Below, piece by piece: positions 1 to 64,000 of a stretch of 64,000 nucleotides of DNA. This DNA is from Loxodes magnus (lineage: Eukaryota > Ciliophora > Karyorelictea > Loxodida > Loxodidae): the NCBI GenBank assembly GCA_946699065.1, contig CAMPDV010002017.1, positions 1 to 64,000 on the forward strand. The letters run 5' to 3'. Position 1 is the stretch's first letter. Each line of letters begins with the position of its first letter. The notes below the pieces were generated by a model. That model saw only the letters and a list, made by a program, of their open reading frames with translations, had not been told where the DNA came from and made no database searches. Both the position numbers and the translations under genes were made by a program.

Positions 1-2518
1 TTACTTGCTTTTCTACTTCATTGTTCTTTGAAATCTCATCTTTCTCATTTTATTACTTTCAATTATGATCTTCAGACTCTTTTACTTGCTTTTCTACTTC
101 ACTTTTCTTTGAAATCTCATCACTTTCTCATTTTATTACTTCATATATGATCTTCAGACTCTCTTACACACTATTCTACTTCACTTTTCTTTGAAATCTC
201 ATCTCTCTCATTTTATTACTTTCAATTATGATCTTCAGACTCTTTTACTTGCTTTTCTACTTCAATGTTCTTTGAAATCTAATCTCTTTCTCATTTTATT
301 ACTTTCAATTATGATCTTCAGACTCTTTTACTTGCTTTTCTACTTCACTTTTCTTATAAATCTAATCTCTTTCTCATTTTATTACTTTCAATTATGATCT
401 TCAGACTCTTTTACTTGCTTTTCTACTTCATTGTTCTTTGAAATCTCATCTCTCTCATTTTATTACTTTCAATTATGATCTTCAGACTCTCTTACACACT
501 ATTCTACTTCACTTTTCTTTGAAATCTCATCTCTCTCATTTTATTACTTTCAATTATGATCTTCAGACTCTTTTACTTGCTTTTCTACTTCAATGTTCTT
601 TGAAATCTCATCTCTTTCTCATTTTATTACTTTCAATTATGATCTTCAGACTCTTTTACTTGCTTTTCTACTTCACTGTTCTTTGAAATCTCATCTCTCT
701 CATTTTATTACTTTCAATTATGATCTTCAGACTCTTTTACTTGCTTTTCTACTTCAATGTTCTTTGAAATCTCATCTCTTTCTCATTTTATTACTTTCAA
801 TTATGATCTTCAGACTCTTTTACTTGCTTTTCTACTTCACTTTTCTTATAAATCTAATCTCTCTCATTTATAACTTTCATATATGATCTTCAGACTCTTT
901 TACTTGCTTTTCTACTTCACTTTTCTTTGAAATCTCATCTCTCTCATTTTATTACTTTCATATATGATCTTCAGATTTCTTTGCTTTTCTACTTCACTGT
1001 TCTTTGAAATCTCATCTCTCTCATTTTATTACTTCATATATGATCTTCAGACTCTCTTACACACTATTCTATTTCACTTTTCTTTGAAATCTCATCTCTC
1101 TCATTTTATTACTTTCAATTATGATCTTCAGACTCTTTTACTTGCTTTTCTACTTCACTGTTCTTTGAAATCTCATCTCTTTCTCATTTTATTACTTTCA
1201 ATTATGATCTTCAGACTCTTTTACTTGCTTTTCTACTTCAATGTTCTTTGAAATCTCATCTCTTTCTCATTTTATTACTTTCAATTATGATCTTCAGACT
1301 CTTTTACTTGCTTTTCTACTTCACTGTTCTTTGAAATCTCATCTCTTTCTCATTTTATTACTTTCAATTATGATCTTCAGACTCTTTTACTTGCTTTTCT
1401 ACTTCATTGTTCTTTGAAATCTCATCTCTCTCATTTTATTACTTTCAATTATGATCTTCAGACTCTTTTACTTGCTTTTCTACTTCAATGTTCTTTGAAA
1501 TCTCATCTCTTTCTCATTTTATTACTTTCATATATGATCTTCAGACTCTTTTACTTTCTTTTCTACTTCACTTTTCTTATAAATCTAATCTCTCTCATTT
1601 TATTACTTTCAATTATGATCTTCAGACTCTTTTACTTGCTTTTCTACTTCATTGTTCTTTGAAATCTCATCTCTCTCATTTTATTACTTTCAATTATGAT
1701 CTTTAGACTCTTTTACTTGCTTTTCTACTTCAATGTTCTTTGAAATCTCATCTCTTTCTCATTTTATTACTTTCAATTATGATCTTCAGACTCTTTTACT
1801 TGCTTTTCTACTTCACTTTTCTTATAAATCTAATCTCTCTCATTTTATTACTTTCAATTATGATCTTCAGACTCTTTTACTTGCTTTTCTACTTCATTGT
1901 TCTTTGAAATCTCATCTCTCTCATTTTATTACTTTCAATTATGATCTTTAGACTCTTTTACTTGCTTTTCTACTTCAATGTTCTTTGAAATCTCATCTCT
2001 TTCTCATTTTATTACTTTCAATTATGATCTTCAGACTCTTTTACTTGCTTTTCTACTTCACTTTTCTTATAAATCTCATCTCTTTCTCATTCTATTACTT
2101 TCAATTATGATCTTCAGACTCTTTTACTTGCTTTTCTACTTCATTGTTCTTTGAAATCTCATCTTTCTCATTTTATTACTTTCAATTATGATCTTCAGAC
2201 TCTTTTACTTGCTTTTCTACTTCACTTTTCTTTGAAATCTCATCTCTCTCATTTTATTACTTTCAATTATGATCTTTAGACTCTTTTACTTGCTTTTCTA
2301 CTTCATTGTTCTTTGAAATCTCATCTCTTTCTCATTCTATTACTTTCAATTATGATCTTCAGACTCTTTTACTTGCTTTTCTACTTCATTGTTCTTTGAA
2401 ATCTCATCTTTCTCATTTTATTACTTTCAATTATGATCTTCAGACTCTTTTACTTGCTTTTCTACTTCACTTTTCTTTGAAATCTCATCACTTTCTCATT
2501 TTATTACTTCATATATGA
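1..2518 (+). repeat. Higher-order block, left copy (unit about 2.4-2.6 kb)
   Basis: The variant order in this block is repeated in the adjacent block 2,369-5,134. The offset is 2,368 bp at the left (191 matches 2,559; 438 matches 2,806), rises to 2,699 (964 matches 3,663) and settles at 2,616 (1,414 matches 4,030; 2,306 matches 4,922). The offset changes are close to whole monomer numbers, so the copies differ by gain or loss of monomers. The block is cut by the window start. Confidence 0.8.
151..160. repeat. 10-bp perfect palindrome variant, TCATATATGA (example)
   Basis: In many monomers the usual TTCAATTATGATC reads TTCATATATGATC, which creates the self-complementary TCATATATGA. This is the first example; the variant is frequent in domain B and scattered in A. 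The usual form TCAATTATGA is not a perfect palindrome. It could be a protein-binding dyad, but no function is shown. Confidence 0.6.
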
Positions 2519-5134
2519 TCTTCAGACTCTCTTACACACTATTCTACTTCACTTTTCTTTGAAATCTCATCTCTCTCATTTTATTACTTTCAATTATGAT
2601 CTTCAGACTCTTTTACTTGCTTTTCTACTTCAATGTTCTTTGAAATCTAATCTCTTTCTCATTTTATTACTTTCAATTATGATCTTCAGACTCTTTTACT
2701 TGCTTTTCTACTTCACTTTTCTTATAAATCTAATCTCTTTCTCATTTTATTACTTTCAATTATGATCTTCAGACTCTTTTACTTGCTTTTCTACTTCATT
2801 GTTCTTTGAAATCTCATCTCTCTCATTTTATTACTTTCAATTATGATCTTCAGACTCTCTTACACACTATTCTACTTCACTTTTCTTTGAAATCTCATCT
2901 CTCTCATTTTATTACTTTCAATTATGATCTTCAGACTCTTTTACTTGCTTTTCTACTTCAATGTTCTTTGAAATCTCATCTCTTTCTCATTTTATTACTT
3001 TCAATTATGATCTTCAGACTCTTTTACTTGCTTTTTCTACTTCACTTTTCTTATAAATCTAATCTCTTTCTCATTTTATTACTTTCATATATGATCTTCA
3101 GACTCTTTTACTTGCTTTTCTACTTCACTTTTCTTTGAAATCTCATCTCTCTCATTTTATTACTTTCAATTATGATCTTTAGACTCTTTTACTTGCTTTT
3201 CTACTTCAATGTTCTTTGAAATCTCATCTCTTTCTCATTTTATTACTTTCAATTATGATCTTTAGACTCTTTTACTTGCTTTTCTACTTCATTGTTCTTT
3301 GAAATCTCATCTTTCTCATTTTATTACTTTCAATTATGATCTTCAGACTCTTTTACTTGCTTTTCTACTTCACTGTTCTTTGAAATCTCATCTCTTTCTC
3401 ATTTTATTACTTTCAATTATGATCTTCAGACTCTTTTACTTGCTTTTCTACTTCAATGTTCTTTGAAATCTCATCTCTTTCTCATTTTATTACTTTCAAT
3501 TATGATCTTCAGACTCTTTTACTTGCTTTTCTACTTCACTTTTCTTATAAATCTAATCTCTCTCATTTATAACTTTCATATATGATCTTCAGACTCTTTT
3601 ACTTGCTTTTCTACTTCACTTTTCTTTGAAATCTCATCTCTCTCATTTTATTACTTTCATATATGATCTTCAGATTTCTTTGCTTTTCTACTTCACTGTT
3701 CTTTGAAATCTCATCTCTCTCATTTTATTACTTCATATATGATCTTCAGACTCTCTTACACACTATTCTACTTCACTTTTCTTTGAAATCTCATCTCTCT
3801 CATTTTATTACTTTCAATTATGATCTTCAGACTCTTTTACTTGCTTTTCTACTTCAATGTTCTTTGAAATCTCATCTCTTTCTCATTTTATTACTTTCAA
3901 TTATGATCTTCAGACTCTTTTACTTGCTTTTCTACTTCACTGTTCTTTGAAATCTCATCTCTTTCTCATTTTATTACTTTCAATTATGATCTTCAGACTC
4001 TTTTACTTGCTTTTCTACTTCATTGTTCTTTGAAATCTCATCTCTCTCATTTTATTACTTTCAATTATGATCTTCAGACTCTTTTACTTGCTTTTCTACT
4101 TCAATGTTCTTTGAAATCTCATCTCTTTCTCATTTTATTACTTTCATATATGATCTTCAGACTCTTTTACTTTCTTTTCTACTTCACTTTTCTTATAAAT
4201 CTAATCTCTCTCATTTTATTACTTTCAATTATGATCTTCAGACTCTTTTACTTGCTTTTCTACTTCATTGTTCTTTGAAATCTCATCTCTCTCATTTTAT
4301 TACTTTCAATTATGATCTTTAGACTCTTTTACTTGCTTTTCTACTTCAATGTTCTTTGAAATCTCATCTCTTTCTCATTTTATTACTTTCAATTATGATC
4401 TTCAGACTCTTTTACTTGCTTTTCTACTTCACTTTTCTTATAAATCTAATCTCTCTCATTTTATTACTTTCAATTATGATCTTCAGACTCTTTTACTTGC
4501 TTTTCTACTTCATTGTTCTTTGAAATCTCATCTCTCTCATTTTATTACTTTCAATTATGATCTTTAGACTCTTTTACTTGCTTTTCTACTTCAATGTTCT
4601 TTGAAATCTCATCTCTTTCTCATTTTATTACTTTCAATTATGATCTTCAGACTCTTTTACTTGCTTTTCTACTTCACTTTTCTTATAAATCTCATCTCTT
4701 TCTCATTCTATTACTTTCAATTATGATCTTTAGACTCTTTTACTTGCTTTTCTACTTCATTGTTCTTTGAAATCTCATCTTTCTCATTTTATTACTTTCA
4801 ATTATGATCTTCAGACTCTTTTACTTGCTTTTCTACTTCACTTTTCTTTGAAATCTCATCTCTCTCATTTTATTACTTTCAATTATGATCTTTAGACTCT
4901 TTTACTTGCTTTTCTACTTCATTGTTCTTTGAAATCTCATCTCTTTCTCATTCTATTACTTTCAATTATGATCTTCAGACTCTTTTACTTGCTTTTCTAC
5001 TTCATTGTTCTTTGAAATCTCATCTTTCTCATTTTATTACTTTCAATTATGATCTTCAGACTCTTTTACTTGCTTTTCTACTTCACTTTTCTTTGAAATC
5101 TCATCACTTTCTCATTTTATTACTTCATATATGA
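2369..5134 (+). repeat. Higher-order block, second copy
   Basis: This is the second copy of the 1-2,518 block. It carries about four extra monomers between about 3,140 and 3,600, then loses one relative to the first copy. Rare markers are shared in order: CATCACTTTCTCAT followed by TTACACACTATTC, the CAGATTTCTTTGC deletion variant (972 and 3,671), and CATTCTATTAC. A further, more distant copy lies near 61.2-63.5 kb. Confidence 0.8.
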
Positions 5135-6362
5135 TCTTCAGACTCTTTTACTTGCTTTTCTACTTCACTTTTCTTTGAAATCTCATCTCTCTCATTTTAT
5201 TACTTTCAATTATGATCTTCAGACTCTTTTACTTGCTTTTCTACTTCAATGTTCTTTGAAATCTCATCTCTTTCTCATTTTATTACTTTCAATTATGATC
5301 TTCAGACTCTTTTACTTGCTTTTCTACTTCACTTTTCTTATAAATCTAATCTCTCTCATTTTATTACTTTCAATTATGATCTTCAGACTCTTTTACTTGC
5401 TTTTCTACTTCATTGTTCTTTGAAATCTCATCTCTCTCATTTTATTACTTTCAATTATGATCTTTAGACTCTTTTACTTGCTTTTCTACTTCAATGTTCT
5501 TTGAAATCTCATCTCTTTCTCATTTTATTACTTTCAATTATGATCTTCAGACTCTTTTACTTGCTTTTCTACTTCACTTTTCTTATAAATCTCATCTCTT
5601 TCTCATTTTATTACTTTCAATTATGATCTTCAGACTCTTTTACTTGCTTTTCTACTTCACTTTTCTTATAAATCTAATCTCTCTCATTTTATTACTTTCA
5701 ATTATGATCTTCAGACTCTTTTACTTGCTTTTCTACTTCATTGTTCTTTGAAATCTCATCTCTCTCATTTTATTACTTTCAATTATGATCTTTAGACTCT
5801 TTTACTTGCTTTTCTACTTCAATGTTCTTTGAAATCTCATCTCTTTCTCATTTTATTACTTTCAATTATGATCTTCAGACTCTTTTACTTGCTTTTCTAC
5901 TTCACTTTTCTTATAAATCTCATCTCTTTCTCATTCTATTACTTTCAATTATGATCTTTAGACTCTTTTACTTGCTTTTCTACTTCATTGTTCTTTGAAA
6001 TCTCATCTTTCTCATTTTATTACTTTCAATTATGATCTTCAGACTCTTTTACTTGCTTTTCTACTTCACTTTTCTTTGAAATCTCATCTCTCTCATTTTA
6101 TTACTTTCAATTATGATCTTTAGACTCTTTTACTTGCTTTTCTACTTCATTGTTCTTTGAAATCTCATCTCTTTCTCATTCTATTACTTTCAATTATGAT
6201 CTTCAGACTCTTTTACTTGCTTTTCTACTTCATTGTTCTTTGAAATCTCATCTTTCTCATTTTATTACTTTCAATTATGATCTTCAGACTCTTTTACTTG
6301 CTTTTCTACTTCACTTTTCTTTGAAATCTCATCACTTTCTCATTTTATTACTTCATATATGA
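5135..6362 (+). repeat. Partial third copy of the left higher-order block
   Basis: The right half, about 5,750-6,362, matches about 4,522-5,134 at an offset of 1,228 bp, including the CATTCTATTAC and CATCACTTTCTCAT markers. The left half resembles 4,030-4,435 at an offset of 1,145 bp with some substitutions. This looks like another round of local block amplification. Confidence 0.7.
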
Positions 6363-6880
6363 TCTTCAGACTCTCTTACACACTATTCTACTTCACTTTT
6401 CTTTGAAATCTCATCTCTCTCATTTTATTACTTTCAATTATGATCTTCAGACTCTTTTACTTGCTTTTCTACTTCAATGTTCTTTGAAATCTCATCTCTT
6501 TCTCATTTTATTACTTTCAATTATGATCTTCAGACTCTTTTACTTGCTTTTCTACTTCACTTTTCTTATAAATCTAATCTCTTTCTCATTTTATTACTTT
6601 CATATATGATCTTCAGACTCTTTTACTTGCTTTTCTACTTCACTTTTCTTTGAAATCTCATCTTTCTCATTTTATTACTTTCAATTATGATCTTCAGACT
6701 CTTTTACTTGCTTTTCTACTTCAATGTTCTTTGAAATCTCATCTCTTTCTCATTTTATTACTTTCAATTATGATCTTCAGACTCTTTTACTTGCTTTTCT
6801 ACTTCATTGTTCTTTGAAATCTCATCTTTCTCATTTTATTACTTTCAATTATGATCTTCAGACTCTTTTACTTGCTTTTC
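6150..6880 (+). repeat. Block repeated at 9,581-10,311
   Basis: Matches 9,581-10,311 at a constant offset of 3,431 bp (6,150, 6,403 and 6,724 pair with 9,581, 9,834 and 10,155). Only isolated substitutions were noticed, for example CATCTTTCTCAT against CATCTCTCTCAT near 6,660. Similarity ends near 6,880. Confidence 0.7.
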
Positions 6881-7510
6881 TACTTCAATGTTCTTTGAAA
6901 TCTCATCTCTTTCTCATTTTATTACTTTCAATTATGATCTTCAGACTCTTTTACTTGCTTTTCTACTTCACTTTTCTTATAAATCTAATCTCTTTCTCAT
7001 TTTATTACTTTCATATATGATCTTCAGACTCTTTTACTTGCTTTTCTACTTCACTTTTCTTTGAAATCTCATCTCTCTCATTTTATTACTTTCAATTATG
7101 ATCTTTAGACTCTTTTACTTGCTTTTCTACTTCATTGTTCTTTGAAATCTCATCTCTCTCATTTTATCACTTTCAATTATGATCTTCAGACTCTTTTACT
7201 TGCTTTTCTACTTCAATGTTCTTTGAAATCTCATCTCTTTCTCATTTTATTACTTTCAATTATGATCTTCAGACTCTTTTACTTGCTTTTCTACTTCACT
7301 TTTCTTATAAATCTAATCTCTCTCATTTATAACTTTCATATATGATCTTCAGACTCTTTTACTTGCTTTTCTACTTCACTTTTCTTTGAAATCTCATCTC
7401 TCTCATTTTATTACTTTCAATTATGATCTTTAGACTCTTTTACTTGCTTTTCTACTTCATTGTTCTTTGAAATCTCATCTCTTTCTCATTCTATTACTTT
7501 CAATTATGAT

Positions 7511-8150
7511 CTTCAGACTCTTTTACTTGCTTTTCTACTTCATTGTTCTTTGAAATCTCATCTTTCTCATTTTATTACTTTCAATTATGATCTTCAGACT
7601 CTTTTACTTGCTTTTCTACTTCACTTTTCTTTGAAATCTCATCTCTCTCATTTTATTACTTTCAATTATGATCTTCAGACTCTTTTACTTGCTTTTCTAC
7701 TTCACTGTTCTTTGAAATCTCATCTCTTTCTCATTTTATTACTTTCAATTATGATCTTCAGACTCTTTTACTTGCTTTTCTACTTCACTTTTCTTTGAAA
7801 TCTCATCTCTCTCATTTTATTACTTTCAATTATGATCTTCAGACTCTCTTACACACTATTCTACTTCACTTTTCTTTGAAATCTCATCTCTCTCATTTTA
7901 TTACTTTCAATTATGATCTTCAGACTCTTTTACTTGCTTTTCTACTTCAATGTTCTTTGAAATCTCATCTCTTTCTCATTTTATTACTTTCAATTATGAT
8001 CTTCAGACTCTTTTACTTGCTTTTCTACTTCACTTTTCTTATAAATCTAATCTCTCTCATTTATTACTTTCAATTATGATCTTCAGACTCTTTTTACTTG
8101 CTTTTCTACTTCACTGTTCTTTGAAATCTCATCTCTCTCATTTTATTACT
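7511..8150 (+). repeat. Block repeated at about 10,532-11,170
   Basis: Matches about 10,532-11,170 at an offset of 3,021 bp (7,795 pairs with 10,816). One copy has an extra T in a T-run at about 8,092. The block contains a TTACACACTATTC monomer and the TATAAATCTAATC variant in the same order in both copies. Confidence 0.65.
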
Positions 8151-11100
8151 TTCAATTATGATCTTCAGACTCTTTTACTTGCTTTTCTACTTCATTGTTC
8201 TTTGAAATCTCATCTCTCTCATTTTATTACTTTCAATTATGATCTTCAGACTCTCTTACACACTATTCTACTTCACTTTTCTTTGAAATCTCATCTCTCT
8301 CATTTTATTACTTTCAATTATGATCTTCAGACTCTTTTACTTGCTTTTCTACTTCACTTTTCTTATAAATCTAATCTCTCTCATTTATTACTTTCAATTA
8401 TGATCTTCAGACTCTTTTACTTGCTTTTCTACTTCACTGTTCTTTGAAATCTCATCTCTCTCATTTTATTACTTTCAATTATGATCTTCAGACTCTTTTA
8501 CTTGCTTTTCTACTTCACTTTTCTTTGAAATCTCATCTCTCTCATTTTATTACTTTCAATTATGATCTTCAGACTCTCTTACACACTATTCTACTTCACT
8601 TTTCTTTGAAATCTCATCTCTCTCATTTTATTACTTTCAATTATGATCTTCAGACTCTTTTACTTGCTTTTCTACTTCATTGTTCTTTGAAATCTCATCT
8701 CTTTCTCATTTTATTACTTTCAATTATGATCTTCAGACTCTTTTACTTGCTTTTCTACTTCATTGTTCTTTGAAATCTCATCTTTCTCATTTTATTACTT
8801 TCAATTATGATCTTCAGACTCTTTTACTTGCTTTTCTACTTCACTTTTCTTTGAAATCTCATCTCTCTCATTTTATTACTTTCAATTATGATCTTCAGAC
8901 TCTTTTACTTGCTTTTCTACTTCATTGTTCTTTGAAATCTCATCTCTCTCATTTTATTACTTTCAATTATGATCTTTAGACTCTTTTACTTGCTTTTCTA
9001 CTTCAATGTTCTTTGAAATCTCATCTCTTTCTCATTTTATTACTTTCAATTATGATCTTCAGACTCTTTTACTTGCTTTTCTACTTCACTTTTCTTTGAA
9101 ATCTCATCTCTCTCATTTTATTACTTTCAATTATGATCTTCAGACTCTTTTACTTTCTTTTCTACTTCACTTTTCTTATAAATCTAATCTCTCTCATTTT
9201 ATTACTTTCAATTATGATCTTTAGACTCTTTTACTTGCTTTTCTACTTCAATGTTCTTTGAAATCTCATCTCTTTCTCATTTTATTACTTTCAATTATGA
9301 TCTTCAGACTCTTTTACTTGCTTTTCTACTTCACTTTTCTTATAAATCTCATCTCTTTCTCATTCTATTACTTTCAATTATGATCTTTAGACTCTTTTAC
9401 TTGCTTTTCTACTTCACTGTTCTTTGAAATCTCATCTCTTTCTCATTTTATTACTTTCAATTATGATCTTCAGACTCTTTTACTTGCTTTTCTACTTCAC
9501 TTTTCTTTGAAATCTCATCTCTCTCATTTTATTACTTTCAATTATGATCTTCAGACTCTTTTACTTGCTTTTCTACTTCATTGTTCTTTGAAATCTCATC
9601 TCTTTCTCATTCTATTACTTTCAATTATGATCTTCAGACTCTTTTACTTGCTTTTCTACTTCATTGTTCTTTGAAATCTCATCTTTCTCATTTTATTACT
9701 TTCAATTATGATCTTCAGACTCTTTTACTTGCTTTTCTACTTCACTTTTCTTTGAAATCTCATCACTTTCTCATTTTATTACTTCATATATGATCTTCAG
9801 ACTCTCTTACACACTATTCTACTTCACTTTTCTTTGAAATCTCATCTCTCTCATTTTATTACTTTCAATTATGATCTTCAGACTCTTTTACTTGCTTTTC
9901 TACTTCAATGTTCTTTGAAATCTCATCTCTTTCTCATTTTATTACTTTCAATTATGATCTTCAGACTCTTTTACTTGCTTTTCTACTTCACTTTTCTTAT
10001 AAATCTAATCTCTTTCTCATTTTATTACTTTCATATATGATCTTCAGACTCTTTTACTTGCTTTTCTACTTCACTTTTCTTTGAAATCTCATCTCTCTCA
10101 TTTTATTACTTTCAATTATGATCTTCAGACTCTTTTACTTGCTTTTCTACTTCAATGTTCTTTGAAATCTCATCTCTTTCTCATTTTATTACTTTCAATT
10201 ATGATCTTCAGACTCTTTTACTTGCTTTTCTACTTCATTGTTCTTTGAAATCTCATCTTTCTCATTTTATTACTTTCAATTATGATCTTCAGACTCTTTT
10301 ACTTGCTTTTCTACTTCACTTTTCTTTGAAATCTCATCTCTCTCATTTTATTACTTTCAATTATGATCTTTAGACTCTTTTACTTGCTTTTCTACTTCAA
10401 TGTTCTTTGAAATCTCATCTCTTTCTCATTTTATTACTTTCAATTATGATCTTTAGACTCTTTTACTTGCTTTTCTACTTCATTGTTCTTTGAAATCTCA
10501 TCTTTCTCATTTTATTACTTTCAATTATGATCTTCAGACTCTTTTACTTGCTTTTCTACTTCATTGTTCTTTGAAATCTCATCTTTCTCATTTTATTACT
10601 TTCAATTATGATCTTCAGACTCTTTTACTTGCTTTTCTACTTCACTTTTCTTTGAAATCTCATCTCTCTCATTTTATTACTTTCAATTATGATCTTCAGA
10701 CTCTTTTACTTGCTTTTCTACTTCACTGTTCTTTGAAATCTCATCTCTTTCTCATTTTATTACTTTCAATTATGATCTTCAGACTCTTTTACTTGCTTTT
10801 CTACTTCACTTTTCTTTGAAATCTCATCTCTCTCATTTTATTACTTTCAATTATGATCTTCAGACTCTCTTACACACTATTCTACTTCACTTTTCTTTGA
10901 AATCTCATCTCTCTCATTTTATTACTTTCAATTATGATCTTCAGACTCTTTTACTTGCTTTTCTACTTCAATGTTCTTTGAAATCTCATCTCTTTCTCAT
11001 TTTATTACTTTCAATTATGATCTTCAGACTCTTTTACTTGCTTTTCTACTTCACTTTTCTTATAAATCTAATCTCTCTCATTTATTACTTTCAATTATGA

Positions 11101-12920
11101 TCTTCAGACTCTTTTACTTGCTTTTCTACTTCACTGTTCTTTGAAATCTCATCTCTCTCATTTTATTACTTTCAATTATGATCTTTAGACTCTTTTACTT
11201 GCTTTTCTACTTCATTGTTCTTTGAAATCTCATCTCTTTCTCATTTTATTACTTTCAATTATGATCTTCAGACTCTTTTACTTGCTTTTCTACTTCACTG
11301 TTCTTTGAAATCTCATCTCTTTCTCATTTTATTACTTTCAATTATGATCTTCAGACTCTTTTACTTTCCTTTCTACTTCACTTTTCTTTGAAATCTCATC
11401 TCTCTCATTTTATTACTTTCAATTATGATCTTCAGACTCTTTTACTTGCTTTTCTACTTCACTTTTCTTTGAAATCTCATCTCTCTCATTTTATTACTTT
11501 CAATTATGATCTTCAGACTCTTTTACTTGCTTTTCTACTTCAATGTTCTTTGAAATCTCATCTCTTTCTCATTTTATTACTTTCAATTATGATCTTCAGA
11601 CTCTTTTACTTGCTTTTCTACTTCACTGTTCTTTGAAATCTCATCTCTCTCATTTTATTACTTCATATATGATCTTCAGACTCTCTTACACACTATTCTA
11701 CTTCACTTTTCTTTGAAATCTCATCTCTCTCATTTTATTACTTTCAATTATGATCTTCAGACTCTTTTACTTGCTTTTCTACTTCACTTTTCTTTGAAAT
11801 CTCATCTCTTTCTCATTTTATTACTTTCAATTATGATCTTCAGACTCTTTTACTTGCTTTTCTACTTCACTTTTCTTATAAATCTAATCTCTCTCATTTA
11901 TTACTTTCAATTATGATCTTCAGACTCTTTTACTTGCTTTTCTACTTCACTGTTCTTTGAAATCTCATCTCTCTCATTTTATTACTTCATATATGATCTT
12001 CAGACTCTCTTACACACTATTCTACTTCACTTTTCTTTGAAATCTCATCTCTCTCATTTTATTACTTTCAATTATGATCTTCAGACTCTTTTACTTGCTT
12101 TTCTACTTCACTTTTCTTTGAAATCTCATCTCTTTCTCATTTTATTACTTTCAATTATGATCTTCAGACTCTTTTACTTGCTTTTCTACTTCACTTTTCT
12201 TATAAATCTAATCTCTCTCATTTATTACTTTCAATTATGATCTTCAGACTCTTTTACTTGCTTTTCTACTTCACTGTTCTTTGAAATCTCATCTCTCTCA
12301 TTTTATTACTTTCAATTATGATCTTTAGACTCTTTTACTTGCTTTTCTACTTCATTGTTCTTTGAAATCTCATCTCTTTCTCATTTTATTACTTTCAATT
12401 ATGATCTTCAGACTCTTTTACTTGCTTTTCTACTTCACTGTTCTTTGAAATCTCATCTCTTTCTCATTTTATTACTTTCAATTATGATCTTCAGACTCTT
12501 TTACTTTCCTTTCTACTTCACTTTTCTTTGAAATCTCATCTCTCTCATTTTATTACTTTCAATTATGATCTTCAGACTCTTTTACTTGCTTTTCTACTTC
12601 ACTTTTCTTTGAAATCTCATCTCTCTCATTTTATTACTTTCAATTATGATCTTCAGACTCTTTTACTTGCTTTTCTACTTCAATGTTCTTTGAAATCTCA
12701 TCTCTTTCTCATTTTATTACTTTCAATTATGATCTTCAGACTCTTTTACTTGCTTTTCTACTTCACTGTTCTTTGAAATCTCATCTCTCTCATTTTATTA
12801 CTTCATATATGATCTTCAGACTCTCTTACACACTATTCTACTTCACTTTTCTTTGAAATCTCATCTCTCTCATTTTATTACTTTCAATTATGATCTTCAG
12901 ACTCTTTTACTTGCTTTTCT
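11101..12920 (+). repeat. Nested tandem block duplications (1,140 bp and 324 bp)
   Basis: About 11,101-11,780 recurs at 12,241-12,920 (offset 1,140; 11,388 pairs with 12,528). Inside it, about 11,640-11,963 recurs immediately at 11,964-12,287 (offset 324, four monomers; 11,713 pairs with 12,037). The nesting shows at least two successive amplification steps. The uncommon TTACTTTCCTTTCTAC variant appears once in each 1,140-bp copy. Confidence 0.75.
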
Positions 12921-14135
12921 ACTTCAATGTTCTTTGAAATCTCATCTCTTTCTCATTTTATTACTTTCAATTATGATCTTCAGACTCTTTTACTTGCTTT
13001 TCTACTTCATTGTTCTTTGAAATCTCATCTTTCTCATTTTATTACTTTCAATTATGATCTTCAGACTCTTTTACTTGCTTTTCTACTTCATTGTTCTTTG
13101 AAATCTCATCTCTCTCATTTTATTACTTTCAATTATGATCTTCAGACTCTTTTACTTGCTTTTCTACTTCAATGTTCTTTGAAATCTCATCTCTTTCTCA
13201 TTTTATTACTTTCAATTATGATCTTCAGACTCTTTTACTTGCTTTTCTACTTCACTGTTCTTTGAAATCTCATCTCTCTCATTTTATTACTTCATATATG
13301 ATCTTCAGACTCTCTTACACACTATTCTACTTCACTTTTCTTTGAAATCTCATCTCTCTCATTTTATTACTTTCAATTATGATCTTCAGACTCTTTTACT
13401 TGCTTTTCTACTTCAATGTTCTTTGAAATCTCATCTCTTTCTCATTTTATTACTTTCAATTATGATCTTCAGACTCTTTTACTTGCTTTTCTACTTCATT
13501 GTTCTTTGAAATCTCATCTCTCTCATTTTATCACTTTCAATTATGATCTTCAGACTCTTTTACTTGCTTTTCTACTTCAATGTTCTTTGAAATCTCATCT
13601 CTTTCTCATTTTATTACTTTCAATTATGATCTTCAGACTCTTTTACTTGCTTTTCTACTTCACTTTTCTTATAAATCTAATCTCTCTCATTTATAACTTT
13701 CATATATGATCTTCAGACTCTTTTACTTGCTTTTCTACTTCACTTTTCTTTGAAATCTCATCTCTCTCATTTTATTACTTTCAATTATGATCTTTAGACT
13801 CTTTTACTTGCTTTTCTACTTCATTGTTCTTTGAAATCTCATCTCTTTCTCATTCTATTACTTTCAATTATGATCTTCAGACTCTTTTACTTGCTTTTCT
13901 ACTTCATTGTTCTTTGAAATCTCATCTTTCTCATTTTATTACTTTCAATTATGATCTTCAGACTCTTTTACTTGCTTTTCTACTTCACTTTTCTTTGAAA
14001 TCTCATCTCTCTCATTTTATTACTTTCAATTATGATCTTCAGACTCTTTTACTTGCTTTTCTACTTCACTGTTCTTTGAAATCTCATCTCTTTCTCATTT
14101 TATTACTTTCAATTATGATCTTCAGACTCTTTTAC
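12680..14135 (+). repeat. Block repeated at 14,723-16,178 (offset 2,043)
   Basis: 12,927, 13,416 and 13,824 pair with 14,970, 15,459 and 15,867, all at 2,043 bp. The copies part near 14,135/16,178, where one continues TTACTTGC and the other TTACTTTC. The right-hand copy, not this one, matches the distant copy at 54-58.98 kb, which fixes the order of events. Confidence 0.75.
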
Positions 14136-15215
14136 TTGCTTTTCTACTTCACTGTTCTTTGAAATCTCATCTCTCTCATTTTATTACTTTCAATTATGAT
14201 CTTCAGACTCTTTTACTTGCTTTTCTACTTCAATGTTCTTTGAAATCTCATCTCTTTCTCATTTTATTACTTTCAATTATGATCTTCAGACTCTTTTACT
14301 TGCTTTTCTACTTCACTGTTCTTTGAAATCTCATCTCTTTCTCATTTTATTACTTTCAATTATGATCTTCAGACTCTTTTACTTTCTTTTCTACTTCACT
14401 TTTCTTATAAATCTAATCTCTCTCATTTATTACTTTCAATTATGATCTTCAGACTCTTTTACTTGCTTTTCTACTTCACTGTTCTTTGAAATCTCATCTC
14501 TCTCATTTTATTACTTTCAATTATGATCTTTAGACTCTTTTACTTGCTTTTCTACTTCATTGTTCTTTGAAATCTCATCTCTTTCTCATTTTATTACTTT
14601 CAATTATGATCTTCAGACTCTTTTACTTGCTTTTCTACTTCACTGTTCTTTGAAATCTCATCTCTTTCTCATTTTATTACTTTCAATTATGATCTTCAGA
14701 CTCTTTTACTTGCTTTTCTACTTCAATGTTCTTTGAAATCTCATCTCTTTCTCATTTTATTACTTTCAATTATGATCTTCAGACTCTTTTACTTGCTTTT
14801 CTACTTCACTGTTCTTTGAAATCTCATCTCTCTCATTTTATTACTTCATATATGATCTTCAGACTCTCTTACACACTATTCTACTTCACTTTTCTTTGAA
14901 ATCTCATCTCTCTCATTTTATTACTTTTAATTATGATCTTCAGACTCTTTTACTTGCTTTTCTACTTCAATGTTCTTTGAAATCTCATCTCTTTCTCATT
15001 TTATTACTTTCAATTATGATCTTCAGACTCTTTTACTTGCTTTTCTACTTCATTGTTCTTTGAAATCTCATCTTTCTCATTTTATTACTTTCAATTATGA
15101 TCTTCAGACTCTTTTACTTGCTTTTCTACTTCATTGTTCTTTGAAATCTCATCTCTCTCATTTTATTACTTTCAATTATGATCTTCAGACTCTTTTACTT
15201 GCTTTTCTACTTCAA

Positions 15216-15298
15216 TGTTCTTTGAAATCTCATCTCTTTCTCATTTTATTACTTTCAATTATGATCTTCAGACTCTTTTACTTGCTTTTCTACTTCAC
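15216..15298 (+). repeat. Reference 83-bp monomer (long form)
   Basis: This is a representative copy of the long form. It differs from the 81-bp form chiefly by two extra bases in the CT box, CATCTCTTTCTCAT. Each long copy shifts the reading frame, which explains why open frames in the array break after a few units. Long and short forms are mixed throughout without strict alternation. Confidence 0.95.
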
Positions 15299-17173
15299 TG
15301 TTCTTTGAAATCTCATCTCTCTCATTTTATTACTTCATATATGATCTTCAGACTCTCTTACACACTATTCTACTTCACTTTTCTTTGAAATCTCATCTCT
15401 CTCATTTTATTACTTTCAATTATGATCTTCAGACTCTTTTACTTGCTTTTCTACTTCAATGTTCTTTGAAATCTCATCTCTTTCTCATTTTATTACTTTC
15501 AATTATGATCTTCAGACTCTTTTACTTGCTTTTCTACTTCATTGTTCTTTGAAATCTCATCTCTCTCATTTTATCACTTTCAATTATGATCTTCAGACTC
15601 TTTTACTTGCTTTTCTACTTCAATGTTCTTTGAAATCTCATCTCTTTCTCATTTTATTACTTTCAATTATGATCTTCAGACTCTTTTACTTGCTTTTCTA
15701 CTTCACTTTTCTTATAAATCTAATCTCTCTCATTTATAACTTTCATATATGATCTTCAGACTCTTTTACTTGCTTTTCTACTTCACTTTTCTTTGAAATC
15801 TCATCTCTCTCATTTTATTACTTTCAATTATGATCTTTAGACTCTTTTACTTGCTTTTCTACTTCATTGTTCTTTGAAATCTCATCTCTTTCTCATTCTA
15901 TTACTTTCAATTATGATCTTCAGACTCTTTTACTTGCTTTTCTACTTCATTGTTCTTTGAAATCTCATCTTTCTCATTTTATTACTTTCAATTATGATCT
16001 TCAGACTCTTTTACTTGCTTTTCTACTTCACTTTTCTTTGAAATCTCATCTCTCTCATTTTATTACTTTCAATTATGATCTTCAGACTCTTTTACTTGCT
16101 TTTCTACTTCACTGTTCTTTGAAATCTCATCTCTTTCTCATTTTATTACTTTCAATTATGATCTTCAGACTCTTTTACTTTCTTTTCTACTTCACTTTTC
16201 TTATAAATCTAATCTCTCTCATTTATTACTTTCAATTATGATCTTCAGACTCTTTTACTTGCTTTTCTACTTCACTGTTCTTTGAAATCTCATCTCTCTC
16301 ATTTTATTACTTTCAATTATGATCTTTAGACTCTTTTACTTGCTTTTCTACTTCATTGTTCTTTGAAATCTCATCTCTTTCTCATTTTATTACTTTCAAT
16401 TATGATCTTCAGACTCTTTTACTTGCTTTTCTACTTCACTGTTTTTTGAAATCTCATCTCTCTCATTTTATTACTTTCAATTATGATCTTCAGACTCTTT
16501 TACTTTCCTTTCTACTTCACTTTTCTTTGAAATCTCATCTCTCTCATTTTATTACTTTCAATTATGATCTTCAGACTCTTTTACTTGCTTTTCTACTTCA
16601 CTTTTCTTTGAAATCTCATCTCTCTCATTTTATTACTTTCAATTATGATCTTCAGACTCTTTTACTTGCTTTTCTACTTCACTGTTCTTTGAAATCTCAT
16701 CTCTCTCATTTTATTACTTTCAATTATGATCTTCAGACTCTTTTACTTGCTTTTCTACTTCATTGTTCTTTGAAATCTCATCTCTCTCATTTTATTACTT
16801 TCAATTATGATCTTCAGACTCTTTTACTTGCTTTTCTACTTCAATGTTCTTTGAAATCTCATCTCTTTCTCATTTTATTACTTTCAATTATGATCTTCAG
16901 ACTCTTTTACTTGCTTTTCTACTTCAATGTTCTTTGAAATCTCATCTCTTTCTCATTTTATTACTTTCAATTATGATCTTCAGACTCTTTTACTTGCTTT
17001 TCTACTTCATTGTTCTTTGAAATCTCATCTCTCTCATTTTATTACTTTCAATTATGATCTTCAGACTCTTTTACTTGCTTTTTCTACTTCACTTTTCTTT
17101 GAAATCTCATCTCTCTCATTTTATTACTTTCAATTATGATCTTCAGACTCTTTTACTTGCTTTTCTACTTCAC

Positions 17174-17254
17174 TGTTCTTTGAAATCTCATCTCTCTCAT
17201 TTTATTACTTTCAATTATGATCTTCAGACTCTTTTACTTGCTTTTCTACTTCAC
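17174..17254 (+). repeat. Reference 81-bp monomer (short form)
   Basis: This is a representative copy of the short form. It begins TGTTCTTTGAAATC and ends TTCTACTTCAC. The CT box reads CATCTCTCTCAT. Being 27 codons long, with one stop-free frame on the + strand, runs of this form give long open frames that repeat a 27-residue peptide. Neighbouring 81-bp copies differ mainly at the second base (TGTTC or TTTTC) and the last bases (CAC, CAT or CAA). Confidence 0.95.
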
Positions 17255-17529
17255 TTTTCTTTGAAATCTCATCTCTCTCATTTTATTACTTTCAATTATG
17301 ATCTTCAGACTCTTTTACTTGCTTTTCTACTTCACTGTTCTTTGAAATCTCATCTCTCTCATTTTATTACTTTCAATTATGATCTTCAGACTCTTTTACT
17401 TTCCTTTCTACTTCACTTTTCTTTGAAATCTCATCTCTCTCATTTTATTACTTTCAATTATGATCTTCAGACTCTTTTACTTGCTTTTCTACTTCACTTT
17501 TCTTTGAAATCTCATCTCTCTCATTTTAT

Positions 17530-18780
17530 TACTTTCAATTATGATCTTCAGACTCTTTTACTTGCTTTTCTACTTCACTGTTCTTTGAAATCTCATCTCT
17601 CTCATTTTATTACTTCATATATGATCTTCAGACTCTCTTACACACTATTCTACTTCACTTTTCTTTGAAATCTCATCTCTCTCCTTTTATTACTTTCAAT
17701 TATGATCTTCAGACTCTTTTACTTGCTTTTCTACTTCAATGTTCTTTGAAATCTCATCTCTTTCTCATTTTATTACTTTCAATTATGATCTTCAGACTCT
17801 TTTACTTGCTTTTCTACTTCATTGTTCTTTGAAATCTCATCTTTCTCATTTTATTACTTTCAATTATGATCTTCAGACTCTTTTACTTGCTTTTCTACTT
17901 CATTGTTCTTTGAAATCTCATCTCTCTCATTTTATTACTTTCAATTATGATCTTCAGACTCTTTTACTTGCTTTTCTACTTCAATGTTCTTTGAAATCTC
18001 ATCTCTTTCTCATTTTATTACTTTCAATTATGATCTTCAGACTCTTTTACTTGCTTTTCTACTTCACTGTTCTTTGAAATCTCATCTCTCTCATTTTATT
18101 ACTTCATATATGATCTTCAGACTCTCTTACACACTATTCTACTTCACTTTTCTTTGAAATCTCATCTCTCTCATTTTATTACTTTCAATTATGATCTTCA
18201 GACTCTTTTACTTGCTTTTCTACTTCACTTTTCTTTGAAATCTCATCTCTCTCATTTTATTACTTTCAATTATGATCTTCAGACTCTTTTACTTGCTTTT
18301 CTACTTCAATGTTCTTTGAAATCTCATCTCTTTCTCATTTTATTACTTTCAATTATGATCTTCAGACTCTTTTACTTGCTTTTCTACTTCACTGTTCTTT
18401 GAAATCTCATCTCTCTCATTTTATTACTTCATATATGATCTTCAGACTCTCTTACACACTATTCTACTTCACTTTTCTTTGAAATCTCATCTCTCTCCTT
18501 TTATTACTTTCAATTATGATCTTCAGACTCTTTTACTTGCTTTTCTACTTCAATGTTCTTTGAAATCTCATCTCTTTCTCATTTTATTACTTTCAATTAT
18601 GATCTTCAGACTCTTTTACTTGCTTTTCTACTTCATTGTTCTTTGAAATCTCATCTTTCTCATTTTATTACTTTCAATTATGATCTTCAGACTCTTTTAC
18701 TTGCTTTTCTACTTCATTGTTCTTTGAAATCTCATCTCTCTCATTTTATTACTTTCAATTATGATCTTCAGACTCTTTTA
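17530..18780 (+). repeat. Local 814-bp duplication present only in the left copy
   Basis: About 17,530-17,965 recurs at 18,344-18,780 (17,739 pairs with 18,553). The rare box CTCTCCTTTTATT occurs near 17,680 and again near 18,494. The distant copy has it once, near 56,974. This duplication therefore arose after the two long-range copies separated, or was lost in the other. Confidence 0.7.
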
Positions 18781-20597
18781 CTTGCTTTTCTACTTCACTG
18801 TTCTTTGAAATCTCATCTCTCTCATTTTATTACTTTCAATTATGATCTTTAGACTCTTTTACTTGCTTTTCTACTTCACTGTTCTTTGAAATCTCATCTC
18901 TTTCTCATTTTATTACTTTCAATTATGATCTTCAGACTCTTTTACTTGCTTTTCTACTTCACTGTTCTTTGAAATCTCATCTCTCTCATTTTATTACTTT
19001 CAATTATGATCTTCAGACTCTTTTACTTTCTTTTCTACTTCACTGTTCTTTGAAATCTCATCTCTCTCATTTTATTACTTTCAATTATGATCTTCAGACT
19101 CTTTTACTTGCTTTTCTACTTCACTTTTCTTTGAAATCTCATCTCTTTCTCATTTTATTACTTTCAATTATGATCTTCAGACTCTTTTACTTGCTTTTCT
19201 ACTTCATTGTTCTTTGAAATCTCATCTCTTTCTCATTTTATTACTTTCAATTATGATCTTCAGACTCTTTTACTTGCTTTTCTACTTCATTGTTCTTTGA
19301 AATCTCATCTCTTTCTCATTTTATTACTTTCAATTATGATCTTCAGACTCTTTTACTTGCTTTTCTACTTCACTTTTCTTTGAAATCTAATCTCTCTCAT
19401 TTATTACTTTCATATATGATCTTCAGACTCTTTTACTTGCTTTTCTACTTCACTTTTCTTTGAAATCTCATCTCTCTCATTTTATTACTTTCAATTATGA
19501 TCTTCAGACTCTTTTACTTTCTTTTCTACTTCACTTTTCTTATAAATCTAATCTCTCTCATTTTATTACTTTCAATTATGATCTTCAGACTCTTTTACTT
19601 GCTTTTCTACTTCACTGTTCTTTGAAATCTCATCTCTTTCTCATTCTATTACTTTCAATTATGATCTTCAGACTCTTTTACTTTCTTTTCTACTTCACTT
19701 TTCTTATAAATCTAATCTCTCTCATTTTATTACTTTCAATTATGATCTTCAGACTCTTTTACTTGCTTTTCTACTTCACTTTTCTTTGAAATCTCATCTC
19801 TCTCATTTTATTACTTTCAATTATGATCTTCAGACTCTTTTACTTGCTTTTCTACTTCACTGTTCTTTGAAATCTCATCTCTTTCTCATTTTATTACTTT
19901 CAATTATGATCTTCAGACTCTTTTACTTGCTTTTCTACTTCACTGTTCTTTGAAATCTCATCTCTCTCATTTTATTACTTTCAATTATGATCTTCAGACT
20001 CTTTTACTTGCTTTTCTACTTCACTGTTCTTTGAAATCTCATCTCTTTCTCATTTTATTACTTTCAATTATGATCTTCAGACTCTTTTACTTTCTTTTCT
20101 ACTTCACTTTTCTTATAAATCTAATCTCTCTCATTTATTACTTTCAATTATGATCTTCAGACTCTTTTACTTGCTTTTCTACTTCACTGTTCTTTGAAAT
20201 CTCATCTCTCTCATTTTATTACTTTCAATTATGATCTTTAGACTCTTTTACTTGCTTTTCTACTTCATTGTTCTTTGAAATCTCATCTCTTTCTCATTTT
20301 ATTACTTTCAATTATGATCTTCAGACTCTTTTACTTGCTTTTCTACTTCACTGTTCTTTGAAATCTCATCTCTTTCTCATTTTATTACTTTCAATTATGA
20401 TCTTCAGACTCTTTTACTTTCCTTTCTACTTCACTGTTCTTTGAAATCTCATCTCTCTCATTTTATTACTTTCAATTATGATCTTCAGACTCTTTTACTT
20501 GCTTTTCTACTTCAATGTTCTTTGAAATCTCATCTCTTTCTCATTTTATTACTTTCAATTATGATCTTCAGACTCTTTTACTTGCTTTTCTACTTCA

Positions 20598-23500
20598 ATG
20601 TTCTTTGAAATCTCATCTCTTTCTCATTTTATTACTTTCAATTATGATCTTCAGACTCTTTTACTTGCTTTTCTACTTCACTGTTCTTTGAAATCTCATC
20701 TCTTTCTCATTTTATTACTTTCATATATGATCTTCAGACTCTTTTACTTGCTTTTCTACTTCACTGTTCTTATAAATCTCATCTCTCTCATTTTATTACT
20801 TTCAATTATGATCTTTAGACTCTTTTACTTGCTTTTCTACTTCGCTGTTCTTTGAAATCTCATCTCTTTCTCATTTTATTACTTTCAATTATGATCTTCA
20901 GACTCTTTTACTTGCTTTTCTACTTCAATGTTCTTTGAAATCTCATCTCTCTCATTTTATTACTTTCATATATGATCTTCAGATTTCTTTGCTTTTCTAC
21001 TTCACTGTTCTTTGAAATCTCATCTCTTTCTCATTTTATTACTTTCAATTATGATCTTCAGACTCTTTTACTTGCTTTTCTACTTCAATGTTCTTTGAAA
21101 TCTCATCTCTCTCATTTTATTACTTTCATATATGATCTTCAGACTCTTTTACTTTCTTTTCTACTTCACTTTTCTTATAAATCTAATCTCTCTCATTTAT
21201 TACTTTCATATATGATCTTCAGACTCTTTTACTTGCTTTTCTACTTCACTTTTATTTGAAATCTCATCTCTTTCTCATTTTATTACTTTCAATTATGATC
21301 TTCAGACTCTTTTACTTGCTTTTCTACTTCACTGTTCTTTGAAATCTCATCTCTCTCATTTTATTACTTTCAATTATGATCTTTAGACTCTTTTACTTGC
21401 TTTTCTACTTCACTGTTCTTTGAAATCTCATCTCTTTCTCATTTTATTACTTTCAATTATGATCTTCAGACTCTTTTACTTGCTTTTCTACTTCAATGTT
21501 CTTTGAAATCTCATCTCTCTCATTTTATTACTTTCAATTATGATCTTCAGACTCTTTTACTTGCTTTTCTACTTCACTGTTCTTATAAATCTAATCTCTC
21601 TCATTTATTACTTTCATATATGATCTTCAGACTCTTTTACTTGCTTTTCTACTTCACTGTTCTTTGAAATCTCATCTCTTTCTCATTTTATTACTTTCAA
21701 TTATGATCTTTAGACTCTTTTACTTGCTTTTCTACTTCATTGTTCTTTGAAATCTCATCTCTCTCATTTTATTACTTTCAATTATGATCTTCAGACTCTT
21801 TTACTTTCTTTTCTACTTCACTGTTCTTTGAAATCTCATCTCTTTCTCATTTTATTACTTTCAATTATGATCTTCAGACTCTTTTACTTGCTTTTCTACT
21901 TCACTGTTCTTTGAAATCTCATCTCTTTCTCATTTTATTACTTTCAATTATGATCTTCAGACTCTTTTACTTGCTTTTCTACTTCACTGTTCTTTGAAAT
22001 CTCATCTCTCTCTCATTTATTACTTTCATATATGATCTTCAGACTCTTTTACTTTCTTTTCTACTTCACTGTACTTATAATTCTCATCTCTTTCTCATTT
22101 TATTACTTTCAATTATGATCTTCAGACTCTTTTACTTGCTTTTCTACTTCACTTTTCTTATAAATCTAATCTCTCTCATTTATTACTTTCATATATGATC
22201 TTCAGACTCTTTTACTTTCTTTTCTACTTCAAAGTTCTTTGAAATCTCATCTCTTTCTCATTTTATTACTTTCAATTATGATCTTCAGACTCTTTTACTT
22301 GCTTTTCTACTTCACTGTTCTTTGAAATCTCATCTCTCTCATTTTATTACTTTCATATATGATCTTCAGACTCTTTTACTTTCTTTTCTACTTCACTTTT
22401 CTTATAAATCTCATCTCTTTCTCATTTTATTACTTTCAATTATGATCTTCAGACTCTTTTACTTGCTTTTCTACTTCACTTTTCTTATAAATCTAATCTC
22501 TCTCATTTATTACTTTCATATATGATCTTCAGACTCTTTTACTTTCTTTTCTACTTCACTGTTCTTATAAATCTCATCTCTCTCATTTTATTACTTTCAA
22601 TTATGATCTTCAGACTCTTTTACTTTCTTTTCTACTTCACTTTTCTTATAAATCTAATCTCTCTCATTTTATTACTTTCATATATGATCTTCAGATTTAT
22701 ATACTTGCTTTTCTACTTCACTTTTCTTTGAAATCTCATCTCTCTCATTTTATTACTTTCAATTATGATCTTCAGACTCTTTTACTTGCTTTTCTACTTC
22801 ACTTTTCTTATAAATCTAATCTCTTTCTCATTTTATTACTTTCATATATGATCTTCAGACTCTTTTACTTGCTTTTCTACTTCACTTTTCTTTGAAATCT
22901 CATCTCTCTCATTTTATTACTTTCAATTATGATCTTTAGACTCTTTTAGATGCTTTTCTACTTCATTGTTCTTTGAAATCTCATCTCTCTCATTTTATCA
23001 CTTTCAATTATGATCTTCAGACTCTTTTACTTGCTTTTCTACTTCAATGTTCTTTGAAATCTCATCTCTTTCTCATTTTATTACTTTCAATTATGATCTT
23101 CAGACTCTTTTACTTGCTTTTCTACTTCACTGTTCTTTGAAATCTCATCTCTCTCATTTTATTACTTTCAATTATGATCTTCAGACTCTTTTACTTTCTT
23201 TTCTACTTCACTTTTCTTATAAATCTAATCTCTCTCATTTATTACTTTCATATATGATCTTCAGATTTATATACTTGCTTTTCTACTTCACTTTTCTTTG
23301 AAATCTCATCTCTCTCATTTTATTACTTTCAATTATGATCTTCAGACTCTTTTACTTGCTTTTCTACTTCACTTTTCTTATAAATCTAATCTTTCTCATT
23401 TTATTACTTTCAATTATGATCTTCAGACTCTTTTACTTGCTTTTCTACTTCATTGTTCTTTGAAATCTCATCTCTCTCATTTTATTACTTTCAATTATGA

Positions 23501-23782
23501 TCTTCAGACTCTTTTACTTTCTTTTCTACTTCACTTTTCTTATAAATCTCATCTCTTTCTCATTTTATTACTTTCAATTATGATCTTCAGACTCTTTTAC
23601 TTGCTTTTCTACTTCAATGTTCTTATAAATCTCATCTCTTTCTCATTTTATTACTTTCAATTATGATCTTCAGACTCTTTTACTTGCTTTTCTACTTCAA
23701 TGTTCTTTGAAATCTCATCTCTTTCTCATTTTATTACTTTCAATTATGATCTTCAGACTCTTTTACTTGCTTTTCTACTTCA
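20598..23782 (+). repeat. B higher-order repeat, copy 1 (about 3.2 kb)
   Basis: This is the first of three consecutive related blocks. The CpG marker lies at 20,843. Matches to copy 2 run at offset 3,185 (20,598 pairs with 23,783) and then 3,104 (22,322 pairs with 25,426; 22,522 with 25,626). It contains CAGATTTCTTTGC at about 20,984, TTTTATTTGAAATC near 21,250, CTTCAAAGTTC near 22,229 and CAGATTTATATACTTGC near 22,694. A rare CTTTTAGATGC lies near 22,944. Confidence 0.75.
20843..20844. other. CpG dinucleotide in a lineage-marker monomer (1 of 7)
   Basis: The usual CTTCACTG reads CTTCGCTG. The consensus monomer has no CpG, and these seven sites are the only ones I found: 20,843, 24,028, 27,046, 39,508, 40,653, 45,475 and 47,447. 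Each follows a monomer with GATCTTTAGAC, which in turn follows CTGTTCTTATAAATCTC, so all seven descend from one variant. Confidence 0.85.
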
Positions 23783-26700
23783 ATGTTCTTTGAAATCTCA
23801 TCTCTTTCTCATTTTATTACTTTCAATTATGATCTTCAGACTCTTTTACTTGCTTTTCTACTTCACTGTTCTTTGAAATCTCATCTCTTTCTCATTTTAT
23901 TACTTTCAATTATGATCTTCAGACTCTTTTACTTGCTTTTCTACTTCACTGTTCTTATAAATCTCATCTCTCTCATTTTATTACTTTCAATTATGATCTT
24001 TAGACTCTTTTACTTGCTTTTCTACTTCGCTGTTCTTTGAAATCTCATCTCTTTCTCATTTTATTACTTTCAATTATGATCTTCAGACTCTTTTACTTGC
24101 TTTTCTACTTCAATGTTCTTTGAAATCTCATCTCTCTCATTTTATCACTTTCAATTATGATATTCAGACTCTTTTACTTGCTTTTCTACTTCACTGTTCT
24201 TATAAATCTAATCTCTCTCATTTATTACTTTCATATATGATCTTCAGACTCTTTTACTTTCTTTTCTACTTCACTGTACTTATAAATCTAATCTCTCTCA
24301 TTTATTACTTTCATATATGATCTTCAGACTCTTTTACTTGCTTTTCTACTTCACTGTTCTTTGAAATCTCATCTTTCTCATTTTATTACTTTCAATTATG
24401 ATCTTCAGACTCTTTTACTTGCTTTTCTACTTCACTTTTCTTTGAAATCTCATCTCTCTCATTTTATTACTTTCAACTATGATCTTCAGACTCTTTTACT
24501 TGCTTTTCTACTTCACTGTTCTTTGAAATCTCATCTCTCTCATTTTATTACTTTCAATTATGATCTTTAGACTCTTTTACTTGCTTTTCTACTTCACTGT
24601 TCTTTGAAATCTCATCTCTTTCTCATTTTATTACTTTCAATTATGATCTTCAGACTCTTTTACTTGCTTTTCTACTTCAATGTTCTTTGAAATCTCATCT
24701 CTCTCATTTTATCACTTTCAATTATGATATTCAGACTCTTTTACTTGCTTTTCTACTTCACTGTTCTTATAAATCTAATCTCTCTCATTTATTACTTTCA
24801 TATATGATCTTCAGACTCTTTTACTTGCTTTTCTACTTCACTGTTCTTTGAAATCTCATCTCTTTCTCATTTTATTACTTTCAATTATGATCTTTAGACT
24901 CTTTTACTTGCTTTTCTACTTCATTGTTCTTTGAAATCTCATCTCTCTCATTTTATTACTTTCAATTATGATCTTCAGACTCTTTTACTTTCTTTTCTAC
25001 TTCACTGTTCTTTGAAATCTCATCTCTTTCTCATTTTATTACTTTCAATTATGATCTTCAGACTCTTTTACTTGCTTTTCTACTTCACTGTTCTTTGAAA
25101 TCTCATCTCTTTCTCATTTTATTACTTTCAATTATGATCTTCAGACTCTTTTACTTGCTTTTCTACTTCACTGTTCTTTGAAATCTCATCTCTCTCTCAT
25201 TTATTACTTTCATATATGATCTTCAGACTCTTTTACTTTCTTTTCTACTTCACTGTACTTATAAATCTCATCTCTTTCTCATTTTATTACTTTCAATTAT
25301 GATCTTCAGACTCTTTTACTTGCTTTTCTACTTCACTGTTCTTTGAAATCTCATCTCTTTCTCATTTTATTACTTTCAATTATGATCTTCAGACTCTTTT
25401 ACTTGCTTTTCTACTTCACTGTTCTTTGAAATCTCATCTCTCTCATTTTATTACTTTCATATATGATCTTCAGACTCTTTTACTTTCTTTTCTACTTCAC
25501 TTTTCTTATAAATCTCATCTCTTTCTCATTTTATTACTTTCAATTATGATCTTCAGACTCTTTTACTTTCTTTTCTACTTCACTTTTCTTATAAATCTAA
25601 TCTCTCTCATTTATTACTTTCATATATGATCTTCAGACTCTTTTACTTGCTTTTCTACTTCACTGTTCTTATAAATCTCATCTCTCTCATTTTATTACTT
25701 TCAATTATGATCTTCAGACTCTTTTACTTTCTTTTCTACTTCACTTTTCTTATAAATCTAATCTCTCTCATTTTATTACTTTCATATATGATCTTCAGAT
25801 TTATATACTTGCTTTTCTACTTCACTTTTCTTTGAAATCTCATCTCTCTCATTTTATTACTTTCAATTATGATCTTCAGACTCTTTTACTTGCTTTTCTA
25901 CTTCACTTTTCTTATAAATCTAATCTCTCTCATTTTATTACTTTCAATTATGATCTTCAGACTCTTTTACTTGCTTTTCTACTTCACTGTTCTTTGAAAT
26001 CTCATCTCTCTCATTTTATTACTTTCAATTATGATCTTTAGACTCTTTTACTTGCTTTTCTACTTCACTGTTCTTTGAAATCTCATCTCTTTCTCATTTT
26101 ATTACTTTCAATTATGATCTTCAGACTCTTTTACTTGCTTTTCTACTTCAATGTTCTTTGAAATCTCATCTCTCTCATTTTATCACTTTCAATTATGATA
26201 TTCAGACTCTTTTACTTGCTTTTCTACTTCACTGTTCTTATAAATCTAATCTCTCTCATTTATTACTTTCATATATGATCTTCAGACTCTTTTACTTGCT
26301 TTTCTACTTCACTGTTCTTTGAAATCTCATCTCTTTCTCATTTTATTACTTTCAATTATGATCTTTAGACTCTTTTACTTGCTTTTCTACTTCACTGTTC
26401 TTTGAAATCTCATCTCTCTCATTTTATTACTTTCATATATGATCTTCAGACTCTTTTACTTTCTTTTCTACTTCACTGTACTCATAAATCTAATCTCTCT
26501 CATTTATTACTTTCATATATGATCTTCAGATTTCTTTGCTTTTCTACTTCACTGTTCTTTGAAATCTCATCTCTTTCTCATTTTATTACTTTCAATTATG
26601 ATCTTCAGACTCTTTTACTTGCTTTTCTACTTCAATGTTCTTTGAAATCTCATCTCTTTCTCATTTTATTACTTTCATATATGATCTTCAGACTCTTTTA

Positions 26701-26800
26701 CTTGCTTTTCTACTTCACTGTTCTTTGAAATCTCATCTCTTTCTCAATTTATTACTTTCAATTATGATCTTCAGACTCTTTTACTTGCTTTTCTACTTCA
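23783..26800 (+). repeat. B higher-order repeat, copy 2 (about 3.0 kb)
   Basis: This is the second consecutive block. The CpG marker lies at 24,028. It pairs with copy 1 (offset 3,185, then 3,104) and with copy 3 (23,783 pairs with 26,801, offset 3,018). TGATATTCAG occurs at about 24,157, 24,727 and 26,198. The same run is copied again near 47.4-50 kb (25,426 pairs with 48,602, 25,626 with 48,802 and 25,832 with 49,008, all offset 23,176). Confidence 0.75.
24028..24029. other. CpG marker monomer (2 of 7)
   Basis: CTTCGCTG with the same flanking variants as the site at 20,843; offset 3,185 from it. Confidence 0.85.
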
Positions 26801-29590
26801 ATGTTCTTTGAAATCTCATCTCTTTCTCATTTTATTACTTTCAATTATGATCTTCAGACTCTTTTACTTGCTTTTCTACTTCACTGTTCTTTGAAATCTC
26901 ATCTCTTTCTCATTTTATTACTTTCATATATGATCTTCAGACTCTTTTACTTGCTTTTCTACTTCACTGTTCTTATAAATCTCATCTCTCTCATTTTATT
27001 ACTTTCAATTATGATCTTTAGACTCTTTTACTTGCTTTTCTACTTCGCTGTTCTTTGAAATCTCATCTCTTTCTCATTTTATTACTTTCAATTATGATCT
27101 TCAGACTCTTTTACTTGCTTTTCTACTTCACTGTTCTTTGAAATCTCATCTCTCTCATTTTATTACTTTCAATTATGATCTTCAGACTCTTTTACTTGCT
27201 TTTCTACTTCACTGTTCTTTGAAATCTCATCTCTTTCTCATTTTATTACTTTCAATTATGATCTTCAGACTCTTTTACTTGCTTTTTCTACTTCACTGTT
27301 CTTTGAAATCTCATCTCTTTCTCATTTTATTACTTTCAATTATGATCTTCAGACTCTTTTACTTGCTTTTCTACTTCACTGTACTTATAAATCTCATCTC
27401 TTTCTCATTTTATTACTTTCAATTATGATCTTCAGACTCTTTTACTTGCTTTTCTACTTCACTTTTCTTATAAATCTCATCTCTTTCTCATTTTATTACT
27501 TTCATATATGATCTTCAGATTTCTTTGCTTTTCTACTTCACTGTTCTTTGAAATCTCATCTCTTTCTCATTTTATTACTTTCAATTATGATCTTCAGACT
27601 CTTTTACTTGCTTTTCTACTTCAATGTTCTTTGAAATCTCATCTCTCTCATTTTATTACTTTCATATATGATCTTCAGACTCTTTTACTTTCTTTTCTAC
27701 TTCACTTTTCTTATAAATCTAATCTCTCTCATTTATTACTTTCATATATGATCTTCAGACTCTTTTACTTGCTTTTCTACTTCACTTTTATTTGAAATCT
27801 CATCTCTTTCTCATTTTATTACTTTCAATTATGATCTTCAGACTCTTTTACTTGCTTTTCTACTTCACTGTTCTTTGAAATCTCATCTCTCTCATTTTAT
27901 TACTTTCAATTATGATCTTTAGACTCTTTTACTTGCTTTTCTACTTCACTGTTCTTTGAAATCTCATCTCTTTCTCATTTTATTACTTTCAATTATGATC
28001 TTCAGACTCTTTTACTTGCTTTTCTACTTCAATGTTCTTTGAAATCTCATCTCTCTCATTTTATCACTTTCAATTATGATATTCAGACTCTTTTACTTGC
28101 TTTTCTACTTCACTGTTCTTATAAATCTAATCTCTCTCATTTATTACTTTCATATATGATCTTCAGACTCTTTTACTTGCTTTTCTACTTCACTGTTCTT
28201 TGAAATCTCATCTCTTTCTCATTTTATTACTTTCAATTATGATCTTCAGACTCTTTTACTTGCTTTTCTACTTCATTGTTCTTTGAAATCTCATCTCTCT
28301 CATTTTATCACTTTCAATTATGATCTTCAGACTCTTTTACTTTCTTTTCTACTTCACTTTTCTTATAAATCTCATCTCTCTCATTTTATTACTTTCAATT
28401 ATGATCTTCAGACTCTTTTACTTGCTTTTCTACTTCACTGTTCTTTGAAATCTCATCTCTTTCTCATTTTATTACTTTCAATTATGATCTTCAGACTCTT
28501 TTACTTGCTTTTCTACTTCAATGTTCTTTGAAATCTCATCTCTCTCATTTTATTACTTTCATATATGATCTTCAGACTCTTTTACTTTCTTTTCTACTTC
28601 ACTGTACTCATAAATCTAATCTCTCTCATTTATTACTTTCATATATGATCTTCAGACTCTTTTACTTTCTTTTCTACTTCACTGTACTTATAAATCTCAT
28701 CTCTTTCTCATTTTATTACTTTCAATTATGATCTTCAGACTCTTTTACTTGCTTTTCTACTTCACTTTTCTTATAAATCTAATCTCTCTCATTTTATTAC
28801 TTTCAATTATGATCTTCAGACTCTTTTACTTGCTTTTCTACTTCACTGTTCTTTGAAATCTAATCTCTCTCATTTATTACTTTCATATATGATCTTCAGA
28901 CTCTTTTACTTTCTTTTCTACTTCACTTTTCTTATAAATCTCATCTCTTTCTCATTTTATTACTTTCAATTATGATCTTCAGACTCTTTTACTTGCTTTT
29001 CTACTTCACTGTTCTTTGAAATCTCATCTCTCTCATTTTATCACTTTCATATATGATCTTCAGACTCTTTTACTTTCTTTTCTACTTCACTGTACTTATA
29101 AATCTCATCTCTTTCTCATTTTATTACTTTCAATTATGATCTTCAGACTCTTTTACTTGCTTTTCTACTTCACTGTTCTTTGAAATCTCATCTCTTTCTC
29201 ATTTATTACTTTCATATATGATCTTCAGACTCTTTTACTTTCTTTTCTACTTCAAAGTTCTTTGAAATCTCATCTCTTTCTCATTTTATTACTTTCAATT
29301 ATGATCTTCAGACTCTTTTACTTGCTTTTCTACTTCACTGTTCTTTGAAATCTCATCTCTCTCATTTTATTACTTTCATATATGATCTTCAGACTCTTTT
29401 ACTTTCTTTTCTACTTCACTTTTCTTATAAATCTCATCTCTTTCTCATTTTATTACTTTCAATTATGATCTTCAGACTCTTTTACTTTCTTTTACTTCAC
29501 TGTTCTTTGAAATCTCATCTCTTTCTCATTTTATTACTTTCAATTATGATCTTCAGACTCTTTTACTTGCTTTTCTACTTCACTGTTCTT
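26801..29590 (+). repeat. B higher-order repeat, copy 3
   Basis: The CpG marker lies at 27,046. It pairs with copy 1 at offset 6,203 (20,598 with 26,801), 6,536 (20,972 with 27,508) and 7,023 (22,322 with 29,345; CTTCAAAGTTC at 22,229 with 29,252). The changing offsets show monomer gains inside this copy. A shortened monomer lies near 29,490, where TTTCTTTTACTTCAC lacks part of the usual TTTTCTACTTC. Confidence 0.7.
27046..27047. other. CpG marker monomer (3 of 7)
   Basis: CTTCGCTG with the same flanking variants; offset 3,018 from the previous site, giving the period of the B higher-order repeat. Confidence 0.85.
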
Positions 29591-31144
29591 TGAAATCTCA
29601 TCTCTTTCTCATTTTATTACTTTCAATTATGATCTTCAGACTCTTTTACTTGCTTTTCTACTTCACTGTTCTTTGAAATCTCATCTCTTTCTCATTTTAT
29701 TACTTTCAATTATGATCTTCAGACTCTTTTACTTGCTTTTCTACTTCACTTTTCTTATAAATCTCATCTCTTTCTCATTTTATTACTTTCAATTATGATC
29801 TTCAGACTCTTTTACTTGCTTTTCTACTTCACTGTTCTTATAAATCTCATCTCTCTCATTTTATTACTTTCAATTATGATCTTCAGACTCTTTTACTTGC
29901 TTTTCTACTTCACTGTTCTTATAAATCTAATCTCTCTCATTTTATTACTTTCAATTATGATCTTCAGACTCTTTTACTTGCTTTTCTACTTCACTTTTAT
30001 TTGAAATCTCATCTCTCTCATTTTATTACTTTCAATTATGATCTTCAGACTCTTTTACTTGCTTTTCTACTTCATTGTTCTTTGAAATCTCATCTCTTTC
30101 TCATTTTATTACTTTCAATTATGATCTTCAGACTCTTTTACTTTCTTTTCTACTTCACTTTTCTTATAAATCTCATCTCTTTCTCATTTTATTACTTTCA
30201 ATTATGATCTTCAGACTCTTTTACTTGCTTTTCTACTTCACTTTTCTTATAAATCTCATCTCTTTCTCATTTTATTACTTTCAATTATGATCTTCAGACT
30301 CTTTTACTTGCTTTTCTACTTCACTTTTCTTATAAATCTCATCTCTTTCTCATTTTATTACTTTCAATTATGATCTTCAGACTCTTTTACTTGCTTTTCT
30401 ACTTCATTGTTCTTTGAAATCTCATCTCTTTCTCATTTTATTACTTTCAATTATGATCTTCAGACTCTTTTACTTGCTTTTCTACTTCACTGTTCTTTGA
30501 AATCTCATCTCTTTCTCATTTTATTACTTTCAATTATGATCTTCAGACTCTTTTACTTGCTTTTCTACTTCACTTTTCTTATAAATCTCATCTCTTTCTC
30601 ATTTTATTACTTTCAATTATGATCTTCAGACTCTTTTACTTGCTTTTCTACTTCACTGTTCTTATAAATCTCATCTCTCTCATTTTATTACTTTCAATTA
30701 TGATCTTCAGACTCTTTTACTTGCTTTTCTACTTCACTGTTCTTATAAATCTAATCTCTCTCATTTTATTACTTTCAATTATGATCTTCAGACTCTTTTA
30801 CTTGCTTTTCTACTTCACTTTTATTTGAAATCTCATCTCTCTCATTTTATTACTTTCAATTATGATCTTCAGACTCTTTTACTTGCTTTTCTACTTCATT
30901 GTTCTTTGAAATCTCATCTCTTTCTCATTTTATTACTTTCAATTATGATCTTCAGACTCTTTTACTTTCTTTTCTACTTCACTTTTCTTATAAATCTCAT
31001 CTCTTTCTCATTTTATTACTTTCAATTATGATCTTCAGACTCTTTTACTTGCTTTTCTACTTCACTTTTCTTATAAATCTCATCTCTTTCTCATTTTATT
31101 ACTTTCAATTATGATCTTCAGACTCTTTTACTTGCTTTTCTACT
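29580..31144 (+). repeat. Tandem duplication of an 824-bp, ten-monomer unit
   Basis: About 29,580-30,320 recurs at 30,404-31,144 at a constant offset of 824 bp (29,795, 30,001 and 30,075 pair with 30,619, 30,825 and 30,899). The rare TTTTATTTGAAATC is present at about 29,996 and 30,820. I noticed almost no differences over the shared span apart from near its left edge. That makes this one of the youngest-looking block duplications in the window. Confidence 0.8.
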
Positions 31145-31510
31145 TCAATGTTCTTTGAAATCTCATCTCTCTCATTTTATTACTTTCAATTATGATCTTC
31201 AGACTCTTTTACTTGCTTTTCTACTTCACTGTTCTTTGAAATCTCATCTCTCTCATTTTATTACTTTCAATTATGATCTTCAGACTCTTTTACTTGCTTT
31301 TCTACTTCACTTTTCTTATAAATCTCATCTCTTTCTCATTTTATTACTTTCAATTATGATCTTCAGACTCTTTTACTTGCTTTTCTACTTCATTGTTCTT
31401 TGAAATCTCATCTCTTTCTCATTTTATTACTTTCAATTATGATCTTCAGACTCTTTTACTTTCTTTTCTACTTCACTTTCTTATAAATCTAATCTCTCTC
31501 ATTTATTACT

Positions 31511-31970
31511 TTCATATATGATCTTCAGATTTCTTTGCTTTTCTACTTCACTTTTCTTTGAAATCTCATCTCTCTCATTTTATTACTTTCAATTATGATC
31601 TTTAGACTCTTTTACTTGCTTTTCTACTTCATTGTTCTTTGAAATCTCATCTCTTTCTCATTTTATTACTTTCAATTATGATCTTCAGACTCTTTTACTT
31701 GCTTTTCTACTTCATTGTTCTTTGAAATCTCATCACTTTCTCATTTTATTACTTTCAATTATGATCTTCAGACTCTTTTACTTGCTTTTCTACTTCATTG
31801 TTCTTTGAAATCTCATCTCTTTCTCATTTTATTACTTTCAATTATGATCTTCAGACTCTTTTACTTGCTTTTCTACTTCACTGTTCTTTGAAATCTCATC
31901 TCTTTCTCATTTTATTACTTTCAATTATGATCTTCAGACTCTTTTACTTGCTTTTCTACTTCACTGTTCT
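31511..31970 (+). repeat. Block also found at 34,801 and 36,602
   Basis: Starts at a CATATATGATC monomer carrying the 4-bp deletion CAGATTTCTTTGC. It then runs through a CATCACTTTCTCAT monomer near 31,730. It matches 34,801 onward (offset 3,290) and, through the 1,801-bp duplication, 36,602 onward. Confidence 0.65.
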
Positions 31971-32750
31971 TTGAAATCTCATCTCTCTCATTTTATTACT
32001 TTCAATTATGATCTTTAGACTCTTTTACTTGCTTTTCTACTTCACTGTTCTTTGAAATCTCATCTCTTTCTCATTTTATTACTTTCAATTATGATCTTCA
32101 GACTCTTTTACTTGCTTTTCTACTTCACTGTTCTTTGAAATCTCATCTCTCTCATTTTATTACTTTCAATTATGATCTTCAGACTCTTTTACTTTCTTTT
32201 CTACTTCACTTTTCTTATAAATCTAATCTCTCTCATTTTATTACTTTCAATTATGATCTTCAGACTCTTTTACTTGCTTTTCTACTTCACTTTTCTTTGA
32301 AATCTCATCTCTTTCTCATTTTATTACTTTCAATTATGATCTTCAGACTCTTTTACTTGCTTTTCTACTTCACTTTTCTTTGAAATCTAATCTCTCTCAT
32401 TTTATTACTTTCATATATGATCTTCAGACTCTTTTACTTGCTTTTCTACTTCATTTTCTTTGAAATCTCATCTCTCTCATTTTATTACTTTCAATTATGA
32501 TCTTCAGACTCTTTTACTTGCTTTTCTACTTCACTTTTCTTTGAAATCTAATCTCTCTCATTTTATTACTTTCAATTATGATCTTCAGACTCTTTTACTT
32601 GCTTTTCTACTTCACTGTTCTTTGAAATCTCATCTCTCTCATTTTATTACTTTCAATTATGATCTTCAGACTCTTTTACTTTCTTTTCTACTTCACTTTT
32701 CTTATAAATCTAATCTCTCTCATTTTATTACTTTCAATTATGATCTTCAG

Positions 32751-32852
32751 ACTCTTTTACTTTGTTCTTTTCTCATCTCTTCATTTTTTCTTTGAAATCT
32801 CAGACTCTTTTACTTTCTTTTCTCTCATTTTATTACTTTCACTTTCAATTAT
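32751..32852 (+). repeat. Scrambled, overlong monomer (about 111 bp between landmarks)
   Basis: This is the most irregular unit I found. The TGATC landmark at 32,741 is followed by the next at 32,852, a step of 111 bp instead of 81-83. Between them, monomer fragments appear out of order: TTGTTCTTTTCTCATC, then TTCATTTTTTCTTTGAAATC, then CAGACTC directly after AAATCT, then CTTTTCTCTCATTTTATTAC. It ends with a short tandem copy, ACTTTCACTTTCAATT. Flanking monomers are normal. It could be a local rearrangement (replication slippage or repair) or a consensus error. Confidence 0.8.
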
Positions 32853-34329
32853 GATCTTCAGACTCTTTTACTTGCTTTTCTACTTCACTTTTCTTTGAAA
32901 TCTCATCTCTTTCTCATTTTATTACTTTCATATATGATCTTCAGACTCTTTTACTTTCTTTTCTACTTCACTGTACTTATAAATCTAATCTCTCTCATTT
33001 ATTACTTTCATATATGATCTTTAGACTCTTTTACTTGCTTTTCTACTTCACTGTTCTTTGAAATCTCATCTCTTTCTCATTTTATTACTTTCAATTATGA
33101 TCTTCAGACTCTTTTACTTGCTTTTCTACTTCACTTTTCTTATAAATCTAATCTCTCTCATTTATTACTTTCATATATGATCTTCAGACTCTTTTACTTT
33201 CTTTTCTACTTCAAAGTTCTTTGAAATCTCATCTCTTTCTCATTTTATTACTTTCAATTATGATCTTCAGACTCTTTTACTTGCTTTTCTACTTCACTTT
33301 TCTTTGAAATCTCATCTCTCTCATTTTATTACTTTCAATTATGATCTTTAGACTCTTTTACTTGCTTTTCTACTTCACTGTTCTTTGAAATCTCATCTCT
33401 TTCTCATTTTATTACTTTCAATTATGATCTTCAGACTCTTTTACTTGCTTTTCTACTTCACTGTTCTTTGAAATCTCATCTCTTTCTCATTTTATTACTT
33501 TCAATTATGATCTTCAGACTCTTTTACTTGCTTTTCTACTTCACTGTTCTTTGAAATCTCATCTCTTTCTCATTTTATTACTTTCAATTATGATCTTCAG
33601 ACTCTTTTACTTGCTTTTCTACTTCATTGTTCTTTGAAATCTCATCTCTCTCATTTTATTACTTTCAATTATGATCTTCAGACTCTTTTACTTTCTTTTC
33701 TACTTCACTTTTCTTATAAATCTAATCTCTCTCATTTTATTACTTTCAATTATGATCTTCAGACTCTTTTACTTGCTTTTCTACTTCACTTTTCTTATAA
33801 ATCTCATCTCTTTCTCATTTTATTACTTTCAATTATGATCTTCAGACTCTTTTACTTGCTTTTCTACTTCAATGTTCTTTGAAATCTCATCTCTCTCATT
33901 TTATTACTTTCAATTATGATCTTCAGACTCTTTTACTTGCTTTTCTACTTCACTGTTCTTTGAAATCTCATCTCTCTCATTTTATTACTTTCAATTATGA
34001 TCTTTAGACTCTTTTACTTGCTTTTCTACTTCACTGTTCTTTGAAATCTCATCTCTTTCTCATTTTATTACTTTCAATTATGATCTTCAGACTCTTTTAC
34101 TTGCTTTTCTACTTCAATGTTCTTTGAAATCTCATCTCTCTCATTTTATCACTTTCAATTATGATCTTTAGACTCTTTTACTTGCTTTTCTACTTCACTG
34201 TTCTTATAAATCTAATCTCTCTCATTTATTACTTTCATATATGATCTTCAGACTCTTTTACTTTCTTTTCTACTTCACTGTACTTATAAATCTAATCTCT
34301 CTCATTTATTACTTTCAATTATGATCTTT

Positions 34330-35190
34330 AGACTCTTTTACTTGCTTTTCTACTTCATTGTTCTTTGAAATCTCATCTCTTTCTCATTTTATTACTTTCA
34401 ATTATGATCTTCAGACTCTTTTACTTGCTTTTCTACTTCACTGTTCTTTGAAATCTCATCTCTTTCTCATTTTATTACTTTCAATTATGATCTTCAGATT
34501 TCTTTGCTTTTCTACTTCACTGTTCTTTGAAATCTCATCTCTTTCTCATTTTATTACTTTCAATTATGATCTTCAGACTCTTTTACTTTCTTTTCTACTT
34601 CACTTTTCTTATAAATCTAATCTCTCTCATTTTATTACTTTCAATTATGATCTTCAGACTCTTTTACTTGCTTTTCTACTTCACTGTTCTTTGAAATCTC
34701 ATCTCTCTCATTTTATTACTTTCATATATGATCTTCAGACTCTTTTACTTGCTTTTCTACTTCACTTTTCTTATAAATCTAATCTCTCTCATTTATTACT
34801 TTCATATATGATCTTCAGATTTCTTTGCTTTTCTACTTCACTTTTCTTTGAAATCTCATCTCTCTCATTTTATTACTTTCAATTATGATCTTTAGACTCT
34901 TTTACTTGCTTTTCTACTTCATTGTTCTTTGAAATCTCATCTCTTTCTCATTTTATTACTTTCAATTATGATCTTCAGACTCTTTTACTTGCTTTTCTAC
35001 TTCATTGTTCTTTGAAATCTCATCACTTTCTCATTTTATTACTTTCAATTATGATCTTCAGACTCTTTTACTTGCTTTTCTACTTCATTGTTCTTTGAAA
35101 TCTCATCTCTTTCTCATTTTATTACTTTCAATTATGATCTTCAGACTCTTTTACTTGCTTTTCTACTTCACTGTTCTTTGAAATCTCATC
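34330..35190 (+). repeat. Left copy of a block duplicated at offset 1,801 bp
   Basis: Matches 36,131-36,991 (34,358 pairs with 36,159), including two CAGATTTCTTTGC deletion monomers and one CATCACTTTCTCAT monomer in the same order. Similarity stops near 35,190, where one copy has CATCTCTTTCTCAT and the other CATCTTTCTCAT. Confidence 0.75.
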
Positions 35191-35834
35191 TCTTTCTCAT
35201 TTTATTACTTTCAATTATGATCTTCAGACTCTTTTACTTGCTTTTCTACTTCACTTTTCTTTGAAATCTCATCTCTCTCATTTTATTACTTTCAATTATG
35301 ATCTTTAGACTCTTTTACTTGCTTTTCTACTTCATTGTTCTTTGAAATCTCATCTCTTTCTCATTTTATTACTTTCAATTATGATCTTCAGACTCTTTTA
35401 CTTGCTTTTCTACTTCACTGTTCTTTGAAATCTAATCTCTTTCTCATTTTATTACTTTCAATTATGATCTTCAGACTCTTTTACTTGCTTTTCTACTTCA
35501 CTTTTCTTTGAAATCTCATCTCTCTCATTTTATTACTTTCAATTATGATCTTTAGACTCTTTTACTTGCTTTTCTACTTCACTGTTCTTTGAAATCTCAT
35601 CTCTTTCTCATTTTATTACTTTCAATTATGATCTTCAGACTCTTTTACTTGCTTTTCTACTTCACTGTTCTTTGAAATCTCATCTCTTTCTCATTTTATT
35701 ACTTTCAATTATGATCTTCAGACTCTTTTACTTGCTTTTCTACTTCACTGTTCTTTGAAATCTCATCTCTTTCTCATTTTATTACTTTCAATTATGATCT
35801 TTAGACTCTTTTACTTGCTTTTCTACTTCATTGT

Positions 35835-37125
35835 TCTTTGAAATCTCATCACTTTCTCATTTTATTACTTTCAATTATGATCTTCAGACTCTTTTACTTG
35901 CTTTTCTACTTCATTGTTCTTTGAAATCTCATCACTTTCTCATTTTATTACTTTCAATTATGATCTTCAGACTCTTTTACTTGCTTTTCTACTTCACTGT
36001 TCTTTGAAATCTCATCTTTCTCATTTTATTACTTTCAATTATGATCTTCAGACTCTTTTACTTGCTTTTCTACTTCACTTTTCTTTGAAATCTCATCTCT
36101 CTCATTTTATTACTTTCAATTATGATCTTTAGACTCTTTTACTTGCTTTTCTACTTCATTGTTCTTTGAAATCTCATCTCTTTCTCATTTTATTACTTTC
36201 AATTATGATCTTCAGACTCTTTTACTTGCTTTTCTACTTCACTGTTCTTTGAAATCTCATCTCTTTCTCATTTTATTACTTTCAATTATGATCTTCAGAT
36301 TTCTTTGCTTTTCTACTTCACTGTTCTTTGAAATCTCATCTCTTTCTCATTTTATTACTTTCAATTATGATCTTCAGACTCTTTTACTTTCTTTTCTACT
36401 TCACTTTTCTTATAAATCTAATCTCTCTCATTTTATTACTTTCAATTATGATCTTCAGACTCTTTTACTTGCTTTTCTACTTCACTGTTCTTTGAAATCT
36501 CATCTCTCTCATTTTATTACTTTCATATATGATCTTCAGACTCTTTTACTTGCTTTTCTACTTCACTTTTCTTATAAATCTAATCTCTCTCATTTATTAC
36601 TTTCATATATGATCTTCAGATTTCTTTGCTTTTCTACTTCACTTTTCTTTGAAATCTCATCTCTCTCATTTTATTACTTTCAATTATGATCTTTAGACTC
36701 TTTTACTTGCTTTTCTACTTCATTGTTCTTTGAAATCTCATCTCTTTCTCATTTTATTACTTTCAATTATGATCTTCAGACTCTTTTACTTGCTTTTCTA
36801 CTTCATTGTTCTTTGAAATCTCATCACTTTCTCATTTTATTACTTTCAATTATGATCTTCAGACTCTTTTACTTGCTTTTCTACTTCATTGTTCTTTGAA
36901 ATCTCATCTCTTTCTCATTTTATTACTTTCAATTATGATCTTCAGACTCTTTTACTTGCTTTTCTACTTCACTGTTCTTTGAAATCTCATCTTTCTCATT
37001 TTATTACTTTCAATTATGATCTTCAGACTCTTTTACTTGCTTTTCTACTTCACTTTTCTTTGAAATCTCATCTCTCTCATTTTATTACTTTCAATTATGA
37101 TCTTTAGACTCTTTTACTTGCTTTT
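35835..37125 (+). repeat. Overlapping block duplications (975 and 1,801 bp)
   Basis: 36,131-36,991 is the right copy of the 34,330-35,190 block. In addition, about 35,914-36,150 recurs at 36,889-37,125 (offset 975). The overlap of two offsets shows repeated exchange in the same few kilobases. CATCACTTTCTCAT monomers occur at about 35,848, 35,931 and 36,824. Confidence 0.65.
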
Positions 37126-39507
37126 CTACTTCATTGTTCTTTGAAATCTCATCTCTTTCTCATTTTATTACTTTCAATTATGATCTTCAGATTTCTTTGC
37201 TTTTCTACTTCACTGTTCTTTGAAATCTCATCTCTTTCTCATTTTATTACTTTCAATTATGATCTTCAGACTCTTTTACTTGCTTTTCTACTTCACTTTT
37301 CTTATAAATCTAATCTCTCTCATTTATTACTTTCATATATGATCTTCAGACTCTTTTACTTGCTTTTCTACTTCACTTTTCTTATAAATCTAATCTCTCT
37401 CATTTATTACTTTCATATATGATCTTCAGACTCTTTTACTTTCTTTTCTACTTCACTGTACTTATAAATCTCATCTCTTTCTCATTTTATTACTTTCAAT
37501 TATGATCTTCAGACTCTTTTACTTGCTTTTCTACTTCACTGTTCTTATAAATCTCATCTCTCTCATTTATTACTTTCATATATGATCTTCAGACTCTTTT
37601 ACTTTCTTTTCTACTTCACTTTTCTTATAAATCTCATCTCTTTCTCATTTTATTACTTTCAATTATGATCTTCAGACTCTTTTACTTTCTTTTCTACTTC
37701 AAAGTTCTTTGAAATCTCATCTCTTTCTCATTTTATTACTTTCATATATGATCTTCAGACTCTTTTACTTGCTTTTCTACTTCACTTTTCTTATAAATCT
37801 CATCTCTTTCTCATTTTATTACTTTCAATTATGATCTTCAGACTCTTTTACTTGCTTTTCTACTTCACTTTTCTTATAAATCTAATCTCTCTCATTTATA
37901 ACTTTCAATTATGATCTTCAGACTCTTTTACTTGCTTTTCTACTTCACTGTTCTTTGAAATCTCATCTCTTTCTCATTTTATTACTTTCAATTATGATCT
38001 TTAGACTCTTTTACTTGCTTTTCTACTTCACTGTTCTTTGAAATCTCATCTCTTTCTCATTTTATTACTTTCAATTATGATCTTCAGACTCTTTTACTTG
38101 CTTTTCTACTTCACTGTTCTTTGAAATCTCATCTCTCTCTCATTTATTACTTTCATATATGATCTTCAGACTCTTTTACTTTCTTTTCTACTTCACTGTA
38201 CTTATAAATCTCATCTCTCTCATTTTATTACTTTCATATATGATCTTCAGATTTCTTTTACTTGCTTTTCTACTTCACTGTTCTTTGAAATCTCATCTCT
38301 TTCTCATTTTATTACTTTCAATTATGATCTTCAGACTCTTTTACTTTCTTTTCTACTTCACTGTTCTTTGAAATCTCATCTCTTTCTCATTTTATTACTT
38401 TCAATTATGATCTTCAGACTCTTTTACTTGCTTTTCTACTTCACTGTTCTTTGAAATCTCATCTCTTTCTCATTTTATTACTTTCAATTATGATCTTCAG
38501 ACTCTTTTACTTGCTTTTCTACTTCATTGTTCTTTGAAATCTCATCTCTCTCATTTTATTACTTTCAATTATGATCTTCAGACTCTTTTACTTTCTTTTC
38601 TACTTCACTTTTCTTATAAATCTCATCTCTTTCTCATTTTATTACTTTCAATTATGATCTTCAGACTCTTTTACTTGCTTTTCTACTTCAATGTTCTTTG
38701 AAATCTCATCTCTCTCATTTTATTACTTTCAATTATGATCTTCAGACTCTTTTACTTGCTTTTCTACTTCACTGTTCTTTGAAATCTCATCTCTCTCATT
38801 TTATTACTTTCAATTATGATCTTTAGACTCTTTTACTTGCTTTTCTACTTCACTGTTCTTTGAAATCTCATCTCTTTCTCATTTTATTACTTTCAATTAT
38901 GATCTTCAGACTCTTTTACTTGCTTTTCTACTTCAATGTTCTTTGAAATCTCATCTCTCTCATTTTATCACTTTCAATTATGATATTCAGACTCTTTTAC
39001 TTGCTTTTCTACTTCACTGTTCTTTGAAATCTCATCTCTTTCTCATTTATTACTTTCATATATGATCTTCAGACTCTTTTACTTGCTTTTCTACTTCACT
39101 GTTCTTTGAAATCTCATCTCTCTCATTTTATTACTTTCAATTATGATCTTTAGACTCTTTTACTTGCTTTTCTACTTCACTGTTCTTTGAAATCTCATCT
39201 CTTTCTCATTTTATTACTTTCAATTATGATCTTCAGACTCTTTTACTTGCTTTTCTACTTCAATGTTCTTTGAAATCTCATCTCTTTCTCATTTTATTAC
39301 TTTCAATTATGATCTTCAGACTCTTTTACTTGCTTTTCTACTTCACTGTTCTTTGAAATCTCATCTCTTTCTCATTTTATTACTTTCAATTATGATCTTC
39401 AGACTCTTTTACTTGCTTTTCTACTTCACTGTTCTTATAAATCTCATCTCTCTCATTTTATTACTTTCAATTATGATCTTTAGACTCTTTTACTTGCTTT
39501 TCTACTT

Positions 39508-39509
39508 CG
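39508..39509. other. CpG marker monomer (4 of 7)
   Basis: CTTCGCTG with the same flanks, in the left member of the 1,145-bp pair. Confidence 0.85.
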
Positions 39510-40652
39510 CTGTTCTTTGAAATCTCATCTCTTTCTCATTTTATTACTTTCAATTATGATCTTCAGACTCTTTTACTTGCTTTTCTACTTCAATGTTCTT
39601 TGAAATCTCATCTCTCTCATTTTATTACTTTCATATATGATCTTCAGATTTCTTTGCTTTTCTACTTCACTGTTCTTTGAAATCTCATCTCTTTCTCATT
39701 TTATTACTTTCAATTATGATCTTCAGACTCTTTTACTTGCTTTTCTACTTCAATGTTCTTTGAAATCTCATCTCTTTCTCATTTTATTACTTTCAATTAT
39801 GATCTTCAGACTCTTTTACTTGCTTTTCTACTTCAATGTTCTTATAAATCTCATCTCTTTCTCATTTTATTACTTTCAATTATGATCTTCAGACTCTTTT
39901 ACTTTCTTTTCTACTTCACTGTTCTTATAAATCTCATCTCTCTCATTTATTACTTTCATATATGATCTTCAGACTCTTTTACTTTCTTTTCTACTTCACT
40001 TTTCTTATAAATCTCATCTCTTTCTCATTTTATTACTTTCAATTATGATCTTCAGACTCTTTTACTTGCTTTTCTACTTCAATGTTCTTATAAATCTCAT
40101 CTCTTTCTCATTTTATTACTTTCAATTATGATCTTCAGACTCTTTTACTTGCTTTTCTACTTCACTGTTCTTTGAAATCTCATCTCTTTCTCATTTTATT
40201 ACTTTCAATTATGATCTTCAGACTCTTTTACTTGCTTTTCTACTTCAATGTTCTTTGAAATCTCATCTCTCTCATTTTATTACTTTCATATATGATCTTC
40301 AGATTTCTTTGCTTTTCTACTTCACTGTTCTTTGAAATCTCATCTCTTTCTCATTTTATTACTTTCAATTATGATCTTCAGACTCTTTTACTTGCTTTTC
40401 TACTTCAATGTTCTTTGAAATCTCATCTCTTTCTCATTTTATTACTTTCAATTATGATCTTCAGACTCTTTTACTTGCTTTTCTACTTCACTGTTCTTTG
40501 AAATCTCATCTCTTTCTCATTTTATTACTTTCAATTATGATCTTCAGACTCTTTTACTTGCTTTTCTACTTCACTGTTCTTATAAATCTCATCTCTCTCA
40601 TTTTATTACTTTCAATTATGATCTTTAGACTCTTTTACTTGCTTTTCTACTT

Positions 40653-40654
40653 CG
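40653..40654. other. CpG marker monomer (5 of 7)
   Basis: CTTCGCTG with the same flanks, in the right member of the 1,145-bp pair. Confidence 0.85.
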
Positions 40655-43600
40655 CTGTTCTTTGAAATCTCATCTCTTTCTCATTTTATTACTTTCAATT
40701 ATGATCTTCAGACTCTTTTACTTGCTTTTCTACTTCAATGTTCTTTGAAATCTCATCTCTCTCATTTTATTACTTTCAATTATGATCTTCAGACTCTTTT
40801 ACTTTCTTTTCTACTTCACTTTTCTTATAAATCTAATCTCTCTCATTTATTACTTTCATATATGATCTTCAGACTCTTTTACTTTCTTTTCTACTTCACT
40901 TTTCTTATAAATCTCATCTCTTTCTCATTTTATTACTTTCAATTATGATCTTCAGACTCTTTTACTTTCTTTTCTACTTCACTTTTCTTATAAATCTAAT
41001 CTCTCTCATTTTATTACTTTCAATTATGATCTTCAGACTCTTTTACTTGCTTTTCTACTTCACTGTTCTTTGAAATCTCATCTCTCTCATTTTATTACTT
41101 TCAATTATGATCTTCAGACTCTTTTACTTGCTTTTCTACTTCACTGTTCTTTGAAATCTCATCTCTTTCTCATTTTATTACTTTCAATTATGATCTTCAG
41201 ACTCTTTTACTTGCTTTTCTACTTCAATGTTCTTTGAAATCTCATCTCTCTCATTTTATTACTTTCATATATGATCTTCAGACTCTTTTACTTTCTTTTC
41301 TACTTCACTGTACTTATAAATCTAATCTCTCTCATTTATTACTTTCATATATGATCTTCAGACTCTTTTACTTTCTTTTCTACTTCACTGTACTTATAAA
41401 TCTCATCTCTTTCTCATTTTATTACTTTCAATTATGATCTTCAGACTCTTTTACTTGCTTTTCTACTTCACTGTTCTTTGAAATCTCATCTCTTTCTCAT
41501 TTTATTACTTTCAATTATGATCTTCAGACTCTTTTACTTGCTTTTCTACTTCAATGTTCTTTGAAATCTCATCTCTTTCTCATTTTATTACTTTCAATTA
41601 TGATCTTCAGACTCTTTTACTTGCTTTTCTACTTCAATGTTCTTTGAAATCTCATCTCTCTCATTTTATTACTTTCATATATGATCTTCAGACTCTTTTA
41701 CTTGCTTTTCTACTTCACTTTTCTTTGAAATCTCATCTCTCTCATTTATTACTTTCATATATGATCTTCAGACTCTTTTACTTTCTTTTCTACTTCACTG
41801 TACTTATAAATCTCATCTCTCTCATTTTATTACTTTCAATTATGATCTTCAGACTCTTTTACTTGCTTTTCTACTTCACTTTTCTTATAAATCTAATCTC
41901 TCTCATTTATTACTTTCATATATGATCTTCAGACTCTTTTACTTTCTTTTCTACTTCACTTTTCTTTGAAATCTCATCTCTTTCTCATTTTATTACTTTC
42001 AATTATGATCTTTAGACTCTTTTACTTGCTTTTCTACTTCACTGTTCTTTGAAATCTCATCTCTTTCTCATTTTATTACTTTCAATTATGATCTTCAGAC
42101 TCTTTTACTTGCTTTTCTACTTCACTGTTCTTTGAAATCTCATCTCTTTCTCATTTTATTACTTTCAATTATGATCTTCAGACTCTTTTACTTGCTTTTC
42201 TACTTCACTGTTCTTTGAAATCTCATCTCTCTCTCATTTATTACTTTCATATATGATCTTCAGACTCTTTTACTTTCTTTTCTACTTCACTGTACTTATA
42301 AATCTAATCTCTCTCATTTTATTACTTTCAATTATGATCTTCAGACTCTTTTACTTGCTTTTCTACTTCACTTTTCTTATAAATCTAATCTCTCTCATTT
42401 ATTACTTTCATATATGATCTTCAGACTCTTTTACTTTCTTTTCTACTTCAAAGTTCTTTGAAATCTCATCTCTTTCTCATTTTATTACTTTCAATTATGA
42501 TCTTCAGACTCTTTTACTTGCTTTTCTACTTCACTGTACTTATAAATCTAATCTCTCTCATTTTATTACTTTCATATATGATCTTCAGATTTATATACTT
42601 GCTTTTCTACTTCACTTTTCTTTGAAATCTCATCTCTCTCATTTTATTACTTTCAATTATGATCTTCAGACTCTTTTACTTGCTTTTCTACTTCACTTTT
42701 CTTATAAATCTCATCTCTCTCATTTTATTACTTTCAATTATGATCTTCAGACTCTTTTACTTGCTTTTCTACTTCACTTTTCTTTGAAATCTCATCTCTC
42801 TCATTTTATTACTTTCATATATGATCTTCAGACTCTTTTACTTTCTTTTCTACTTCACTTTTCTTATAAATCTCATCTCTTTCTCATTTTATTACTTTCA
42901 ATTATGATCTTCAGACTCTTTTACTTTCTTTTCTACTTCACTTTTCTTATAAATCTAATCTCTCTCATTTATTACTTTCATATATGATCTTCAGACTCTT
43001 TTACTTGCTTTTCTACTTCACTGTTCTTATAAATCTCATCTCTCTCATTTTATTACTTTCAATTATGATCTTCAGACTCTTTTACTTTCTTTTCTACTTC
43101 ACTTTTCTTATAAATCTAATCTCTCTCATTTTATTACTTTCATATATGATCTTCAGATTTATATACTTGCTTTTCTACTTCACTTTTCTTTGAAATCTCA
43201 TCTCTCTCATTTTATTACTTTCAATTATGATCTTCAGACTCTTTTACTTGCTTTTCTACTTCACTTTTCTTATAAATCTCATCTCTCTCATTTTATTACT
43301 TTCAATTATGATCTTCAGACTCTTTTACTTGCTTTTCTACTTCACTTTTCTTTGAAATCTCATCTCTCTCATTTTATTACTTTCAATTATGATCTTCAGA
43401 CTCTTTTACTTTCTTTTCTACTTCACTTTTCTTATAAATCTAATCTCTCTCATTTTATTACTTTCATATATGATCTTCAGATTTATATACTTGCTTTTCT
43501 ACTTCACTGTTCTTTGAAATCTCATCTCTTTCTCATTTTATTACTTTCAATTATGATCTTCAGACTCTTTTACTTGCTTTTCTACTTCAATGTTCTTTGA

Positions 43601-45264
43601 AATCTCATCTCTCTCATTTTATCACTTTCAATTATGATCTTCAGACTCTTTTACTTGCTTTTCTACTTCAATGTTCTTTGAAATCTCATCTCTTTCTCAT
43701 TTTATTACTTTCAATTATGATCTTCAGACTCTTTTACTTGCTTTTCTACTTCACTGTTCTTTGAAATCTCATCTCTCTCATTTTATTACTTTCAATTATG
43801 ATCTTCAGACTCTTTTACTTTCTTTTCTACTTCACTTTTCTTATAAATCTAATCTCTCTCATTTTATTACTTTCATATATGATCTTCAGATTTATATACT
43901 TGCTTTTCTACTTCACTTTTCTTTGAAATCTCATCTCTCTCATTTTATTACTTTCAATTATGATCTTCAGACTCTTTTACTTGCTTTTCTACTTCACTTT
44001 TCTTATAAATCTAATCTCTCTCATTTTATTACTTTCAATTATGATCTTCAGACTCTTTTACTTGCTTTTCTACTTCACTTTTCTTTGAAATCTCATCTCT
44101 CTCATTTTATTACTTTCAATTATGATCTTTAGACTCTTTTACTTGCTTTTCTACTTCACTGTTCTTTGAAATCTCATCTCTTTCTCATTTTATTACTTTC
44201 AATTATGATCTTCAGACTCTTTTACTTGCTTTTCTACTTCAATGTTCTTTGAAATCTCATCTCTCTCATTTTATCACTTTCAATTATGATATTCAGACTC
44301 TTTTACTTGCTTTTCTACTTCACTGTTCTTATAAATCTAATCTCTCTCATTTATTACTTTCATATATGATCTTCAGACTCTTTTACTTGCTTTTCTACTT
44401 CACTGTTCTTTGAAATCTCATCTCTTTCTCATTTTATTACTTTCAATTATGATCTTTAGACTCTTTTACTTGCTTTTCTACTTCACTGTTCTTTGAAATC
44501 TCATCTCTTTCTCATTTTATTACTTTCAATTATGATCTTCAGACTCTTTTACTTGCTTTTCTACTTCACTTTTCTTATAAATCTAATCTCTCTCATTTTA
44601 TTACTTTCAATTATGATCTTCAGACTCTTTTACTTGCTTTTCTACTTCACTGTTCTTTGAAATCTCATCTCTCTCATTTTATTACTTTCAATTATGATCT
44701 TTAGACTCTTTTACTTGCTTTTCTACTTCAATGTTCTTTGAAATCTCATCTCTCTCATTTTATCACTTTCAATTATGATCTTCAGACTCTTTTACTTGCT
44801 TTTCTACTTCACTGTTCTTTGAAATCTCATCTCTTTCTCATTTTATTACTTTCAATTATGATCTTCAGACTCTTTTACTTGCTTTTCTACTTCACTGTTC
44901 TTTGAAATCTCATCTCTTTCTCATTTTATTACTTTCAATTATGATCTTCAGACTCTTTTACTTGCTTTTCTACTTCACTTTTCTTATAAATCTCATCTCT
45001 TTCTCATTTTATTACTTTCAATTATGATCTTCAGACTCTTTTACTTGCTTTTCTACTTCACTTTTCTTATAAATCTCATCTCTTTCTCATTTTATTACTT
45101 TCAATTATGATCTTCAGACTCTTTTACTTGCTTTTCTACTTCAATGTTCTTTGAAATCTCATCTCTTTCTCATTTTATTACTTTCAATTATGATCTTCAG
45201 ACTCTTTTACTTGCTTTTCTACTTCAATGTTCTTTGAAATCTCATCTCTTTCTCATTTTATTAC

Positions 45265-46372
45265 TTTCAATATATGATCTTCAGACTCTTTTACTTGCTT
45301 TTCTACTTCACTGTTCTTTGAAATCTCATCTCTTTCTCATTTTATTACTTTCATATATGATCTTCAGACTCTTTTACTTGCTTTTCTACTTCACTGTTCT
45401 TATAAATCTCATCTCTTTCTCATTTTATTACTTTCAATTATGATCTTTAGACTCTTTTACTTGCTTTTCTACTTCGCTGTTCTTTGAAATCTCATCTCTT
45501 TCTCATTTTATTACTTTCAATTATGATCTTCAGACTCTTTTACTTGCTTTTCTACTTCAATGTTCTTATGAAATCTCATCTCTTTCTCATTTTATTACTT
45601 TCATATTATGATCTTCAGACTTTCTTTGCTTTTCTACTTCACTGTTCTTTGAAATCTCATCTCTTTCTCATTTTATTACTTTCAATTATGATCTTCAGAC
45701 TCTTTTACTTGCTTTTCTACTTCAATGTTCTTTGAAATCTCATCTCTTTCTCATTTTATTACTTTCATATATGATCTTCAGACTCTTTTACTTTCTTTTC
45801 TACTTCACTTTTCTTATAAATCTAATCTCTTTCTCATTTATTACTTTCATATATGATCTTCAGACTCTTTTACTTGCTTTTCTACTTCACTTTTATTATG
45901 AAATCTCATCTCTTTCTCATTTTATTACTTTCAATTATGATCTTCAGACTCTTTTACTTGCTTTTCTACTTCACTGTTCTTTGAAATCTCATCTCTTTCT
46001 CATTTTATTACTTTCAATTATGATCTTTAGACTCTTTTACTTGCTTTTCTACTTCACTGTTCTTTGAAATCTCATCTCTTTCTCATTTTATTACTTTCAA
46101 TATATGATCTTCAGACTCTTTTACTTGCTTTTCTACTTCAATGTTCTTTGAAATCTCATCTCTTTCTCATTTTATTACTTTCAATTATGATCTTCAGACT
46201 CTTTTACTTGCTTTTCTACTTCACTGTTCTTATAAATCTCATCTCTCTCATTTTATTACTTTCAATATATGATCTTCAGACTCTTTTACTTTCTTTTCTA
46301 CTTCACTTTTCTTATAAATCTAATCTCTCTCATTTTATTACTTTCATATATGATCTTCAGACTTTATATACT
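45265..46372 (+). repeat. Patch of composite monomer alleles, first block
   Basis: Monomers here carry alleles that look like two common alleles merged with one added base. CAATATATG lies at about 45,268, 46,098 and 46,264. CATATTATG lies at 45,602. CTTATGAAATC lies near 45,566, with TTATTATGAAATC near 45,893. CAGACTTTCTTTGC lies near 45,617 and CAGACTTTATATAC near 46,359. In the matching copy near 20.85-21.3 kb and 22.7 kb the same sites read TTTGAAATC, CATATATG, CAGATTTCTTTGC and CAGATTTATATAC. Confidence 0.8.
45475..45476. other. CpG marker monomer (6 of 7)
   Basis: CTTCGCTG at the start of the second long B copy. The preceding monomer here has the 83-bp CT box where the other six have the 81-bp box, in line with the altered alleles of this patch. 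Confidence 0.85.
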
Positions 46373-47446
46373 TGCTTTTCTACTTCACTTTTCTTTGAAA
46401 TCTCATCTCTCTCATTTTATTACTTTCAATTATGATCTTCAGACTCTTTTACTTGCTTTTCTACTTCACTTTTCTTATAAATCTAATCTCTTTCTCATTT
46501 TATTACTTTCATATATGATCTTCAGACTCTTTTACTTGCTTTTCTACTTCACTTTTCTTTGAAATCTCATCTCTCTCATTTTATTACTTTCAATTATGAT
46601 CTTTAGACTCTTTTAGATGCTTTTCTACTTCATTGTTCTTTGAAATCTCATCTCTCTCATTTTATCACTTTCAATTATGATCTTCAGACTCTTTTACTTG
46701 CTTTTCTACTTCAATGTTCTTTGAAATCTCATCTCTTTCTCATTTTATTACTTTCAATTATGATCTTCAGACTCTTTTACTTGCTTTTCTACTTCACTGT
46801 TCTTTGAAATCTCATCTCTCTCATTTTATTACTTTCAATTATGATCTTCAGACTCTTTTACTTTCTTTTCTACTTCACTTTTCTTATAAATCTAATCTCT
46901 CTCATTTTATTACTTTCATATATGATCTTCAGATTTATATACTTGCTTTTCTACTTCACTTTTCTTTGAAATCTCATCTCTCTCATTTTATTACTTTCAA
47001 TTATGATCTTCAGACTCTTTTACTTGCTTTTCTACTTCACTTTTCTTATAAATCTAATCTTTCTCATTTTATTACTTTCAATTATGATCTTCAGACTCTT
47101 TTACTTGCTTTTCTACTTCATTGTTCTTTGAAATCTCATCTCTCTCATTTTATTACTTTCAATTATGATCTTCAGACTCTTTTACTTTCTTTTCTACTTC
47201 ACTTTTCTTATAAATCTCATCTCTTTCTCATTTTATTACTTTCAATTATGATCTTCAGACTCTTTTACTTGCTTTTCTACTTCAATGTTCTTATAAATCT
47301 CATCTCTTTCTCATTTTATTACTTTCAATTATGATCTTCAGACTCTTTTACTTGCTTTTCTACTTCACTGTTCTTATAAATCTCATCTCTCTCATTTTAT
47401 TACTTTCAATTATGATCTTTAGACTCTTTTACTTGCTTTTCTACTT

Positions 47447-47448
47447 CG
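47447..47448. other. CpG marker monomer (7 of 7)
   Basis: CTTCGCTG with the same flanks; pairs with 24,028 at offset 23,419. Confidence 0.85.
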
Positions 47449-49654
47449 CTGTTCTTTGAAATCTCATCTCTTTCTCATTTTATTACTTTCAATTATGATC
47501 TTCAGACTCTTTTACTTGCTTTTCTACTTCAATGTTCTTTGAAATCTCATCTCTCTCATTTTATCACTTTCAATTATGATATTCAGACTCTTTTACTTGC
47601 TTTTCTACTTCACTGTTCTTATAAATCTAATCTCTCTCATTTATTACTTTCATATATGATCTTCAGACTCTTTTACTTTCTTTTCTACTTCACTGTACTT
47701 ATAAATCTAATCTCTCTCATTTATTACTTTCAATTATGATCTTTAGACTCTTTTACTTGCTTTTCTACTTCACTGTTCTTTGAAATCTCATCTCTTTCTC
47801 ATTTTATTACTTTCAATTATGATCTTCAGACTCTTTTACTTGCTTTTCTACTTCAATGTTCTTTGAAATCTCATCTCTCTCATTTTATCACTTTCAATTA
47901 TGATATTCAGACTCTTTTACTTGCTTTTCTACTTCACTGTTCTTATAAATCTAATCTCTCTCATTTATTACTTTCATATATGATCTTCAGACTCTTTTAC
48001 TTGCTTTTCTACTTCACTGTTCTTTGAAATCTCATCTCTTTCTCATTTTATTACTTTCAATTATGATCTTTAGACTCTTTTACTTGCTTTTCTACTTCAT
48101 TGTTCTTTGAAATCTCATCTCTCTCATTTTATTACTTTCAATTATGATCTTCAGACTCTTTTACTTTCTTTTCTACTTCACTGTTCTTTGAAATCTCATC
48201 TCTTTCTCATTTTATTACTTTCAATTATGATCTTCAGACTCTTTTACTTGCTTTTCTACTTCACTGTTCTTTGAAATCTCATCTCTTTCTCATTTTATTA
48301 CTTTTAATTATGATCTTCAGACTCTTTTACTTGCTTTTCTACTTCACTGTTCTTTGAAATCTCATCTCTCTCTCATTTATTACTTTCATATATGATCTTC
48401 AGACTCTTTTACTTTCTTTTCTACTTCACTGTACTTATAAATCTCATCTCTTTCTCATTTTATTACTTTCAATTATGATCTTCAGACTCTTTTACTTGCT
48501 TTTCTACTTCACTGTTCTTTGAAATCTCATCTCTTTCTCATTTTATTACTTTCAATTATGATCTTCAGACTCTTTTACTTGCTTTTCTACTTCACTGTTC
48601 TTTGAAATCTCATCTCTCTCATTTTATTACTTTCATATATGATCTTCAGACTCTTTTACTTTCTTTTCTACTTCACTTTTCTTATAAATCTCATCTCTTT
48701 CTCATTTTATTACTTTCAATTATGATCTTCAGACTCTTTTACTTTCTTTTCTACTTCACTTTTCTTATAAATCTAATCTCTCTCATTTATTACTTTCATA
48801 TATGATCTTCAGACTCTTTTACTTGCTTTTCTACTTCACTGTTCTTATAAATCTCATCTCTCTCATTTTATTACTTTCAATTATGATCTTCAGACTCTTT
48901 TACTTTCTTTTCTACTTCACTTTTCTTATAAATCTAATCTCTCTCATTTTATTACTTTCATATATGATCTTCAGATTTATATACTTGCTTTTCTACTTCA
49001 CTTTTCTTTGAAATCTCATCTCTCTCATTTTATTACTTTCAATTATGATCTTCAGACTCTTTTACTTGCTTTTCTACTTCACTTTTCTTATAAATCTAAT
49101 CTCTCTCATTTTATTACTTTCAATTATGATCTTCAGACTCTTTTACTTGCTTTTCTACTTCACTGTTCTTTGAAATCTCATCTCTCTCATTTTATTACTT
49201 TCAATTATGATCTTTAGACTCTTTTACTTGCTTTTCTACTTCACTGTTCTTTGAAATCTCATCTCTTTCTCATTTTATTACTTTCAATTATGATCTTCAG
49301 ACTCTTTTACTTGCTTTTCTACTTCAATGTTCTTTGAAATCTCATCTCTCTCATTTTATCACTTTCAATTATGATATTCAGACTCTTTTACTTGCTTTTC
49401 TACTTCACTGTTCTTATAAATCTAATCTCTCTCATTTATTACTTTCATATATGATCTTCAGACTCTTTTACTTGCTTTTCTACTTCACTGTTCTTTGAAA
49501 TCTCATCTCTTTCTCATTTTATTACTTTCAATTATGATCTTTAGACTCTTTTACTTGCTTTTCTACTTCATTGTTCTTTGAAATCTCATCTCTCTCATTT
49601 TATTACTTTCATATATGATCTTCAGACTCTTTTACTTTCTTTTCTACTTCACTG

Positions 49655-52600
49655 TACTCATGAAATCTCATCTCTCTCATTTATTACTTTCATATATGAT
49701 CTTCAGACTTTTTACTTGCTTTTCTACTTCACTGTTCTTTGAAATCTCATCTCTTTCTCATTTTATTACTTTCAATTATGATCTTCAGACTCTTTTACTT
49801 GCTTTTCTACTTCAATGTTCTTTGAAATCTCATCTCTTTCTCATTTTATTACTTTCATATATGATCTTCAGACTCTTTTACTTGCTTTTCTACTTCACTG
49901 TTCTTTGAAATCTCATCTCTTTCTCAATTTATTACTTTCAATTATGATCTTCAGACTCTTTTACTTGCTTTTCTACTTCAATGTTCTTTGAAATCTCATC
50001 TCTTTCTCATTTTATTACTTTCAATTATGATCTTCAGACTCTTTTACTTGCTTTTCTACTTCAATGTTCTTTGAAATCTCATCTCTTTCTCATTTTATTA
50101 CTTTCATATATGATCTTCAGACTCTTTTACTTGCTTTTCTACTTCACTGTTCTTATAAATCTAATCTCTCTCATTTTATTACTTTCAATTATGATCTTCA
50201 GACTCTTTTACTTGCTTTTCTACTTCACTGTTCTTTGAAATCTCATCTCTTTCTCATTTTATTACTTTCAATTATGATCTTTAGACTCTTTTACTTGCTT
50301 TTCTACTTCATTGTTCTTTGAAATCTCATCTCTTTCTCATTTTATTACTTTCAATTATGATCTTCAGACTCTTTTACTTGCTTTTCTACTTCACTGTTCT
50401 TTGAAATCTCATCTCTTTCTCATTTTATTACTTTCAATTATGATCTTCAGACTCTTTTACTTGCTTTTTCTACTTCACTGTTCTTTGAAATCTCATCTCT
50501 TTCTCATTTTATTACTTTCAATTATGATCTTCAGACTCTTTTACTTGCTTTTCTACTTCACTGTTCTTATGAAATCTCATCTCTTTCTCATTTTATTACT
50601 TTCAATTATGATCTTCAGACTCTTTTACTTGCTTTTCTACTTCACTTTTCTTATAAATCTCATCTCTTTCTCATTTTATTACTTTCATATATGATCTTCA
50701 GACTTTTTACTTGCTTTTCTACTTCACTGTTCTTTGAAATCTCATCTCTTTCTCATTTTATTACTTTCATATTATGATCTTCAGACTCTCTTACTTGCTT
50801 TTCTACTTCAATGTTCTTTGAAATCTCATCTCTCTCATTTTATTACTTTCATATATGATCTTCAGACTCTTTTACTTGCTTTTCTACTTCACTTTTCTTA
50901 TAAATCTCATCTCTTTCTCATTTATTACTTTCAATATATGATCTTCAGACTCTTTTACTTGCTTTTCTACTTCACTTTTCTTATGAAATCTCATCTCTTT
51001 CTCATTTTATTACTTTCAATTATGATCTTCAGACTCTTTTACTTGCTTTTCTACTTCACTGTTCTTTGAAATCTCATCTCTCTCATTTTATTACTTTCAT
51101 ATTATGATCTTCAGACTCTCTTACACACTATTCTACTTCACTGTTCTTTGAAATCTCATCTCTTTCTCATTTTATTACTTTCAATTATGATCTTCAGACT
51201 CTTTTACTTGCTTTTCTACTTCAATGTTCTTTGAAATCTCATCTCTTTCTCATTTTATTACTTTCAATTATGATCTTCAGACTCTTTTACTTGCTTTTCT
51301 ACTTCACTGTTCTTATAAATCTAATCTCTCTCATTTATTACTTTCATATATGATCTTCAGACTCTTTTACTTGCTTTTCTACTTCACTGTTCTTTGAAAT
51401 CTCATCTCTTTCTCATTTTATTACTTTCAATTATGATCTTTAGACTCTTTTACTTGCTTTTCTACTTCATTGTTCTTTGAAATCTCATCTCTCTCATTTT
51501 ATCACTTTCAATTATGATCTTCAGACTCTTTTACTTTCTTTTCTACTTCACTTTTCTTATAAATCTCATCTCTCTCATTTTATTACTTTCAATTATGATC
51601 TTCAGACTCTTTTACTTGCTTTTCTACTTCACTGTTCTTTGAAATCTCATCTCTTTCTCATTTTATTACTTTCAATTATGATCTTCAGACTCTTTTACTT
51701 GCTTTTCTACTTCAATGTTCTTTGAAATCTCATCTCTCTCATTTTATTACTTTCAATATATGATCTTCAGACTCTTTTACTTGCTTTTCTACTTCACTGT
51801 ACTCATAAATCTCATCTCTCTCATTTATTACTTTCATATATGATCTTCAGACTCTTTTACTTGCTTTTCTACTTCACTGTACTTATAAATCTCATCTCTT
51901 TCTCATTTTATTACTTTCAATTATGATCTTCAGACTCTTTTACTTGCTTTTCTACTTCACTGTTCTTATAAATCTCATCTCTCTCATTTATTACTTTCAT
52001 ATATGATCTTCAGACTCTCTTACACACTATTCTACTTCACTTTTCTTTGAAATCTCATCTCTTTCTCATTTTATTACTTTCAATTATGATCTTCAGACTC
52101 TTTTACTTGCTTTTCTACTTCAATGTTCTTTGAAATCTCATCTCTTTCTCATTTTATTACTTTCAATTATGATCTTCAGACTCTTTTACTTGCTTTTCTA
52201 CTTCATTGTTCTTTGAAATCTCATCTCTTTCTCATTTTATTACTTTCAATTATGATCTTCAGACTCTTTTACTTGCTTTTCTACTTCATTGTTCTTTGAA
52301 ATCTCATCTCTCTCATTTATTACTTTCAATATATGATCTTCAGACTCTTTTACTTGCTTTTCTACTTCAATGTTCTTATAAATCTCATCTCTTTCTCATT
52401 TTATTACTTTCAATTATGATCTTCAGACTCTTTTACTTGCTTTTCTACTTCACTGTTCTTTGAAATCTCATCTCTTTCTCATTTTATTACTTTCATATAT
52501 GATCTTCAGACTCTTTTACTTTCTATTCTACTTCACTGTACTTATAAATCTCATCTCTTTCTCATTTTATTACTTTCAATTATGATCTTCAGACTCTTTT

Positions 52601-54080
52601 ACTTGCTTTTCTACTTCAATGTACTTATAAATCTCATCTCTTTCTCATTTTATTACTTTCAATTATGATCTTCAGACTCTTTTACTTGCTTTTCTACTTC
52701 ATTGTACTTATAAATCTCATCTCTTTCTCATTTTATTACTTTCAATATATGATCTTCAGACTCTTTTACTTGCTTTTCTACTTCAATTTTCTTTGAAATC
52801 TCATCTCTTTCTCATTTTATTACTTTCAATTATGATCTTCAGACTCTTTTACTTGCTTTTCTACTTCACTGTTCTTATAAATCTCATCTCTTTCTCATTT
52901 TATTACTTTCATATTATGATCTTCAGACTCTTTTACTTGCTTTTCTACTTCACTGTTCTTTGAAATCTCATCTCTCTCATTTTATTACTTTCAATTATGA
53001 TCTTTAGACTCTTTTACTTGCTTTTCTACTTCACTGTTCTTTGAAATCTCATCTCTTTCTCATTCTATTACTTTCAATTATGATCTTCAGACTCTTTTAC
53101 TTGCTTTTCTACTTCATTGTTCTTTGAAATCTCATCTCTCTCATTTTATTACTTTCAATATATGATCTTCAGACTCTTTTACTTGCTTTTCTACTTCACT
53201 GTACTTATAAATCTCATCTCTCTCATTTTATCACTTTCAATATATGATCTTCAGACTCTTTTACTTGCTTTTCTACTTCACTGTTCTTATAAATCTCATC
53301 TCTTTCTCATTTTATTACTTTCAATTATGATCTTCAGACTCTTTTACTTGCTTTTCTACTTCACTGTTCTTATGAAATCTCATCTCTCTCATTTATTACT
53401 TTCAATATATGATCTTCAGACTCTTTTACTTGCTTTTCTACTTCACTTTTCTTTGAAATCTCATCTCTTTCTCATTTTATTACTTTCAATTATGATCTTT
53501 AGACTCTTTTACTTGCTTTTCTACTTCACTGTTCTTTGAAATCTCATCTCTTTCTCATTTTATTACTTTCAATTATGATCTTCAGACTCTTTTACTTTCT
53601 TTTCTACTTCACTGTTCTTATGAAATCTAATCTCTTTCTCATTTTATTACTTTCAATTATGATCTTCAGACTCTTTTACTTGCTTTTCTACTTCACTGTA
53701 CTTATGAAATCTAATCTCTCTCATTTATTACTTTCAATATATGATCTTTAGACTCTTTTACTTGCTTTTCTACTTCATTGTTCTTTGAAATCTCATCTCT
53801 TTCTCATTTTATTACTTTCAATTATGATCTTCAGACTCTTTTACTTGCTTTTCTACTTCACTGTTCTTTGAAATCTCATCTCTTTCTCATTTATTACTTT
53901 CAATATATGATCTTCAGACTCTTTTACTTTCTTTTCTACTTCAAAGTTCTTTGAAATCTCATCTCTCTCTCATTTATTACTTTCAATATATGATCTTCAG
54001 ACTCTTTTACTTGCTTTTCTACTTCAATGTTCTTTGAAATCTCATCTCTTTCTCATTTTATTACTTTCATATTATGATCT
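49655..54080 (+). repeat. Patch of composite monomer alleles, second block
   Basis: Composite alleles recur here. CAATATATG occurs at ten sites between about 50,932 and 53,985. CATATTATG occurs near 50,768, 51,098, 52,910 and 54,068. ATGAAATC follows CTC or CTT near 49,659, 50,567, 50,980, 53,369, 53,618 and 53,703. CAGACTTTTTACTTGC occurs near 49,704 and 50,699. The stretch 46,400-49,650 between the two patches shows none and matches its partner copy cleanly. The patch ends where the A2 copy begins. Confidence 0.8.
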
Positions 54081-54084
54081 TCAG

Positions 54085-57000
54085 ACTCTCTTACACACTA
54101 TTCTACTTCACTGTTCTTTGAAATCTCATCTCTCTCATTTTATTACTTTCAATTATGATCTTCAGACTCTTTTACTTGCTTTTCTACTTCAATGTTCTTT
54201 GAAATCTCATCTCTTTCTCATTTTATTACTTTCAATTATGATCTTCAGACTCTTTTACTTGCTTTTCTACTTCATTGTTCTTTGAAATCTCATCTTTCTC
54301 ATTTTATTACTTTCAATTATGATCTTCAGACTCTTTTACTTGCTTTTCTACTTCATTGTTCTTTGAAATCTCATCTCTCTCATTTTATTACTTTCAATTA
54401 TGATCTTCAGACTCTTTTACTTGCTTTTCTACTTCAATGTTCTTTGAAATCTCATCTCTTTCTCATTTTATTACTTTCAATTATGATCTTCAGACTCTTT
54501 TACTTGCTTTTCTACTTCACTGTTCTTTGAAATCTCATCTCTCTCATTTTATTACTTCATATATGATCTTCAGACTCTCTTACACACTATTCTACTTCAC
54601 TTTTCTTTGAAATCTCATCTCTCTCATTTTATTACTTTCAATTATGATCTTCAGACTCTTTTACTTGCTTTTCTACTTCAATGTTCTTTGAAATCTCATC
54701 TCTTTCTCATTTTATTACTTTCAATTATGATCTTCAGACTCTTTTACTTGCTTTTCTACTTCATTGTTCTTTGAAATCTCATCTCTCTCATTTTATCACT
54801 TTCAATTATGATCTTCAGACTCTTTTACTTGCTTTTCTACTTCAATGTTCTTTGAAATCTCATCTCTTTCTCATTTTATTACTTTCAATTATGATCTTCA
54901 GACTCTTTTACTTGCTTTTCTACTTCACTTTTCTTATAAATCTAATCTCTCTCATTTATAACTTTCATATATGATCTTCAGACTCTTTTACTTGCTTTTC
55001 TACTTCACTTTTCTTTGAAATCTCATCTCTCTCATTTTATTACTTTCAATTATGATCTTTAGACTCTTTTACTTGCTTTTCTACTTCATTGTTCTTTGAA
55101 ATCTCATCTCTTTCTCATTCTATTACTTTCAATTATGATCTTCAGACTCTTTTACTTGCTTTTCTACTTCATTGTTCTTTGAAATCTCATCTTTCTCATT
55201 TTATTACTTTCAATTATGATCTTCAGACTCTTTTACTTGCTTTTCTACTTCACTTTTCTTTGAAATCTCATCTCTCTCATTTTATTACTTTCAATTATGA
55301 TCTTCAGACTCTTTTACTTGCTTTTCTACTTCACTGTTCTTTGAAATCTCATCTCTTTCTCATTTTATTACTTTCAATTATGATCTTCAGACTCTTTTAC
55401 TTTCTTTTCTACTTCACTTTTCTTATAAATCTAATCTCTCTCATTTATTACTTTCAATTATGATCTTCAGACTCTTTTACTTGCTTTTCTACTTCACTGT
55501 TCTTTGAAATCTCATCTCTCTCATTTTATTACTTTCAATTATGATCTTTAGACTCTTTTACTTGCTTTTCTACTTCATTGTTCTTTGAAATCTCATCTCT
55601 TTCTCATTTTATTACTTTCAATTATGATCTTCAGACTCTTTTACTTGCTTTTCTACTTCACTGTTTTTTGAAATCTCATCTCTCTCATTTTATTACTTTC
55701 AATTATGATCTTCAGACTCTTTTACTTTCCTTTCTACTTCACTTTTCTTTGAAATCTCATCTCTCTCATTTTATTACTTTCAATTATGATCTTCAGACTC
55801 TTTTACTTGCTTTTCTACTTCACTTTTCTTTGAAATCTCATCTCTCTCATTTTATTACTTTCAATTATGATCTTCAGACTCTTTTACTTGCTTTTCTACT
55901 TCACTGTTCTTTGAAATCTCATCTCTCTCATTTTATTACTTTCAATTATGATCTTCAGACTCTTTTACTTGCTTTTCTACTTCATTGTTCTTTGAAATCT
56001 CATCTCTCTCATTTTATTACTTTCAATTATGATCTTCAGACTCTTTTACTTGCTTTTCTACTTCAATGTTCTTTGAAATCTCATCTCTTTCTCATTTTAT
56101 TACTTTCAATTATGATCTTCAGACTCTTTTACTTGCTTTTCTACTTCAATGTTCTTTGAAATCTCATCTCTTTCTCATTTTATTACTTTCAATTATGATC
56201 TTCAGACTCTTTTACTTGCTTTTCTACTTCATTGTTCTTTGAAATCTCATCTCTCTCATTTTATTACTTTCAATTATGATCTTCAGACTCTTTTACTTGC
56301 TTTTCTACTTCACTTTTCTTTGAAATCTCATCTCTCTCATTTTATTACTTTCAATTATGATCTTCAGACTCTTTTACTTGCTTTTCTACTTCACTGTTCT
56401 TTGAAATCTCATCTCTCTCATTTTATTACTTTCAATTATGATCTTCAGACTCTTTTACTTGCTTTTCTACTTCACTTTTCTTTGAAATCTCATCTCTCTC
56501 ATTTTATTACTTTCAATTATGATCTTCAGACTCTTTTACTTGCTTTTCTACTTCACTGTTCTTTGAAATCTCATCTCTCTCATTTTATTACTTTCAATTA
56601 TGATCTTCAGACTCTTTTACTTTCCTTTCTACTTCACTTTTCTTTGAAATCTCATCTCTCTCATTTTATTACTTTCAATTATGATCTTCAGACTCTTTTA
56701 CTTGCTTTTCTACTTCACTTTTCTTTGAAATCTCATCTCTCTCATTTTATTACTTTCAATTATGATCTTCAGACTCTTTTACTTGCTTTTCTACTTCACT
56801 GTTCTTTGAAATCTCATCTCTCTCATTTTATTACTTCATATATGATCTTCAGACTCTCTTACACACTATTCTACTTCACTTTTCTTTGAAATCTCATCTC
56901 TACTTTCAATTATGATCTTCAGACTCTTTTACACACTATTCTACTTCACTTTTCTTTGAAATCTCATCTCTCTCCTTTTATTACTTTCAATTATGATCTT

Positions 57001-58980
57001 CAGACTCTTTTACTTGCTTTTCTACTTCAATGTTCTTTGAAATCTCATCTCTTTCTCATTTTATTACTTTCAATTATGATCTTCAGACTCTTTTACTTGC
57101 TTTTCTACTTCATTGTTCTTTGAAATCTCATCTTTCTCATTTTATTACTTTCAATTATGATCTTCAGACTCTTTTACTTGCTTTTCTACTTCATTGTTCT
57201 TTGAAATCTCATCTCTCTCATTTTATTACTTTCAATTATGATCTTCAGACTCTTTTACTTGCTTTTCTACTTCACTGTTCTTTGAAATCTCATCTCTCTC
57301 ATTTTATTACTTTCAATTATGATCTTTAGACTCTTTTACTTGCTTTTCTACTTCACTGTTCTTTGAAATCTCATCTCTTTCTCATTTTATTACTTTCAAT
57401 TATGATCTTCAGACTCTTTTACTTGCTTTTCTACTTCACTGTTCTTTGAAATCTCATCTCTCTCATTTTATTACTTTCAATTATGATCTTCAGACTCTTT
57501 TACTTTCTTTTCTACTTCACTGTTCTTTGAAATCTCATCTCTCTCATTTTATTACTTTCAATTATGATCTTCAGACTCTTTTACTTGCTTTTCTACTTCA
57601 CTTTTCTTTGAAATCTCATCTCTTTCTCATTTTATTACTTTCAATTATGATCTTCAGACTCTTTTACTTGCTTTTCTACTTCATTGTTCTTTGAAATCTC
57701 ATCTCTTTCTCATTTTATTACTTTCAATTATGATCTTCAGACTCTTTTACTTGCTTTTCTACTTCATTGTTCTTTGAAATCTCATCTCTTTCTCATTTTA
57801 TTACTTTCAATTATGATCTTCAGACTCTTTTACTTGCTTTTCTACTTCACTTTTCTTTGAAATCTAATCTCTCTCATTTATTACTTTCATATATGATCTT
57901 CAGACTCTTTTACTTGCTTTTCTACTTCACTTTTCTTTGAAATCTCATCTCTCTCATTTTATTACTTTCAATTATGATCTTCAGACTCTTTTACTTTCTT
58001 TTCTACTTCACTTTTCTTATAAATCTAATCTCTCTCATTTTATTACTTTCAATTATGATCTTCAGACTCTTTTACTTGCTTTTCTACTTCACTGTTCTTT
58101 GAAATCTCATCTCTTTCTCATTCTATTACTTTCAATTATGATCTTCAGACTCTTTTACTTTCTTTTCTACTTCACTTTTCTTATAAATCTAATCTCTCTC
58201 ATTTTATTACTTTCAATTATGATCTTCAGACTCTTTTACTTGCTTTTCTACTTCACTTTTCTTTGAAATCTCATCTCTCTCATTTTATTACTTTCAATTA
58301 TGATCTTCAGACTCTTTTACTTGCTTTTCTACTTCACTGTTCTTTGAAATCTCATCTCTTTCTCATTTTATTACTTTCAATTATGATCTTCAGACTCTTT
58401 TACTTGCTTTTCTACTTCACTGTTCTTTGAAATCTCATCTCTCTCATTTTATTACTTTCAATTATGATCTTCAGACTCTTTTACTTGCTTTTCTACTTCA
58501 CTGTTCTTTGAAATCTCATCTCTTTCTCATTTTATTACTTTCAATTATGATCTTCAGACTCTTTTACTTTCTTTCTACTTCACTTTTCTTATAAATCTAA
58601 TCTCTCTCATTTATTACTTTCAATTATGATCTTCAGACTCTTTTACTTGCTTTTCTACTTCACTGTTCTTTGAAATCTCATCTCTCTCATTTTATTACTT
58701 TCAATTATGATCTTTTAGACTCTTTTACTTGCTTTTCTACTTCATTGTTCTTTGAAATCTCATCTCTTTCTCATTTTATTACTTTCAATTATGATCTTCA
58801 GACTCTTTTACTTGCTTTTCTACTTCACTGTTCTTTGAAATCTCATCTCTTTCTCATTTTATTACTTTCAATTATGATCTTCAGACTCTTTTACTTTCCT
58901 TTCTACTTCACTGTTCTTTGAAATCTCATCTCTCTCATTTTATTACTTTCAATTATGATCTTCAGACTCTTTTACTTGCT
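54085..58980 (+). repeat. Distant copy of the 14.86-20.5 kb block
   Basis: See the matching block for offsets. Differences I noticed are small: single-base changes in T-runs (near 58,570 and 58,693), a T missing relative to 17,079 that keeps a longer frame open here, and one 70-bp unit near 56,900. The match fades on the right near 58,980, where one copy continues CTACTTCAATG and the other CTACTTCACTT. Confidence 0.85.
56896..56966 (+). repeat. Shortened monomer (about 70 bp) at a block junction
   Basis: The CT box and following T-run are missing: CATCTCTACTTTCAATTATG replaces the usual form, a loss of about 11 bp. The unit also carries the TTACACACTATTC variant. It sits exactly where the match to A1 changes offset by 745 bp, so it probably marks the exchange point. 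Confidence 0.7.
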
Positions 58981-61199
58981 TTTCTACTTCACTTTTCTTT
59001 GAAATCTCATCTCTCTCATTTTATTACTTTCAATTATGATCTTCAGACTCTTTTACTTGCTTTTCTACTTCAATGTTCTTTGAAATCTCATCTCTTTCTC
59101 ATTTTATTACTTTCAATTATGATCTTCAGACTCTTTTACTTGCTTTTCTACTTCACTGTTCTTTGAAATCTCATCTCTCTCATTTTATTACTTCATATAT
59201 GATCTTCAGACTCTTTTACACACTATTCTACTTCACTTTTCTTTGAAATCTCATCTCTCTCATTTTATTACTTTCAATTATGATCTTCAGACTCTTTTAC
59301 TTGCTTTTCTACTTCAATGTTCTTTGAAATCTCATCTCTTTCTCATTTTATTACTTTCAATTATGATCTTCAGACTCTTTTACTTGCTTTTCTACTTCAC
59401 TTTTCTTATAAATCTAATCTCTTTCTCATTTTATTACTTTCATATATGATCTTCAGACTCTTTTACTTGCTTTTCTACTTCACTTTTCTTTGAAATCTCA
59501 TCTCTCTCATTTTATTACTTTCAATTATGATCTTCAGACTCTTTTACTTGCTTTTCTACTTCAATGTTCTTTGAAATCTCATCTCTTTCTCATTTTATTA
59601 CTTTCATATATGATCTTCAGATTTCTTTGCTTTTCTACTTCATTGTTCTTTGAAATCTCATCTTTCTCATTTTATTACTTTCAATTATGATCTTCAGACT
59701 CTTTTACTTGCTTTTCTACTTCACTGTTCTTTGAAATCTCATCTCTCTCATTTTATTACTTTCAATTATGATCTTCAGACTCTTTTACTTGCTTTTCTAC
59801 TTCAATGTTCTTTGAAATCTCATCTCTTTCTCATTTTATTACTTTCAATTATGATCTTCAGACTCTTTTACTTGCTTTTCTACTTCAATGTTCTTTGAAA
59901 TCTCATCTCTTTCTCATTTTATTACTTTCATATATGATCTTCAGACTCTTTTACTTGCTTTTCTACTTCACTGTTCTTTGAAATCTCATCTCTTTCTCAT
60001 TTTATTACTTTCAATTATGATCTTCAGACTCTTTTACTTGCTTTTCTACTTCATTGTTCTTTGAAATCTCATCTCTCTCATTTTATTACTTTCAATTATG
60101 ATCTTCAGACTCTTTTACACACTATTCTACTTCACTTTTCTTTGAAATCTCATCTCTCTCATTTTATTACTTTCAATTATGATCTTCAGACTCTTTTACT
60201 TGCTTTTCTACTTCAATGTTCTTTGAAATCTCATCTCTTTCTCATTTTATTACTTTCAATTATGATCTTCAGACTCTTTTACTTGCTTTTCTACTTCACT
60301 TTTCTTATAAATCTAATCTCTTTCTCATTTTATTACTTTCATATATGATCTTCAGACTCTTTTACTTGCTTTTCTACTTCATTGTTCTTTGAAATCTCAT
60401 CTCTCTCATTTTATTACTTTCAATTATGATCTTCAGACTCTTTTACTTGCTTTTCTACTTCAATGTTCTTTGAAATCTCATCTCTTTCTCATTTTATTAC
60501 TTTCAATATGATCTTCAGATTTCTTTGCTTTTCTACTTCACTGTTCTTTGAAATCTCATCTCTCTCATTTTATTACTTTCAATTATGATCTTCAGACTCT
60601 TTTACTTGCTTTTCTACTTCACTGTTCTTTGAAATCTCATCTCTCTCATTTTATTACTTTCAATTATGATCTTCAGACTCTTTTACTTGCTTTTCTACTT
60701 CACTGTTCTTTGAAATCTCATCTCTTTCTCATTTTATTACTTTCAATTATGATCTTCAGACTCTTTTACTTGCTTTTCTACTTCAAAGTTCTTTGAAATC
60801 TCATCTCTTTCTCATTTTATTACTTTCATATATGATCTTCAGACTCTTTTACTTGCTTTTCTACTTCACTGTTCTTTGAAATCTCATCTCTTTCTCATTT
60901 TATTACTTTCAATTATGATCTTCAGACTCTTTTACTTGCTTTTCTACTTCATTGTTCTTTGAAATCTCATCTCTCTCATTTTATTACTTTCAATTATGAT
61001 CTTGAGACTCTCTTACACACTATTCTACTTCACTTTTCTTTGAAATCTCATCTCTCTCATTTTATTACTTTCAATTATGATCTTCAGACTCTTTTACTTG
61101 CTTTTCTACTTCATTGTTCTTTGAAATCTCATCTTTCTCATTTTATTACTTTCAATTATGATCTTCAGACTCTTTTACTTGCTTTTCTACTTCACTTTT

Positions 61200-63530
61200 C
61201 TTATAAATCTAATCTCTTTCTCATTTTATTACTTTCATATATGATCTTCAGACTCTTTTACTTGCTTTTCTACTTCACTTTTCTTTGAAATCTCATCTCT
61301 CTCATTTTATTACTTTCAATTATGATCTTTAGACTCTTTTACTTGCTTTTCTACTTCAATGTTCTTTGAAATCTCATCTCTTTCTCATTTTATTACTTTC
61401 AATTATGATCTTTAGACTCTTTTACTTGCTTTTCTACTTCATTGTTCTTTGAAATCTCATCTTTCTCATTTTATTACTTTCAATTATGATCTTCAGACTC
61501 TTTTACTTGCTTTTCTACTTCACTGTTCTTTGAAATCTCATCTCTCTCATTTTATTACTTTCAATTATGATCTTCAGACTCTTTTACTTGCTTTTCTACT
61601 TCAATGTTCTTTGAAATCTCATCTCTTTCTCATTTTATTACTTTCAATTATGATCTTCAGACTCTTTTACTTGCTTTTCTACTTCACTTTTCTTATAAAT
61701 CTAATCTCTCTCATTTATAACTTTCATATATGATCTTCAGACTCTTTTACTTGCTTTTCTACTTCACTTTTCTTTGAAATCTCATCTCTCTCATTTTATT
61801 ACTTTCATATATGATCTTCAGATTTCTTTGCTTTTCTACTTCACTGTTCTTTGAAATCTCATCTCTCTCATTTTATTACTTCATATATGATCTTCAGACT
61901 CTCTTACACACTATTCTACTTCACTTTTCTTTGAAATCTCATCTCTCTCATTTTATTACTTTCAATTATGATCTTCAGACTCTTTTACTTGCTTTTCTAC
62001 TTCAATGTTCTTTGAAATCTCATCTCTTTCTCATTTTATTACTTTCAATTATGATCTTCAGACTCTTTTACTTGCTTTTCTACTTCACTGTTCTTATAAA
62101 TCTAATCTCTCTCATTTATTACTTTCATATATGATCTTCAGACTCTTTTACTTGCTTTTCTACTTCACTGTTCTTTGAAATCTCATCTCTTTCTCATTTT
62201 ATTACTTTCAATTATGATCTTCAGACTCTTTTACTTGCTTTTCTACTTCATTGTTCTTTGAAATCTCATCTCTCTCATTTTATTACTTTCAATTATGATC
62301 TTCAGACTCTTTTACTTGCTTTTCTACTTCAATGTTCTTTGAAATCTCATCTCTTTCTCATTTTATTACTTTCATATATGATCTTCAGACTCTTTTACTT
62401 TCTTTTCTACTTCACTTTTCTTATAAATCTAATCTCTCTCATTTTATTACTTTCAATTATGATCTTCAGACTCTTTTACTTGCTTTTCTACTTCATTGTT
62501 CTTTGAAATCTCATCTCTCTCATTTTATTACTTTCAATTATGATCTTTAGACTCTTTTACTTGCTTTTCTACTTCAATGTTCTTTGAAATCTCATCTCTT
62601 TCTCATTTTATTACTTTCATATATGATCTTCAGACTCTTTTACTTGCTTTTCTACTTCACTTTTCTTTGAAATCTAATCTCTCTCATTTTATTACTTTCA
62701 ATTATGATCTTCAGACTCTTTTACTTGCTTTTCTACTTCATTGTTCTTTGAAATCTCATCTCTCTCATTTTATTACTTTCAATTATGATCTTTAGACTCT
62801 TTTACTTGCTTTTCTACTTCAATGTTCTTTGAAATCTCATCTCTTTCTCATTTTATTACTTTCAATTATGATCTTCAGACTCTTTTACTTGCTTTTCTAC
62901 TTCATTGTTCTTTGAAATCTCATCTTTCTCATTTTATTACTTTCAATTATGATCTTCAGACTCTTTTACTTGCTTTTCTACTTCACTTTTCTTTGAAATC
63001 TCATCTCTCTCATTTTATTACTTTCAATTATGATCTTTAGACTCTTTTAATTGCTTTTCTACTTCATTGTTCTTTGAAATCTCATCTCTTTCTCATTTTA
63101 TTACTTTCAATTATGATCTTTAGACTCTTTTACTTGCTTTTCTACTTCACTTTTCTTTGAAATCTCATCTCTCTCATTTTATTACTTTCAATTATGATCT
63201 TTAGACTCTTTTACTTGCTTTTCTACTTCATTGTTCTTTGAAATCTCATCTCTTTCTCATTCTATTACTTTCAATTATGATCTTCAGACTCTTTTACTTG
63301 CTTTTCTACTTCATTGTTCTTTGAAATCTCATCTTTCTCATTTTATTACTTTCAATTATGATCTTCAGACTCTTTTACTTGCTTTTCTACTTCAATTTTC
63401 TTATAAATCTAATCTCTCTCATTTTATTACTTTCAATTATGATCTTCAGACTCTTTTACTTGCTTTTCTACTTCATTGTTCTTTGAAATCTCATCTCTCT
63501 CATTTTATTACTTTCAATTATGATCTTTAG
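61200..63530 (+). repeat. Distant copy of the left higher-order block (about 3.05-5.13 kb)
   Basis: 61,288 pairs with 3,138 (offset 58,150) and 61,811 with 3,663 (58,148). Then 62,258 pairs with 4,030 (58,228) and 63,231 with 4,922 (58,309). Each step of about 80 bp is one extra monomer in this copy. The CAGATTTCTTTGC, TTACACACTATTC, TTTATAACTTTC and CATTCTATTAC markers are in the same order. Confidence 0.75.
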
Positions 63531-64000
63531 ACTCTTTTACTTGCTTTTCTACTTCAATGTTCTTTGAAATCTCATCTCTCTCATTTTATTACTTTCATAT
63601 ATGATCTTCAGACTCTCTTACACACTATTCTACTTCAATTTTCTTTGAAATCTCATCTCTCTCATTTTATTACTTTCAATTATGATCTTTAGACTCTTTT
63701 ACTTGCTTTTCTACTTCACTTTTCTTATAAATCTAATCTCTCTCATTTATTACTTTCAATTATGATCTTCAGACTCTTTTACTTGCTTTTCTACTTCATT
63801 GTTCTTTGAAATCTCATCTCTTTCTCATTTTATTACTTTCAATTATGATCTTCAGACTCTTTTACTTGCTTTTCTACTTCACTTTTCTTTGAAATCTCAT
63901 CTCTCTCATTTTATTACTTTCAATTATGATCTTCAGACTCTTTTACTTGCTTTTCTACTTCACTTGTTCTTTGAAATCTCATCTCTTTCTCATTCTATTA

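What the first reader, a model, noticed from the sequence alone, without database searches (positions are those of the whole stretch)
45265..54080. Composite 'merged' alleles confined to two patches
At about 30 sites, two common alternative alleles appear fused with one added base or a mixed form. TTTGAAATC plus TTATAAATC gives TTATGAAATC. CAATTATG plus CATATATG gives CAATATATG or CATATTATG. CAGACTCTTTTAC plus CAGATTTCTTTGC gives CAGACTTTCTTTGC. CAGATTTATATAC gives CAGACTTTATATAC. They occur only at 45,265-46,372 and 49,655-54,080; the 3.2 kb between is clean. Different sites in the monomer show the same merging logic, which is what a consensus built from mis-stacked repeat copies or two haplotypes would give. 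A biological alternative is local mosaic repair or conversion that left new alleles, then spread. Either way these patches should be treated apart from the rest.
Basis: partly seen in the sequence, partly recalled or inferred. Interest (0 to 1): 0.72.

Follow-up and report, generated by a model that had tools for sequence, protein, structure and literature searches.

The report
Blended satellite consensus, an assembly artefact
The odd 'fused' repeat variants are most likely not real DNA but places where an assembly program averaged two different copies of the same satellite repeat into one sequence, so this stretch should not be trusted.

Summary
The window is one 81/83-bp satellite array. The +1 'composite' alleles lie only at 45.27-46.37 and 49.66-54.08 kb. 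The 25 composites at the two main sites are exact shortest common supersequences of two common equal-length alleles.

Patch 2 at 49,534-51,840 blends Q (26.36-28.7 kb) with P (10.45-12.7 kb). All 145 slots where P=Q are unchanged; of 87 where they differ, 55 follow Q, 21 P, 9 carry both and 2 are mosaic. No other of 2,205 runs fits as well. P's extra bases were added at 11 of 29 sites; Q's were removed at 0 of 32. In patch 1, 45,107-45,853 equals 20,478-21,212 plus nine insertions.

The clean middle is Q-type alone; the right flank is P alone. The patches are best read as two overlaps of one ~9-kb piece joined to its neighbours and averaged. Base-scale alternation and insertion-only change argue against gene conversion. 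No raw reads were available; beyond ~51.9 kb the second parent was not found.

The parts
45107..46371 (+). Patch 1: blended overlap (first composite 45,268, last about 46,371)
   Evidence: 45,107-45,853 = 20,478-21,212 in 71 of 80 slots, the other 9 being insertions; 45,937-46,187 unexplained
46372..49533 (+). Clean middle: one source only, near-copy of 22.7-26.36 kb
   Evidence: two single-base differences and two 3-unit gaps; exact piece of 1,265 bp; all slots that separate P from Q follow Q in the last five units, 49,126-49,451
49534..54085 (+). Patch 2: blended overlap; parents P and Q shown for 49,534-51,840; P plus an unfound second parent after that
54114..58574 (+). Right flank: P-type alone, copy of 14.9-20.1 kb
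   Evidence: exact over 2,154, 601 and 1,646 bp (matched on C1098, same locus as C2017 14.9-20.1 kb), with a 1-base and a 9-unit offset between pieces
10446..12728 (+). Parent P of patch 2 (register continues to 14.86 kb)
   Evidence: with Q fixed leaves 2 unexplained slots; next distinct run 6; mean 15.5, sd 2.4, n 2,205
26358..28727 (+). Parent Q of patch 2
   Evidence: with P fixed leaves 2 unexplained slots; next run 24; mean 39.4, sd 3.8, n 2,205
20478..21294 (+). Backbone source of the left part of patch 1
   Evidence: 0 non-insertion differences; next of 2,279 runs 10; mean 25.0, sd 4.7
22684..26357 (+). Source of the clean middle

Best explanation
The patches are consensus artefacts at two false overlaps. 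A bridging piece of about 9 kb (45.1-54.1 kb), which tracks 20.5-28.7 kb of the same contig with some unit deletions, was joined on the left to another part of the array and on the right to P-type sequence, through overlaps of about 1.2 and 4.5 kb. In each overlap reads of different repeat copies were stacked and averaged column by column. Where two equal-length alleles align as one insertion plus one deletion, the consensus took the added base and did not drop the other, which gives the +1 fused allele. Between the overlaps one source contributed, so the middle is clean. Shown: the blend at 49.5-51.9 kb and 45.1-45.9 kb, bases added but not removed, and single-source middle and right flank. 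Inferred: that stacked reads and a path-weight (POA or DAG type) consensus did it, and that the joins are false. That the patches are a blend of repeat copies I hold at about 0.93; the number below is for the false-overlap geometry.
For: 145 of 145 slots with P=Q are unchanged and 85 of 87 with P!=Q carry P, Q or both. Q was a member of the listed best pairs in seven successive windows of an unguided pair search, 49,207 to 51,187, and P was its partner in the top pairs at 49,861 and 50,855. Unique best parents. 27 of 29 units are exactly Q with a subset of P's edits, against 14-20 when P is shifted by 1-12 units; added bases 11 of 29, removed bases 0 of 32, Fisher 8e-5. Patch 1 differs from 20,478-21,212 by nine insertions only, and the match starts sharply at 45,107. 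Both possible shortest supersequences of one pair and the only one of the other are the forms seen. Right flank and middle are single-source copies. Unit choices alternate as in shuffled labels, 29 switches of 75 against 30.4 +/- 3.4. Single-copy units: 32 of 70 in patches, 62 of 999 outside. Array contigs here have unresolved joins: C1098 and C2017 agree over 16.5 kb but for one base, then part, and C1098 carries a composite and three scrambled units just beyond.
Against: No reads were seen. P fits only 149 of 208 slots at 52.0-54.1 kb and the other parent there was not found in the held contigs. 45,937-46,187 and the overlay parent of patch 1 are unexplained. Neighbouring sites under 15 bp apart switch less than the rest (4 of 18), and P's share does not rise from left to right across 49.5-52 kb as a simple overlap might give. 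Two composite-bearing units recur on another contig: 50,938 on C5069 and 49,696 on C1971. The bridging piece has its own unit deletions against Q, so a real unassembled copy may lie behind it.
Confidence: 0.72

Rival explanations
1. The 45.1-58.6 kb segment is a real further copy (or the other haplotype) of this part of the array, and only its letters are wrong: reads of P and Q were drawn onto it during correction or polishing and blended with it.
For: The piece differs from Q by gaps of whole units (two of 3 units in the clean middle; a jump of about 12 units in patch 1), and the P copy by a 9-unit gap, which polishing alone would not make. Exact copies over 1 kb occur elsewhere in these arrays.
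Against: P enters sharply at 49,534 and is the sole sequence right of 54.1 kb; the middle shows only Q-type sequence. That is simpler as two joins.
Confidence: 0.18
2. Hybrid molecules: library DNA whose two strands came from different repeat copies (re-annealed amplicons, or recombination intermediates) was read as one consensus that merged both strands.
For: A two-strand consensus would mix two parents about equally at every differing site.
Against: Blends have different parents in the two patches and single-source sequence between and beside them. Recalled mechanism; no call tests it.
Confidence: 0.05
3. Real recombination: unequal exchange joined Q-type to P-type DNA, and repair of the heteroduplex left a mosaic tract with new alleles that keep both bases.
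For: Order Q, mixed, P is what an exchange junction looks like.
Against: Parent choice changes within single units (29 of 75 neighbouring sites), whereas repair tracts are far longer (recalled). Removed bases 0 of 32 against added 11 of 29. Parent alleles are of equal length, so simple mispairs would give same-length mosaics, of which the contig has none of the four sought.
Confidence: 0.03
4. The composites are ordinary inherited alleles of the satellite.
For: The same forms occur on other contigs, and two composite-bearing units recur.
Against: At the A site 24 composites against 23,790 normal-length sites, in few places. Other variants have spread: CATTTATG 6 times over 30 kb of C1971, TTTTAAATC 23 times in 20 kb of C243, TTAGAAATC 34 times on C5969.
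Confidence: 0.01

Closest known systems
Misplaced reads lowering consensus quality in large tandem repeats (human X chromosome, PMC7484160; passages seen)
   Same: Ambiguous read placement in repeats made polishing worse until reads were anchored by unique 21-mers.
   Different: There the unit of damage is allele coverage; here specific +1 supersequence alleles with traceable parents.
False overlaps between repeat copies and voting between overlapping reads (HiCanu, PMC7545148; passages seen)
   Same: HiCanu filters false overlaps aggressively and corrects reads by votes of overlapping reads; a blend is what a false overlap plus voting would leave.
   Different: The assembler and data type used here are not known.

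Membership tests
Consensus artefact from mis-stacked repeat copies | Blended sequence explained by two clean copies held elsewhere | tested here: met
   49,534-51,840: 230 of 232 slots; 45,107-45,853 up to insertions. Not met so far for 51.9-54.1 kb and 45.9-46.2 kb.
Consensus artefact from mis-stacked repeat copies | Parent chosen site by site, not in long tracts | tested here: met
   29 switches of 75 against 30.4 +/- 3.4 shuffled; 4 of 18 at under 15 bp
Consensus artefact from mis-stacked repeat copies | Composites absent from single raw reads; depth abnormal | not testable with these tools
   no reads held
Gene conversion or heteroduplex repair tract | Runs of one parent of repair-tract length and same-length mosaic alleles | tested here: not met
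   30 runs over 2.3 kb, longest 399 bp; CAAATATG, CATTTATG, TTAGAAATC and TTTTAAATC 0 in C2017
Inherited satellite allele | Spread by duplication of units | tested here: not met
   39 of 43 composite-bearing units single-copy in the stretches compared; two pairs recur

The most novel reading that the evidence does not exclude
Exchange between out-of-register satellite copies in this organism is repaired by a process that fills in the extra bases of both strands at mismatched sites and does not remove any, so that recombination junctions create new, longer alleles.
Probability: 0.02. Interest if true: 0.85.

Novelty: not a real feature. Interest (0 to 1): 0.15.

Why it matters
It warns that about 45.1-58.6 kb of this contig should not be used for work on satellite evolution or copy number, and that C5069 and C7779, which carry the same forms, need the same check. 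It also offers a reference-free sign of blended joins in satellite arrays: longer alleles that are shortest common supersequences of two common ones. If the biological reading were true it would be an unknown, insertion-only kind of repair.

Tried and rejected
1. Parents of C5069's composites: a pair search in 8-unit windows gave no full fit (best 64 of 65, others lower). Some units there do not parse, and the parents are probably not held.

2. Second parent right of 51.6 kb: the best runs with P fixed left 0 to 6 slots unexplained but in no consistent register.

3. Patch 1 with Q fixed at 21.5-22.7 kb fitted poorly and was replaced by 20,478-21,212.

4. A whole-unit DNA search of the genome found nothing because common words are skipped; exact patterns were used instead. 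Rfam gave 0 matches.

5. The first alignment of C2017 with C1098 began in the wrong register; it was redone in a band.

6. The composites at the CAGA site are partial merges, not full supersequences, and so is ACTCATGAAATC against the parents tried. A unit with CAGACTTTTTAC also occurs on C1971, so those count for less.

7. Paper searches: among the titles and abstract beginnings listed, none named fused supersequence alleles. That is no proof that none is in print.

Limits of the counts. One search was given parent ranges that I chose, and its path uses one P unit twice (51,595). One search covers 29 of the 66 units; clean flanks and all right of 51,900 were left out, the latter because Q no longer fits (only P's 149 of 208 is reported). 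Two of its nine 'both' slots have CATAT as P's allele. One search uses 25 units. One search's edit counts come from the 27 units that fit, and its shift control counts units with more than 14 edits as misses. One search compares C2017, C5069 (33.9 kb), 30 kb of C1971 and C1098 without the part shared with C2017.

Full report
What the region is. The window is the first 64,000 bases of contig C2017 (87,496 bp) of an unnamed 705.7-Mb assembly in 7,843 contigs. It is one satellite array from end to end, with units of mostly 81 or 83 bp. Genome size suggests a eukaryote; that is inference.

Check of the observation. The parents at the two main sites are of equal length: CAATTATG/CATATATG and TTTGAAATC/TTATAAATC; a composite is one base longer. 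CAATTATG and CATATATG have exactly two shortest common supersequences, and both are seen (13 and 5 times). TTTGAAATC and TTATAAATC have one, and it is seen 7 times. The five other composites (four at the CAGA site, one ACTCATGAAATC) are partial merges. Four equal-length mosaics of the same alleles (CAAATATG, CATTTATG, TTAGAAATC, TTTTAAATC) do not occur in the contig, although three of them are common on other arrays of the genome. Genome-wide, 24 A-site composites stand against 23,790 normal-length sites.

The parents. A pair search over unit runs, given no positions, named Q in its best pairs in seven successive windows (49,207 to 51,187), with P as partner in the top pairs at 49,861 and 50,855. 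A two-parent alignment within ranges chosen from these leads then covered the patch. For 49,534-51,840, which is 29 units and 232 variable slots, the patch agrees with both parents in all 145 slots where they agree. In the other 87 it has Q's allele 55 times, P's 21 times, both 9 times and a mixture twice. With P fixed, Q leaves 2 slots unexplained and the next of 2,205 runs 24; with Q fixed, P leaves 2 and the next distinct run 6 (the tie with C1098 is the same locus). At base level 27 of 29 units are exactly Q with some of P's edits, against 14 to 20 with P shifted by one to twelve units.

The rule of the blend. In the 27 fitting units, P's extra bases were added at 11 of 29 sites, Q's were removed at 0 of 32, and substitutions were taken at 25 of 68. 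Patch 1 obeys the same rule: 45,107-45,853 equals 20,478-21,212 in 71 of 80 slots and the other nine are insertions; the next best of 2,279 runs has ten non-insertion differences. The parental choice changes from site to site as often as in shuffled labels (29 of 75; 30.4 +/- 3.4), though less among sites under 15 bp apart (4 of 18). This is how a column-wise consensus over a mixed stack would behave if longer paths gain weight (inference), and not how conversion tracts do.

Geometry. Left of 45,107 the contig does not follow the neighbourhood of 20.4 kb. From 46,372 to 49,533 it is Q-type alone, with two single-base differences and two 3-unit gaps against 22.7-26.36 kb. P's alleles first appear in the unit at 49,534. 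From 54,114 to 58,574 it is P's continuation alone, exact over 2,154, 601 and 1,646 bp. The two patches are thus best read as the end overlaps of one piece of about 9 kb, and the clean middle as the part with one source. That the joins are false is inferred; a real copy or the other haplotype, blended in its letters, is the main rival. P and Q differ in 87 of 232 slots over 2.3 kb, so an overlap of low identity must have been accepted.

Context. C1098 (reverse) and C2017 from 3,881 to 20,400 agree but for one base, then part; just beyond, C1098 carries one composite and three scrambled units. Single-copy units make up 32 of 70 in the patches and 62 of 999 elsewhere on the contig.

Results against. 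At 52.0-54.1 kb P fits 149 of 208 slots and no second parent in register was found in the held contigs. In patch 1, 45,937-46,187 and the overlay parent are unexplained. Four of 43 composite-bearing units, in two pairs, occur twice: 50,938 with C5069 and 49,696 with C1971. P's share shows no left-to-right trend in 49.5-52 kb. The composites of C5069 were not resolved into parents, and those of C7779 were not studied. No reads could be examined.

Literature. In PMC7484160 (passages) ambiguous read placement lowered quality in the largest X-chromosome repeats. PMC7545148 (passages) describes false-overlap filtering and voting in HiCanu. These make the cause ordinary.

Verdict. An assembly artefact whose mechanism is traced for about half of its length, with a useful diagnostic signature.

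Noticed in passing
window 3,881-20,400 and contig C1098:1-16,584 (reverse): Two contigs share 16.5 kb with one 1-base difference and part abruptly at window 3,880, so the array is held twice in the assembly; C1098 has a composite (16,887) and three scrambled units (about 17,956, 18,287, 18,546) just past the branch.
   Followed up: partly
window 32,740-32,850: A scrambled 111-bp unit made of pieces of the repeat out of order, like those on C1098.
   Followed up: no
window 56,841-57,052: A truncated unit (CATCTCTACTTTCAAT) at the 9-unit gap between this copy and 14.9-20.1 kb; possibly another faulty join.
   Followed up: no
C1971 (30 kb), C243 (20 kb), C5969: Array-specific alleles: CATTTATG 6 times on C1971, TTTTAAATC 23 times on C243, TTAGAAATC 34 times on C5969, all absent from C2017.
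   Followed up: no
C1971:18,822 and 18,870 (reverse): A single composite CAATATATG within 50 bp of a double-loss form CTTTAAATC, the reverse of the merging logic.
   Followed up: no
C7779:4,034, 8,996 and 25,397: Three more TTATGAAATC composites on a contig not fetched.
   Followed up: no
C5505 and C5958 (L033-L035): COX1 (PF00115) on an inverted pair in each of two small contigs; 623-aa frame from GTG with a stretch between the two family matches; the frame before it looks like ND5 (recalled) with in-frame stops under table 11.
   Followed up: partly
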